Source: Candidatus Pantoea edessiphila (GTDB taxonomy: Bacteria > Pseudomonadota > Gammaproteobacteria > Enterobacterales > Enterobacteriaceae). Taken from it: DNA of 64,000 bases. The stretch covers positions 1-64,000 of the forward strand of contig NZ_PDKR01000004.1 of the NCBI RefSeq assembly GCF_002933345.1, read 5' to 3'. Of this stretch, positions 1 to 64,000 are shown piece after piece (position 1 is the stretch's first letter; each line of letters begins with the position of its first letter). Under the pieces are notes generated by a model. It searched no databases. It was not told where the DNA came from and worked only from the letters and a program-made list of their open reading frames with translations. Both the position numbers and the translations under genes were made by a program.

Positions 1-110
1 CTATAACGCGATAGTACCACCTGAAACCATGTCGAACTCAGAAGTGAAATGTCGTAGTGCCAATGGTAGTGTGGAGTTTCTCCATGTGAGAGTAGGAAAT
101 CGCCAGGCAG
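1..110 (+). rRNA. rrf: 5S ribosomal RNA, 5' end cut by the window
   Basis: The sequence follows the enterobacterial 5S rRNA from about its 11th base to its 3' end, including the conserved CCGAACTCAGAAGTGAAA-type block (here with GTCGAAC) and the closing CGCCAGGCA arm that pairs with the missing 5' end. About ten 5' bases lie outside the window. It presumably ends an rRNA operon to the left. The genes that follow (dsbA, polA, engB, typA) match the order downstream of E. coli rrnA. Confidence 0.95.
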
Positions 111-288
111 GATTCCTTAATTAAATAGATATTTTTGTGAAATGTTTATTTTCATTACCTATTATATTATTAATTAAAATTATTCTAATAATTAATCTAT
201 TCTTTCATATAATATATTTTATCGTTATCAATATTGTAGCTAAAATTTTATGATTTGTGATTCATTGTAAAATTAGGAAAGTTTTAAT

Positions 289-927
289 ATGAAAAAATTT
301 TATGTTATTCTTATTGGAGTTATTTTAAACTTAAACTCATTTGCTGAACCATTCATTAGTGGTAAGCATTATGTTGTTTTGCCTAATACAATTACAAATC
401 AACCTCAAGTAGTAGAATTTTTTTCATTTTTATGTCAACATTGTTATCAATTTGAACACTATCTTAGTAAGTACACCATTCCAAAAAAAATTAACTTAGT
501 GAAATATCATATTAATTTTGAAGAAGATGAAGATAATTTTAACGAAATATTAACCCATACATGGGCTATTGCAATGGCTTTAGGCATTGAAGATAAAGTA
601 ATTAATCCAATTTTCAATATTGTTCAGAACATGAAAAACATTACAGGAGAGGATGTATTAAAAAATAAAGAAAAGTTGAAAAATGTATTTATAAAATCAT
701 CCGGTATTTCTTTTAAAGAATATGAAACATTATGGGATAGTTTTACAGTAAAAATGATAATTGATAGACAAAAGAAAGCAAATTTTGATTTTAATGTTAA
801 TAAAATACCAGTTGCATTTGTTAATGGAAAATATATGATTAATATTAGTGAGTTAAGTAAAGATTATTCCAATAATACAATTTCTGAATATTTTAATATA
901 ATTAAATTATTAATGAATAAAAAATAA
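289..927 (+). CDS. dsbA: DsbA, periplasmic thiol:disulfide oxidase, with CQHC active site
   Basis: Introduces disulfide bonds into exported proteins in the periplasm. The 212-residue product has a signal peptide (MKK, then a hydrophobic stretch, likely cleaved after SFA at residue 19), a thioredoxin-like fold with FFSFLCQHCYQF (Cys49 and Cys52), and the cis-proline loop KIPVAFVNGKY near residue 174. E. coli DsbA has 208 residues and Cys-Pro-His-Cys. Here the dipeptide between the cysteines is Gln-His, which should change the redox potential. The start is supported by AGGAAAG upstream of ATG. Whether DsbB exists to reoxidise it cannot be seen here. Confidence 0.95.
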   Translation: MKKFYVILIGVILNLNSFAEPFISGKHYVVLPNTITNQPQVVEFFSFLCQHCYQFEHYLSKYTIPKKINLVKYHINFEEDEDNFNEILTHTWAIAMALGIEDKVINPIFNIVQNMKNITGEDVLKNKEKLKNVFIKSSGISFKEYETLWDSFTVKMIIDRQKKANFDFNVNKIPVAFVNGKYMINISELSKDYSNNTISEYFNIIKLLMNKK

Positions 928-1002
928 ATATTTATTTTTTATTCATTAATATAATTATTTTGATTAAAATTCCTTAACTTTAACAATTAATTTTTCGATT
1001 TA

Positions 1003-1893
1003 ATGAGTACTTTAATTTTAATTGACGGATCATCTATTCTTTATAGAGCATACTATGTTTTTCCATTGTTAATAAACAGCAGAGGTGAACCAACTGGTGC
1101 AATATTTGGATTTATAAATATATTAAATAATATAATTAAAAAATATAATCCAAGTCATATGGCTGTAGTATTTGATAGTTCATCCAAAAATTTCAGACAT
1201 GAAATATTTCAATATTATAAATGTAATCGATTGCCTATGCCTAATAATCTACGTATTCAGGTCCAACCATTATGTGAAATAATTCAAGCAATAGGTTTAA
1301 AAATTATAACATTAAATGGCGTTGAGGCAGATGATGTTATAGGTACATTATCATATAATATTAATAAATCAGATGATTTTTTGACATTAATTAGTACTAA
1401 TGATAAAGATATGGCACAATTAGTTACATCAAAAGTAAATTTGATTAATACCGATAGTAAAAAAATTTTAGGTCCTGATGAAGTTAAAAAAAAATATGGT
1501 GTTTCACCTAAGTTAATTGCGGATTTATTAGCTATTACTGGTGATAGTTCAGATAATATTCCTGGTATACCTAAAATTGGAAAAAAAACGGCAGTAATTT
1601 TATTGAATGAAATAGGGGGTATAAAATATATATATTCTAATCTTAACAAAGTAGCATGTCTTTCATTCCGTGGTGCAAAAAGCACTATTTTAAAACTTCA
1701 AAAATATCGTGAAATAGCGCTATTATCTTATAAGCTAGCGAAAATTAAAACAGATGTTTTAGTTGATTTAAATCACAAAGATTTAGTTATTAATAATCCA
1801 AATATAATAAAATTAAAAAAATTTTTTTATCGCTATGAGTTTAAAAATTTTTTTGAATTGTTTATTAAAATAAACAATAAAAATAAGTTATAA
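1003..1893 (+). CDS. polA: PolA reduced to its 5'-3' exonuclease (flap nuclease) domain
   Basis: This 296-residue protein corresponds to the N-terminal third of DNA polymerase I, the 5' nuclease that removes RNA primers and flaps. Visible are LILIDGSSILYRAYY at the start, GVEADDVIG near residue 106, STNDKDMAQL, and the helix-3-turn-helix segment SSDNIPGIPKIGKKTA near residue 180. It ends in the linker after YEFKNFFELF. The 3'-5' exonuclease and polymerase domains are absent from the frame, but a decayed remnant follows immediately. Exonuclease-only PolA is known from other reduced endosymbionts such as Buchnera, so the domain is probably functional on its own. Confidence 0.92.
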   Translation: MSTLILIDGSSILYRAYYVFPLLINSRGEPTGAIFGFINILNNIIKKYNPSHMAVVFDSSSKNFRHEIFQYYKCNRLPMPNNLRIQVQPLCEIIQAIGLKIITLNGVEADDVIGTLSYNINKSDDFLTLISTNDKDMAQLVTSKVNLINTDSKKILGPDEVKKKYGVSPKLIADLLAITGDSSDNIPGIPKIGKKTAVILLNEIGGIKYIYSNLNKVACLSFRGAKSTILKLQKYREIALLSYKLAKIKTDVLVDLNHKDLVINNPNIIKLKKFFYRYEFKNFFELFIKINNKNKL

Positions 1894-1934
1894 TGTAATC
1901 TACAATATAAAACATATTAAAAAATAATATAAAT

Positions 1935-2500
1935 TTATAAGAATATGTACTTTAATTTAAGTAATTTAAATATTTGGATAAAATCATTAAGAAAAAATTT
2001 TGCATTTGGAAAGCAGTTCTTCAGATATAATTTTTGCTAGAATTGTAGGAATATACTTCGCTGTAAAGCCGTAAAGCCATATAAGGCAGCTTATATGCTA
2101 TTAATTCATAATTTATAAAAATATACTAAAAAGCTGGAATTAATACAACTTAAGTACTTATTTAAAGATATTGCATTATATAAAAATGATATTATTTTAT
2201 AATCTTATATTATTAATAATTTATCAAGTATCAAGTAAATAAAGATTTAATTAATTTAACTGAAATTTTGATATTAAATACCTTAAAATTATTAATAATA
2301 TATAAACAAATTTAATTTTAATCTAGTTTTATTAGAAACTGCTACAGTATATCTATATAAAAAAATAAATCTTATAAAATATCTGGTAGTAATTTAAATC
2401 TTTCTTTCACATATGCAAATTAGAGAATTTTAAAAAAAATTAAATTGGAAATTCATAATAATTTTGTTGAAAAATTAGCAAATTAAATTATTAATGGAAT
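1935..2500 (+). pseudogene. polA: Decayed remnant of the polA 3'-5' exonuclease and following region
   Basis: Translation in shifting frames recovers the E. coli PolA sequence after the 5' nuclease domain, in order: NLNIWIKSLRKNFAF (TLKAWIAKLEKAPVFAF), DIIFARIVGIYFAVKP (DNISANLVGLSFAIEP), KAAYMLLIHNL (VAAYIPVAHDYL), KKLELIQLKYLFKDIALYKN, SYIINNLSS, FNLVLLETATVY (FNQIALEEAGRY) and LEIHNNFVEKLAN. Several stops and frame changes separate the pieces. An 8-bp tandem duplication, GTAAAGCC at 2063-2070 and 2071-2078, breaks the frame; deleting one copy restores AVKPYKAAYMLLIHNL. The polymerase domain itself is gone. No Spot 42 RNA gene was recognised before engB. Confidence 0.85.
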
Positions 2501-2584
2501 TTACTACACAGTTATTAATTACTTTATTGGTTATAGTTAGTATATGAGAAAATTAGGAACAAATTTATTAAAAATATTAATTAT

Positions 2585-3187
2585 TTAATTAAACCATAAA
2601 TTTAATCTTTGATATATTTTATCAATATTTATATTTTTTAATGATGAAAATATTTCTATTTCAAATTCAAAATCTACCATAAATTTTGACAAAGCTGTTT
2701 TAGTTATATTTAATTTTGTTTTCTGTTCAGAAAAATTGCATTTATCTGCTTTAGTTAATAAAATAAATAGAGAAATATTTTGTTTTTTTGTTAATTTGAT
2801 TATTTTCTTGTCAAAGTTATTTACTGTATAACGAATATCCATTAATAAAATTAATCCCTTTAAATGTCTATTTTTTTTTATATATTCAAAAATAATATCG
2901 TTCCATTTTGTTATATTTTTTTTAGATGTCTTAGCATAGCCATATCCTGGTAAATCAACTAAATATTTATTTTGAGTTATTTCGAATAAATTAATTAATT
3001 TAGTACAACCTGGAGTTTTACTAACACGTGCTAAATGATTTTGATTTGTTATTTTATTTAATAAGCTGGATTTTCCAGAATTAGAACGACCTATCAACGC
3101 TACTTCAATACTATCATCATTATTGATAGGAAGATAATTTATGTTAGGAACGCTTACAATAAAACGCGTATTTTGATAATTTATCAT
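2585..3187 (-). CDS. engB: EngB/YihA, ribosome biogenesis GTPase
   Basis: Essential GTPase that takes part in assembly of the large ribosomal subunit. Motifs in the 200-residue product: Walker A GRSNSGKSS (residues 33-41), the TPGCTKLINLF switch, DLPGYGYAK (G3) and LLTKADK (G4). E. coli EngB has 210 residues. I place the start at the ATG whose first base is 3187, because MINYQNTRF matches E. coli MTNLNYQQTHF; a TTG two codons upstream is possible but unnecessary. It faces polA convergently, with the polA remnant between, as in E. coli where polA, spf and yihA are neighbours. Confidence 0.95.
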   Translation of the reverse strand: MINYQNTRFIVSVPNINYLPINNDDSIEVALIGRSNSGKSSLLNKITNQNHLARVSKTPGCTKLINLFEITQNKYLVDLPGYGYAKTSKKNITKWNDIIFEYIKKNRHLKGLILLMDIRYTVNNFDKKIIKLTKKQNISLFILLTKADKCNFSEQKTKLNITKTALSKFMVDFEFEIEIFSSLKNINIDKIYQRLNLWFN

Positions 3188-3570
3188 GTACAAAATTACA
3201 TATTTAAAATTGTTAATGAATAATATATTATTATATTAACACAACTGCATTGTTATATAGAATATATTAAAATTTGCATAATATTTATAATATTATAAAA
3301 ATCTCAATTTAAATAACTAACAATATCTTAAATAAAAATTGCTACAATTTAATATATTTCAGCTGTATTATTAATTTTAATTAATATTAATTAAAATTAA
3401 TGATAAAAAATATAAATGATTTATTATTTTTTAATAATATCTTTCTTATTAAAGTAAATAGAAAATCGAAAATAAACATAATTTGCATAGTCAAAGTTAA
3501 AATATTTAGGTTAAAATTAATATTTATTTAACTCAGTATAACACTACTTATTAATTAATGAGGTAAAATT
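3188..3570. other. AT-rich gap between engB and typA
   Basis: Divergent intergenic region of about 380 bases. In E. coli this interval holds csrC, yihI, hemN, glnG, glnL and glnA. I could not recognise a remnant of any of these or an RNA gene. It presumably contains the promoters of both flanking genes; no promoter stands out from the AT-rich background. Confidence 0.6.
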
Positions 3571-5391
3571 TTGATTAATAACTTACGTAATATAGCTATC
3601 ATTGCTCATGTTGATCATGGAAAAACTACATTAATTGATAAATTGCTTCAACAATCTGATAATTTTGATATTAATAAAGATATTGATCGTATAATGGATT
3701 CAAATCAGCTAGAAAAAGAAAGGGGAATCACTATATTATCAAAAAATACCGCTATTAAATGGAATAATTATCGTATTAATATCATTGATACACCAGGACA
3801 TGCTGATTTTGCAGGCGAAGTAGAACGTATTTTATCAATGGTAGAAGGTGTTTTATTAGTAGTAGACGCTATTGACGGTCCTATGCCTCAAACACGTTTT
3901 GTTACTAGAAAATCATTATCTTATAATCTAAAGATTATAGTAGTAATCAACAAGATTGATAGAAATGGTGCACGTCCAGATTGGGTTGTTAATAAAATAT
4001 TCGACATGTTCTTAAATCTTAATGCTAATGATGAACAATTGGATTTTCCTATCATATACACTTCAGCAATAAAGGGTATTGCAGGTTTAGATTATAATAA
4101 TATGTCTAAAGATATGACTCCTTTATATGTTGAAATCATTAATAATATAAGTGCACCAAAAGGTGAATCGGAAAAACCCTTGCAAATGCAAATATCTCAA
4201 TTAGATAAAGATAATTATCTTGGTTTGATGGGAATTGGACGCTTAAAAAGTGGTAAGATCAAAATGCATCAAAACGTTGTTATAACTAATTGCAATGGAA
4301 AAATGATTAATGGTAAAATTAGTAAGGTTTTCGGTTATCTTGGATTAAAAAAAATAGATATTAATGAAGCAGAAGCAGGAGATATAGTAGCTATTACTGG
4401 TTTAAATGAATTAAATATTTCTGATACTATTTGCGATCCAACAAACATAAAAGCTCTTCCTAATTTAAATATTGACGAACCAACTGTTAATATTTTTTTT
4501 AATGTTAATACATCACCATTTTGTGGGAAAGAAGGCAAATACTTAACATCACGTAAAATATTTGAACGTTTAAAGCAAGAAGTTACTTATAATGTAGCTC
4601 TTCGTGTAAAAGAAACAGATAGTCCTGATATTTTTTGTGTATCTGGAAGAGGAGAACTACATCTTTCTATTTTAATAGAAAATATGCGTAGAGAAGGTTT
4701 TGAATTTGCAGTATCTCGACCAAAAGTAATTTTTCGTGAAATTAATGGTAAAAAGCTAGAACCATTTGAAGAAGCTATATTAGAAATTGAAGAATGTCAT
4801 CAAGGATTAGTAATGCAAGAAATAGGAATACGAAAAGGTAATCTTCAAACGATGGATGTATGCGTAAATAAACGTATAAGGCTTGAATATATAATTCCAA
4901 GCCGAGGTTTAATTGGATTTCGTAGTAAATTTATGAGAATTACTTCTGGTAGTGGAAACTTATATTCTATATTTAGTCATTACGATGATATATGTATAGG
5001 TGATATAAAACAACGTAAAAATGGAGTTTTAATTTCTAATAGTCAAGGTAAGGCAGTTGCATTTGCATTATATAACCTTCAAGATCGTGGTAATTTATTA
5101 ATTAATCAAGGAATGGAAGTATATGAAGGACAAATAATTGGAATTCATAATCGTTCTAATGATTTAACTGTCAATTGCTTAGCTAGTAAAAAATTAACTA
5201 ATATGCGTGCTGCTGGAAGCGATGAAACTATAAATCTTATTCCTCCACTAAAAATGACATTAGAACAAGCAATTGAGTTTATTGATAATGATGAACTTGT
5301 AGAGGTCACTCCTAAATCTATTCGTATTAGAAAAAGATATTTAAAAGAATATGAACGTAAACAAACCAAAAGGAATAAATCATATCTTTAA
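3571..5391 (+). CDS. typA: TypA/BipA, ribosome-associated translational GTPase
   Basis: Elongation factor G-like GTPase acting on the 50S subunit in stress and cold. The 606-residue product (E. coli 607) has AHVDHGKTT (residues 11-19), the effector block [16 protein letters not shown] and NKIDR, then domains II, III and V, and the family-specific C-terminal domain with [11 protein letters not shown] and [16 protein letters not shown]. The start is TTG at 3571, supported by GAGG seven bases upstream and by [12 protein letters not shown] matching E. coli [12 protein letters not shown]. It is divergent from engB. Confidence 0.96.
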
Positions 5392-5460
5392 AAATAGTTA
5401 AACATACTAATTTTTATTTTGATATGATATATTACATCCTAAGTTATCACTTAAAATAAA

Positions 5461-7542
5461 TTAGAAAACATTTATATCGAAAGTTTTTTTTGATATCCAA
5501 CGATCTATTATATCAATTGCTTTTTCAGGATATAATTTATGAATACTATAGGCTGTTTGTTGTGCTTCAGATATTATAACTTTATTTTGTAATATATTTA
5601 TAGCCTTAAAATCAATAGTCCCAGTTTGTTTTGTACCAAGTAATTCTCCAGGACCACGAATTTCTAAATCTAGTTGAGCAATTAAAAAACCATCATGAAT
5701 ATTTCTTATTGTTTCTAATCGTCTTTTAGCAATCTCACTAAGGGGAGGTTTGTATAGCAAGATACAATATGATTCCAAAGAACCTCTTCCTACACGACCT
5801 CTTAATTGATGTAATTGAGCAAGTCCTAACCGCTCTGAATTTTCGATTATCATTAAACTAGCGTTAGGCACGTTAACACCAACTTCTATCACAGTTGTAG
5901 TAACTAGCAATTGAAATTTATTATTTTTAAAATTATTCATGGTTTTTTTCTTTTCTTCTAATTTCATTCTACCATGAATTAAGCCAATATTTAATGTTGG
6001 TAATGCTTTTTTTAATAATGCCCAATTAACTTCTGCTGCTTGTGCTTCCAATATTTCTGACTCTTCAATTATAGGACATACCCAGTAAACTTGACGACCT
6101 TTTAAACAAGCTTTTTCTACACGTGATATAATTTTATTTCTACGAATATCTGGAATTATTACAGTTAAAACTGGATTACGACCTGGAGGAAGTTCATCAA
6201 TTATAGAAATATCAAGATCAGCATAGTTAATCATTGCTAAAGTACGGGGGATAGGAGTTGCTGTCATTATCAATTGATGAGGACGAAAATTATTTTTTTC
6301 TCCTTTACTCCAAAGAGCTGATCGTTGATGTACTCCAAAACGATGTTGTTCATCTATAATGATTAAAGCTAATTTATTAAAACGCATTTGTTTTTGAAAT
6401 AATGAATGAGTACCAACCACTATTGATGTCTTGCCATTAGAAATCATATCTATTTGTGCTTTACGTTCTTTATGCTTCTGTTTTCCAAATAATAATCCAA
6501 TTTCAATTCCAAGAGGTGTAAACCACTGACGTAGATTATCGACATGTTGTTCTACTAACAATTCGGTTGGAACCATTAAAGCTACTTGTTCACCTTGAGC
6601 TATAACGTTAAGTGCTGATAAAGCAGCTACTAATGTTTTTCCAGATCCTACATCACCTTGTAATAAACGTACCATTGGATGATTTTTAGATATATCTTTT
6701 TCAATTTCTTGAAGTACTTTCTTTTGAGAATTAGTTAAAGAAAAAGGAAGATTAGCTATTAATTTATTAATTAATTTATGATTTTTAGGTATTGGTGAAG
6801 CATCATAACTTTTTATCTTGTCTTTTATTGATAACATCTTAAGGTTATGTGCTAATAGTTCTTCAAATACTAGTCTGTTGCCAGCTAAGAAAATTTTTTT
6901 TTCTGATTTTTGTAAATTATCTAAAGGAGGATTATGTATTGTATGTAAAGCTTCAGTAAAACTAATTAAGTTTTTATTTAGTTTTTTAGGGATTAATTCA
7001 ATAATTTTATGATGATCTAGCATAATTAATGCTTGATTTATTAAATTACGTAATAATAATTGACTAATACCTTCAGTAGATGGATAAATTGAGGTTAATG
7101 TTTTTTTTATCATTTCATTACTATTTACTTTATAAATAGTATATTCAGGATGTATTAGTTCAAATTCATACTTACCACGAATAACTTCTCCATATGCAAT
7201 GATTTGACGTCCTGGTGTAAAAGTATTTTTTATAATATTAGGAGTGAAGTTAAAAAACTTTATCGTTAAAATTCCAGTTCCATCTGTAATTCGGCATAAC
7301 ATAATACGACGATTATTAAAAACTATTTTAGTTTCTATAACTTTACCTACAACTGTAACATAGGTGCCAAAAATTAAATTTTTAATAGAATTAATTTGCG
7401 TGCGATCTTCATATCTTATAGGAAAGTGAAATAATAAGTCTTTTATAGTTTTTAAACCCATTTTAACTAATTTTTTATCTTGAATATTATTTATTTTCTG
7501 TAATTTATGTATTGGTATAGTATTTAAACAAAATTCTTTCAT
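5461..7542 (-). CDS. recG: RecG, branched-DNA helicase
   Basis: ATP-dependent helicase that regresses stalled forks and migrates Holliday junctions. Its 693 residues equal the E. coli length. Visible are the N-terminal wedge/OB domain (GTYVTVVGKV region), Walker A GDVGSGKT near residue 295, DEQHRFGVHQR (motif II), TATPIPRT (motif III), TTTVIEVGVNVPNA, QLRGRVGRG (motif VI) and the C-terminal GPGELLGTKQTG segment. In E. coli it ends the gmk-rpoZ-spoT-trmH-recG cluster; here spoT and trmH have disappeared from between it and rpoZ. It may work with RecB, RecC and RecJ, also encoded in this window. Confidence 0.97.
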   Translation of the reverse strand: MKEFCLNTIPIHKLQKINNIQDKKLVKMGLKTIKDLLFHFPIRYEDRTQINSIKNLIFGTYVTVVGKVIETKIVFNNRRIMLCRITDGTGILTIKFFNFTPNIIKNTFTPGRQIIAYGEVIRGKYEFELIHPEYTIYKVNSNEMIKKTLTSIYPSTEGISQLLLRNLINQALIMLDHHKIIELIPKKLNKNLISFTEALHTIHNPPLDNLQKSEKKIFLAGNRLVFEELLAHNLKMLSIKDKIKSYDASPIPKNHKLINKLIANLPFSLTNSQKKVLQEIEKDISKNHPMVRLLQGDVGSGKTLVAALSALNVIAQGEQVALMVPTELLVEQHVDNLRQWFTPLGIEIGLLFGKQKHKERKAQIDMISNGKTSIVVGTHSLFQKQMRFNKLALIIIDEQHRFGVHQRSALWSKGEKNNFRPHQLIMTATPIPRTLAMINYADLDISIIDELPPGRNPVLTVIIPDIRRNKIISRVEKACLKGRQVYWVCPIIEESEILEAQAAEVNWALLKKALPTLNIGLIHGRMKLEEKKKTMNNFKNNKFQLLVTTTVIEVGVNVPNASLMIIENSERLGLAQLHQLRGRVGRGSLESYCILLYKPPLSEIAKRRLETIRNIHDGFLIAQLDLEIRGPGELLGTKQTGTIDFKAINILQNKVIISEAQQTAYSIHKLYPEKAIDIIDRWISKKTFDINVF

Positions 7543-8016
7543 TTTATAATTGTTTATTATAGTTTAAATAAATTATATCTAAAATAATTATATTTTAATA
7601 TTATTAAAGATTTTTAAAGATATATTTATTGCAATAACTATTTGCTTTGTTATCCTAATTTAAATAAAACTATATCTTTTAATATCTATATTTAATAATC
7701 TTGATAATTTCATGTTTAAGCTAAAAAATGTATTAATTATACTATTCAAATTTAACAAATAGTATTTTTTATCAAAAATAACTAAAATGTTACTGAAAAT
7801 ATCTACGTGTAAATATAATTTAGATTATTTATTTTATGATCTAGATATAGTTTACTATTAATTTTTTTGAAAATTTTATTTTAACAATTAAGTAATCATC
7901 TAAATTTGTCAAAAATGATGGTTTTAAGATTTACCCGATTATAAATCTAATCAATTCTAATCTAAAATTATTTTTTGTCTATTTAATTTTACCCTAATTT
8001 GCTTCTAGAACCATAG

Positions 8017-8052
8017 AACAGTTATCAAATCACATAATGATTGATAACTGTT
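8017..8052. repeat. Perfect 12-bp inverted repeat with 12-nt loop
   Basis: AACAGTTATCAA at 8017-8028 is followed, after twelve bases, by its exact reverse complement TTGATAACTGTT at 8041-8052. Neither strand has a T-run after the stem, so it is not a standard intrinsic terminator. It lies in the decayed spoT/trmH interval. It could be a protein-binding palindrome, a structured RNA element or chance. Confidence 0.6.
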
Positions 8053-8286
8053 AATAATAACTAATATTATAAATTTTAAATTACTAATCTAATAATTCTT
8101 GATATAATGTAATTAATTGATTTTTTAAACCCATTTAATATCATTATTTGCAAATATTTTCTTAACTATTATTAGACAGATAATTAATAAAATTAAATTT
8201 ATTTTTGTAGATAGTAATTTGTGTAAGTTTAATATTTTACAAATTGCTAATTGATAGATATAATATCAAGTTCATAGCATACATTT

Positions 8287-8309
8287 ATGCGGTTTTTTTT
8301 AAACCGCAT
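8287..8309. repeat. Hairpin ATGCGGTTT...AAACCGCAT downstream of rpoZ
   Basis: A 9-bp perfect stem with a five-T loop in the decayed spoT position, downstream of rpoZ on the minus strand. The GC-containing stem is unusual for the local background. It has no following T-run on either strand, so a role as 3' end of the gmk-rpoZ transcript is only possible. Confidence 0.5.
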
Positions 8310-8443
8310 TAATAAAAAACATCTGTTAGAGATTAGATAGTTTACTTATTCTACTGATAAGTATTTTTTAATTAGTATATTAAGTTTTAAATAACCATAA
8401 TATTTATGAGCCATTTTAAATTATAAGTACATTAGAGATTGTT

Positions 8444-8683
8444 TTAATTATGTATTTTATGTATTTGTTTTTTTGGGTTTTCATAAATATTTAAAATATT
8501 TTTAGTAACTAAATTGTCTTCGATCTCACGCAGTGCAATTACAGTGGGTTTATCTTGTTCTTCTTCTACTAAAGGTTCTTTACCTCCTATTTGCATTTGA
8601 CGTGCTCTACGTGCTGCTATTAACACTAAATCGAAACGGTTACCAATTTTTTCTACTGCTTTTTGAACTGTTATACGTGCCAT
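8444..8683 (-). CDS. rpoZ: RpoZ, RNA polymerase omega subunit
   Basis: Small subunit that binds the beta' subunit and helps core RNA polymerase assembly. The 79-residue product starts [20 protein letters not shown] and contains the conserved RRARQM block, as in E. coli (91 residues), but is shorter at the C-terminus. It follows gmk on the same strand after 53 bases, the usual gmk-rpoZ pairing. In E. coli omega forms part of a ppGpp site; with spoT missing from this cluster that role may be lost. Confidence 0.95.
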
Positions 8684-8736
8684 GAAATGATCAACTCATT
8701 ATTAATTAAATTCTTATTTGTATTATATTAAATAAT

Positions 8737-9363
8737 TTAATAAAGAGCTAATAAATTACTAATTAAATCATCATAACGTATTTTTTGACGTGATATGTTT
8801 AAACGTTCTGCACAAATAATTGTTTTTAGATCTGTTAAAGCAATATTAAAATTATCATTGATGATTAAATAATCATATTCTTTATAATGACTAATTTCTT
8901 CTATTGCTTTTTCCATTCTATGCTTAATAACATTTTCACTATCTTGACCACGATCACGCAATCTTTTATTTAATTCATCTTTAGATGGTGGTAGTATGAA
9001 AATACTTTTTGTATTAGGTATTTTATTACGAATTTGTTTTGCACCTTGCCAATCAATATCAAGTAAAACATCATAACCTTCATTAATAATTTTATTTATT
9101 TCCCTATAAGAAGTGCCATAATAATTTTCAAACACTTGTGCATATTCAATAAAATAACCATTATCAATCATTTTTTTAAATTCATTTGTTTTTATAAAAT
9201 AATAATGTTCACCATGAGTTTCTCCAGGACGTACGGTACGTGTAGTGTACGAAATAGACATTTTTACTGAGAATAATTTTTGTGTGTTCAATAGCGCTTT
9301 AATTAAACTAGATTTTCCTGTTCCACTAGGAGCAGAAATAACATGTAAGATACCTTGAGACAT
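8737..9363 (-). CDS. gmk: Guanylate kinase
   Basis: Phosphorylates GMP to GDP with ATP, in purine nucleotide metabolism. Motifs: P-loop [28 protein letters not shown] (GMP binding), and the conserved [12 protein letters not shown] and ILPPSKDEL segments. I start at the ATG whose first base is 9363 ([12 protein letters not shown]) because it matches E. coli MAQGTLYIVSAP and gives 208 residues against 207; the frame stays open ten codons further upstream. First gene of a gmk-rpoZ unit, divergent from prlC. Confidence 0.95.
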
Positions 9364-9736
9364 TGTATTATTTATTATATTTTTGTAAATCAATATTCTT
9401 TTATAATAAGAAGTGATACAAAATTATATTTTTATAAATTTCATTTTTTATTGATCAATTTAAATTTTGAATAAAATTTGAAAAATATAAAATATTTTTG
9501 AGGATTATACTACTGTTATAATAGCAGTCAACAAATTAATATTATTTAACAAAATTAATAATAATTGACATTCTATATTAGAATAATAAGATATAGTAAT
9601 CAATAAATAAATTTTTAATTTATTTATATTAGAACTAATGCTAATTATTGCTGATTTTTTATCATAACTTTAATATTATTAAATAATCGAATGTAATTTT
9701 TATATAATATTGTTATTGTTAAGGAAATATAGCATC
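9364..9736. other. Divergent gmk/prlC intergenic region
   Basis: About 370 AT-rich bases that must carry promoters for both directions. No decayed gene was recognised. Possible plus-strand promoter elements are listed separately. The two genes are not neighbours in E. coli, so this is a deletion or rearrangement junction. Confidence 0.55.
9565..9592 (+). promoter_or_regulatory. Candidate sigma-70 promoter for prlC
   Basis: A consensus -35 TTGACA at 9565-9570 is followed after 16 bases by TAAGAT at 9587-9592, a fair -10. It lies about 145 bases upstream of the prlC start. The background is so AT-rich that -10-like sequences are common, so only the exact TTGACA gives this weight. No sigma-32 type promoter was seen, although E. 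coli prlC is heat-shock regulated. Confidence 0.3.
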
Positions 9737-11773
9737 ATGACCAACCCTCTACTTACTCCTTTTTTACTACCGCCTTTCTCTAAAATCCAATTTAATCATA
9801 TAATACCTGCTATTTATGAAATTTTAAAAGATTGTAAACTAGTAATAGATAAAATAACAAATGAAAAAATTTCTTATAATTGGAATTGTATAGTACAACC
9901 TATAGACGAAACTAATGATCGTATTAGTAAAGTTTTTTCATTTATTACTCATTTAAATTTAGTTAAAAATAATTTAGAATTACGTGAAATTTATAAATAT
10001 GCTTGCTTATTAATTTCGGATTATAATACTTGGTTAGGACAAAATCAGAAATTATACAAAATATATCTAAATTTTAAACAATCCAATAATTATTCATTAT
10101 TAAACAATGCTCAGAAAAAAAATCTAGAAAATATACTAAATGATTTTAGATTATCAGGAATTAATTTAAAAGAAAATGAACAAAAAAGGTATAGTGAAAT
10201 CGTAAATCGTTTATCAGAATTAAAAATAATTTATGGTAATAATCTATTAGATGCTAACATGGGTTGGAATAAATCAATTCTGGATAAGAAAACACTATCT
10301 GGAATACCTGAAAATATATTAATTTCTATCAAAAAAAAATCAGAAGATAAGAAATCTTTTTGGTTAGTTACATTAAGTTTTCCAATATATTCTTCAGTAA
10401 TAACTTATTGTAATAATGAAAATTTGCGTAAAGAAATTTATTTAGCATATTCAACTCGCGCTTCTGATAAAGGACCTAATGCAAATAAATGGGACAATGG
10501 TCATATTATTGAAGAACAATTAAGGCTTAGATATGAATTATCGCAATTGTTAGGTTTTAAATCATATGCTGAACAATTATTTGTTAATCGAATGGCTAAA
10601 AGTCCTCAACAAGTAATTGATTTTTTAAATTATTTGTTAAAATATGCTTATGATAAAGGTAAAAAAGAAATATCCCAATTAAAATATTTTATCAAAAAAA
10701 AATATAATATTAATAAATTAAACTCATGGGATTTTGCTTATTATAGCCAAAAACAAAAAGGTTATCTTTATAAAATAAAAGATGAAAAATTACGTTCTTA
10801 TTTTCCAAAACAACGTGTTATATCTGGTTTATTTGAATTAATAAATCGTATTTTTGGTGTTTATGTTATTGAACGAAATAACGTAGATTTATATCATCCA
10901 GATATAAGTTTTTTTGATATATTCAATGAAAAAGATAAACTACTAGGAAGTTTTTACATTGATCTTTATGCGCGGGAAAATAAACGCACTGGTGCTTGGA
11001 TGGACAGTTGTATAAATAGAATGCGTAAAAAAAATGGAAATATACAAAAACCAGTAGCATATATTATATGCAACTTTAATCCTCCAAATAAAAATAAACC
11101 TGCACTTTTAAGTCATAATGAAGTAATTATATTATTTCATGAATTTGGTCACTGTCTTCATCATATTTTAACATCTGTAGAAATTTCAAGTATTTCAGGT
11201 ATCAATGGAGTACCTTTAGATTTTATTGAATTACCTAGTCAATTTTTAGAAAATTGGTGTTGGGAACCAGATATGATTCCATTAATTTCTAGTCACTACG
11301 AGAGCGGCGAACCATTACCAAATAATATTTTAAATAACATGTTGCAAGCAAAAAATTATCAGATAGGTTTGTTTATTTTACGTCAATTAGAGTTTAGTTT
11401 ATTTGATCTATCTTTACATTATAAATTTAATCCTCAAAAAAATCAGAATGCATTAGATATATTACAAGAAGTAAGAAATAATGTCTCTATTTTCCCTTAC
11501 TTAAAAGAAGATAGATTTGCAAACTCTTTTAGTCATATTTTTAATGGTGGCTATGCAGCAGGTTATTATAGCTATTTATGGTCCGCTGTATTGGCTGCAG
11601 ATGCATATTCTCTTTTTAAAGAAAGAGGTATTTTTAGTAGACAAACGGGAAAATCTTTTTTAAAAAATATATTAATGCTTGGTGGTTCAGAAGATTTTAT
11701 GAATATGTTTAAAAGATTTCTAGGTCGCGAGCCAAAGATAGATGCATTACTTAAACAATATAGTATTATATAG
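9737..11773 (+). CDS. prlC: PrlC, oligopeptidase A
   Basis: Cytoplasmic M3-family zinc metallopeptidase that degrades short peptides, including cleaved signal peptides. The 678-residue product (E. coli 680) carries the zinc-binding motif HEFGHCLHH and downstream glutamate region ELPSQFLENWCWE, plus conserved HIFNGGYAAGYYSYLW near the C-terminus. I place the start at ATG 9737 (MTNPLLTPFLLPPFSKI), matching E. coli MTNPLLTPFELPPFSKI, with AAGGA at 9721-9725; the frame is open nine codons further upstream. It is convergent with pitA across a strong hairpin. Confidence 0.96.
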   Translation: MTNPLLTPFLLPPFSKIQFNHIIPAIYEILKDCKLVIDKITNEKISYNWNCIVQPIDETNDRISKVFSFITHLNLVKNNLELREIYKYACLLISDYNTWLGQNQKLYKIYLNFKQSNNYSLLNNAQKKNLENILNDFRLSGINLKENEQKRYSEIVNRLSELKIIYGNNLLDANMGWNKSILDKKTLSGIPENILISIKKKSEDKKSFWLVTLSFPIYSSVITYCNNENLRKEIYLAYSTRASDKGPNANKWDNGHIIEEQLRLRYELSQLLGFKSYAEQLFVNRMAKSPQQVIDFLNYLLKYAYDKGKKEISQLKYFIKKKYNINKLNSWDFAYYSQKQKGYLYKIKDEKLRSYFPKQRVISGLFELINRIFGVYVIERNNVDLYHPDISFFDIFNEKDKLLGSFYIDLYARENKRTGAWMDSCINRMRKKNGNIQKPVAYIICNFNPPNKNKPALLSHNEVIILFHEFGHCLHHILTSVEISSISGINGVPLDFIELPSQFLENWCWEPDMIPLISSHYESGEPLPNNILNNMLQAKNYQIGLFILRQLEFSLFDLSLHYKFNPQKNQNALDILQEVRNNVSIFPYLKEDRFANSFSHIFNGGYAAGYYSYLWSAVLAADAYSLFKERGIFSRQTGKSFLKNILMLGGSEDFMNMFKRFLGREPKIDALLKQYSII

Positions 11774-11827
11774 TAAAATTTTTAAAACTTTAATTAATTA
11801 ATAAATTAACTATTTAAAAAAAAACTT

Positions 11828-11862
11828 AACTTTGGCATGTTTATATACAACATGCCAAAGTT
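11828..11862. terminator. Intrinsic terminator between convergent prlC and pitA
   Basis: AACTTTGGCATGTT (11828-11841) pairs perfectly with AACATGCCAAAGTT (11849-11862), a 14-bp stem with a seven-base loop. Read on the minus strand it begins four bases after the pitA stop and runs into a T-rich tract (complement of the A-run around 11815-11824), a good Rho-independent terminator for pitA. On the plus strand it lies 55 bases after prlC but has a weaker T-tract, so it may also serve prlC. Confidence 0.8.
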
Positions 11863-11865
11863 TAA

Positions 11866-13368
11866 TTAATTTATTAATAATTTAAAAAACATCAAATAAA
11901 CTAGACCAGATAATAAAATACATATTGGAATTGTTAATATCCATGCTAAGATAATATTTTTAATCGTTCGTAATTGCAATCCTCTGCCATCTGCTAACAT
12001 AGCTCCTGCTACCGAAGAGGAAAGTATGTGTGTAGTAGAAACTGGCATTCCTGTATAACTAGCAATACCAATTGAAAGAGCAGCTGTTATTTGTGCAGAT
12101 ATTCCTTGAGCATATGTCATGCCTTTTTTACCTATTTTATTACCTATCGTGTTTGCTATACGACGCCAACCTATTATAGTACCTATCCCTATTGATAAAG
12201 CAACCGTTATTATAATCCAAACTGGTGCATATTCAATAGTACATAACAAATCTTTTTTTAATTTATTAAGTAATTGTTTATCACCTATATTTACATCAGG
12301 TAGTTTTATTATTTTATCAATAGTATCAGCAATACATAATAGTGAACAACGAATTCGAGTTTTTTTATTAACTGAAAGTTGATTATAGCTCTTTAAATTA
12401 TCTAACAATATTTTCATATTTTCTATTGTATGAATTTCCTTCAATGAGTTACAGTGAAATTTATTATGTTCTTCAGAAGGTTTATTTGATATTGAAATAT
12501 TAAATTGATTGCATTGATTTATCCTTTTTAAAAATGTCTTATGATTTTTATAATAATTTTCAAGATTAACAATTGCATCATGAGTACGGGTAATTTCATA
12601 ATTAGAAGAATTAATATTAACTACAAATCCTGCTGGTGCAACACTAATTAATACCAACATAATCAATCCTATTCCCTTTTGACCGTCATTGGAACCATGT
12701 GAATAACTTATCCCCATAGCTGATAATACTAATATCACTCTAATCCAAAATGGAGGTTTTTTCTTTCCGTCAATTTTTTTACGACTAGAAGGAGTCATAT
12801 GAATACGTATTTGTTTATTATTTCTACAAAAATAACGTAAAATAAAAATTAACCCCCCTGAAATAACTAAACCAATTATTGGTGAGATTATTAGTGAAAT
12901 AAAAACACTTTTAATTTGAGAGATGTTTAATACTTTAATTAATTGAGTATTTGTTATCATTGTATTAGTTAAGGTAATGCCAATAATAGTACTTATTAAA
13001 GTATGAGAACTAGAAGTAGGTAATCCTAGATACCATGTAATAAGATTCCAAATGATTGCTGTCAAAAGCATAGAAAATATCATAATGAGTCCATGAGATG
13101 AACCCACATTTAATAAAAGGTCTATAGGAAGTAAATGAACTATAGTATATGCTACACTTAATCCTCCCAAAAGCACACCAAAAAAATTAAATATACCAGA
13201 CATAATTACAGCAAGTTTAGCACGCATAGTACGTGTATATATAACTGTTACAACTGCATTGGCTGTATCGTGAAAACCATTAATTGCTTCGTAAAACAAT
13301 ACAAATATTAGAGCTATAATTAATAGTAATCTAGTATTCATATTCATACCAGCAAATAGATGCAACAT
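11866..13368 (-). CDS. pitA: PitA, low-affinity phosphate (metal-phosphate) symporter
   Basis: Inner-membrane proton-coupled transporter of phosphate complexed to divalent metal. It has 500 residues against 499 in E. coli. The two duplicated family signatures are visible, [22 protein letters not shown] near the start and [18 protein letters not shown] near the end, along with [15 protein letters not shown]. Many hydrophobic helices flank a central hydrophilic loop (about residues 250-370). A Pit-type carrier suggests inorganic phosphate is taken from host cytosol. Confidence 0.96.
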
Positions 13369-13581
13369 AAAATTTACGCCATTATTTAAAAAATATGAAC
13401 AGTATTATATTACCCGTAATAATCTTCTCCATCTAGAAAAACAAAATATCAAAATTAATTTGATGATGAGTTATAATTATTTCGAATATATTTAATAAAA
13501 AATCAGTAAATTACATTGAATAATGTTTTTTTTATTATCCTAAACAAAAATTAATTTATAATTTATATTTATCCACTAGAT

Positions 13582-14736
13582 TTACTTTAAATAAAATTCA
13601 TCTTTCAACTGCTTTACTTTATCAGTATTCTCCCATGTAAAACCATTACGACCAAAATGACCATAAGATGCTGTTTGTTTATAAATAGGATGTAATAAAT
13701 CAAGCATTTTTATCACTCCATAAGGACGCAAATCAAATAATTTACGTACTACTAAGTTTAGTTTTTCGATAGAAACCTTTTCTGTACCAAAAGTATTTAC
13801 CATAATAGAAGTAGGCTCAGCAATTCCTATAGCATAGGATAATTGAATTTCACATCTATCTGCAAGGCTAGCTGCAACTATGTTTTTGGCAATATAACGG
13901 GCAACATAAGCTGCTGAGCGATCAACTTTTGAAGGATCTTTCCCTGAAAAAGCTCCACCTCCATGTCTGGCCATACCACCATAGGTATCAACAATAATTT
14001 TACGACCTGTTAAACCACAATCACCCATTGGTCCACCAATAACAAACCTGCCAGTTGGATTAATATAATATTTAGTATGATTATTTAACCATTTTTGAGG
14101 TAAAACTGATTTAATAATATTTTCCATAACTGCTTCTTTAAGATCTATTTGTCTTACTTCTTCTGTATGTTGAGTTGAAAATACAACAGTATCAATTCCA
14201 ATAATTTTGTTATTTTCATATTGAAAAGTAACTTGACTTTTTGCATCTGGACGTAACCATGATATTGTTCCATTTTTTCTTAATTCAGCTTGACGTTGTA
14301 CCAAACGGTGTGCATAAGTGATTGGTGCAGGCATAAAAACATCAGTTTCGTTTGTAGCATAACCAAACATTAAACCTTGATCACCTGCACCTTGTTCATA
14401 TAAATTGATATGTCTTATTCCTTTATTAATATCTTTTGATTGTTTTCCAATAGTATTTAAAATAGCGCAAGAATTACCATCAAAACCCATATTTGAATTT
14501 ATATACCCGATATCACATACTGTTTTACGAATTACTGTCTCAATATCAATGCAAGCATTAGAATTAATTTCTCCTCCAACTAATACCATACCAGTCTTAA
14601 CATAAGTTTCGCATGCTACATGAGCTCTACTATCTTGTTCAATAATTTTATCAAGAATAGCATCAGAAATTTGATCAGCAATTTTATCTGGATGACCTTC
14701 TGATACAGATTCAGATGTAAAAAAAGTTATAGCCAT
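13582..14736 (-). CDS. metK: S-adenosylmethionine synthetase
   Basis: Makes S-adenosylmethionine from methionine and ATP. It has 384 residues, the same as E. coli. Motifs: [20 protein letters not shown] (methionine site, N-terminal), the signature [15 protein letters not shown], and the P-loop-like [19 protein letters not shown]. Needed for methylation and cofactor synthesis, which explains retention in a small genome. In E. coli metK and tktA are in the same chromosomal neighbourhood; the genes between have been deleted here. Confidence 0.97.
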
Positions 14737-15302
14737 TATATTTTATGCCCTATGAAATAATTTTTAATTTTATTTTTGAAATAAAATTAATTTATTATTG
14801 TATTAATTTAAAATATAAATATAAAAATATTATAATTTTAAATAAATATTAAGTTTATTGCTTAATATATTGCAAATAAAAACAATAATATATTAATTAT
14901 TAATAATTTTTAATTACAATAGATTTATTTTATATAATATTAGATAAATAACTGTTTTAATTTTTTTATCTTTATAATAATTTATTACAAATAATTACGA
15001 TAGATAACTAATCGATATTACTAGATAATAAAATCACAAAATTTCAGCAACATAATTATTTATTATTAATAAATGTATTAAATAAGTTTATTATGATTAT
15101 TTTACTTCATTACATTATAATTATTGTATATTTTCAATTATTAATTAATATAAATTATCTTATTAACAAGATAAAAATTCATTATTAAATGATGATAATT
15201 GAAATAAAAAATATAACTAAATATGTTAACTAATTTAATCATATCTAAAAATAATATTATGATTCAATATAAATTATTATTAACCTCTACTTGGAGTATA
15301 AA
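14737..15302. other. Divergent metK/tktA intergenic region
   Basis: About 570 very AT-rich bases. No open frame, RNA gene or readable remnant of the E. coli genes that lie between metK and tktA (speA, speB, galP, gshB and others) was recognised. It should hold promoters for metK and tktA. Confidence 0.6.
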
Positions 15303-17303
15303 ATGCCTTCTCATAAAGAACTAGCCAATGCTATTAGAGCATTGAGTATGGACGCAATTCAAAAAGCAAATTCTGGCCATCCAGGTACTCCAATGGGAAT
15401 GGCAGATATTGCTGAAATACTATGGCGAATATATTTAAATCATAATCCTGTTAATCCACTTTGGTTTAATCGTGATCGATTTATATTATCTAATGGTCAT
15501 GGTTCAATGTTAATTTATAGTCTTTTACATCTTAGTGGCTATAATATTACAATCAGTGACCTTAAAAAGTTTCGTCAACTAAATTCTAAAACTCCAGGTC
15601 ATCCTGAATATGGTTATACAATAGGAATTGAAACAACTACTGGTCCATTAGGTCAAGGTCTTGCAAATGCAGTAGGTTTTGCTATTGCAGAACGAACTTT
15701 ATCAGCTCAATTTAACCGTCCTGGTTATGATATCGTAAATCATAATACTTATGTTTTTGCAGGAGATGGTTGTATGATGGAGGGTATCTCACATGAAGTA
15801 TGTTCATTAGCTGGAACTTTGAAATTAGGTAAACTAATGGTTTTTTATGATGATAATGGTATTTCTATAGATGGTAATATCGAATCATGGTTTACTGATG
15901 ATACTGCCAAACGTTTTGAATCATATAACTGGCATGTTATTAAGGAAATTGATGGTCATAACCCGTTTAGCATTATAGAAGCAATAGAAAAAGCTAAAAT
16001 GGTTACTGATAGACCTTCAATCTTAATATGTAAAACTGTTATCGGTTTTGGATCACCAAATAAAGGCGGTACACATAATTCTCATGGAGCGCCTTTAGGT
16101 GAAAATGAAGTTTTATTAACTCGTGAATCTTTAAATTGGAAACATCCTCCATTCGTAATTCCAAAAGAAATATATAATGCTTGGGATGCAAAAAAATCGG
16201 GCCAATATAAAGAAAACAAATGGAATGAAAAATTTATATCTTATAGTCAAAATTATCCTGATTTAGCTGCTGAATTTAAACGCCGTTTAAAAAATGATAT
16301 TCCAAATAATTGGGAAAATATAACAAAAAATTTTATTAAAAATCTTCAAAAAAATCCATTGAATATAGCTACTAGAAAGGCTTCACAAAATACCATTGAA
16401 ATGTTTGGTAGGATTTTGCCAGAATTTTTAGGTGGTTCTGCTGATTTAACACCTAGCAATCTTACAATGTGGTCTGGTTCGAATCCAATAAATAAAGATA
16501 TATCTGGTAATTATATTCATTATGGTGTTAGAGAATTTGGTATGACTGCTATTGCTAATGGCATATCATTACATGGAGGTTTTTTGCCTTATACATCTAC
16601 TTTCCTTATGTTTAGTGAATATACCCGTAATGCTATAAGAATGGCAGCATTAATGAAAATTCGCCATATTATGATCTATACACACGATTCTATTGGGCTA
16701 GGAGAAGACGGACCAACTCATCAACCAATTGAACAAATTTCTAATTTACGAACTATACCTAATATAAATCTATGGCGTCCATGTGATCAAGTTGAATCTT
16801 CAGTTGCATGGAAATATGCTGTTGAAAGAACCAACGGTCCAAGTATTTTAATATTATCTCGTCAAAATTTAACACAGCAAAATAGAACCTATAATCAATT
16901 AGAAAATATACAAAAAGGAGGTTATATATTAAAAGACTGCGATAAAAAAGAACTAGATTTAATTTTAATTGCGACCGGTTCAGAAGTAGAATTAGCTGTT
17001 TCCGTTTATTATGAATTGTCTAAAAATGGTTTTAAAGTTCGTGTAGTATCTATGCCTTCTACTGATATTTTTGATAAGCAAGATAAATCATATCGTGATT
17101 TTGTTCTTCCAAAGAATATAAAAATCAAAATAGCTATTGAGGCAGGCACTACTGATTTTTGGTATAAATATATTGGTAATGAAGGTAAAATTATAGGTAT
17201 TAATGATTTTGGTATGTCAGGATCAACTGATAAATTGTTTGAGATGTTTGGTTTTACCGTTAATCATATAGTATCAGTAGCAAATAAATTACTAATTAAA
17301 TAG
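15303..17303 (+). CDS. tktA: Transketolase
   Basis: Thiamine-diphosphate enzyme moving two-carbon units in the non-oxidative pentose phosphate pathway. The 666-residue product (E. coli TktA 663) shows [14 protein letters not shown] at the start, the ThDP motif [13 protein letters not shown] through DDNGISIDG, the [17 protein letters not shown] block in the pyrimidine domain, and the C-terminal domain with [11 protein letters not shown]. Start ATG 15303 has GGAG at 15293-15296 and gives [18 protein letters not shown] like E. coli; the frame opens four codons earlier at a TTG. Confidence 0.97.
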
Positions 17304-17520
17304 TTAATTTCAATTTAGTAGTTACATTCTTAAAAAGAATTTATAAAATATGCTTCATATATATTGGAAATAATAATTTATATATTTGCAGTTGTTATCG
17401 GCATAATAAATTATTATTTTGATGATAAACAAATATTTTTTATTATTAGTAAATTATCTTAATGAAAATAAATTGTAGGTATTATATTAATATTTATGTT
17501 ATATTTTTCTTGAAATATCT

Positions 17521-17872
17521 AAATTGAAATTAGGTGCTAAAAAATATAATATTTTATCCATTCTGTATAATGGATATTGTAATTTCTAATTCTTATATAA
17601 TTCTATTACTAAATTATTTAATGAAAAGCTTCTAATTAGATTTGAATTATTAACTATAATTTGTTATTCAATTTATAATCTACCAGTTAATACTTATCAG
17701 AATGATTTACTTCGAGCTTCTGCTAATAAATATGTCATTTAATACAAATAATAAGTTAGTGTCAGTAATTACCAGTATTTTTTTATAATTTAGTACTTAT
17801 TTCTAACTAATATTTACTCATATTCCAATTATCAATAATACTGATACTAACTATAACATTTAAATTTAGTTA
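17521..17872 (+). pseudogene. epd: Remnant of epd (erythrose-4-phosphate dehydrogenase)
   Basis: The 770-base gap between tktA and pgk is where epd lies in E. coli (epd-pgk-fbaA). At 17521 the plus strand reads KLKLGAKKYNILS, matching the Epd segment AHIAAGAKKVLFS. At 17668 to 17735 there is weak similarity to the YHPDLRRTRAAS region. From 17768 one frame reads ITSIFL*FSTYF*LIFTHIPIINNT, aligning without gaps over 25 positions with [25 protein letters not shown]; the two stops fall at a glutamine and a glutamate codon (CAA and GAA to TAA). The N-terminal half and C-terminus are no longer readable. Confidence 0.75.
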
Positions 17873-18072
17873 TGATCATTATATATAAATTAAAATAGAG
17901 TTAGTATTTATTATTTTATTAAAGCTTTATTTTAGAAAAGCAAAATAAGGGGATTTTAAAATATAATAATAGATACCTCTTATAAAAAATAGTAATGATT
18001 TTCATCATAAAACAATATTGCAAAATAGATAAAAAATAACTTAACTTAATAAGTTACATAATAAGGATATCT

Positions 18073-19260
18073 ATGATTAGAATTGATGATTTAGACCTAA
18101 ATAATAAACGTGTTTTAATAAGAGTTGATTTTAATATACCAATGAAAGAAGGAAAAATAATATCAGATACACGTATCATTGCCTCTTTACCAACAATTAA
18201 AATGGCTTTAAGAAAAAATGCAAAAGTCATGATTATTTCTCATCTTGGACGTCCATCTGAAGGAATTTATGATGATAAATTTTCATTATCTCCAATAGTT
18301 GAGTATTTAAATAATAAATTATCAAATATAAATGTAATTTTAACTAAAGATTATCTAAATGGTATTAGCTTAAATCCAAAAGAATTAGTTGTATTAGAAA
18401 ATGCTAGATTCAATAAAGGTGAACAAAAAAATGATGAGGTTCTTGCTAAAAAATACGCTGCATTATGTGATATATTTATAATGGATGCTTTTGGTGTTGC
18501 ACATCGTTCTCATGCCTCTACTTGCGGTTTGGCTAAATTTGCTAAGATTTCTTGTATTGGATTGTTATTTTCTAAAGAAATAAATACATTGAGTAAAATA
18601 ATGACAAATCCTACACGTCCTCTAGTTGTAATTTTAGGCGGATCCAAAATTTCTACTAAATTCAATTTATTAAAATCTTTATCTAAGATTGCAGACTCTG
18701 TTATTGTAGGAGGAGGTATTGCAAATACTTTTTTATCCATTGATAATAAAATAGGTAAATCATTATATGAACCAAATTTTATTAAATCAGCAAAAATGTT
18801 ACTTGATAAATATAATATTCGATTACCTATTGATTTACGTACAGCAAAAGAATTTTCTGAAAATGCTCCAGAAATTGTAAAAGATAATACAAATATTTCT
18901 GATGATGAATTTATCATGGATTTTGGTGATAAAACAATACAATCATTTGTTTCATTATTGAAGAATGCTAAGACTGTTTTATGGAATGGTCCAATAGGAG
19001 TATTTGAATTTAAAAAATTTCGCAGAGGTACTGAAAGAATCGCTAGAACTATTGCAGATAGCAATGCTTTTTCTATAGTAGGAGGAGGAGATACCTTAGC
19101 AGCCATCGATTTATTTAATGTTAAAGATAAGATATCTTATATTTCTACTGGTGGTGGAGCTTTTCTTAAATTTATTGAATGTAGAAAATTACCTATTATT
19201 TCTATATTAGAAAAACGCACTAAACAGTTTAATTCCAAATTTTCTATTTCTAAAAAATAA
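18073..19260 (+). CDS. pgk: Phosphoglycerate kinase
   Basis: Glycolytic enzyme transferring phosphate between 1,3-bisphosphoglycerate and ADP. The 395-residue product (E. coli 387) has the substrate-binding RVDFNIPM segment near residue 20, [24 protein letters not shown], and the nucleotide site [12 protein letters not shown] with STGGGAFL. A good AAGGA lies upstream of the ATG. It is followed by fbaA 51 bases on, as in E. coli, so the two are probably cotranscribed. Confidence 0.97.
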
Positions 19261-19311
19261 TTACTTCATATAATAATATCAAATAAATATTTAAATAATG
19301 AGGATGTAATT

Positions 19312-20394
19312 GTGTCTAAAATTTCAGATATTGTTGATTCTGGTGTTGTTAACGCTGACGATATTAAAAAAATATTTAAAATAGCAAAAAGAAATAAATT
19401 TGCTTTGCCAGCAATAAACTGCATGAATACAGATTCAATTAATGCGGTTTTGGAAGTTGCAGCGAAAGTTAGATCTCCAGTAATTATTCAATTTTCTAAT
19501 AGTGGTGCAACATTTTTTTCAGGAAAAGGATTAATAAAGTCTACAAAATCACATGATGCAGCAATTTTTGGTTCTATTGCTGGAGCTAATTATGTACATT
19601 TTATAGCCAAAAAATATGATATTCCTGTAATCTTACATACAGATCATTGCACAGAAAATTTACTACCCTGGATTGAAGGATTATTACAAGCAGGTAAAGA
19701 ACATTATGATAGAACAGGAAAACCTTTGTTTTCTTCTCATATGATTGATCTTTCACAAGAACCAATAAAAAAAAATATTAAGATCTGTTGTGATTACTTA
19801 ATAAAAATGTCTAAATTAAATATGATGTTAGAAATAGAATTAGGTTGTACAGGTGGTGAAGAAGATGGTTTGGATAACAGTCATATTAATATTTCTGAGC
19901 TTTATACTAGTCCTAAAGATGTAAATTATGCATATGAACAACTAAGTATTATTAGTAATAATTTTACTGTTGCTGCATCATTCGGTAATGTTCATGGTAT
20001 TTATAAAAAAGGTAATATTAAATTAACTCCAATTATATTGCGTGATTCTCAAAGATTAATTGCAAATAAACATAATTTAGTTAATAACCCTGTGAATTTT
20101 GTATTTCACGGTGGTTCTGGTTCTTCTGTAAAAGAAATAAAGGAATCTATTGAATATGGTGTAATTAAAATGAATATAGATACAGATTCTCAATGGGCGA
20201 TATGGAATGGTGTTCTTCAATATTATAAAAAGAACAGCGATTATCTGCAAACTCAATTAGGCAATCCTGAAGGAAATGATAAACCTAATAAAAGGTATTA
20301 TGATCCAAGAATATGGTTACGTTGTGCTCAATTATCTTTACAATCATGCTTAGAGAATTACTTTAAGATACTTAATGCTATTAATATATTATAA
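19312..20394 (+). CDS. fbaA: Class II fructose-bisphosphate aldolase
   Basis: Zinc-dependent aldolase splitting fructose 1,6-bisphosphate. It has 360 residues against 359 in E. coli. Zinc and catalytic regions are visible: ILHTDHCTENLLPW (Asp and His), EIELGCTGGEEDG, ASFGNVHG and VFHGGSGSS, then MNIDTDSQWA. The start is GTG at 19312, supported by GAGG upstream and by SKISDIVDSGV matching E. coli SKIFDFVKPGV. Part of the pgk-fbaA-mscS run. Confidence 0.97.
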   Translation: MSKISDIVDSGVVNADDIKKIFKIAKRNKFALPAINCMNTDSINAVLEVAAKVRSPVIIQFSNSGATFFSGKGLIKSTKSHDAAIFGSIAGANYVHFIAKKYDIPVILHTDHCTENLLPWIEGLLQAGKEHYDRTGKPLFSSHMIDLSQEPIKKNIKICCDYLIKMSKLNMMLEIELGCTGGEEDGLDNSHINISELYTSPKDVNYAYEQLSIISNNFTVAASFGNVHGIYKKGNIKLTPIILRDSQRLIANKHNLVNNPVNFVFHGGSGSSVKEIKESIEYGVIKMNIDTDSQWAIWNGVLQYYKKNSDYLQTQLGNPEGNDKPNKRYYDPRIWLRCAQLSLQSCLENYFKILNAINIL

Positions 20395-20483
20395 TTAATA
20401 TTTGAAAAAAGTAATATATAATTCTTAATCTTTAATTAAATATTAATTTTTTATTCTATTTAAATAACAAACCTATTCAAGAG

Positions 20484-21314
20484 ATGACTAGTTCATATTT
20501 ACTTAAGAAAATACTTGATATAAGTAGTTGGATTTCAAATAATCAATCAATTGTCTTTAATCATTTGTTCAATATAATTGAAGCCATTATAATAATCATA
20601 ATTGGAGTAATTGTTTCTCGTATATTGTCAAACGGAATTAGACATATATTATTGATACGTAATATCGATGTTACTATCGCAGATTTTCTTACTGGCCTAA
20701 TAAAATATAGTGTTATTGCTTGTGTTATTAGTGCAGCATTAGGTCGGGTTGGTATACAATCTACGTCAATAATAACTGTACTAGGTGCAGCTAGTTTAGC
20801 TATAGGACTAGCTTTACAGGGTTCATTATCTAATTTAGCGGCTGGAGTTTTATTAATAACATTTTATCCCTTCCGTTCAGGCGAATTTGTTGATATAGGA
20901 GGGGTAACTGGTACTATCGTAAATATTCAGATTTTTTCTACTACATTAAAAAGTTCAGATGGTAAAATTATTATTTTACCTAATAGTAAGATTATTAGCA
21001 GTGTTATTATTAATTTTTCAAGAGAAAAAATTAGATGCAATGAATTTATCATAAATGTATCATACGAGGCAAATATAGATGAGGTTATTCAACTGTTAAA
21101 GAAAGTAGTAGAAGATGATAAACGTGTGCTAAAAGATAAAGAAATCCAAGTTGGCTTAAATGAAATAAATTCTTCTTCAAGTGTTTTTATTGTTAGATGC
21201 TGGTGCAATATTAATGACTTACAAAATGTTTATTGGGATTTGTTAAAAAATTTTAAAATTGTATTAGATTCTAAAAATCTTAGTATTCCTTTTTCAAAAA
21301 ATATTAAAAAATAG
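20484..21314 (+). CDS. mscS: MscS, small-conductance mechanosensitive channel
   Basis: Inner-membrane channel that opens under membrane tension and relieves hypoosmotic shock; it works as a heptamer. The 276-residue product (E. coli 286) has three N-terminal hydrophobic helices, the pore helix TM3 with GAASLAIGLALQGSLSNLAAGVLL, and the cytoplasmic beta domain with DIGGVTGTIVNIQIFSTT and VIINFSREK. In E. coli it follows fbaA in the same direction, as here. Retention may reflect dependence on osmotic protection when other osmoregulation is lost. Confidence 0.96.
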   Translation: MTSSYLLKKILDISSWISNNQSIVFNHLFNIIEAIIIIIIGVIVSRILSNGIRHILLIRNIDVTIADFLTGLIKYSVIACVISAALGRVGIQSTSIITVLGAASLAIGLALQGSLSNLAAGVLLITFYPFRSGEFVDIGGVTGTIVNIQIFSTTLKSSDGKIIILPNSKIISSVIINFSREKIRCNEFIINVSYEANIDEVIQLLKKVVEDDKRVLKDKEIQVGLNEINSSSSVFIVRCWCNINDLQNVYWDLLKNFKIVLDSKNLSIPFSKNIKK

Positions 21315-21565
21315 TATCTTAATTTGGTATAATAAAATTATAATTATAGACGTTTATATAAAAAAATGATTTGCATCTAAATTTTTAATTGATTAATTTT
21401 AAATATATGACCAATGTATATTAAATATATTTAATTAAATTTAATGATTTTAAAATTAAAGTTATTAGTTCACACTATAGATTATTTATAATAATAGTGA
21501 GTTAATTAAATAATTAATATTTATTATCAAATAAATTTTTATTATTTGGGTTTTTAAAATATATT

Positions 21566-22225
21566 ATGAAACAGAATAGCTTAAAAGAAGCAGTTAGTTG
21601 GGCTGCAATTAATTTTATACAGCCCAATACTATCGTTGGAATAGGAACTGGGTCAACTATTGATTATTTCATAAATGCTTTGGTTTCTATTAAGCATCAA
21701 ATTAAAGGCGTTGTTTCTAGTTCTGAAAAATCAACAAACAAACTAAAAAAACTTGGGATCAAAATTATAGATTTAAATGAGATTAATTTTTTACCAATTT
21801 ATATTGATAGTGCAGATGAAATTGATTCTCAATTATGTATGATTAAAGGTGGTGGAGCAGCATTAACACATGAGAAAATTATAGCATCAGTAGCAGATAA
21901 ATTTATTTGTATTGTAGATGTTTCTAAAAAAGTAAATGTATTAGGAAGGTTCCCTTTGCCAATAGAAGTCATTCCTATGGCTCGTAATTTTATAATACGT
22001 GAATTAGAGAAAATTGGTGGTATCCCAAAATATCGTCAAGATGTTACGACAGAAAATGGAAATATTATTTTAGATATACATAATTTACATATTTTAGATC
22101 CTATCTCGTTAGAAAAACACATTAATTCCATACCTGGTGTGGTCACTGTTGGACTTTTTGCATCTCGTAAGGCTGATATTGTATTAATAAGTACTTCCAA
22201 AGGTATCGAAATTATTAAAGAATAG
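21566..22225 (+). CDS. rpiA: Ribose-5-phosphate isomerase A
   Basis: Interconverts ribose 5-phosphate and ribulose 5-phosphate. The 219-residue product has the same length as E. coli RpiA. Motifs: [12 protein letters not shown] (phosphate loop), YIDSADEID and the catalytic segment [14 protein letters not shown], then [11 protein letters not shown]. With tktA it supplies ribose phosphate and sugar interconversion. Start ATG 21566 gives [14 protein letters not shown], as in E. coli. Confidence 0.96.
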
Positions 22226-22392
22226 TATGTATGCAACGAAAACCCTAAAACTTGATATATTTATGTATGTTCAAAGATTAATTTCACAATTACATATTAA
22301 AGTAATATTTTATTGTTAATACTATATTAAAAAGATATTATCTAATTAATATAAAATTATAATTAACAAAACATCTTCTAAACTCTATTTTA

Positions 22393-22984
22393 TTACCACT
22401 TCCATATTTTTGAAGGAGTTATTATCACAGGTAATGGTATATCCCATTCTTCGATTGGTATCTCATTTATTAACTGAAAATCATATGCTAGTCCAATAGG
22501 TAACAAAGAAGTTTTTTTCCAATCTTTTAAGGTTCGATCATAAAATCCACCTCCTAAACCTAAACGTTGTCCCTTAAGATCAAAAGCTACCAATGGTACC
22601 AACATTATGTCTATTTTATTACTTTCTATTGACTGATTGCGATATAATGAAGGTTCTAGAATATTAAATTTATTTAAAATTAAATTTGTTTTTTTTGTAT
22701 ATTTTACAAATAAGAGTTGTCTTGATAAAGAAGGATGTAATACTGGTAAAAAAACATTTTTTCTCTGTATCCAAAACTTACGGATCAATAAACTGGTATC
22801 TATTTCTCCATCTATAGATAAAAAAGATGCTATATTTCTTGCTGGTACTAAAGGATCATAATTAATTAAAGTTTTAGTTAATTTTTTTGCTGATTCTTTT
22901 TTTTTGTTTTTCTGTAATCGAACATCTTAAATAACGCATTTGTTTTCTAATATAATCACGTTTTAAAATTTTTTTTTTAAACAT
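22393..22984 (-). CDS. ygfA: 5-formyltetrahydrofolate cyclo-ligase family (YgfA), frameshifted in a poly-A run
   Basis: ATP-dependent conversion of 5-formyl-THF to methenyl-THF. The C-terminal 131 codons are open and contain PLVAFDLKGQRLGLGGGFYDRT and EEWDIPLPVIITPSKIWKW, typical of the family. The N-terminal part lies in another frame: ATG with first base 22984 (AAGGA upstream) gives MFKKKILKRDYIRKQ and reaches TEKQKK, then after a run of nine A (about 22897-22905) the matching frame continues ESAKKLTKTLINYDPLVPAR and FLSIDGEIDTSLLIRKFW. Removing one A restores a single frame of 196 residues (E. coli 182). No other damage is seen, so the gene may work through polymerase slippage, or be newly inactivated. 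Confidence 0.85.
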
Positions 22985-23211
22985 ATTATTTCCTTTTTTT
23001 AAATATATCTATAACTATGTAATTTCAAAGTATCATTCTAAATGAATAATTTTAATTTTTTTAAAAAAAAGCAAAAATCAAGCAATTCTTAATTTATATA
23101 TTATATAATACAAAAAATAAAATATTATTGTATAATAATATTTTATTGTCTATTTATTTTTAATAAATTACACTTAATTAAACATGATTTTACTACAGAA
23201 AACTATATATT

Positions 23212-24525
23212 ATGATTCCAATAGATGTATTACGCAAGCGACGAAACATGCTTTTATCAAAAATGATTTCTAACAGTGCAATATTAATATTTTCAACTCC
23301 AGAAAACAAAAAAAGACAACACTATCATTTCTTTACTCAAAATAAAGATTTTTGGTATTTTACTGGCTTTAATGAACCGAACGCTTTGTTCTTGATGATA
23401 AAAATAAATGATAATCATCATCAAAAAATATTATTTAATAGAAAAAAGGATTATGCTAATGAAATTTGGGATGGTCCTCGTTTAGGGCAAGATCTTGCTC
23501 TAATTAAAATAGATGTTGATAAATCTTTTCCTTGGGAAAATATAAATGAAAATCTTTATAAATTATTAATTGGCTTAAAAACTATATATCATGCATGGGG
23601 AGAATACATAAAGACTGATCAATTAATTTTTAATACAATAAAATATCTCCGTAACGTAATTATTGATAATCCAATCATTCCTAATAACATTATTGATTGG
23701 CGTCCTTTAGTACATAAAATGCGTTTATTTAAAGAACCACATGAAATCAAAACATTACGTATTGCAGGTAAAATTAGTGCATTAGCACATATTAGGGCCA
23801 TGAAATCATGTCGTCCAGGTATGTTTGAATATCAACTTGAAGGTGAAATTCATCATGAATTTAATTGCCATGGTGCTAGATTTCCCTCCTACAATACTAT
23901 TATAGGTTCTGGAAAAAATTCTTGTATTTTGCACTACACGGAAAATAATAATAAAATGCTTAACGGTGATTTAGTCTTAGTTGATGCTGGATGTAATTTT
24001 AACGGATATGCTAGTGATATTACTCGTACTTTTCCAATAAACGGAAAATTTAGTAAACAACAAAGAGAAATATATAATATTGTATTAAATTCATTAAAAA
24101 TTGCTTTATCAATGCTTAGACCAAATATAAATATTTGTGAAATAAAAACTAAGATAGCACATATTATGATTTATAATTTGATTAAATTGGGCTTATTACA
24201 AGGTAGTCTAGATCAATTAATTGCAAAAGGTGCACATAAGCAGTTTTTTATGCATAATTTATGTCATTGGTTAGGACTAGATGTTCATGATGTTGGTTTA
24301 TATGGTTGTTCTATTGATAATACAATATTGAAACCAAATATGGTGTTGACTATAGAACCAGGAATATATATTGCAGAAAATGCTAATGTACCTTTTGAAT
24401 ATCGTGGTATTGGCATCCGAATAGAAGATAATGTTCTTATTACTGAAATTGGTAATGAAAATCTTACAGATAGTGTTGTAAAAGAAATTGAGGAAATTGA
24501 AAATTTAATGACATTAAAAGATTAA
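23212..24525 (+). CDS. pepP: Xaa-Pro aminopeptidase P
   Basis: Manganese-dependent M24B peptidase removing N-terminal residues next to proline, in the cytoplasm. The 437-residue product (E. coli 441) shows the N-terminal creatinase-like domain with NKDFWYFTGFNEPNA and the C-terminal pita-bread fold with metal ligands in LVDAGCNFNGYASDITRTF (two Asp), HWLGLDVHDVG (His), TIEPGIYI (Glu) and GIRIEDN (Glu). In E. coli it sits close to ygfA and is followed by ubiH and ubiI; those are deleted here. Confidence 0.96.
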   Translation: MIPIDVLRKRRNMLLSKMISNSAILIFSTPENKKRQHYHFFTQNKDFWYFTGFNEPNALFLMIKINDNHHQKILFNRKKDYANEIWDGPRLGQDLALIKIDVDKSFPWENINENLYKLLIGLKTIYHAWGEYIKTDQLIFNTIKYLRNVIIDNPIIPNNIIDWRPLVHKMRLFKEPHEIKTLRIAGKISALAHIRAMKSCRPGMFEYQLEGEIHHEFNCHGARFPSYNTIIGSGKNSCILHYTENNNKMLNGDLVLVDAGCNFNGYASDITRTFPINGKFSKQQREIYNIVLNSLKIALSMLRPNINICEIKTKIAHIMIYNLIKLGLLQGSLDQLIAKGAHKQFFMHNLCHWLGLDVHDVGLYGCSIDNTILKPNMVLTIEPGIYIAENANVPFEYRGIGIRIEDNVLITEIGNENLTDSVVKEIEEIENLMTLKD

Positions 24526-24664
24526 GAATTTTTTCATTTCTAGGTTTTTTATTTTATCAAGTAAATAAAATTTTAGATTAATAGTTTTGCTTTTATATAA
24601 AGTACAGTCTTTTATAAAACATTCCTTACAATATTTAATAAAAATTAACTAAAAATTATTTCAT

Positions 24665-25636
24665 TCAATAGGGTAATTGCTTTATTTTAAAATATCCATT
24701 TTCATCTTTTTGAACTCTTATTACACTATTTAGTTTAATATCTTTCTTCATTACTACTTGTATCCAACATAAACCACTATTTAATTTTACTGAAGCTAAT
24801 ACTCTACCTGTACATTGCCATCTATTATTTACCATTATTTCCAATGATTCATTCGCCAATGGTAAATTATCTGTCTTCCCCTCTAACCAATACATCATGT
24901 GTTTATTAGTTTTAAGGTAATGAGTTCGTGCTATAGTTTCTTGTCCTATATAACAACCTTTTTCGAAATTAATAGCATTTAGTATTTGTAAATTAACTGA
25001 CTGTGGTATAAATCTTCCAATATTTTGTGGATCAATTACGGGAATACCGCTTTCAATATCTAAAGCTAGCCATTGTTTACTATCACTGAATTGTACTTTA
25101 TTATTCATTAATTTCTCTTTTATAAAATTGCCTTTTTTATAAGTTGTTAATATTATAAAACGTTCAATTGGATTTTTAATCCATAAAATAGTAGTTTCAT
25201 CATTTTGTACTAAAGGTAATTGAAGATCAGGAATCATTTTAAAGATTTTATGTAATATATTTTTTGCCTGAAATCCAGCTAAGCCTAACAATAACAATTT
25301 ACTATCTGAGAATTTTACCTTTGAAAATATTGCATATTTTTTAATTTCTGCTAATTGAATTTCAAGTATTTTTCTACGTATAATGTAGTTAATATTATTA
25401 TTATTATAAAAAAGACGTAAATTGCTTAATATCTTACCATAAGAATTACAATGTGCTGCTATATAGTGTTGAGCTGGATTAATTTTTGCAACGTCTAAAG
25501 TTAATTGACTTTGTAAATATTTTATCGAGTCAGGACCAGATACTGAAACTAAAGCCCAATCATCTAGATACATTAAAGTTAATGGTAAGTACATCGATTC
25601 TATAGGTTGTTTTATTGGTAAATTGTATGTTAACAT
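24665..25636 (-). CDS. ygfZ: YgfZ, folate-dependent iron-sulfur cluster maintenance protein
   Basis: Helps assembly or repair of certain iron-sulfur enzymes using tetrahydrofolate. The 323-residue product (E. coli 326) is similar to the T-protein of glycine cleavage, contains PLTLMYLDDWALVSVSGPDS near the start, GKILSNLRLFYN, and the family signature KGCYIGQETIART with the key cysteine near residue 228. Retention alongside iron-sulfur enzymes such as CysI makes sense. It is convergent with pepP and divergent from recJ. Confidence 0.95.
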   Translation of the reverse strand: MLTYNLPIKQPIESMYLPLTLMYLDDWALVSVSGPDSIKYLQSQLTLDVAKINPAQHYIAAHCNSYGKILSNLRLFYNNNNINYIIRRKILEIQLAEIKKYAIFSKVKFSDSKLLLLGLAGFQAKNILHKIFKMIPDLQLPLVQNDETTILWIKNPIERFIILTTYKKGNFIKEKLMNNKVQFSDSKQWLALDIESGIPVIDPQNIGRFIPQSVNLQILNAINFEKGCYIGQETIARTHYLKTNKHMMYWLEGKTDNLPLANESLEIMVNNRWQCTGRVLASVKLNSGLCWIQVVMKKDIKLNSVIRVQKDENGYFKIKQLPY

Positions 25637-26048
25637 GAGTATTCTCTTAAGAATAATATTAAAAAAATTTAAATTATTTTATTGAGTTAATTTTTTTAAT
25701 TTTAATTATAGTTATAAATGTCTAGTTTATACTGTAAATAGAAAAATTATAACTTATAATTCATATATTATCTGATTAAACAGATAATAATTATTAAATT
25801 AGTTGTTAATTTTAATTTTGTATCAACATAAATAATAAATATTACATCAATGATAATTAATAAATTTTGTGTTTATTTTTTATTAAGTAGTTTTAAGAAA
25901 TCATATTTAAATTAAGTAGTTATTTAAGTAAAATAAATAATTAACTAAAAAGAAAATAACCTTTTAGATTTTTATAGAAAATATTGTTTAAGCAATATAA
26001 TCCTATACAGTTTTAAATTATATTAAAATGAATATCAGTGATTAATCA
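25637..26048. other. Divergent ygfZ/recJ intergenic region
   Basis: About 410 AT-rich bases. In E. coli fldB, xerD and dsbC lie between ygfZ and recJ. I could not read a remnant of any of them, nor any RNA gene. Promoters for both genes are presumably here. Confidence 0.55.
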
Positions 26049-27791
26049 GTGCTAAATTATAAAATTGAATTACGTCATCGTAAAATAGTTGTTAAAGATA
26101 ATTTGCCAATAGATCTACCTCCTCTAATAAAACGTCTTTATCTAAATCGTGGTCTCTGTGATGCAGAAAAATTAGAACGTAGTGCAAACAAATTATTATC
26201 ATTTAAGACATTACATAATATTGATAAAGCAGTAACAATAATATATAACATGTTGATAAATAAACGTAAAATTATAGTAGTAGGAGATTTTGACGCTGAT
26301 GGTGCAACTAGTACTGCATTAACAGTATTAGCCTTAAAAAGTATGGGCGGTAAGAATATACAATACTTGATACCCAACCGATTTGAAGATGGATACGGTT
26401 TAAGCACGAAGATAGTAAAACATTTACATATGATAGGTGCTGAAATGATTCTTACTGTAGACAATGGCATTTCATCTCATGAAGGTATCAGCTGTGCTAA
26501 AAAATATGGTATTCCAGTAATAATTACAGATCACCATCTTCCTAGTAATGATCTACCAGAGGCTGAAGCTATTATTAATCCTAATATTTCTAATATGTCT
26601 TTTGCTTTATCTTCTTTGGCAGGTGTAGGTGTTGCTTTTTATTTAATGGTTGCTTTAAGAACATATTTGCGTGAAAAAGGATGGTTTAACAAAATATGTA
26701 TTGAACCAAATTTAGCAAATCTATTAGATCTTGTTGCTTTAGGTACCATTGTTGATGTTGTACCTCTTGACATAAATAATCGAATTTTGGTATGGCAAGG
26801 ATTAAATAGAATTCGTGCCGGTATATGTAGACCTGGTATTATAGCTTTGTTAGAAATCGCTAATCGTCAATTAAAAGATTTATCAACAGATGATCTCAGT
26901 TATGTATTAGGACCTCGTCTTAATGCAGCAGGAAGATTAAATGATATGTCAAAAGGAGTTGCATTATTATTAACCCATGATTTGAACCATGCACGTATTT
27001 TAGCTAATGAATTAGATAGATTGAATCAATCTCGAAAAAAAATTGAACAAGTTATGCACAATGAAGCATTGAAATTATGTAATATATTACAGCAAAAAGA
27101 AAATAACTTACCTTTAGGTATAACCGTTTATCATCCTGAATGGCATCAAGGAGTAATTGGTATTGTAGCTTCACGTTTAAAAGAACGTTTTCATCGACCT
27201 GTAATCGCATTTGCACCCACAGGTATAGGAGATGGTATTTTAAAAGGTTCTGGTCGTTCTATTGAAAATTTACATTTAAGAAATATTCTTGAACATTTAA
27301 ATACAGTTAAGCCAAACTTAATTATAAAATTTGGTGGCCATGCTATGGCGGCTGGTTTATCTATTAAAGAAATACATTATAAAGAATTTAGTCAATATTT
27401 TTCTAATTTAGTTAAAGAATTATTTAAAAATGATATAATTTCAGATATTATATGGTCGGATGGATCGTTACAACCATCAGAGTTTTCTATTCAAACTGCA
27501 GATCTATTACGTGAGGCCGGACCTTGGGGAGTATCATTTCCTCAACCTACCTTTGATGGAGAGTTCGAATTAGTTAAACAACGTCTAATTAATAAAAGAC
27601 ATTTGCATGTTTTAGTTAAAGTTTTTGACAATGGTCCATTAGTTGATGGAGTTTTATTTAATGTAGATACCAATCATTGGCCAAATACTAAAATTAGTAA
27701 AGTTGGATTATTATATCGTCTTGATGTTAAAATATATCGTGGCAAACGTTTCGTTCAGTTAATAATAGAATATTTGTGGCCCTTAGATTAA
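26049..27791 (+). CDS. recJ: RecJ, single-strand 5'-3' exonuclease
   Basis: Degrades 5'-ended single strands in recombination, mismatch repair and gap repair. The 580-residue product (E. coli 577) has the DHH-family motifs VVGDFDADGATSTA, TVDNGISSHEG, ITDHHLPS (DHH) and LGTIVDVVPL, then the DHHA1 domain with KFGGHAMAAGLS. The start is GTG at 26049, chosen because LNYKIELRHR aligns with the E. coli N-terminus. In E. coli genetics, recombination in recD mutants depends on RecJ, which is relevant because recD is missing from this window. Confidence 0.96.
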   Translation: MLNYKIELRHRKIVVKDNLPIDLPPLIKRLYLNRGLCDAEKLERSANKLLSFKTLHNIDKAVTIIYNMLINKRKIIVVGDFDADGATSTALTVLALKSMGGKNIQYLIPNRFEDGYGLSTKIVKHLHMIGAEMILTVDNGISSHEGISCAKKYGIPVIITDHHLPSNDLPEAEAIINPNISNMSFALSSLAGVGVAFYLMVALRTYLREKGWFNKICIEPNLANLLDLVALGTIVDVVPLDINNRILVWQGLNRIRAGICRPGIIALLEIANRQLKDLSTDDLSYVLGPRLNAAGRLNDMSKGVALLLTHDLNHARILANELDRLNQSRKKIEQVMHNEALKLCNILQQKENNLPLGITVYHPEWHQGVIGIVASRLKERFHRPVIAFAPTGIGDGILKGSGRSIENLHLRNILEHLNTVKPNLIIKFGGHAMAAGLSIKEIHYKEFSQYFSNLVKELFKNDIISDIIWSDGSLQPSEFSIQTADLLREAGPWGVSFPQPTFDGEFELVKQRLINKRHLHVLVKVFDNGPLVDGVLFNVDTNHWPNTKISKVGLLYRLDVKIYRGKRFVQLIIEYLWPLD

Positions 27792-27903
27792 AACTAATTT
27801 ATTAAGGATAATAATTCCAAATTAAATAAAATACTTAAAGTAGCTTTATTTATAATTATGCCACTAAATATTTGTATCTAATTTCATATGGAGAGGACAA
27901 ATT

Positions 27904-29002
27904 ATGATAGAAATAAATTTCATCAATAATCTTATTAATAATCTTAATCAACGCAATAGTAATCTTAGGAGGAGTTTTTGATTATATAAATAAAAAAGAT
28001 CGTTTTAAAGAAATAAGTGTTGAATTGGAGCAGTTAAATATATGGCATAATCACGAACATGCTAAATCTTTAGTGAAAGAACAATCTTGCCTAAAAATGA
28101 TTATTGAAGATCTTGACAAGATATTATTTAAATTAAAAGATATTGAAGGTTTATTCGAACTAGCGAAAAGCATAGAAGATGATTGTGTAAATAATGATAT
28201 TATAAAAGAACTTAACATAATAAAAGATGGTATAAAAAAATTAGAATTTAATCTTATGTTTTCTGGTGAAAATGACCAATCTGATTGTTATATTGATTTC
28301 CAAGCTGGTTCAGGTGGAATTGAATCCCAAGATTGGACCAATATGCTAATGCGTATGTACTTAAGGTGGCTAGAAAACAAAGGTTTTAATACTAAAATAA
28401 TTGAAGAATCGCCGGGGGAAATTAATGGAATTAAATCTTCCACGGTTCACGTATCTGGAAATTATGCTTTTGGATGGTTACGCACAGAATCTGGCATTCA
28501 CAGACTGGTACGCAAAAGTCCTTTTGATTCTAGTCATCGTAGGCATACTTCTTTTGGTTCAGTTTTTATATATCCTGAAATAAATAATTATATTAATATT
28601 AATATTAGCTTGTCAGATTTACGTATTGATGTTTATCGAGCATCAGGAGCTGGTGGTCAACATGTTAATCGTACAGAATCAGCTGTACGTATTACTCATA
28701 TTCCTACTGGTATTGTAACTCAATGTCAAAACAATAGATCTCAACATAGAAATAAAGAGCAAGCAATCAAGCAAATGAAATTAAAGTTATATCAAATTGA
28801 AATAAAAAAGAAAAATACTGAAAAGAAATTTTTAGAAAGTAATAAATCCTGTATAAGTTGGGGAAATCAAATTCGTTCATATATACTTGATCATTCTCTT
28901 ATTAAAGATTTAAGAACTGGTTTAGAAATACGTAATACCCAAGAGGTATTAGGCGGAAATTTAGATCCATTTGTTAAAAAGAGTTTAAAATTAGGTTTGT
29001 AA
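27904..29002 (+). CDS. prfB: Peptide chain release factor 2, with programmed +1 frameshift
   Basis: RF2 recognises UGA and UAA and releases the peptide. The first 25 codons from ATG 27904 run [19 protein letters not shown] to an in-frame TGA at 27979-27981; translation continues in the +1 frame from 27980 as [22 protein letters not shown]. With the shift the product has 365 residues, like E. coli RF2. Visible motifs include the peptidyl-transferase loop GGQ in [12 protein letters not shown] and the anticodon-like SPF in [15 protein letters not shown]. The E. coli neighbours recJ and lysS flank it here too. Confidence 0.97.
27967..27982 (+). promoter_or_regulatory. prfB programmed frameshift site
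   Basis: An internal Shine-Dalgarno AGGAGG (27967-27972) is followed by three bases and then TTT TGA T. E. coli uses AGGGGG, three bases, then CTT TGA C. The spacing is identical, but the slip codon is UUU, which can re-pair as UUU after moving one base. Low RF2 slows termination at the UGA and favours the shift, so RF2 controls its own synthesis. Confidence 0.93.
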
Positions 29003-29006
29003 CAAT

Positions 29007-30530
29007 ATGATTGGAAAAGAATATAATATTTCTACAATTGATAAGAATAATGCATTAAATAATGAACTAAAATCACGTAGAGAAAAATTACGAATATTAC
29101 GTTCTAATGGCTTAGCATATCCTAATAATTTTCGGCGAACATGTACTTCTGATTATTTGAATATGGAATATGGCAAATACAATAATAAAGAACTTAAAAA
29201 TTTAAATATTGAAGTAAGTGTTGCTGGTCGTATGATGACTCGTCGTATTTTTGGCAAAGCTTCTTTTGTTATTTTACAAGATTGTGGCGGTCGTATTCAG
29301 CTATATGTAACTTATCAAAATATATCAGAAAATATTTATAATAATCATTTTAAAAAATGGGATATTGGTGACATCATTGGCGCTTGTGGTAAGTTATTCA
29401 AAACTAAAACAGGAGAATTATCTATTAATTGTTTTAGCATTTGTTTATTAACTAAATCATTACGTCCTTTACCAGATAAATTTCATGGCCTTAATAATCA
29501 AGAAATACGTTATAGACAACGTTATTTAGATCTTATTATGAATGAAAAATCTTTTAATATCTTTAAAGTACGTGCTCAGATTATCAATATAATTCGCAAT
29601 TTCATGATTAAATCTCAATTCATAGAAGTAGAAACTCCTATGATGCACATGATACCAGGAGGTGCAATAGCTCGTCCATTCATTACACATCATAATAAAT
29701 TAGACATTGATATGTACTTAAGAATTGCACCAGAATTATATTTAAAACGTTTGGTGGTAGGAGGATTTGAACGTGTTTTTGAAATAAATAGAAATTTTCG
29801 TAACGAAGGAATATCAGCACGTCATAATCCTGAATTTACAATGATAGAACTTTATATGGCATATGCAGATTATAGAGATTTAATAAAATTAACCGAAGAT
29901 CTATTTTGTCTGATAGCTAAAAATATTCTAGGAAATACTATATTATCCTATGGTAGATTTAAATTCGATTTTAAAAATTCATTTGAAAAATTAAGCATGT
30001 ATGATTCAATAAAAAAATATTGTCCAAAAATAAATATAAATAAACTACATCGGTATACTGATTCAGTGAAAATAGCTAACTCAATTGGTATCGAAGTTGA
30101 AAACACATGGGGTGTAGGTAGTATAGTTAATGAAATATTTGAAAAACATGTTGTACCAAATTTGATTCAACCCACATTTATTACTGAATATCCATCGGAA
30201 GTATCTCCGCTTGCACGTCGTAATGATGTTAATCCTGAAATAGCTGATAGATTTGAATTTTTTGTTGGTGGTTATGAAATTTGCAATGGATTTTCAGAGC
30301 TTAATGATTCAGAAGATCAAGAAGAAAGATTCAAAAAACAACTTAAAACTAAAGATAATATCGATTATGAAATAATGTCTTATGATGAAGATTATATCAT
30401 TGCTTTGGAACATGGCTTACCTCCTACTGCGGGGCTAGGGATGGGTATTGATAGGATTACAATGTTGTTTACTGATAGTCATAATATACGAGATGTTATA
30501 TTATTTCCTACACTTAAACCAAAAAAATAA
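29007..30530 (+). CDS. lysS: Lysyl-tRNA synthetase (class II)
   Basis: Charges tRNA-Lys with lysine. The 507-residue product (E. coli 505) has the N-terminal OB-fold anticodon domain ([21 protein letters not shown]), motif 1 around [16 protein letters not shown], motif 2 [18 protein letters not shown] and motif 3 [18 protein letters not shown]. It begins four bases after prfB, the usual prfB-lysS operon, so both are probably translated from one message. Confidence 0.97.
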
Positions 30531-30687
30531 TTTATGCATTTTGTTTGAGATTACTAACTAAATAATATTAAATATATTTAATAAACGATGTTAATATTTA
30601 AATATATTTGATATCGATATAATGTTTTAGGAATGGCATTACTATTTATTTTAACTTTAATAAACCGCTTGCTATAGGAGATTAATT

Positions 30688-31944
30688 ATGCCACTTCCCT
30701 TAAATAATATTGATTCCGCAATTAATTTTTATAATTTATTACCATTAGCACATTATTATAAGAGTCCTTTTTGGGCTTATGACGCTAATATTATACGGGA
30801 ACGTATTAATCAATTACGCGATTTTGATGTTGTACGCTTTGCACAAAAAGCTAATTCAAATATTCATATTTTACGTTTAATGCGTTCAGAAGGTGTGAAA
30901 GTTGATTCAGTATCATTAGGAGAGATAGAACGAGCTTTAGTAGCTGGTTATCGGTCTGATAATGACGAAATAATATTTACAGCTGATATATTTGATGAAA
31001 TTACATTGGAACGTGTTGTTGCACTAAAATTACAGGTTAATATTGGTTCTATTGATATGTTAATTCAACTTGGTTCTGTTTCGCCAGGACATGAAATTTG
31101 GTTACGTGTTAACCCTGGATTTGGTCATGGTTTTAGTCAGAAAACAAATACTGGAGGAGAAAACAGTAAACATGGAATTTGGCATAATCATCTATTTTTA
31201 GCGCTATCGTTAATTAAAAGATATCGCATGCGTTTGGTAGGAATACATATACATATAGGTTCTGGTGTTAACTATGATCACTTAGAACTAGTATGTAATT
31301 CAATGGTTCGTATAGTTATAGAATTTGGTCAGGATCTAGAAAGAATATCAGCAGGAGGTGGTTTATCAGTTCCTTATCATCGTGATGAAAAAAGAGTTGA
31401 TACAGATCGTTATTTCTATTCTTGGAATAAAGCTAGAAAATGTATTTCTAATTATTTAGGTCATTCGGTAAAATTAGAAATTGAACCTGGTCGTTTTTTA
31501 GTTGCTGAATCTGGTGTATTAGTATCTCAGATACGTGCAATTAAAAACATGGGACAGCAACATTTTATTTTAGTTAATGCTGGTTTTAATGATTTAATGC
31601 GCCCTTCAATGTATGGTTGTTACCACCATATATCCTTGATGACTAAAGATAATCGTTATATAGATGAACTAAATACTACTAATAGTATAGTGGCTGGTCC
31701 TTTATGTGAATCTGGCGATATATTTACTCAATCGGAAGGGTACGTGTTAAAAACCCGCACTATACCTATAGCACAAGTAGGAGATTATTTAGTTTTTCAT
31801 GATTCTGGAGCGTATGGTGCTTCTATGTCATCTAACTATAATAGTCGTCCCTTGATTCCAGAGGTATTATTTGAAAATGGTCAACATAAGGAAATTCGTC
31901 GAGCCCAGACCATTCATGATTTATTATCTCTCGAATTATCTTAA
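30688..31944 (+). CDS. lysA: Diaminopimelate decarboxylase
   Basis: PLP enzyme of the last step of lysine synthesis, meso-diaminopimelate to lysine. The 418-residue product (E. coli 420) shows the PLP lysine in VVRFAQKANSNIHILRLM, HIHIGSGVNYDHLE, the SAGGGLSVPY phosphate-binding loop, EPGRFLVAESG and the catalytic cysteine in GPLCESGDIF. AGGAG precedes ATG 30688. Lysine is an essential amino acid for insects, so retention fits a nutritional symbiont. It is convergent with mutH. Confidence 0.97.
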   Translation: MPLPLNNIDSAINFYNLLPLAHYYKSPFWAYDANIIRERINQLRDFDVVRFAQKANSNIHILRLMRSEGVKVDSVSLGEIERALVAGYRSDNDEIIFTADIFDEITLERVVALKLQVNIGSIDMLIQLGSVSPGHEIWLRVNPGFGHGFSQKTNTGGENSKHGIWHNHLFLALSLIKRYRMRLVGIHIHIGSGVNYDHLELVCNSMVRIVIEFGQDLERISAGGGLSVPYHRDEKRVDTDRYFYSWNKARKCISNYLGHSVKLEIEPGRFLVAESGVLVSQIRAIKNMGQQHFILVNAGFNDLMRPSMYGCYHHISLMTKDNRYIDELNTTNSIVAGPLCESGDIFTQSEGYVLKTRTIPIAQVGDYLVFHDSGAYGASMSSNYNSRPLIPEVLFENGQHKEIRRAQTIHDLLSLELS

Positions 31945-31962
31945 ATAAATTTGTTATTAATT

Positions 31963-31983
31963 ATCATCATTAATAATGATGAT
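31963..31983. terminator. Palindrome between convergent lysA and mutH, possible terminator
   Basis: ATCATCATTA at 31963-31972 is mirrored by TAATGATGAT at 31974-31983 around one base. It overlaps the mutH stop codon and lies about 20 bases after lysA. The stem is AT-rich and has only a short T-tract, so terminator function is plausible by position but weak by sequence. Confidence 0.35.
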
Positions 31984-32644
31984 TTGATATAATGATCTTA
32001 GTAAAAGATTTTTTTAAATAAAAACCCCTAGGTAAAGTTAAAATAATTTTTCCTTTGTCACTAATTGCTTTAGTTAATATTTTGTTATTAGCAGCTTTAA
32101 TCTTGATTTTTAAGAAAGTTCCATGATAGGAAGCAATTTTATCAATTTTACCTAAAACAATCATTTCTATAATTTCTTCCCAATCATTACGTAATATAGT
32201 ATTTTCTGTTATATTAGGACTCCATAGTAAAGATGTTGCAATTCTGCGCATTTTTAAAGGAATATTTTTTTTCCCTTCTATAGGAATCCATAAAATGCTA
32301 GATAATTTATTTTGAATATTACTAGTTTCCCAAGTAATACCGATATTATTTATCAACGGAACTGAACAGACAAAAGTATCCTCAATTGGATTACCATATG
32401 AGTCTATTGGTATGGTTTTTAATTCTATTCCAAGATGAGCAAAATCTTGCTCAGCTTTGTTTTTTGAATCTACACCTAAGTATAACTCTATTAATCTTCC
32501 AATCCATCCTTTATCCTTTTTTAAGTTGTATGGAATTTCTAAACCAGCATTAGCTGCTAAATTTCCTATTGTAAATCCCGCTAAAGCTTGAGCTCTAGCA
32601 AATAAGGTAATTTTATTTTTTGGCTTATTTAAAAAAAAATTCAT
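31970..32644 (-). CDS. mutH: MutH, methyl-directed mismatch repair endonuclease
   Basis: Nicks the unmethylated strand at hemimethylated GATC after MutS and MutL recognise a mismatch. The 224-residue product (E. coli 229) keeps the catalytic Asp, Glu and Lys in EQDFAHLGIELKTIPID, plus TFVCSVPL, ITWETSNIQNKLS and the C-terminal LTLPRGFYLKKSF. mutS is present at the right end of this window. Function requires MutL and Dam methylation, which cannot be checked here. MutH is often lost in reduced genomes. Confidence 0.95.
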   Translation of the reverse strand: MNFFLNKPKNKITLFARAQALAGFTIGNLAANAGLEIPYNLKKDKGWIGRLIELYLGVDSKNKAEQDFAHLGIELKTIPIDSYGNPIEDTFVCSVPLINNIGITWETSNIQNKLSSILWIPIEGKKNIPLKMRRIATSLLWSPNITENTILRNDWEEIIEMIVLGKIDKIASYHGTFLKIKIKAANNKILTKAISDKGKIILTLPRGFYLKKSFTKIIISNHHY

Positions 32645-32745
32645 AGATTTATGTTAATTAAATTTGTATAATTATCTGTTATTAAAAATAAATTATATAC
32701 TATCAGTTGCTTATATATTTTATATTATAACAATATAAACTTAAC

Positions 32746-32771
32746 AAAAACCATTTAATTAAATGGTTTTT
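32746..32771. repeat. 26-base palindrome with T-tract upstream of mutH
   Basis: AAAAACCATTTAATTAAATGGTTTTT is a perfect palindrome, followed by two more T on the plus strand. It could fold into an intrinsic-terminator-like hairpin with U-tract. It sits about 100 bases upstream of mutH and about 40 bases before the rppH remnant. No plus-strand gene ends here, so it is either a terminator left from a deleted gene or a palindromic binding site. Confidence 0.5.
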
Positions 32772-32811
32772 TTAATAAACTAATTCTTACAAACAAAATT
32801 TATTTAAATTT

Positions 32812-33285
32812 ATGTTAATATAGTATAGTATCGTAATTATTATATGTAACAAAAAAAGATAGCTGTTATGGTTCAAACATCTTAGAAAGATTTTTGGCAA
32901 TGTCCTTATAATAGGCATTAAAGTTACGTAAAAAAACAACTGAAAAAGCGATATGTCTATACTTATTTTAAGTAATAAGATTATCTAAAAAAGACTTATG
33001 AATATTAGTACACAATAATAACTGCTTAAGTTATAAATTACAAAAAAGACTAACGAAATTAATTGAGAAACCATTATGCATAGGGCAAAAATAAAAAGGG
33101 TTTTTTCCTTAATTAATAGATAATAAAAATTAAATTAGATTAATATTCATTATATTAAAATTATTGAATTAATTGATCAACAATATTGAATTGTTGGTAT
33201 ACTTTACATCATGTTGTATTATTTAAGAAATAAGTATAACGTACAGTAATGAAAATTTTTCAGATATTAATTATGAAAAATATAA
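32812..33285 (+). pseudogene. rppH: Remnant of rppH (RNA pyrophosphohydrolase)
   Basis: Most of the gap before lgt is a readable rppH pseudogene. SIVIIICNKKR*LLWF matches VGIVICNRQGQVMW. From 32942 one frame reads EKAICLYLF*VIRLSKKDL*ILV, then NNNCLSYKLQKRLTKL and IEKPLCIGQK*KG, aligning almost gap-free with the E. coli stretch from EQAMYRELFEE to CIGQKQKW. Near 33205-33283, HHVVLFKK*V*RTVMKIF matches RQVVSFKRDVYRRVMKEF. Stops sit at former Gln, Glu, Arg, Asp and Tyr codons and the Nudix glutamates are lost. E. coli order is rppH-ptsP-lgt-thyA; ptsP is deleted. Confidence 0.88.
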
Positions 33286-33379
33286 TTTTTATATAATTAA
33301 TTTAAATTGCTATTTTATTTGATACTTTTTTAGTATCGTCTTTTATTTAAATTCAATAAAAAATGAATAACTTCAAAAA

Positions 33380-34246
33380 ATGAGTATAAAATATATAGTT
33401 TTCCCTAAAATAAATCCTATTATTTTTTCCATAGGACCAATAGATTTTCGTTGGTATGGTTTAATGTATTTAGTGGGATTAATTTTTGCTTTATGGTTAG
33501 CTAACCGTCGTATTCATAATATTTATAATAATTGGAAAAAAAAAGAACTAGAAAATATAATATATTTTTGTTTTTTTGGTGCGGTTTTAGGTGGCAGAAT
33601 TGGTTATATGTTATTCTATAATCTGCCATTGCTTATCGAAGATCCCTTATCTTTAATTAAGATTTGGGAGGGTGGTATGTCTTTTCATGGAGGATTAATA
33701 GGTGTTGTTTTAGTAATTATTTACTTTAGTTATAAAAATAAATATATGTTTTTAGAAATTTCAGATTTCATAACTCCTTTAGTTCCATTTGGATTAGGTG
33801 CCGGTCGTTTAGGTAATTTTATCAATGGTGAGTTATGGGGTAGGGTAACTTTAAAATCTCCTCTAGCAATGATGTTTTCTAATGCATATCATGAAGACTT
33901 ATTATTTGCTTTGGATAATCCAAGATATCAAGAATTATTAAATTATTATGGTGCATTACCACGTCATCCTTCACAGCTTTATGAGTTTTTTCTTGAGGGT
34001 ATATTATTATTTCTAATATTAAATATATTTATTAAAAAATCTAGACCGATAGGTAGTACATCTGGTCTTTTTTTAATTTGTTATGGTATTTTTAGGACTA
34101 CAGCAGAATTTTTTCGTGAACCAGATATTCAATTAGGATTTTTTTATAATACTATTAGTATGGGACAGATTTTATCAATACCAATGGTGATAATAGGTGG
34201 CATAATTATTATTTGGTCTAACATTCGTTTAAAAGAAAAGGAATAA
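33380..34246 (+). CDS. lgt: Prolipoprotein diacylglyceryl transferase
   Basis: Inner-membrane enzyme adding diacylglycerol to the lipobox cysteine of prolipoproteins. The 288-residue product (E. coli 291) has several membrane helices and the family blocks WEGGMSFHGGLIGV (essential His), GLGAGRLGNFINGELWGR (essential Arg, Asn region) and LPRHPSQLYEFFLEG. Retention implies some lipoproteins still reach the envelope. Its stop codon abuts the thyA start directly, so lgt-thyA-recC-recB is probably one transcript. Confidence 0.96.
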   Translation: MSIKYIVFPKINPIIFSIGPIDFRWYGLMYLVGLIFALWLANRRIHNIYNNWKKKELENIIYFCFFGAVLGGRIGYMLFYNLPLLIEDPLSLIKIWEGGMSFHGGLIGVVLVIIYFSYKNKYMFLEISDFITPLVPFGLGAGRLGNFINGELWGRVTLKSPLAMMFSNAYHEDLLFALDNPRYQELLNYYGALPRHPSQLYEFFLEGILLFLILNIFIKKSRPIGSTSGLFLICYGIFRTTAEFFREPDIQLGFFYNTISMGQILSIPMVIIGGIIIIWSNIRLKEKE

Positions 34247-35038
34247 ATGCAAGATTATCTTAATTTGTTAAGGTATATACTAGAGAAAGGATCATCGAAA
34301 CCAGATCGCACTGGTATTGGTACTATATCTGTATTCGGTTATCAAATACGTTTAAATTTAATCAATGGTTTTCCTTTGATTACTACTAAAAAATGTCATT
34401 TTAAATCAATAATTCATGAATTGTTATGGTTTTTAAGAGGTGATACTAATATAAAATATCTAAAAAAAAATAATGTTTCTATTTGGGATGAATGGGCAAA
34501 TGAAAAAGGAGATTTAGGACCTATTTACGGTAAACAATGGCGAAACTGGGAAACAAAAAAAGGTAAAATTGATCAGATTACACAAGTAATTAATCAGTTA
34601 AAATTTACTCCTCATTCACGTCGTATTATTGTTTCATCTTGGAATGTAGGTGATTTAAATCATATGGCATTACCACCTTGTCATGTTCTATTTCAATTTT
34701 ATGTAACAAAAAATAAGCTATCTTGTCAGTTATATCAACGTTCATGTGATGTTTTTCTTGGTTTACCTTTCAATCTTGCAAGTTATGCATTATTAGTTCA
34801 TATGATAGCACAGCAATGCGATTTAAATGTTGGTGATTTAATTTGGGTTGGAGGTGATGTTCATTTATATAATAATCATTTAAACCAAGCTCGTTTACAA
34901 TTAACTCGCATACCTCGTCTGTTACCTAATTTATCTATAAAAAGAAAAGCTAATTTTATATTTAATTATCGTAGTAGTGATTTTGAAGTTAAGGATTACA
35001 ATCCTTATCCAAATATTAAAGCACCTATAGCTATATAG
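34247..35038 (+). CDS. thyA: Thymidylate synthase
   Basis: Methylates dUMP to dTMP with methylene-tetrahydrofolate. The 263-residue product (E. coli 264) shows the arginine loop [29 protein letters not shown], the catalytic cysteine in [30 protein letters not shown] and HLYNNH. ATG follows the lgt TAA with no space, and AAAGGAA at the lgt end serves as ribosome site. Same lgt-thyA coupling as E. coli. Confidence 0.97.
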
Positions 35039-35045
35039 TAATTTT

Positions 35046-38000
35046 ATGTTTTACGTATATCATTCAAATCAACTTGATGTTCTTAGAACGTTATTAAATG
35101 AAACTATTAAAAGCAATCCTATTAAAAACCCTTTTAAATCTGAAGTAATGCTTATACAAAATTTATATATGGCTAGATGGTTGAGAAAAGAAATAGCATT
35201 AAATTTTGATATTGCTGCAAACATTAAATTTATTATATTTACAGAATTTATATGGAGTATAATTAGTACTGTAATACCTGATATTCCAGTAAAAAAATTT
35301 TTTAATAAAAATGATGTCATTTGGATGATTATATGTAGAATGCCGTTCTTATTAAAGAAAAATGAATTTAGTTTTATTACAGATTACCTAGATGGTTGTA
35401 AAAATGAAACTAATCTATTTCAATTTAGTTTACGTATATCAAGTATATTTGAAAAATATCTAATTTACAGACCCAATTGGCTTAACATTTGGGAATGTAG
35501 TAAATTTGTTAGCAAACTTGGTGATGAACAATTATGGCAATCAGCCATTTGGAGAGATTTAATCTCTAACTATACGAAAAAATCAAAAAGATCTTTATAT
35601 CAATCTGATAATTTTTATTCTCTTTGTATAAAAAAAATAAAAAATACTAAAAATACATTACAATTTTTACCTCAACGTTTATTTATTTTTGATGTATCTG
35701 CATTTTCTCCCTATCACATGCAAATTTTAAATACAATAAGTGATTTTATTGATATTCATTGCTTTTTTAAAAACCCATGTTGTAATTATTGGGGAGATAT
35801 TCAAAATTATAAATTTTTGTCAAAAAAATCAAAAAACAAGCAATATTTTATTAATAAAAAAGATCAAAATTATTTTGATGATATATCAGAATATTTAAAA
35901 GAAACATATGAACAGCATATTAACAATCCTCTTTTGGTATCATGGGGAAAAATAGGTTGCGATAGCCTTTGTTTTCTGACTCAATTAGAACCTAACAATC
36001 ATATTGATGCTTTTGTTAATATAAAAAAAAATAATTTATTAAACTATATTCAAGATGATATCCTTAATTTAAAGAATAATTCTATTATAGGTTTAAATTA
36101 TAATGAATTAAGATGTAATAATAAAAAACAATGTATAGATACAAGTGACCAATCTATTTCTATTAATGTTTGTCACAATATTGCACGTGAAATTGAAGCA
36201 TTACAAGATTATTTATTAAAATTAATAAATTATGATTCTAGTCTTAAAATAGACGATATAATAGTTATGGCATCTGATATTGACGTATATATACCATTTA
36301 TTAAAGCAATATTCTCCAATACATCAGTTGATAGATATTTGCCTTTTACAATTTTAGATCGTCGTGCCATTAACGAACATCCAATAATTATTGTTTTTTT
36401 AAGATTATTATCTTTAGATAATAATTATGTTTTTGAAGATATTATGGCTATGTTAGACATAAAATCTTTATCACATCATTTTTCTATAGATGAAAACCAA
36501 TTAATACTATTACAAAATTTAATTAATAATGTAAATACCTATGAAAAATTGAATGAGTTAAAAAGAATATCTATGCATAAATATGATAAAAATTATCATA
36601 TTTTACTTAATGAGATTAAAGTAAACTTATTAAAATACATTAATAAAAATAAAAACTACTCACAAAAATTTTTGCCTCATAATATAACAACAAAAAAATT
36701 ATTAGAGATTTTATTAAGTAATTTAACCAATCTAATTTTCCAACTTAATAAATTAAATATAACATTATCAAAATGTTATTTCTTAAAAGATTGGTTATTT
36801 ATAGGTAAACAGTTAATTAATAATTTTTTTAGTATAACTTATGAATCTGAATCAATTTTATTGTTATTAGAAAATAATTGGGAAAGATTAATACAATCTG
36901 GAATAAAAATAATTTCTAAAAAAATTTCAATTAAATTATTGCGTGAGATTTTATATACTAATCTTAGTAATCAGCTCTTGGGTAAAGATTTCCTTAAAGG
37001 AAAAATTAATTTCTGCAATTTAATGCCTACACGTTCTCTCCCATTTAAAGTAATATGTTTATTAGGAATGAATAATGATAAATATCCACGTAGGTCAAAT
37101 ACAATTGAATTTAATTTAATGTATAAACAACCAAATAAAGGAGATTTTAATAATATCGAAGAAGACCGTTATTTATTTCTTGAAACTATAATTTCCGCTA
37201 AAAATACACTTTATATAAGTTATATTGGTTGGTCTATGCAAGATAGTACAGAATTGTATCCTTCTAATTTAATAACAGAGTTATTAGAATATATCGAACA
37301 AAACTTCTATCTAAAAGGAGATGAAAATATTGAAATAGATAAAAATAATAAAAATATTCAAAAACATTTAATGATATATCATACTAGAGCACCCTTTGCA
37401 CCAAATAATTTTAAATATAATTCAAAAACACAAAGTTTTGCTTATGAGTGGTTACCATCAGCACGGGGTACAGGTATTCCACAATCTAGTTTTATCAAAG
37501 CTATAGATGTACCTAAAATCAGAATTTTAAATATAAAGGAATTATTATATTTTTGGCGTCATCCCATACGTGCTTGGTTTAATAAAAGACTAGGTGTTCA
37601 TTTCTATATAAAGGAACATGTTTTATCAAAAAATAAATCATATCTCTGTAATAATTTAAAATATTATGAGATTAAATCGCAATTATTAAACGCATTGGTA
37701 GAAAATAATATTAATGCTATTCAACAGCTTTATATTCATAATAAAACAGTTGGTAATTTACCTCCTGGAGTTTTTTCAGAATTATTCTGGCAATCTCAGC
37801 AAGAAACAATGCAACAAATAGTATCAAAAATCTCCTGCAGTGATATCAAAAAAAGTAGAAATTTGGAAATTAATTTAAAAATTAACAACCTAACTTTAAT
37901 AGGTTCATTAAACCAAATACAAGAATATGGATTATTGCGTGGATATCCTGATGTACTTACCATCAGAGATGGATTGACATTTTGGCTGGAACATGTTGTA

Positions 38001-38417
38001 TATTGTGCAATGGGTGGTTCTGGTATTAGTCAAATATTTGGTCTTGATAAAAGCTATTGGTATTTCGATAATATATCTCAAACTAAAGCTATTGAATTTT
38101 TAAATCGTTATATTGCCGGTTATCATTACGGAATGAGTCAACCAATACCTTTATTGAATAAAAGTGCTAATGCTTGGTTAAAATATTGTTATGACAAAAA
38201 GGAAAATCAATTAATAACTGACAAAAATGTTCAAGCAAAAGCATATAATCGTTTGTTAACAGCTTGGAATGGTAAATATAAAATATCAAATGGAGAAAAC
38301 ATAGATCCTTATATGAAACGCTTATATCGTACTTTAGGTGATATAGAAATAGAACAAATAATTGAATCTACAAAGAGTTGGTATTTACCAGTACTTCAAG
38401 CACAAAAAGATATTTAA
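35046..38417 (+). CDS. recC: RecC, exonuclease V gamma subunit
   Basis: Scaffold subunit of RecBCD that splits the duplex and, in E. coli, scans for Chi. The full-length 1123-residue product (E. coli 1122) begins MFYVYHSNQLDVLRTLL and is open throughout. Typical blocks such as YMARWLRKEIALNFDIAAN near the start, the RSLPFKVICLLGMNNDKYPR segment and NPIRAW-type HPIRAWFNKRLGVHF are visible. RecC is itself a non-catalytic helicase/nuclease fold. It starts seven bases after thyA. The ptrA gene found between recC and recB in E. coli is deleted. Confidence 0.95.
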   Translation: MFYVYHSNQLDVLRTLLNETIKSNPIKNPFKSEVMLIQNLYMARWLRKEIALNFDIAANIKFIIFTEFIWSIISTVIPDIPVKKFFNKNDVIWMIICRMPFLLKKNEFSFITDYLDGCKNETNLFQFSLRISSIFEKYLIYRPNWLNIWECSKFVSKLGDEQLWQSAIWRDLISNYTKKSKRSLYQSDNFYSLCIKKIKNTKNTLQFLPQRLFIFDVSAFSPYHMQILNTISDFIDIHCFFKNPCCNYWGDIQNYKFLSKKSKNKQYFINKKDQNYFDDISEYLKETYEQHINNPLLVSWGKIGCDSLCFLTQLEPNNHIDAFVNIKKNNLLNYIQDDILNLKNNSIIGLNYNELRCNNKKQCIDTSDQSISINVCHNIAREIEALQDYLLKLINYDSSLKIDDIIVMASDIDVYIPFIKAIFSNTSVDRYLPFTILDRRAINEHPIIIVFLRLLSLDNNYVFEDIMAMLDIKSLSHHFSIDENQLILLQNLINNVNTYEKLNELKRISMHKYDKNYHILLNEIKVNLLKYINKNKNYSQKFLPHNITTKKLLEILLSNLTNLIFQLNKLNITLSKCYFLKDWLFIGKQLINNFFSITYESESILLLLENNWERLIQSGIKIISKKISIKLLREILYTNLSNQLLGKDFLKGKINFCNLMPTRSLPFKVICLLGMNNDKYPRRSNTIEFNLMYKQPNKGDFNNIEEDRYLFLETIISAKNTLYISYIGWSMQDSTELYPSNLITELLEYIEQNFYLKGDENIEIDKNNKNIQKHLMIYHTRAPFAPNNFKYNSKTQSFAYEWLPSARGTGIPQSSFIKAIDVPKIRILNIKELLYFWRHPIRAWFNKRLGVHFYIKEHVLSKNKSYLCNNLKYYEIKSQLLNALVENNINAIQQLYIHNKTVGNLPPGVFSELFWQSQQETMQQIVSKISCSDIKKSRNLEINLKINNLTLIGSLNQIQEYGLLRGYPDVLTIRDGLTFWLEHVVYCAMGGSGISQIFGLDKSYWYFDNISQTKAIEFLNRYIAGYHYGMSQPIPLLNKSANAWLKYCYDKKENQLITDKNVQAKAYNRLLTAWNGKYKISNGENIDPYMKRLYRTLGDIEIEQIIESTKSWYLPVLQAQKDI

Positions 38418-38494
38418 AATTTATCATATCTAATTACATAATAACTAATAATTTGATTTTTTGAAAATTATTAAAGATAATAAATTGTTATTTT

Positions 38495-41400
38495 ATGAAT
38501 GAGTTAAATATGAAAATATTAAATCCTATAACACTTCCAATTAAAGGTAATATACTTATTGAAGCTTCAGCTGGAACAGGTAAAACTTTTACTATTAGCT
38601 TATTATATCTAAGATTATTGTTAGGCCTTAATAAAAAACATGAATATTATAGACCATTATCTGTTGAAGAAATTTTAGTAGTAACTTTTACAGAAATAGC
38701 TACAATTGAGTTACGTAAACGTATACGTAATGATATCCATCAATTAAGATTGAGTTGTATTCAAGGAAGAAGTTTTAATCCTATGCATCAATTATTGTTA
38801 GAGCAAATCGATGATAATAAACAAGCTATAAAAAGACTATTTTTTGCAGAAAAAAATATATACAACGCAGCTATATATACAATACACAGTTTTTGTAGAA
38901 AAGTTCTAAAATTTTTTGATTTTGAATCAAATACGTCATTTAGGAATAAAATATTATCAGATGAATATACATTGTTTAAAAAAATTACTCTGAATTTTTG
39001 GAATAATCTCTCTTGTTCTATATCTCTAGATGTAGCACGTATCATTTCAAATGAATGGAATAATGCGGAAGATCTATTATTTACTTTATATCCTTTATTT
39101 CGAAAAAAAAATGATATTATCAATTGTTTATCTTTTTTAGATAAAACTTTAGAATTAAAACACAAAAATAATTTAGATCAAATTAATTCTATAAAAAATA
39201 TATGGATAAATCATAATAATAATATATTAAAAATTCTAAATTCTTCTAAAATTAATAAAAGAATTTATAATAATAAAAATTTAAAAAATTGGGTTGATAA
39301 AATAACAGTATGGGCAAATAGTATAACTTTAGATTACACAATACCAAAAGATCTTCAAAGATTTAGACAATCTATAATTAATGAAAAAAATAAAGATAAT
39401 GATAAAATCATTGATTTTAGATTATTTAAAGAAATAGAAAGTTTTTTTATTAATCCTATATCACTAAGAGAAGATTTTATAAAAAAAGCTCTAGCTGAAA
39501 TTACTATTTCTATAAATAAAGAAAAACATTTACAAGGTTTATTAAGTTTCGATGATTTATTACATGAATTAGATAAAGCTTTACAAAGCTCTAAGGGTGA
39601 TTTATTAGCTCGTAATATAGGTACTTATTTTCCAGTATCTCTAATTGATGAATTTCAAGATACAGATTTAAAACAATATAGAATTTTCCAAAAAATTTAC
39701 ATCCAGCAAAAATTAAATCAATCATTAATAATTATTGGTGATCCAAAACAATCAATTTATTCGTTTCGCGGTGCAGATATATCTTCTTATATTAATATGC
39801 GTTGCGAAATTAGTGATATTTATACTTTAGATACAAATTGGCGTTCTTCATCAGAAATGATTGAGAGTGTAAATTGCTTATTTTCAAAAATAACCTTACC
39901 ATTCATGTCGCCACAAATTCCTTTTATACCAATTAAATCTGCTATTGATAATAAAAAAATAAAGTTTATTTTTAATGGAAATAAATATCCTTCATTGAAC
40001 ATTTGGATACATCCAGTCAATAATATTGATTGTATGGATTATGAATATGATATTGCAAAACAGTGTGCTGCTGATATAAGTAATCTATTATTAGCTAAAA
40101 ATAAAAAAAAAGCTTTTTTTTTAAAAAAAAATAATAAATTACATTTATTACAACCTTCAGATATTGCAGTATTAGTAAGAAATCGTAGAGAAGCTAATTT
40201 AATTCGTAATGCACTCAATTTATTTTCTGTATCATCAGTTTATTTATCTGAATTTGATAGCGTTTATAGCACTGTAGAAGCACGTGAATTTTTCTATCTA
40301 TTAAAAGCAATACAATCTCCAACACAAGAACAACTAATACGTACTGCCTTAGCAACCTCTATGTTTTCAATTGATTCAAAAACTATTGAATCATTATCAA
40401 ATAACAATTTGATTGTCTTAATTAAAAAGTTTTCACGATGGAAATTATTGTGGCAAAAATATGGTTTAATGCCAATGTTTCGTAATATTATATTAGAATA
40501 TAATATAGCAGAAAATATATTAGCTTCAGAGAATGGTAAACGTAGATTAACTGATTTAATGCATATTAGTGAATTATTACAAGCAGAATCTATGGTATTA
40601 ATTGGTCCAAATGATCTTTTAAATTTTTTTTTCGAACAAATTAACAAACCAAATAATCAGATTTCCAATCAGCAATTACGTTTAGAAGAAGATTGTAACT
40701 TTATAAAGATTATTACAATACATAAATCAAAAGGTTTACAATATCCTTTAACATGGTTACCTTTTGCTGTGAGTTTTATGGAACATGATAATAATATCTA
40801 TTGCAATAATAACAATGGTCTCTCTTTAAATACAAATGAAGATGTAAACGATATACAATCATTTAAAGAAAGAATGGCTGAAGATTTACGTCTTTTCTAT
40901 GTAGCAGTCACTAGATCTATTTATCACTGTAGCATTGGTATTGGAACTTTTATAAAAGGAGGATATAACACAAAAAAAAATACAAATGATTTATACAAAA
41001 CTGCACTTGGTTATTTATTAAAATGCAATAAATATACCAATATTAAACAATTAAAAGATTATATTAGCGAACTAAAATACATAAACATAAAAGCAATTGA
41101 TATTGATTTAAAACCCAATAAAAAATGGCAAGAAAAAAAAATCATTGACACTACTTTAAATAATCTTAAGTTAAATAGAATTTCGTCAGATCTTTGCCAA
41201 AGTAATATATATCCTGAACAAGAAAATGAAATTGGTAAATTTACTTTTTCATCTGACTTTGATGAAAATAATTTAATTAACTATTATGTAAAGAAAAACT
41301 CTTTAATAAAGGAAAAAAGTTCTTTAATAGTAACTAGTCATTTTCCAAATGATTTAAAATTTAACACTTTTATAATTTCTTTATTTAAGTCTATGAATTT

Positions 41401-42040
41401 AAATACAATACCTAAAAAATCATGGTTAGAATATCAATTAAATAGATGTGGATATTCTTTAGAACTATTATCTGATATCCATAAATGGATAATAATAATA
41501 CTTTGCAAACCACTTAATTCAGAAGGTTTAAGTCTTATCAATATGAAAGAAACAGATTATCTCAATGATTTTAAATTTTTTCTTATGATTAAAAATAATG
41601 CAGTTATATCAGGGTTAAATAGATTATTGAGTAATAAAGATAAATTATCAAAATATGAAAATAATATTAGCTTTGATAAAGAGCAAGGTATTATTCAAGG
41701 TTATATAGATTTAGTATTTATTTGGCATAATAAATACTATTTGCTCTATTACAGATTAGATTATTTGGGCAGCCATAACATCTGTTATACAGCTCAATCC
41801 ATAAAAAGCAAAATTTTTAACAGGAGTTTTAATTTTAAAAATCAATTATGTACTTTGGCATTTCATCGTTATCTTAAACATAGATTAAATGACTATAGTT
41901 ATGAAAAACATTTTGGTGGTGTGTTCTACTTGTTTTTAAAAGGATTAAGTGAAAATTTACTTAGTAATGGTATTATTAAAATATTTACAGATAAAAATTC
42001 AATCCAAAAATTGGATATATTAATTGGTAAAAATAAATAA
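38495..42040 (+). CDS. recB: RecB, exonuclease V beta subunit, helicase intact but nuclease site altered
   Basis: 3'-5' helicase and, in E. coli, the only nuclease of RecBCD. The 1181-residue product (E. coli 1180) keeps all SF1 motifs: EASAGTGKTFTI, LIDEFQDTD, IIGDPKQSIYSFRGAD, DTNWRSS, TIHKSKGLQYP and LRLFYVAVTRS. The C-terminal nuclease domain is present and alignable, but key residues changed: E. coli His956 (TFLHSLFE) is Ile961 (TFIISLFK), Asp1080 and Lys1082 (LLDYK) are Tyr1085 and Arg1087 (LLYYR). Asp1067 is kept as Asp1072 in GYIDLVF. The nuclease is probably dead. recD, expected directly downstream, is absent. Confidence 0.95.
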   Translation: MNELNMKILNPITLPIKGNILIEASAGTGKTFTISLLYLRLLLGLNKKHEYYRPLSVEEILVVTFTEIATIELRKRIRNDIHQLRLSCIQGRSFNPMHQLLLEQIDDNKQAIKRLFFAEKNIYNAAIYTIHSFCRKVLKFFDFESNTSFRNKILSDEYTLFKKITLNFWNNLSCSISLDVARIISNEWNNAEDLLFTLYPLFRKKNDIINCLSFLDKTLELKHKNNLDQINSIKNIWINHNNNILKILNSSKINKRIYNNKNLKNWVDKITVWANSITLDYTIPKDLQRFRQSIINEKNKDNDKIIDFRLFKEIESFFINPISLREDFIKKALAEITISINKEKHLQGLLSFDDLLHELDKALQSSKGDLLARNIGTYFPVSLIDEFQDTDLKQYRIFQKIYIQQKLNQSLIIIGDPKQSIYSFRGADISSYINMRCEISDIYTLDTNWRSSSEMIESVNCLFSKITLPFMSPQIPFIPIKSAIDNKKIKFIFNGNKYPSLNIWIHPVNNIDCMDYEYDIAKQCAADISNLLLAKNKKKAFFLKKNNKLHLLQPSDIAVLVRNRREANLIRNALNLFSVSSVYLSEFDSVYSTVEAREFFYLLKAIQSPTQEQLIRTALATSMFSIDSKTIESLSNNNLIVLIKKFSRWKLLWQKYGLMPMFRNIILEYNIAENILASENGKRRLTDLMHISELLQAESMVLIGPNDLLNFFFEQINKPNNQISNQQLRLEEDCNFIKIITIHKSKGLQYPLTWLPFAVSFMEHDNNIYCNNNNGLSLNTNEDVNDIQSFKERMAEDLRLFYVAVTRSIYHCSIGIGTFIKGGYNTKKNTNDLYKTALGYLLKCNKYTNIKQLKDYISELKYINIKAIDIDLKPNKKWQEKKIIDTTLNNLKLNRISSDLCQSNIYPEQENEIGKFTFSSDFDENNLINYYVKKNSLIKEKSSLIVTSHFPNDLKFNTFIISLFKSMNLNTIPKKSWLEYQLNRCGYSLELLSDIHKWIIIILCKPLNSEGLSLINMKETDYLNDFKFFLMIKNNAVISGLNRLLSNKDKLSKYENNISFDKEQGIIQGYIDLVFIWHNKYYLLYYRLDYLGSHNICYTAQSIKSKIFNRSFNFKNQLCTLAFHRYLKHRLNDYSYEKHFGGVFYLFLKGLSENLLSNGIIKIFTDKNSIQKLDILIGKNK

Positions 42041-42097
42041 ATATTTTATTATTTTATAATACATGATTATTTCTATCTAAAGTATAAAATTGAATAT

Positions 42098-43429
42098 TTA
42101 AATTAAATCTATCATAAGAATTTTTGAACGTCTTTGATAATTATACATTTCTTTTTTACTTTTTGGTAAAAATTCAATTCCTACTGGTTTAAAACCACGT
42201 TCTTGAAACCAATGGATACTCCTTGTAGTTAAAACAAATATTTTTTTCAATCCTAATTGACTAGCTTGTACTGATATATATTTAAATAATATTTCACCTA
42301 TAGATGAGTTACGATAATCAGGATGAACTGCTAAACAAGCCATTTCACCTATTTCTTCATCTAAAAAAGGATATAATGCTGCGCAAGCAATGGTTAAATC
42401 ATCTATTTTAATTATTGTAAATTTATCAATTTCAATCTCTAATTGTTCACGTGAACGACGTACCAATATACCTTGTTTTTCAAGAGGACGGATTAATTCT
42501 AAAATTCCGCCTATATCATTAATTGTAGCTTTTCTTATTTGTTCTGCAGATTCCATTACTATTTGTGTACCAATGCCATCTCGTGAAAATAGTTCTTTTA
42601 ATAAGGCACCATCTTCTTGATAACTAATTAAGTGACATCGATGTACCCCTCTACGACAAGCATTAATTGCTGCACGAAGAAAACGTATGATCTCTAATAA
42701 ATAATTATTTTTTTTACTTTCTAACATATACATATGTAATTCGGCATTTTTTGTAAGTAACTCTGATATTATATCTCCTTTATCATCAACAACCCCTTGT
42801 TTGGAGCAAAATCCTATCATTTTTTTAGCTTTAAGTTTAATTGCTATTTCTGAGGCAATTTCTTCAGAAGTTAAATTAAAACTTTCTCCAGTCACAGAAA
42901 CGGCTACTGGTCCTAATAAAACAATAGTATTGTTATCTAATTGACGGTGAATTGCTCTTTCATCAATACGACGAATTTTTCCTCCATGGCAATAATCTAT
43001 ACCATCATCTACACCTAATGGCTGAGCAGTAATAAAATTACCGCTAACAACATTAATATTTGCTCCTTGTAAGGGAGTATTGTTTAAAGACATAGATAAT
43101 AGAGATGTAATATCAAGCTGAAGACGACCTGCTGCTTGTTTTACTATTTCAAGCGATTTTTTATCAGTAATACGAGTACACTTATGATAAATAGATTTTA
43201 TTTTATATTCAGACATAATTGTATTTATCTGTGGACGTGCACCATAAACTAAAACTAGACGAACTCCAAGACTATGTATTAAACCAATATCATTAATAAT
43301 ATTGTAGAAATTATTATGAGCAATTGCTTCTCCGCTAAGCATAATAACAAATATTTTACCCCTATGACTATTAATATAGGGGACGGTATGTCGAAAGCTG
43401 CGCATTATTTCATTGCTACGTTTTTTCAC
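42098..43429 (-). CDS. argA: N-acetylglutamate synthase
   Basis: First step of arginine synthesis, acetyl-CoA plus glutamate to N-acetylglutamate. It has 443 residues, identical in length to E. coli. The N-terminal amino-acid-kinase-like domain ([15 protein letters not shown] through [24 protein letters not shown]), which binds the inhibitor arginine in E. coli, and the C-terminal GNAT domain ([38 protein letters not shown]) are both complete. Supplying arginine to the host is the likely reason for retention. It converges with recB across 57 bases, leaving no room for recD. Confidence 0.97.
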
Positions 43430-43741
43430 ATATAACTACTCTTTTAAAAATAATATTTCAACTAATTTATTTAATAGATATTTTTACTCAAATATTTCAT
43501 ATAAGAAAAGGGGGAAATAACTTACCTTAATTGATAAATAATTGTATTAATAATAACAATGTAAAATTAATAATCATATAGATAAATCAAAAAAATTATC
43601 TAATTTTTTTAGTTATTGATAATCAAATTATATTTTAAAATTAAAACAACCAATCTTTTATTAGATAATTTATAATCTGAGATATGACTTGTTTTTTAAG
43701 AAAAGATGATTTTTCAAAATACTATAAGCAAACTTAAACCT
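43430..43741. other. Gap between argA and the initiator tRNA
   Basis: About 310 AT-rich bases without an open frame. It lies upstream of argA and downstream of the tRNA (both minus strand), so it should hold the argA promoter and the tRNA 3' end. A purine run AAAAGGGGGAAA near 43505-43516 stands out but has no obvious role. amiC and mltA, near this position in E. coli, are not recognisable. Confidence 0.5.
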
Positions 43742-43818
<77 letters not shown>

Positions 43819-44051
43819 CTAAGATAATACCATTAGTATACTTATTATTAAAGTTTATTGCAAATTTTTTTAATTTTATATTTATAACAAATATTGTAAT
43901 TAAATAAAGTAATTTATTAAATTATATAAATTCTATATTCAATAGTAATTTAAAATTAATTTTTTATTTCTATAGATTTTATAACAATGTTTAATGTAAA
44001 TTGATATCTTATTGATAAATATTTTTATAAATATAATAAACTCTGTTTATA

Positions 44052-44891
44052 TTATTGTCTTACTAAACGTAAACATGTTGGAGAAAAAGATATATTGCTA
44101 CGCCAAGAATTAATTTCTATACCCTCGCGACGTATATATCTAGCATAAACAGTTAATTCTGTAGGGTTGCAAAAATATGAAATATCATTAAATATTCTTT
44201 CAATACATTGTTCATATAATTCACTATGGTTACGAAATGACATTAGATAACGAAGTAGTGATGCATAATTAATACTTGGTCCTTTATAATAAATCATAAT
44301 TGAACCCCAATTGGACTTATTAGTAATTGGACAAATAGATTTAAACAAATGACTAATTAGTGTTTCTTTAACTATCCTATTTCTTACTGATCCTTCTAAA
44401 TAATTAGGATTAATAAAATAATCTTCAATTTCTATATCCTGTTCATCAATACAATAACCACTAAAATTATTTATAGAATGTACTTTTATTTCATTTAAAC
44501 GAAATAGTGATACATCAACTTTACTTTCAGAACAGATACTTAAATCGTATTCTAATATTTTACGTATTTCATTCCAGTTATTAAATTTTATTTGAGTAAA
44601 ACTACTAAGATATAATTGCAAACTGCTAGATTCTATGATGTTTTTACTATCACAATTAAATACTATTTTCCCTATGCTTACTTGTGGTAATCCTTTATTA
44701 TTTAACCAAGATAATTCATATAAAGTCCACATATCATTACCAAAGAACGGTATAATTTTATTAAACACACCAATGTCTTTTCGATATGAACTACGTGGCA
44801 TTATTTTTATTAAATTAAATTTCTTTGCATAAATTATACTGTTATTTAATGATACATTATTAATTAATTTATTTTGCCTATATGTAAACAT
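44052..44891 (-). CDS. queF: QueF, NADPH-dependent preQ0 reductase family, catalytic residues changed
   Basis: QueF reduces preQ0 to preQ1 for the queuosine modification of tRNA. The 279-residue product (E. coli 282) aligns end to end, including DMWTLYELSWLN, RIFNDI and RYIRREG. The catalytic cysteine is kept (Cys187, KSICPIT; E. coli Cys190), but Asp197 is Asn194 (KSNWGS) and His229 is Tyr226 (SELYEQC). The family motif ESKSFKLY reads ESSSLQLY, losing both lysines linked to NADPH binding. The frame is undamaged. It is probably inactive or near-inactive, unless it has taken another role. Whether preQ0 synthesis genes exist elsewhere is unknown. Confidence 0.88.
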   Translation of the reverse strand: MFTYRQNKLINNVSLNNSIIYAKKFNLIKIMPRSSYRKDIGVFNKIIPFFGNDMWTLYELSWLNNKGLPQVSIGKIVFNCDSKNIIESSSLQLYLSSFTQIKFNNWNEIRKILEYDLSICSESKVDVSLFRLNEIKVHSINNFSGYCIDEQDIEIEDYFINPNYLEGSVRNRIVKETLISHLFKSICPITNKSNWGSIMIYYKGPSINYASLLRYLMSFRNHSELYEQCIERIFNDISYFCNPTELTVYARYIRREGIEINSWRSNISFSPTCLRLVRQ

Positions 44892-47198
<2,307 letters not shown>

Positions 47199-47250
47199 TG
47201 AATTAATATTTAATATAGTAATTATTAATTACGTATAGGAAATAATTTTA

Positions 47251-48531
47251 ATGTCAAAGATAATAAAAGTCATCGGTCGTGAAATCATAGATTCACGTGG
47301 TAATCCTACTGTAGAAGCGGAAGTACATTTGAAATGTGGTTTAGTAGGTTTAGCATCGATTCCATCAGGTGCTTCTACTGGATCACGTGAAGCTTTAGAA
47401 TTGCGTGATGGTGATAAATCACGTTTTTTAGGAAAAGGTGTTAATAAGGCTGTTTCTTTAATTAATGATGTTATAGGTAAAGCAATAAAAAATAAAGATG
47501 CTATGGATCAAGAAGATATTGATTATACTATGATTAATTTAGATGGGACAGAAAATAAATCCAATTTAGGTGCAAATTCTATTTTAGCTGTTTCATTAGC
47601 TACTGCCAAAGCAGCGGCTAATTCTAAAAATCAATTACTTTATGAACATATTGCTGAATTAAATGGTACTCCAAAAAAATATTCTATGCCCTTGCCTATG
47701 ATAAATATAATTAATGGGGGAAGACATGCAGATAATAATCTTGATATACAAGAATTTATGATTCAACCTATTAGTGCAAAAAATATTAAAGAAGCTATTC
47801 GTATGGGTGCAGAAATATTTCATAATTTATCTATTATACTTAAAAACAAAGGTATGAGTACAAATGTAGGAGATGAAGGAGGATATGCACCAAACTTAAA
47901 ATCAAATACTGAAGCATTAGAAATTATATCAGAAGCCGTGAAAATAACTGGCTATAAATTAGGTAAAGATATTACTATAGCTATAGATTGTGCAGCTTCT
48001 GAACTTTACGAAGAAGGATATTATAGGCTAAAAGGTGAAAATAAAATATTTACTTCAAATAGTTTTACTAACTTTTTAAAAGAACTTATTGAAAAGTACC
48101 CAATAACTTCTATTGAAGATGGATTGGATGAATATGATTGGGAGGGTTTTGCTTATCAAACTAAAATTTTAGGAAATAAAGTTCAGTTAGTAGGTGATGA
48201 TTTATTTGTAACAAATACTAAAATTCTTCAAAAGGGTATAGATCAAGGAATTGCTAATGCAATTTTAATAAAATACAACCAAATTGGTTCTTTAACAGAA
48301 ACTTTAGCAGCTATTAAAATGGCAAAAAATGCTGGTTACAGAACGATTATATCTCACCGATCAGGTGAAACCGAAGATACGACAATCTCTGATTTAGCAG
48401 TAGGTACTTCAGCAGATCAAATTAAAACTGGATCACTAAGTCGTTCTGAACGTATAGCTAAATATAACCAATTAATACGCATTGAAGAAGCAATTAGTTA
48501 TCATTCAACTTTCAACGTTTTAAACAGATAA
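47251..48531 (+). CDS. eno: Enolase
   Basis: Converts 2-phosphoglycerate to phosphoenolpyruvate, and in E. coli is also a degradosome component. The 426-residue product (E. coli 432) has [16 protein letters not shown], the substrate loop [17 protein letters not shown], metal ligands in [22 protein letters not shown] and VGDDLFVTN, and the catalytic lysine region [16 protein letters not shown] 47251 follows AGGAAATAATTTTA. Confidence 0.97.
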
Positions 48532-49044
48532 GATATTAATTATGTTATATTTTAGCATAATAATTTTTATAGATATCTTTAGTAGATCTCATTAAATTAA
48601 TATAATCAATTAAATAATTGATTATTTAAAAGCAATTTAATTAATAAAAAAAATATATATATTTAATGGTAAATTATTTTTAATATTAAATTTAATGCCA
48701 AAATTAAGAAATAAAAATATAATAATTTATTAGGAATTAATTGTTTAATTACTGTCCTTCCTTATTAGAATTATAATTACAACCAAAACGAGTGTAATTA
48801 TTTTTTTCAAAAATCCATGTTTTATACAATTAATAGTTATTTTATATCCCTGTAAGATCATAGTGAACTATCCTTTCCTTGTTAAATATTAATGAAAAGA
48901 TCTTTATTTTAAAACACTTTAATTATAAATAATTTAGTTATTTAATATATTTAAGATTTATTTAAATATTAATTTATAGTTTGTTAATTTTATTTAAATA
49001 GATAATATAATTCCATTTACTGAAATAGTGAAAATTTTAATGTG
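48532..49044. other. eno/cysJ intergenic region
   Basis: About 510 AT-rich bases. In E. coli queE, queD and others lie in this interval; no convincing remnant was read. It should contain the cysJIH promoter, but no clear CysB site or promoter stands out. One short minus-strand frame with a ribosome site is listed separately. Confidence 0.5.
48745..48861 (-). CDS. Possible 38-residue single-helix membrane peptide
   Basis: A short frame MILQGYKITINCIKHGFLKK followed by a hydrophobic run ITLVLVVIIILI and RKDSN. It has a good ribosome site (AAGGA nine bases before ATG). The helix followed by RKD faintly recalls Hok-type toxins, but the conserved C-terminal half of that family is absent. In such AT-rich DNA hydrophobic Ile/Leu/Lys frames arise by chance. 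I do not recognise it and would not call it a gene without expression or conservation. Confidence 0.15.
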   Translation of the reverse strand: MILQGYKITINCIKHGFLKKIITLVLVVIIILIRKDSN

Positions 49045-50850
49045 ATGAATAATCATAACTCATTTTCAGATCTTGCCTTTCCAATTACTTTAGAACAATT
49101 TAATACATTACAATTAGTTATAAAGGATTTTTCAGAAAATCAGTTATTATGGCTTTCAGGTTATCTTTGGGGTTTAGTAAATAATCAAAAAATCACTAAC
49201 AAAGTTAATATATCTAAAAACAAAAAAGAACCTGTGATAACACTTATATCATCATCTCAGACAGGCAATGCTAGACGTGCATCAGAGTGGCTTAGAGATG
49301 AGCTAAATTCGATTCAATTAAATGTAAATTTAATTCACGCAAGTGATTATACTTATAAAAAAATTAATAAAGAAAAGATATTGTTAATTATAACATCTAC
49401 TCAAGGCGAAGGTGAGCCTCCAGAAGAATCAGCTGCTTTATATAATTTCTTGATGTCAAAAAAAGCCCCAAAAATGAAAGAAACTGTTTTTGCAGTATTT
49501 GGTCTAGGAGATACTTCTTATGAGTTTTTTAGTAAAGCTGGAAAAGATATTGATAATAGACTAGCAGAATTAGGTGCAAAAAGATTAATAGACAGAGTTG
49601 ATGCTGATGTTGAATATAAAAATAAACTAAAAGTTTGGTGTAGTTTATTAACAAAACATCTTAAAACTCATATAAAAAATAATTTATTTGAACAAGTAGA
49701 AACAAATATAATAAAAGAATCTAATAAAAATTTTAATATTAATTATAACAGAAAAAATCCTTTCAATGCATCTTGTTTAGTTAATCAAAAAATTACTGGT
49801 AGAAAATCAGATAAAGATATACGTCATATTGAAATTGACATAAGTAATTCACAAATAATTTATAATCCTGGTGATGCAATTGGAATATGGTATAAAAATG
49901 ATGATAGTTTAATTAATGAAATTTTAAAATTAGTTAAATTAAAAGGGGATGAAAAAGTTAAAATCCATGATAAGTTTATTCCAATCACATGTGCATTAAA
50001 AAACCAGTTTGACTTAACCAGAAATAACAATAAAACAATTGAAAAATATGCTCTTTTATCTAAAAATAAAAACCTTTTATCAATGATAAATGATAGATGT
50101 AAAATGCAAAAATACGCAAATTTATATCCAATTGTTGATATGATTCGTTTATCACCTACTAGATTAACTGCTGAAAAATTAATTAGCATATTACGTCCCT
50201 TGACGCCTAGACTTTATTCTATTTCTTCTGCACAATCTGAAAATGAAAATGAAGTGCATATTACAGTTGGTATAATTAGCTTTAATATTGAAAATTATTG
50301 TCGTGGTGGAGGTGCATCTACTTGGTTATCTAATCTTAGAGAAGAAGAAAATATAAGTATTTTTATCGAAAATAACAATAATTTTCGTTTACCCGTAGAT
50401 AAAAAATTACCAATAATTATGATAGGTACTGGAACTGGTATTGCTCCATTTCGCTCATTTATGCAACAGCGTGATTACGATAGTTCTTCCGGAAAAAATT
50501 GGTTGTTTTTTGGTAATCGTCATTTTACAGAAGATTTTTTATATCAAATAGAATGGCAAGATTATGTAAAAAGAGGACTTTTAAATAAAATTAATTTAGC
50601 ATGGTCACGTGATCAATCTGAAAAAGTTTATATTCAAGATAAAATTCGTGCTAACGGAGTAGATATATGGTGTTGGATTGAAGAAGGTGCACATATTTAT
50701 ATTTGTGGTGATGCTAATAAAATGGCAAAAGATGTTGAAGCAGCCTTGTTAGAAGTTATTTCTAAACAAGGTCAAATGAATAAAGAAAAGGCTGAAGATT
50801 TTTTAAATGAATTACGTATTGAATACCGCTACCAAAGAGACATTTACTAA
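49045..50850 (+). CDS. cysJ: Sulfite reductase flavoprotein (alpha) subunit
   Basis: Carries electrons from NADPH through FAD and FMN to CysI. About 601 residues (E. coli 599): N-terminal flavodoxin domain ([28 protein letters not shown]), FAD domain ([17 protein letters not shown]) and NADPH domain ([32 protein letters not shown]), ending RYQRDIY as in E. coli. I use ATG 49045; a GTG one codon upstream is possible. Its stop overlaps the cysI start by one base, so cysJ and cysI are translationally coupled. Confidence 0.95.
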
Positions 50851-52565
50851 TGACTGAAAAAAACCAGAAAAGTCCTTTTGTTGTTAAGGGAAATTTAGAA
50901 GATGCAGAACGTATAAAATATCAAAGCAATTACTTACGTGGTACTATTTTACAAGATCTTGATAATGAATTAACTGGTAGTTTTACAGGAGATAATTTTT
51001 CATTGATTCGTTTTCATGGCATGTATCAACAAGATAATAGAGATATTAGAACTGAACGTATTAAACAGAAATTAGAACCACTACATTCTATAATGTTACG
51101 TTGTCGATTACCCGGAGGAGTTATTACAACACAGCAATGGTTGGATATCGATAAGTTTGCTACTGCTAAAACTATTTACGGTAGCATTCGTTTAACGAAT
51201 CGTCAAACATTTCAATTTCATGGTATTCTTAAAAAAAACATTAAACTTACGCATAAAATGTTACATCAAATAGGTCTCGATTCATTAGCTACTGCTAATG
51301 ATGTAAATCGCAATGTTCTCTGTACTTCAAATCCTTACGAATCAATATTACATCAAAAAGTTTATAATTTAGCAAAAAAACTTTCCGAGCATTTATTACC
51401 ACGCACTAAAGCTTATGCAGAAATTTGGTGGGATGATCATAAAATTGTAGAGAAAGAAGAAGAACCCATATTAGGTAAAACTTATCTACCCCGCAAATTT
51501 AAAATCACAATAGTGATTCCTCCTAATAATGATGTTGATTTACATGCAAATGATCTCAACTTTGTAGCTATTATAAAGAATAAGGAATTAATTGGATTTA
51601 ATTTATTAATAGGAGGAGGTTTATCTATAGAACATAATAATCATGCAACTTATCCTCGCACTGCAACTGATTTTGGTTATATTGAAATTGAAAAAATGAT
51701 TGATGTCGCTACTGCGGTCATTACTATACAACGTGATTGGGGTAATCGCACTGATCGTAAAAATGCTAGAACTAAATATACGTTAGAAAGAGTAGGAATT
51801 GATCATTTCAAAAAGGAAATAGAAATTCGTGCTGATATGAAATTTAAACCTAGTTATCCATATAAATTAACTACTCGCGGTGATCGTATTGGATGGATTA
51901 AAGGTATAGATGAAAAATGGCATTTAACGTTATTTATTGAAAATGGACGGATAATTAATCATCCTAAATATCAGTTAAAAAAAGGTATTGCTGAAATTGC
52001 AAAAAATCATCGAGGTAATTTTCGTTTAACTGCTAATCAAAATTTAATTATAACCAGTGTTCCAGAAAATAAAAAATTACATATCGAATCTATAGCAATG
52101 AAATATGGATTAATAAATAAAATATCTGCTCAAAGAAAAAATTCTATGGCTTGTGTATCCTTTCCTACATGTCCATTAGCAATGGCAGAAGCTGAAAGAT
52201 TTCTTCCGAAATTCATTACAAAAATTGAAAATATCATGAAGAACTATGGAGTAAATAATAGATATATAGTATTACGTGTTACTGGCTGCCCTAATGGTTG
52301 TGGCCGTGCTATGTTAGCGGAAATTGGTCTAATTGGGAAAGCAATTGGTCGTTATAACCTCCATATTGGAGGTAATCGAATAGGTACAAGAATTGCACGT
52401 ATGTACCGTGAAAATATTAAAGAAGATGAGATTATTTCTAATATTTCTAAGCTAATAGAATGCTGGGCTAAAGAAGGTTATAAAGAAGAGAATTTTGGTG
52501 ATTTTGTAATTAGAATTGGAATCGTAAAACCGGTATTGGATCCAGCACGAGATTTTTGGAAATAA
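50850..52565 (+). CDS. cysI: Sulfite reductase hemoprotein (beta) subunit
   Basis: Reduces sulfite to sulfide with six electrons at a siroheme coupled to a 4Fe-4S cluster. The 571-residue product (E. coli 570) keeps the four cluster cysteines in [18 protein letters not shown] and [14 protein letters not shown], the siroheme-contacting arginines around [15 protein letters not shown] and [12 protein letters not shown], and the [11 protein letters not shown] region. Siroheme would come from CysG encoded in this window. Its end lies two bases before the cysH start. Confidence 0.96.
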
Positions 52566-52567
52566 AA

Positions 52568-53302
52568 ATGATTAAATTAGATTTTTCATTATTCAACAAA
52601 ACATCACAAATAGAACGTAAAGAAATATTAAACTCTATTAATTTGAAATTAAATAAACTAATAGCAGAAGATCGTATTATATGGGCATTAAAAAACTTAC
52701 CAAGTGTACATGTATTATCTTCTAGCTTTGGTATTCAATCTGCAGTTTCATTACATTTAATTACAAAGTTACAACCTAATATCCCAATAATTTTGATAGA
52801 TACCGGATATCTTTTTCCAGAAACTTATCTTTTTATTGATGAATTAGTTAATAAATTTAATTTAAATATACATGTTTTTAGATCTAAAATATCGTCTGCT
52901 TGGCAAGAAGCACGTTATGGAAAACTATGGCAACACGGTATAAAAGGAATTATTAAATATAATAAGATAAATAAAATCAATCCAATGAATTATGCTATAA
53001 AATCATTAGGTATAAAAACTTGGTTTGCTGGATTAAGGCGTGTTCAATCAAATAGTAGAGCTAATTTATCCGTATTGGAATTTAAAAGAGGTATCTTCAA
53101 GGTATTACCCATTATAGATTGGGATAATCGTCAAGTTCATAGATACTTGCAAATAAATAACTTAAAATATCATCCCTTGCATGATAAAGGATATTTGTCA
53201 TTAGGAGATGTACATACAACAAGAATTTGGGAAGCAGGAATGACAGAAGAGGAAACTCGTTTTTTTGGAATAAAACGTGAGTGTGGAATACACGAAGATT
53301 AA
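52568..53302 (+). CDS. cysH: PAPS reductase
   Basis: Thioredoxin-dependent reduction of phosphoadenylyl sulfate to sulfite. The 244-residue product has the E. coli length. Motifs: [14 protein letters not shown] (PP-loop), [29 protein letters not shown] and the C-terminal KRECGIHE with the single catalytic cysteine of the PAPS-type enzyme; the extra cysteine pairs of APS reductases are absent, in line with a CysC kinase being encoded. I start at ATG 52568 ([10 protein letters not shown]), two bases after cysI; the frame is open four codons further up inside cysI. Confidence 0.95.
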
Positions 53303-53632
53303 TTTTTATTGTTGATCAATTAATATTTTCAAAGTTGTCATTATAATAATTAATAGTATTTGTAATCTATTGATTTGATATTGTTTACTTATATTAAGTT
53401 GTAAAATAAAATTTTTGTAAAAAATAAACGCACATAAATAACATTCAAGTTCTTCTATAGATCTATCTCAATATCAATTTTAATTAAAATAGAAGCAATA
53501 ATAACTTTAGATATAGTTTATAACTTATATACTTATATTGTTTAGTAACTACTCATTCTAATTCATAATTTAATTTCAATAAATACAAAGAGCTATAATC
53601 AAAAATTATACATTAATAATACTAAGGTTCTA
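53303..53632. other. cysH/cysG intergenic region
   Basis: About 330 AT-rich bases separating the cysJIH and cysG-cysDNC runs on the same strand. No open frame, remnant or RNA gene was recognised. It should carry the cysG promoter. No clear terminator hairpin after cysH was seen, so read-through is possible. Confidence 0.5.
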
Positions 53633-55045
53633 GTGAATTATTTACCTCTTTTTGCTGATTTAAACAAACGTCCAGTGTTGGTTGTTGGCGGCGGAATAGT
53701 CGCTACACGAAAAATTAAACAATTAAATCGAGTTGGTGCATGCGTGAAAATTGTTGCCAATGAAATTTGTAATGAATTACAAAAAATAATAAAAATATAT
53801 AAAATTGAATGGATAGCTACTCAATTTGATCCAGCACAACTGAATGAAGTATTTTTAGTGATAGCAGCAACTAATGATAGTGTCCTTAATGAGAAAATTT
53901 CCAGAGAAGCAAATATTAAATATAAATTAGTTAATGTAGTAGATGATAAAATAAATTGTAATTTTATATTACCTTCAATTATTAATCGTTCACCTATATT
54001 AATAGCAATATCCTCAAGTGCAACTGCTCCTATATTAACAAGAATATTACGTGAAAAATTAGAGGCAATATTACCAAAACATATAAGTGAAATGGCATTA
54101 ATAGCTGGTCAATGGCGTAATAAAGTTAAGAAACATTTTATTTATTTATCTGATCGTCGTCATTTTTGGGAACGTATTTTCAATGGACCATTTGTTAATC
54201 GAATAGCAATAGGTGATTTAAACAAGGCGAAAATTATTCTAAAACAACAATTAAAAATTAAATCAAATCGTCAAGGAAAAATTATTTTAGTTGGTGCAGG
54301 GCCTGGAGATAGTAGTCTGTTAACTTTACGTGCTTTGCAAGTAATACAGCTAGCTGATGTAGTTTTATATGATAATCTGGTAAGCAATGAAGTATTAGAA
54401 TTAGTGCGTAGAGATGCTGATATTATATGTGTTGGTAAAAGTTTTGGTTCTCATGCTTTTTCACAGCAAGAAACCAATGCAATGCTAGTTAAATTAGCAT
54501 TAGAAGGTAAATATGTAGTTAGATTAAAAGGCGGGGACCCATTTATTTTTGGACGAGGAGGTGAAGAACTTCAAGCAGCAAAAAAAGCTGGAATTTCATT
54601 TCAAATTGTTCCCGGAGTAACATCAGCTATAGGTGCTACTGCATATGCTGGTATTCCATTAACTCATCGTGATTATGCACATAGTGTTGTATTCGTTACA
54701 GGTCATGGTCATTTAAAAAAAAATCTTGTTAATTGTAAACCAATTAGTAAAGGTCAAACATTAGTTATTTATATGGGACTAATAAAGACTCCAGAAATTA
54801 GTAAAATTTTAATAGATCAAGGTTATATTAAATCTACTCCGGTAGCGGTTATCAGCAGAGGGACAAGATATGATCAAATAGTATTAACGGGTACTCTAGG
54901 ACAAATCGAAAAATTAGCAGCATCTGTAGCTACTCCAGCATTATTAATTATTGGAGAAGTGGTTAATCTCCACAGGCAACTAGCTTGGTTTAATGGTGCG
55001 GTTCAATATAAACCTCGCAAATCTTCTTTTATTAATTTAGCCTGA
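53633..55045 (+). CDS. cysG: Siroheme synthase (multifunctional CysG)
   Basis: Makes siroheme from uroporphyrinogen III. The 470-residue product (E. coli 457) joins an N-terminal dehydrogenase/ferrochelatase domain (LVVGGGIVATRK NAD loop, VVDDKINCNFILPSIINRSP) to a C-terminal SUMT methyltransferase domain (VGAGPGDSSLLTLRAL, RLKGGDPFIFGRGGEEL, YAGIPLTHRDYA). The start is GTG 53633 with AAGG upstream. In E. coli cysG sits with nirBD; here, as I recall for some other enterics, it leads the cysDNC genes and serves CysI. Confidence 0.95.
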   Translation: MNYLPLFADLNKRPVLVVGGGIVATRKIKQLNRVGACVKIVANEICNELQKIIKIYKIEWIATQFDPAQLNEVFLVIAATNDSVLNEKISREANIKYKLVNVVDDKINCNFILPSIINRSPILIAISSSATAPILTRILREKLEAILPKHISEMALIAGQWRNKVKKHFIYLSDRRHFWERIFNGPFVNRIAIGDLNKAKIILKQQLKIKSNRQGKIILVGAGPGDSSLLTLRALQVIQLADVVLYDNLVSNEVLELVRRDADIICVGKSFGSHAFSQQETNAMLVKLALEGKYVVRLKGGDPFIFGRGGEELQAAKKAGISFQIVPGVTSAIGATAYAGIPLTHRDYAHSVVFVTGHGHLKKNLVNCKPISKGQTLVIYMGLIKTPEISKILIDQGYIKSTPVAVISRGTRYDQIVLTGTLGQIEKLAASVATPALLIIGEVVNLHRQLAWFNGAVQYKPRKSSFINLA

Positions 55046-55054
55046 GAAAACACC

Positions 55055-55963
55055 ATGAATCAAAAAAAAATTAATCACATATATCAATTAGAAGCAGAAA
55101 GCATTTATATAATGAGAGAAGTTATAGCAGAATTTGATAATCCAGTCATGATGTATTCTATAGGTAAAGATTCTTCAGTAATGTTGCATTTAGCTCAAAA
55201 AGCTTTTTACCCAAGTAGTATTCCTTTTCCTTTATTGCATATAGATACTGGTTGGAAATTTAGTGAAATGTACGAATTTCGTGATCACATCATTAATGCA
55301 ATAGGTGCTGAGTTATTAATATTTCGTAATTTAAAAGGTATAGAAATGGGCATTAATCCTTTCGTTCATGATAGTACAAAATATACTAATATTATGAAAA
55401 CAGATGCATTGAAGCAAGCTTTAAATAAATACAAGTTTGATGCAGCATTTGGAGGAGCACGTCGTGATGAAGAAAGATCTAGAGCAAAAGAACGTATTTA
55501 TTCTTTTAGAGATCGATTTCATCGTTGGGATCCAAAAAATCAACGACCTGAAATATGGAATAATTATAATGGTCAAATTAATAAAGGAGAAAACATTCGT
55601 GTATTTCCTTTATCTAATTGGACGGAATTAGATATCTGGCAATACATTTTTTTAGAGAAAATTAAAATTGTACCACTGTATTTTGCTGCAATAAGACCTG
55701 TTTTGAAAAGAAATAATATGATTATCGTAATCAATGACAATCGTATCAATTTGAAAGACAATGAATTAATAGAAAAACGTATGGTACGTTTTCGTACATT
55801 GGGTTGTTGGCCTCTAACTGGAGCTATTGAATCAAAAGCACAAACAATTTCAGATATAATCAAAGAAATGTTATTGTTTAAAACAAGTGAACGTAAAAAT
55901 CGTTTAATTGATATAGATCAAAGTCATTCAATGGAATATAAAAAAAGGCAGGGCTATTTTTAG
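55055..55963 (+). CDS. cysD: Sulfate adenylyltransferase small subunit
   Basis: With the GTPase CysN it activates sulfate to adenylyl sulfate. The 302-residue product has the E. coli length. Motifs: [14 protein letters not shown] (PP-loop), [41 protein letters not shown] and [14 protein letters not shown]. It starts nine bases after cysG, so cysG-cysD-cysN-cysC appears to be one operon. Confidence 0.97.
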
Positions 55964-55978
55964 GAAATAAATATAAGC

Positions 55979-57424
55979 ATGAATACTATAATTAAAGATA
56001 CAAACCAAATGATTAAAAAAGATGACATTGAAGTCTGGTTACTTGCTCAACAAAATAAAGATCTTTTACGTTTCCTTACTTGTGGGAATGTAGATGATGG
56101 TAAAAGTACTCTTATTGGTCGTTTATTACATGATGTTTGTTATATATATGAAGACCAATTATCATCGCTTTATAATGATAGCAAACGTTATAGAATTCAA
56201 GGCGAAAAACTTAATTTAGCATTACTTGTAGATGGCTTACAAGCAGAACGTGAACAAGGAATTACTATTGATGTAGCATATAGATATTTTTCTACTGAAA
56301 AAAGAAAATTTATTATTGCTGATACTCCAGGACATGACCAGTATACACGTAATATGGTAACTGGTGCATCTACTTGCCAATTAGCAATTATATTATTAGA
56401 TGCACGTAAAGGAATAGTAAATCAAACTCGCCGTCATAGTTTTATATCTAGTTTGCTAAATATAAAACAGTTAATAATAGCTATTAATAAAATGGATTTA
56501 ATCAATTATGATGCTAATATATTTAATAATATAAAACAAGATTACATTAATTTTATTACAAAACTACCGATAAATCCAAATGTTTATTTTGTTCCAATAT
56601 CTGCCCTTAGAGGTGATAATATAGTTTCTAAAAGTCAAAAAATGTCTTGGTATCATGGATCTACTATATTAAAAATATTAGAAAACATTGATTTAGATGT
56701 ATTTATAAATAACAAACCTATGCGTTTTCCAGTACAGTATGTAAATCGTTTTAATATAGATTTTCGTGGTTATTCTGGTACCATAGCTTCTGGTACAATT
56801 AGGGTAGGACAAAATGTAAAAGTGCTTCCATCAAATATACAATCCAATATAAAACGTATTGTAACTTTTGATGGTGATTTAATAGAAGCTAATGCAGGTC
56901 AAGCAATTACCTTAATTCTAAATGATGAACTTGATATTAGTAGAGGAGATTTAATTGTAGATATTAACTCTGATCTTAATTTAACAAAATCTGTAATTGC
57001 TAATGTTGTATGGATGTCGGATAAGCCTATGAAAAAGAATCAAAGTTATTTTATAAAAATGGCTAGTAAAAAAATCATTGGCAATATCGAAAATATAATA
57101 CATCAAATTAATATAAGTTCATTAGAAACATATAAGGTTGATAATTTATCTCTGAATAGTATTGGTTTAGTAAAAATAAACTTTGAAGAACCAATGGTTG
57201 TTGATAAATACTATAATAATCCAGTTACTGGAGGATTAATTTTTATAGATCGTTTTAGTAATGCTACAGTAGGTGCAGGTATGATTAATAAATATAAATT
57301 AGACTTAGAACATACAGGATGTTATGACAACAATTACAATAATTTTGAATTGGAATTAAATTCTTTAATTCGTTGCTATTTTCCACACTGGAAAGCACGT
57401 AATTTACTAGATAAAAAACAATAA
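55979..57424 (+). CDS. cysN: Sulfate adenylyltransferase GTPase subunit
   Basis: EF-Tu-like GTPase that drives ATP sulfurylase activity of CysD. The 481-residue product (E. coli 475) has the G motifs [28 protein letters not shown] and AINKMDL and beta-barrel domains II and III after about residue 240. AGGAAA precedes ATG. Its last base overlaps the cysC ATG, implying coupled translation. No fused kinase domain is present; CysC is separate. Confidence 0.96.
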
Positions 57425-58020
57425 TGCGAAAATATAAAAATATACTTTGGCATCAACATACTATTACACGTGAATTGAGAGAAAAGAAAAATGGGCACAA
57501 GGGTTTAGTGTTATGGTTTACTGGGTTATCTGGGTCAGGAAAATCTACTATTGCATGTTTTTTAGAGAAAAAATTATATCAAATTGGTTGTAAAACTTAC
57601 TTATTAGATGGTGATAACTTAAGACACGGATTATGTAGTGATCTTAGTTTTAGTAATTATGATAGAAAAGAGAATTTGCGCAGAGTTGGTGAAGTGGCAA
57701 AATTAATGGTAGATGCTGGATTATTAGTTATTGCTGCCTTTATTTCTCCCCTTCGTAAGGATCGTAAAATGGTAAGAAATTTTTTTAATAAAGATCAATT
57801 TATTGAAGTTTTTATTAATACTCCTTTATCTGTTTGTGAATCTCGAGATCCTAAGGGATTATATAAAGCAGCACGTTCTGGTAATTTAATTAATTTTACT
57901 GGTATTGGTAGTAGTTATGAAATCCCAGAAAACCCAGAAATTAAACTAGATGGTAATCAAACTATTAGTACGTTGACAATTGATTTAGTAAATTTACTTA
58001 AAGATCGTAATATTATTTAA
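57424..58020 (+). CDS. cysC: Adenylylsulfate kinase
   Basis: Phosphorylates APS to PAPS, the substrate of CysH. The 198-residue product (E. coli 201) shows the P-loop [40 protein letters not shown] and [14 protein letters not shown], where E. coli has the phosphorylated serine. Ends the cysG-cysDNC run. Together with cysJIH the window encodes every enzyme from sulfate to sulfide; uptake genes are not in view. Confidence 0.96.
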
Positions 58021-58343
58021 TAATTAAATAGAAAATTAATTTTTAAATAAAGTAAATGAATCGAAATAATTTTTATCATATTTTATTTATTAATATATCC
58101 TTAGTTAGGTAATATATTATAATATCAAATTGGAATCACTGTTATATTTTAAATATAATCCTAAAGATTGTAATATAATTTTTATATTAAAAATAAAATA
58201 TCATTAAATTTATTTAAATAAATTAAAGATTTACGATAACAATCTTTATTTTAAATACAAGTAATTACATTAAAAATAACTAAGATGATTAATATTTAAT
58301 TATTTATTAATTTTTCATATTAAAAATTATTTAAATTACACAA
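58021..58343. other. cysC/ispD intergenic region
   Basis: About 320 AT-rich bases. In E. coli ygbE and the division gene ftsB lie here, directly upstream of ispD. I see no frame or readable remnant of ftsB. The ispD-ispF promoter should be in this stretch. Confidence 0.5.
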
Positions 58344-59054
58344 ATGAATAATTCATCGATTAAAAAAGATATAATTGCTATAGTACCAGCTGCTGGTATA
58401 GGCAAACGTATGAAAATAAAACATCCAAAACAATATTTAACTATTGGTAAATATACTATTCTTGAACATTGTATTTTTAGTTTATTTTCTCATTCTGATA
58501 TTAAGCAAGTTATTATTGCTTTAAACTCTAATGATCAATATTTTTCTAAACTTCCTTTAGCAAGTAATAATCGAATATTATGTGTTATAGGTGGTGATAC
58601 AAGAGCTAAATCAGTTTTAGCAGCTTTGAAAACTATACAGAATAACGCTTGGGTATTAATACATGACGCTTCAAGACCATGTCTACATATAGATGATTTG
58701 ATCCGTTTAATAAAAATACGTGAGAAAAGTAATATTGGAGGTATTTTAGCCATTCCTATAAATGATACAATAAAACTTAGCAATAACAGACATAATCTTA
58801 TTAAGAAAACAGTAGAACGTAAAAATTTATGGCGTGCTTTGACTCCTCAATTTTTTCCTTGTTCTCTCTTGATATCTTGTTTAATAAAAGCGCTAACAGA
58901 AGGCATTGATATTACCGATGAAGCTTCAGCTTTAGAATACTGTGGCTATAATCCTAATTTAATAAAAGGACGCAATGATAATATAAAAATAACTTTTCCA
59001 GAAGATTTATTACTTGCAGAGCTTTATTTAAAAAAAATTTTTAAAGGATATTAA
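58344..59054 (+). CDS. ispD: 2-C-methyl-D-erythritol 4-phosphate cytidylyltransferase
   Basis: Third step of the MEP isoprenoid pathway. The 236-residue product has the E. coli length. Motifs: the CTP-binding VPAAGIGKRMKIKHPKQYL, VIGGDTRAKSV, LIHDASRPCLHIDDL and TDEASALEYCGY. It is followed three bases later by ispF, the standard ispDF pair, and needed for undecaprenyl and quinone side chains. Confidence 0.96.
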   Translation: MNNSSIKKDIIAIVPAAGIGKRMKIKHPKQYLTIGKYTILEHCIFSLFSHSDIKQVIIALNSNDQYFSKLPLASNNRILCVIGGDTRAKSVLAALKTIQNNAWVLIHDASRPCLHIDDLIRLIKIREKSNIGGILAIPINDTIKLSNNRHNLIKKTVERKNLWRALTPQFFPCSLLISCLIKALTEGIDITDEASALEYCGYNPNLIKGRNDNIKITFPEDLLLAELYLKKIFKGY

Positions 59055-59057
59055 ATA

Positions 59058-59531
59058 ATGCGCATTGGTCATGGTTTTGATGTTCATGCTTTTGGTGGTA
59101 TAAATCCCCTTATTCTTGGAGGAGTAAAAATAAAATTTAAACATGGTTTAATAGCACATTCTGATGGAGATGTAGTTTTACATGCACTTATTGATGCTCT
59201 CTTAGGAGCAGCTGCTATGGGAGATATAGGAACTGTATTTCCAGATAATAATATAAATTTTAAAGGAGTAAATAGTTTTTATTTATTAAGTGAGGTTTGG
59301 AAGCTTATTAGTTTGAATTACGTTATAGGAAATATAGATATAACAATAATATTACAAACCCCTAAAATTAATCCATATTTAAAGCAAATGTGCACTAATA
59401 TTTCAAAAAATCTTGATTGTAAAAAAAACAAAATTAATATAAAAGTTACTACAACTGAAAAGTTAGGTTTTGTAGGTCGTGAAGAAGGAATTGCATGTGA
59501 AGCAGTAGCGTTATTATTAAATAAAAAATAA
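59058..59531 (+). CDS. ispF: 2-C-methyl-D-erythritol 2,4-cyclodiphosphate synthase
   Basis: Zinc-dependent cyclisation step of the MEP pathway, a homotrimer. The 157-residue product (E. coli 159) has the metal ligands in [13 protein letters not shown] and the block [31 protein letters not shown], then the C-terminal [29 protein letters not shown] at the ispD end provides the ribosome site. The E. coli genes after it (truD, surE, pcm, nlpD) are absent or decayed. Confidence 0.97.
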
Positions 59532-60066
59532 ATTTTTAATTAAAATTATAATACTTATTATTCCATAATAGGATATCTTTTTTCATTTAAATAAATTTAT
59601 TCTATAAATTAGATTTTGTTAAAATTAACAATGAATTAATTAATTTTATAATTAATTATAATTAAGTATGAAATAACTTAAAGAAATGTGTAATATAATT
59701 TTTATTAAAATTTAATTATATCTTGCTATAATTAATAATGATTAGTATTTGCTATATAAAACAACATAACTTGTATTTTATAAAAAATTATTATACAATA
59801 ATTTTGAATTTTACTTTATTTAAATAGGATAGGTTAATATAAAATTATTATTCTGTAAAAAGCAAAATTTACAATTTAATCTGAATAGATATTTTAATAT
59901 TTTAATTAATTCAAATAAAGATATTTATTTTTAGCACAAAATTTAAAGCTGTGTTAATAAAAAGATTAAAATAATTTAAACAATTTTAAAGATATGAAAA
60001 TAAATATATTTCATCCAGATGATTTGGATTTGGTATAGTTGCAAAATTATTTTTATAAAAAATTGT
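59532..60066. other. Gap where truD, surE and pcm used to be
   Basis: About 535 AT-rich bases between ispF and the readable nlpD remnant. By E. coli order truD, surE, pcm and the start of nlpD belong here. I found no readable pieces of them in this stretch, no open frame and no RNA gene. It may contain rpoS promoter elements, as the main E. coli rpoS promoter lies within nlpD. Confidence 0.5.
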
Positions 60067-60280
60067 TCTTACAATTATAACTAATTAAGCATTGAAAAAT
60101 TCCTTAAAATTTTGTTTGAATAATTACGATAATAAAAATATATCTTTAGTTGCAGTAAAAAGTTAAATTGTAAAGGATATTGCTAGCATGAGTAATACAG
60201 AAATTAATTTCACAAAATTATATTTTGAAAATCATTAGGTTACATCCGTAAAACTGTTGTGTTATTCATTACAGCGTTAA
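60067..60280 (+). pseudogene. nlpD: Remnant of nlpD (C-terminal LytM domain)
   Basis: Just upstream of rpoS one frame ending at TAA 60278-60280 reads [20 protein letters not shown], then [13 protein letters not shown] and the stop. This aligns with the NlpD C-terminus [21 protein letters not shown] and KSVNPLRYLPQR, with one codon deleted and the tyrosine codon turned to TAG; even the natural stop is in place. Further upstream, L*LIKH matches the LIIIKH segment in another frame. NlpD activates the septal amidase AmiC. The gene is dead, but its end overlaps the rpoS leader, which may explain its slow decay. Confidence 0.82.
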
Positions 60281-60321
60281 TCGGGCAAATTTTTGCTTTG
60301 ATATCACGGGTAGGACCGCGT
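60220..60321 (+). promoter_or_regulatory. rpoS leader and ribosome binding site resembling the E. coli rpoS 5' UTR
   Basis: The last 100 bases before rpoS can be aligned by eye to the E. coli leader: ATTTTGAAA..., ATCCGTAAA, G.GTTATT, CAGCG.TAATCGG, TTTTGCTT and finally ATCACGGGTAGGA before the start. In E. coli this stretch forms the hairpin that blocks the rpoS ribosome site and is opened by the small RNAs DsrA, RprA and ArcZ. TAGGA at 60311-60315 is six bases from ATG. The E. coli sequence is quoted from memory. Confidence 0.6.
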
Positions 60322-61311
60322 ATGACTCATAATATATTGAAAATAGATCAATTACATGAAAGTATAGAATTTGAAGAAATTAAAAATGAAATTTTTAATG
60401 AAGAAGATTTTATTCAAACTGAACTAGGAGATGATGATATTGTAGAAGAAGAGGTATTACCTGGTACTACTCAACGTATTTTAGATGCAACACAATTATA
60501 TCTTGGGGAGATAGGTTATTCTCCTTTGTTAAGTGCAGAAGAAGAAATTTTTTTTGCTCGTCTTGCATTAAAAGGTGATATACATTCTCGTCGTCGTATG
60601 ATAGAAAGTAATTTACGATTAGTAGTCAAGATTGCACGTCGTTATAGCAATAGAGGTATGGCACTATTAGATTTAATCGAAGAAGGTAATTTAGGATTGA
60701 TTCGTGCTGTAGAAAAATTTGATCCAGAACGTGGTTTTCGTTTCTCTACATATTCTACCTGGTGGATTCGTCAAACTATAGAAAGAGCAATTATGAATCA
60801 AACTCGTACTATTCGTTTGCCTATTCATATTATGAAAGAGCTTAATGTTTATTTACGTACTGCACGTGAACTTTCTCATAAGCTTGATCATGAGCCAAGC
60901 GCGGAAGAAATAGCAGAAAAATTAGATAAACCAGTGGAAGATGTAAATCGTATGTTGAAGCTTAATGAACATATTACCTCAGTTGATATGCCATTGGGGA
61001 TAGATTCTGAGAAAGCATTATTAGATGTTTTAGCTGATGAAAAAGATAATGGACCTGAAAATGCAACTCAAGACGATGATATGAAGCAAAGTATTATAAA
61101 ATGGTTATTTGAACTTAGTATAAAACAAAGAGAAGTTTTATCACGTCGTTTTGGTTTGTTAGGTTATGATGCTGCGACTCTTGAAGATGTTGGTCGTGAA
61201 ATTGGCTTAACTCGAGAAAGGGTTCGTCAGATTCAAGTTGAAGGATTGCGCCGCTTACGTGAAATTTTGCAATCTCACGGTCTTAATATTGAATCATTAT
61301 TTCATAAATAA
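60322..61311 (+). CDS. rpoS: RNA polymerase sigma factor RpoS (sigma-38)
   Basis: General stress and stationary-phase sigma factor. With ATG 60322 the product has 329 residues against 330 in E. coli; the N-terminus [19 protein letters not shown] aligns with MSQNTLKVHDLNEDAEFDE. Regions are all present: 1.2 ([22 protein letters not shown]), 2 ([54 protein letters not shown]), 3 ([18 protein letters not shown]) and 4 ([19 protein letters not shown]). The frame extends 21 codons upstream from a TTG, which I reject. Sequence conservation is high, so it is under selection. Confidence 0.96.
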
Positions 61312-61379
61312 CTATTAATTTAAATAATAATTTACACTATTAAAACATTTTTTAAATTCATGTAACTAGATATAAAGTT

Positions 61380-63935
61380 TTAACTTATCGATTTTAAAAT
61401 ATAAATTAAATCAAGTGCTTCATATGGCGTGATATTATCTGGATCTATATTTTTTATAATATTGTTTATAGTTGATGGAATTTCTTTTATTAACGTTTTT
61501 GTTTTAAGATCATTAATCACTGAGTTAGAGTGAAAATAGCAATTTTCTATCTCTAACTCATTTAATTTTTTCTTTGCTAATATGATTACTTCTTTAGGAA
61601 CTCCAGCTAATAAAGCTACAGAAAAACCATAGCTCTTATTTATAGTTCCTGGTTTTACAGTATGCATAAATGCTATATTATCTTCATGCTCTATTGCATC
61701 AAAATATACATTCATTATACCTTCTGTTTTTTTTTCTAAAAAAGTTAATTCAAAATAATGAGTTGAAAATAATGTAAAAGACTTGATTATCTTGTTAAGA
61801 TATTCTGCACAAGCCCATGCGAGAGATAGTCCATCATAAGTTGAAGTACCTCTTCCAATTTCATCCATAAGAACTAGACTATCTTTAGTTGAGTTATGTA
61901 AAATACTAGCTGTTTCAGTCATTTCAACCATAAAAGTTGACCTACCAGCAGCTAAATCATCTGCTGCTCCGATGCGAGTAAAAATACGATCAAAATTTCC
62001 TATTAATGCTTCTTGAGCTGGTACAAAGCTTCCAATCCATGCCATCAAAACTATTAAAGCAGTCTGACGCATATAAGTACTTTTACCACCCATATTTGGT
62101 CCTGTAATAATCAACATTCTATTCTTTGCACATAGAGATAATGAATTAGGAATAAATGGTTCCTTTAAAACATTTTCTACTACTGGATGACGGCCATTTA
62201 CAATTTTTATTACAGGATGTTTGTGTAGTGTAGGTCGACAATAGTTAAGATTCCAAGCACGTTCTGCTAAATTACTTAACACATCAAGTTCAGCTAATGA
62301 TTGAGAACTAAGTTGTATTTCTGCAATATAAGGCATAAAATAGTCGAAAAGCGATTCATATAATGTTTTTTCTAATGATAGAGCTTTTTCTTTTGAAACA
62401 ATTATTTTATTTTCGTAAATTTTTAATTCAGGAATAACATAACGTTCAATACTTTTCAAAGTTTGACGACGTATGTAATGATTTGGAATTTTATCACTTT
62501 GATTTTTATTAACCTGAATATAATATCCATAAATACTACTTAATCCTATTTTTAATGAATCTAATCCAAGTTTTTTCTTTTCTTGCATTGCAATTTTATC
62601 CAAATAATCTTTTGCACCCTTTGTTAAATCACGCCATTTGTCAAGTTGTTTATTATAACCAGGAGCAATAACACCTCCTTCTCTAATGAGAGTAGGAGGA
62701 AAAGGAACTATTGCTTTTTCAAGCAAATTACATAATGTTTTAAAATTTCCTATTTGTTTATTTATTGTTTTTAATTTTTTTGTTTTTAAAATAGATGTGA
62801 TTTTATTTAAATTAGGTAATTGTTGAAAGGCATGACGTATACGAACAAAGTCACGTGGTTTAGCATTACGAAGAGCTATACGTGCTAATATACGTTCTAA
62901 GTCCCCTATTTGTTGTAAAATGGGTTGTATAACTTCATAGTGATTTTGTAATTCTAAAATAGATTCTTGACGTTGATTTGCTATTTCAATATTACGGGTT
63001 GGGATCTGCAACCATCTTTTTAACATTCTATTACCCATAGATGTTACTGTTTTATTTAATATTTCGTATAGTGTGTTTTTTATACCTCTCTCTAAATTGT
63101 TTACTATTTCTAAATTTCGATACGTATTATAATCAATAATAATATTATCTTTAGGATGTTCTAATATTATTGATTTTATGTGTGGTAATAGTTCATTACA
63201 TTGGGTATTTTTTACGTATTGTATTAAACAACCTGCTGATTTTAAAGCTAAATATGATTTCTCAACATCAAATCCTTTTAACTCTTTGGTACCAAATTGC
63301 AAATTAAGCTGTTGATAGGCAGTATCAATTTCAAATTCCCAAATTGGTCTCATCCTCAAACCACAACAATTTTTTATTAAAGAAAAATTTTGAAAATTTT
63401 CTGGATAAAGTAGTTCAGATGGATTAGTCTTTTGTAGTTCTGCTGCCATTATTTCTGTATTAATTAATTCCTTAATAATAAAACGACCAGAAGTTACATC
63501 TAATGTAGCATATCCATAATTGTCTTTATCTTGAACAATTGCTGCTATTATATTATCATGATGATCTTGTAAAAAAGATTCATCACTAACAGTACCAGGT
63601 GTAATAATACGAACAACTTTCCGATCAACTAATCCCCCCTTTTTTTGTGAAGAATCTGAAATTTGTTCGCAAATTGCTATAGATTCACCTAATTTAATTA
63701 ATTTAGCTAGATAATTATCAACATTATAATAAGGTACACCTGCCATTGGTATAGGTTCACCTGCTGAATTTCCACGCTTAGTTAAAGATATTTCTAATAA
63801 ATGAGATGCACGTTTTGCATCATCATAGAATAATTCATAAAAATCACCCATACGGTAAAATAGTAACATATTAGGATATTTAGCTTTAATTTTTAAGTAT
63901 TGTTGAATCATTGGAGTATGTGAACAAAAATTCAT
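61380..63935 (-). CDS. mutS: MutS, mismatch recognition ATPase
   Basis: Binds mismatches and starts mismatch repair. The 851-residue product (E. coli 853) has the mismatch-reading Phe-X-Glu in [13 protein letters not shown] near residue 31, the clamp and lever domains, and the ABC-type ATPase with [33 protein letters not shown] and STHYFELT. It converges with rpoS, as part of the same E. coli neighbourhood. MutH is also present in this window; MutL is not in view. Confidence 0.97.
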
Positions 63936-64000
63936 ATTCTTTCTCTTTAATTTTATAAAAAATTATTTTCCTATATTATATATTATATTGATTTATAAAA

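Follow-up and report, generated by a model that had tools for sequence, protein, structure and literature searches.

Can a RecB protein whose nuclease active site is gone still be kept for its helicase? The question is raised by the recB gene of Candidatus Pantoea edessiphila, a stink-bug symbiont and member of a six-genome genus. We analyzed a 64,000-nucleotide stretch of contig NZ_PDKR01000004.1 (the window), which has a G+C content of 26% and belongs to a genome of 836 kb. A first-pass annotation had described its recB as an undamaged frame with intact helicase signatures and a changed nuclease site, and had proposed an unwinding-only RecBC assisted by RecJ.

Identity of RecB and state of its nuclease site

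38495..42040, + strand: recB, 1181 amino acids from an ATG start; SF1 helicase intact, nuclease domain with a degenerate active site
38495..41113, + strand: RecB helicase region, window residues 1 to 873; motifs kept in all six genus members
41342..42004, + strand: RecB nuclease domain, window residues 950 to 1170 (E. coli 945 to 1165); open frame, predicted fold, degenerate active site

The frame proved undamaged, as had been claimed, and its product matched TIGR00609, the model for RecB of RecBCD, over residues 9 to 1177 (881 bits; cut-off, 696). It matched NF008128, a stricter enterobacterial model, at 1193.8, below the cut-off of 1697, and PF00580 at 154.6 bits. The SF1 helicase motifs are kept in the window protein and in its five genus relatives, so the helicase signatures are intact as first described.

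41375..41377, + strand: Ile961 (E. coli His956), codon ATT
41567..41569, + strand: Asp1025 (E. coli Glu1020), codon GAT
41708..41710, + strand: Asp1072 (E. coli Asp1067), kept, codon GAT
41747..41749, + strand: Tyr1085 (E. coli Asp1080), metal-binding Asp lost, codon TAT
41753..41755, + strand: Arg1087 (E. coli Lys1082), codon AGA

Residues were numbered on E. coli K-12 RecB (locus L172), in which positions 956, 1020, 1067, 1080 and 1082 are H, E, D, D and K. By alignment, the window RecB lacks the exonuclease V residue set (H956, E1020, D1067, D1080 and K1082): only Asp1067 is unchanged, the others reading H956I, E1020D, D1080Y and K1082R. The four assignments made at first pass (His956 to Ile961, Asp1080 to Tyr1085, Lys1082 to Arg1087, and Asp1067 kept as Asp1072) were all reproduced; the changed position 1020 was absent from that list. 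Two further near-invariant positions are altered (Q1110K and Y1114C). Of the positions at least 98% conserved, defined on 59 other RecBs of the family plus E. coli, 53 lie in the helicase and 25 in the nuclease domain; the window protein differs at 1 and 9 of these, respectively (Fisher p ~9e-5). D1080Y is common to three genus genomes, which makes it neither a chance change nor an error of a single assembly.

The fold of the nuclease domain is predicted to be retained. The model reached a pLDDT of 81.7, and its best structural matches were RecB chains of RecBCD (Z 23.4 to 27.8 over 248 to 263 residues). Its input was 26 loci, what remained of 37 picked from 80 after 11 were dropped on a typed non-catalytic motif pattern; all five catalytic residues are kept in these 11 too. 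By family match, helicase motifs and nuclease fold, the protein is the RecB subunit of RecBCD. A PF12705 search of the same genome for a second nuclease of this fold gave no match, although this model may miss some such nucleases.

Nuclease residues in the family and in the genus

Of the other family genomes, 114 had a match, and RecB was examined in 61 of them. The nuclease domain was readable in 59, the two exceptions being G107, with a short frame under table 11, and G121, with no single open frame. H956, D1067 and K1082 are kept in all 59; at position 1080, 57 have D and 2 have E, and at position 1020, 58 have E and 1 has D. Thirty-three of these domains come from genomes of at most 1.6 Mb, and all 33 keep H956, D1067 and K1082. 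A related-locus search with the RecB alignment as query (a single-protein query returned no relatives) gave 80 named loci; all five residues are kept in the 78 that were readable, L080 and L134 being unreadable. Read under code 4, G107 keeps D1067, D1080 and K1082, as judged by eye. Position 1080 is E in G115 despite a RecD match. Two sampled genomes outside the genus have RecB and no RecD. G088, which we take to be Candidatus Moranella endobia, keeps all catalytic residues except for D1080E. In G121 the five positions still read H, E, D, D and K, but there are two in-frame TGA codons. Reading TGA as Trp in G121 is unsupported, since code-4 frames lengthen the control region of G088 as well.

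Within the genus (G000 to G005, the window species being G000), the RecB nuclease is damaged in six of six genomes, by D1080Y in three, by D1067H in one and by an early end of the protein in two. Positions 1067, 1080 and 1082 read D/Y/R in G000, D/Y/K in both G001 and G002, and H/D/K in G005. RecB ends at E. coli residue 873 in G003 and 870 in G004, at the helicase/nuclease boundary, and the RecB match contains six stops in G003 and one in G004. The four members with a nuclease domain have in common the loss of H956, a change of E1020 and G952N, and these three changes may predate their split. The basal species, G005, is without RecD and still has Asp1080 and Lys1082.

RecD and other recombination genes

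42041..42097, no strand: recB-argA junction, 57 bp; the place of recD in E. coli, recD absent here
35046..38417, + strand: recC, full length, 1123 amino acids; partner subunit of RecB
26049..27791, + strand: recJ, single-strand exonuclease (5'-3') with DHH and GGH motifs

A search that recovered the E. coli control found RecD in none of the six genus genomes; at the locus, recB adjoins argA in all six, with no tblastn match to recD. The first-pass annotation had missed this absence. Of the 119 genomes sampled across the family, 112 gave a RecD match, which lay over the cut-off in 107; three of the 119 carry RecB without RecD. Among genomes of at most 1.6 Mb with a readable nuclease domain, all but G088 have one, those of G054 and G106 lying below the cut-off.

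RecC is present in all six genus genomes, full length in five and split over contigs in G005, and RecA is present in all six. RecJ, reported at first pass, is indeed encoded in the window, and its motifs are intact throughout the genus. RecF, RecO and RecR were each found in none of the six, and ptrA is absent between recC and recB in the window. The genus thus holds the gene set of E. coli RecBC without RecD, namely RecBC, RecA and RecJ.

RecC was also compared at 12 residues that we take to be those recognizing Chi, one position of this list being doubtful. G000 to G004 keep 3 to 4 of the 12, and eight relatives keep 9 to 11, but G100 has 7, G018 has 5, and three tiny genomes have 3, 6 and 6; no RecC frame was obtained for 5 of the 18 loci. 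Loss of these residues, considered as a possible sign of RecD loss, is seen in the RecD-bearing G018 and G100 and the three tiny genomes too. Chi itself (GCTGGTGG) occurs once in the window.

Selection on the helicase and nuclease domains

Unconstrained pairwise dN/dS was saturated, with nuclease-domain dS of 5.5 to 14 in pairs drawn from G000 to G002, and a fit with a shared synonymous rate was used instead. With dS near or past saturation, absolute omega values are rough and the comparison of domains is firmer; 8 of the 24 control pairs reached the upper rate bound of 30, so that ratios are what we rely on. Helicase omega was 0.07 to 0.11 in the three genus pairs with usable divergence, far from the value near 1 expected of a gene decaying throughout, and 52 of 53 near-invariant helicase positions are kept in each of the six members. 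The nuclease/helicase omega ratio was 1.61 to 1.96 in three genus pairs (2dlnL 15.7 to 34.0); the control pairs had a mean of 1.06 (sd 0.14, maximum 1.28). The separate estimates per domain thus give a strongly constrained helicase and a nuclease domain relaxed 1.6- to 2.0-fold. Together with helicase motifs kept in six members and a nuclease changed or lost by three routes, they bear out the suggestion that selection keeps the protein without its nuclease.

A neutral nuclease domain was nevertheless rejected in G000 to G002 (2dlnL 105.7 to 153.3). Being still constrained, the domain in these species is, on this measure, a retained pseudo-nuclease, more than debris. Pairs with G005 showed no significant relaxation (ratio 1.13 to 1.24, 2dlnL 1.4 to 3.8), and the G005 branch is shorter for the nuclease (0.46) than for the helicase (0.84). 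Given its Asp1080 and Lys1082, the G005 domain may therefore still do something.

Discussion

We consider it likely that the genus carries an unwinding-only RecBC that arose by RecD loss followed by decay of the nuclease site, a counterpart in nature of E. coli recB1080 recD. The constrained helicase, the changed active site and the failure to find RecD in any of the six genomes support the unwinding-only RecBC first suggested for the window. In E. coli, even RecBC with a wild-type active site shows no nuclease activity when RecD is missing (PMC5592934), so the site would be free to decay. The recB1080 recD double mutant of E. coli is deficient in nuclease, but it is viable and able to load RecA (PMC3375238). 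RecD would have been lost in the ancestor of the genus, in which all six members have recC-recB-argA and no recD. The remaining RecBC would have unwound DNA ends without cutting, leaving the nuclease site unneeded. Decay would have followed, by D1080Y in the window species and two others, by D1067H in a sister lineage and by domain loss in two more. The end product would be an ATP-driven, end-unwinding RecBC devoid of nuclease activity. RecJ would trim the 5' strand, and by analogy with recB1080 recD, RecBC may load RecA constitutively through the retained pseudo-nuclease domain.

Other readings of the same data were weighed. Drift in a shrinking genome might be eroding recB as a whole, with the nuclease site struck first by chance. 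Domain loss in two relatives, the low G+C and the small genome fit such decay, but the helicase omega and near-invariant positions, a RecC full length in five members and a RecA kept in six speak against it; we rejected it on the helicase constraint and regard it as very unlikely. That neighboring residues, such as Asp1025, Asp1072, Asp1089 or Arg1087, have taken over at the old site and keep the nuclease active we likewise hold to be very unlikely. Asp1072 is kept, position 1020 is still acidic and the fold is predicted intact, yet the candidates are not common to G000 to G002 (positions 1020 and 1084 each read D, N, D) while 1080 is Tyr in all three. The window protein also has K at 1110 and C at 1114, and RecD, on which cutting depends in E. 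coli (PMC5592934), is missing. With no substitute residue common to genus members, a migrated active site was rejected.

As to the order of events, the catalytic residues could have gone before RecD for another reason, such as relaxed selection where foreign DNA is rare in the niche, with RecD lost in parallel or later. RecD is absent from all six members, so the genus itself does not give the order; the changes in common to four of them may predate their split, and G088 and G121, which are RecD-less too, retain the site for the most part or wholly. On the other side, the 33 domains from genomes of at most 1.6 Mb all keep H956, D1067 and K1082, with a RecD match in all but G088, and basal G005 has Asp1080 though it is without RecD. 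We therefore judge this order unlikely and infer that RecD loss came first and was probably the cause of nuclease decay. G088 and G121, without RecD and without the same loss, indicate that losing RecD permits decay without quickly forcing it; the link rests on few independent events. E. coli behavior need not transfer, since RecD is indispensable to the Pseudomonas syringae enzyme (PMC5959072).

What keeps the domain in G000 to G002 is a separate matter. Its role might be purely structural or allosteric, in DNA binding and base-pair melting and not in RecA loading, which we think possible though rather less than even. At long range, the E. coli domain influences how DNA ends are bound and melted (PMC13101046), and G003 and G004 manage without the domain and without RecFOR. 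Against this, RecA loading in E. coli involves the domain (PMC2828478), and the recB1080 recD enzyme loads RecA. Tentatively, at close to even chances, we see the genus as a natural series of steps, in which RecD was lost, the catalytic residues changed in turn and the domain then went in two species, with the dead domain, where kept, selected for a task other than catalysis, either the loading of RecA or an allosteric influence on how DNA ends melt. The E. coli enzyme without the domain does not restore recombination in recB cells (PMC2828478), which makes the state of G003 and G004 hard to explain.

If the series holds, and with RecFOR also absent, the minimal end-processing set would be RecB helicase, RecC, RecJ and RecA. 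The genus amounts to a natural test of what a cell requires of RecBCD. End unwinding by RecBC is kept, while RecD appears to be dispensable in these species and so, by inference, do the nuclease and Chi control. Within one genus, three species have a dead domain that is retained, one has a different catalytic change and two have no domain; this offers ready-made separation-of-function proteins for the non-cutting role of the RecB nuclease domain, and makes the idea that RecD loss frees the nuclease to decay testable.

Our literature search, outside which most subscription papers fell, found no paper on the RecB nuclease of endosymbionts or of a natural RecBC without RecD, nor one on DNA repair and genome reduction in the Pantoea symbiont of Edessa. 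A 2005 study in J Bacteriol is said to deal with recB recD double mutants. Like E. coli recB1080 recD, the genus has RecB Asp1080 replaced and RecD absent, with RecC, RecA, RecJ and ExoI present; unlike it, the genus state is natural and fixed, RecFOR is also not found, the active site has further changes and two relatives are without the whole domain. The presumed Moranella genome, G088, keeps H956, E1020, D1067 and K1082 and has D1080E, an earlier stage than the genus. Candidatus Moranella endobia is described, in PMC3620526, as having recABCGJ and no recD, for which its authors proposed a RecBC helicase with RecJ; like the genus, it lost RecD and kept RecABC and RecJ. The G003 and G004 end point resembles RecB(delta-Nuc) of E. 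coli and P. syringae, from which the nuclease domain was removed (PMC13101046), and RecB minus its C-terminal 165 residues (PMC2828478), but these constructs are laboratory-made and were tested with RecD present. In isopod strains of Wolbachia, a stop in addA removes the nuclease domain (PMC4224334, available part), again leaving an endosymbiont helicase-nuclease subunit without that domain and with the rest kept; the enzyme there is AddAB rather than RecBC, and the source describes truncation only, with no series of catalytic changes. Moranella without recD and Wolbachia addA without its nuclease domain are thus partial precedents for the RecBC of this genus.

RecB in the window and across the genus

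The window, bases 1-64000 of contig 8 in a genome of 835,639 bases in 12 contigs, encodes the following two subunits.
recC: 35046-38417
recB: 38495-42040, 1181 codons, frame undamaged

The window RecB matched TIGR00609 with 881 bits (cut-off 696). As reference for the nuclease residues we used E. coli K-12 RecB, in which positions 956, 1020, 1067, 1080 and 1082 read H, E, D, D and K. In the alignment, the window protein carries I961, D1025, D1072, Y1085 and R1087 at these positions, and the helicase motifs are present. The first-pass annotation had described intact helicase motifs, an open frame of 1181 codons, and the changes His956 to Ile961, Asp1080 to Tyr1085 and Lys1082 to Arg1087, with Asp1067 retained as Asp1072. 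The frame, motifs and positions were all borne out; its list of changed residues omitted Glu1020, now Asp. A structural model of the nuclease region, built with 26 relatives, had a mean pLDDT of 81.7 (residues 1-34, the linker, below 50), and its nine top structural matches were RecB chains of RecBCD (Z 23.4-27.8). The nuclease domain is predicted to have retained its fold, a result that is silent on activity.

Among named genomes, a scan gave Candidatus Pantoea edessiphila strain SoET at 61% identity, and according to the host list in PMC7728854, Edessa stink bugs are hosts of symbionts within this genus. recB is present in all six genus genomes, the window's (G000) and five others (G001-G005). 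G001 and G002 share D1080Y with the window, with 1067 and 1082 unchanged; positions 956 and 1020 read N and N in G001, and I and D in G002. G005 has kept D1080 and K1082 and shows D1067H, H956Y and E1020D. The open frame stops at the end of the helicase region in G003 (E. coli residue 873) and G004 (residue 870). In G003, a remnant of the nuclease domain is recognisable by tblastn in two frames of the 660 bases that separate this stop from argA (lowest E 7e-9, against G002); the corresponding 230 or so bases of G004 gave no tblastn match to the domain. In a tree of RecC and the RecB helicase, G005 branched outside all the remaining genus members (support 100); D1080Y and D1067H therefore probably arose independently. 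Since G003 and G004 were joined (100), their truncations lie in one branch, as one event or two. Branching among G000, G001 and G002 had support of only 33 and 38.

Other genes of the window were also inspected. polA (1003-1893) is shortened to 296 aa, and what remains matches DNA polymerase I in its 5'-3' exonuclease part only. prfB (27904-29002) is arranged as for a programmed +1 frameshift: from the ATG at 27904, codon 26 is an in-frame TGA (27979-27981) preceded by AGGAGG and TTT, and the RF2 match lies in the downstream frame, from 28025. A sulfate assimilation run is retained at 49042-58020 (cysJ, cysI, cysH, cysG, cysD, cysN and adenylyl-sulfate kinase).

Selection on the two RecB domains

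The first-pass annotation had suggested separate dN/dS estimates for each domain, and held a value near 1 across the helicase to be at odds with its reading. Using a single synonymous rate common to both domains, we obtained, in the three G000-G002 pairs, helicase omega values of 0.072-0.106, while those of the nuclease domain were 0.116-0.192. The nuclease/helicase ratio was 1.61-1.96 (2dlnL 15.7-34.0 versus equal omega), compared with a mean of 1.06 (sd 0.14, max 1.28) in 24 control pairs picked at random from 352 eligible. Pairs with G005 showed no significant relaxation (ratio 1.13-1.24, 2dlnL 1.4-3.8). Protein distances agreed with the omega ratios: in the G000-G002 pairs they were 0.460-0.505 for the nuclease and 0.338-0.348 for the helicase, and 157 control pairs with helicase distances of 0.30-0.35 had a mean nuclease distance of 0.341 (sd 0.034, max 0.439). 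Neutrality of the nuclease domain was rejected in the same three pairs (2dlnL 105.7-153.3). Moreover, when neutral evolution was simulated with 0.25 substitutions per site in each lineage, far under the 1.6-2.1 estimated per pair as helicase dS, at least 3 stops arose in 1000/1000 runs, versus none in G000, G001 and G002. Because of the raised ratio, the rejected neutrality and the lack of stops, we conclude that the nuclease domain is relaxed yet kept in these three genomes; it is gone in G003 and G004.

Rarity of the changes and absence of RecD

We aligned 60 RecB proteins from the same family outside the genus, 59 with a readable nuclease domain. H956, D1067, K1082, Q1110 and Y1114 were kept in 59/59; position 1080 was D in 57 and E in two, and position 1020 was E in 58 and D in one. 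Genomes of at most 1.6 Mb contributed 33 of the 59; therefore, genome reduction alone is not the cause of the loss. Among named loci from many other groups, all five nuclease residues were kept in 78/78 readable domains. When only positions with a conservation of 98% or more were counted, every member of the genus had changed 1/53 in the helicase; in the nuclease, G000 had changed 9/25, G001 6/25, G002 7/25 and G005 6/25 (Fisher p 0.00009 to 0.004 for these four). The sole non-genus table member with E1020 or Y1081 changed was G057 (locus L051; E1020D, Y1081F, DFKFN replacing DYKSN), whose RecD match holds two TAA. In another relative with a very small genome (G107, locus L065, 298-3798), the full-length recB frame is open only with TGA read as Trp.

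RecD (TIGR01447) was detected in none of the six genus genomes, with a positive E. coli control in the same search. The gene order is recC-recB-argA in all six (E. coli: recC-ptrA-recB-recD-argA), and tblastn found no match to ptrA or recD at any of these loci. In the family sample, RecD matches occurred in 112/119 genomes (107 above cut-off) and RecB matches in 115/119, that of G094 being UvrD-like only. RecB without RecD was seen in three of the 119: the window's genome, G088 and G121. G088 RecB has D1080E with the other nuclease residues intact. In G121 (756 kb; locus L067, 265-3840) the active-site residues are intact by eye, and two in-frame TGA stand where relatives have Trp, reflecting either a pseudogene or recoding. 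Within the genus, nuclease change goes with RecD loss; the other two RecD-less cases are mild, and few independent events underlie the association.

RecA, RecC, RecJ and the ExoI C-terminal domain were found in 6/6 genus genomes, and RecG and MutS are encoded in the window. The RecC of G005 is divided between contigs, and RecJ carries the DHH and GGH motifs in all six. RecF, RecO and RecR were each found in 0/6, although RecA is retained. Most of 12 RecC positions that we take to be Chi-recognising are changed in the genus, with 3-4 kept in five genomes; such changes also occur in some RecD-bearing relatives.

Discussion

E. coli RecBC without RecD is described as devoid of nuclease and constitutive in RecA loading, with the 5' strand trimmed by RecJ and ExoVII (PMC5592934). 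The RecB1080 and RecB1067 enzymes reportedly lack both nuclease and RecA loading; without RecD they load RecA and are still nuclease deficient, and the strains are viable (PMC3375238). In the window's species, RecBC would unwind DNA ends, RecJ would trim them, and RecBC would load RecA. G003 and G004 have neither nuclease domain nor RecFOR, and therefore RecA there would have to load another way; in E. coli, an enzyme without the nuclease domain did not restore recombination (PMC2828478). By analogy with the allosteric control of end melting reported for the E. coli nuclease domain (PMC13101046), the domain may be kept for this function.

Among the papers listed in our literature searches, none described a natural RecB whose nuclease had decayed at its catalytic residues. 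Parts of the arrangement do have precedents. Moranella has lost recD and kept recABC and recJ, and the same role was proposed for its RecJ (PMC3620526); in isopod Wolbachia, a stop in addA removes the nuclease domain (PMC4224334). Like E. coli RecB1080 strains without RecD, the window's species lacks RecD and Asp1080 and has RecJ; by analogy, it is the natural equivalent of such strains.
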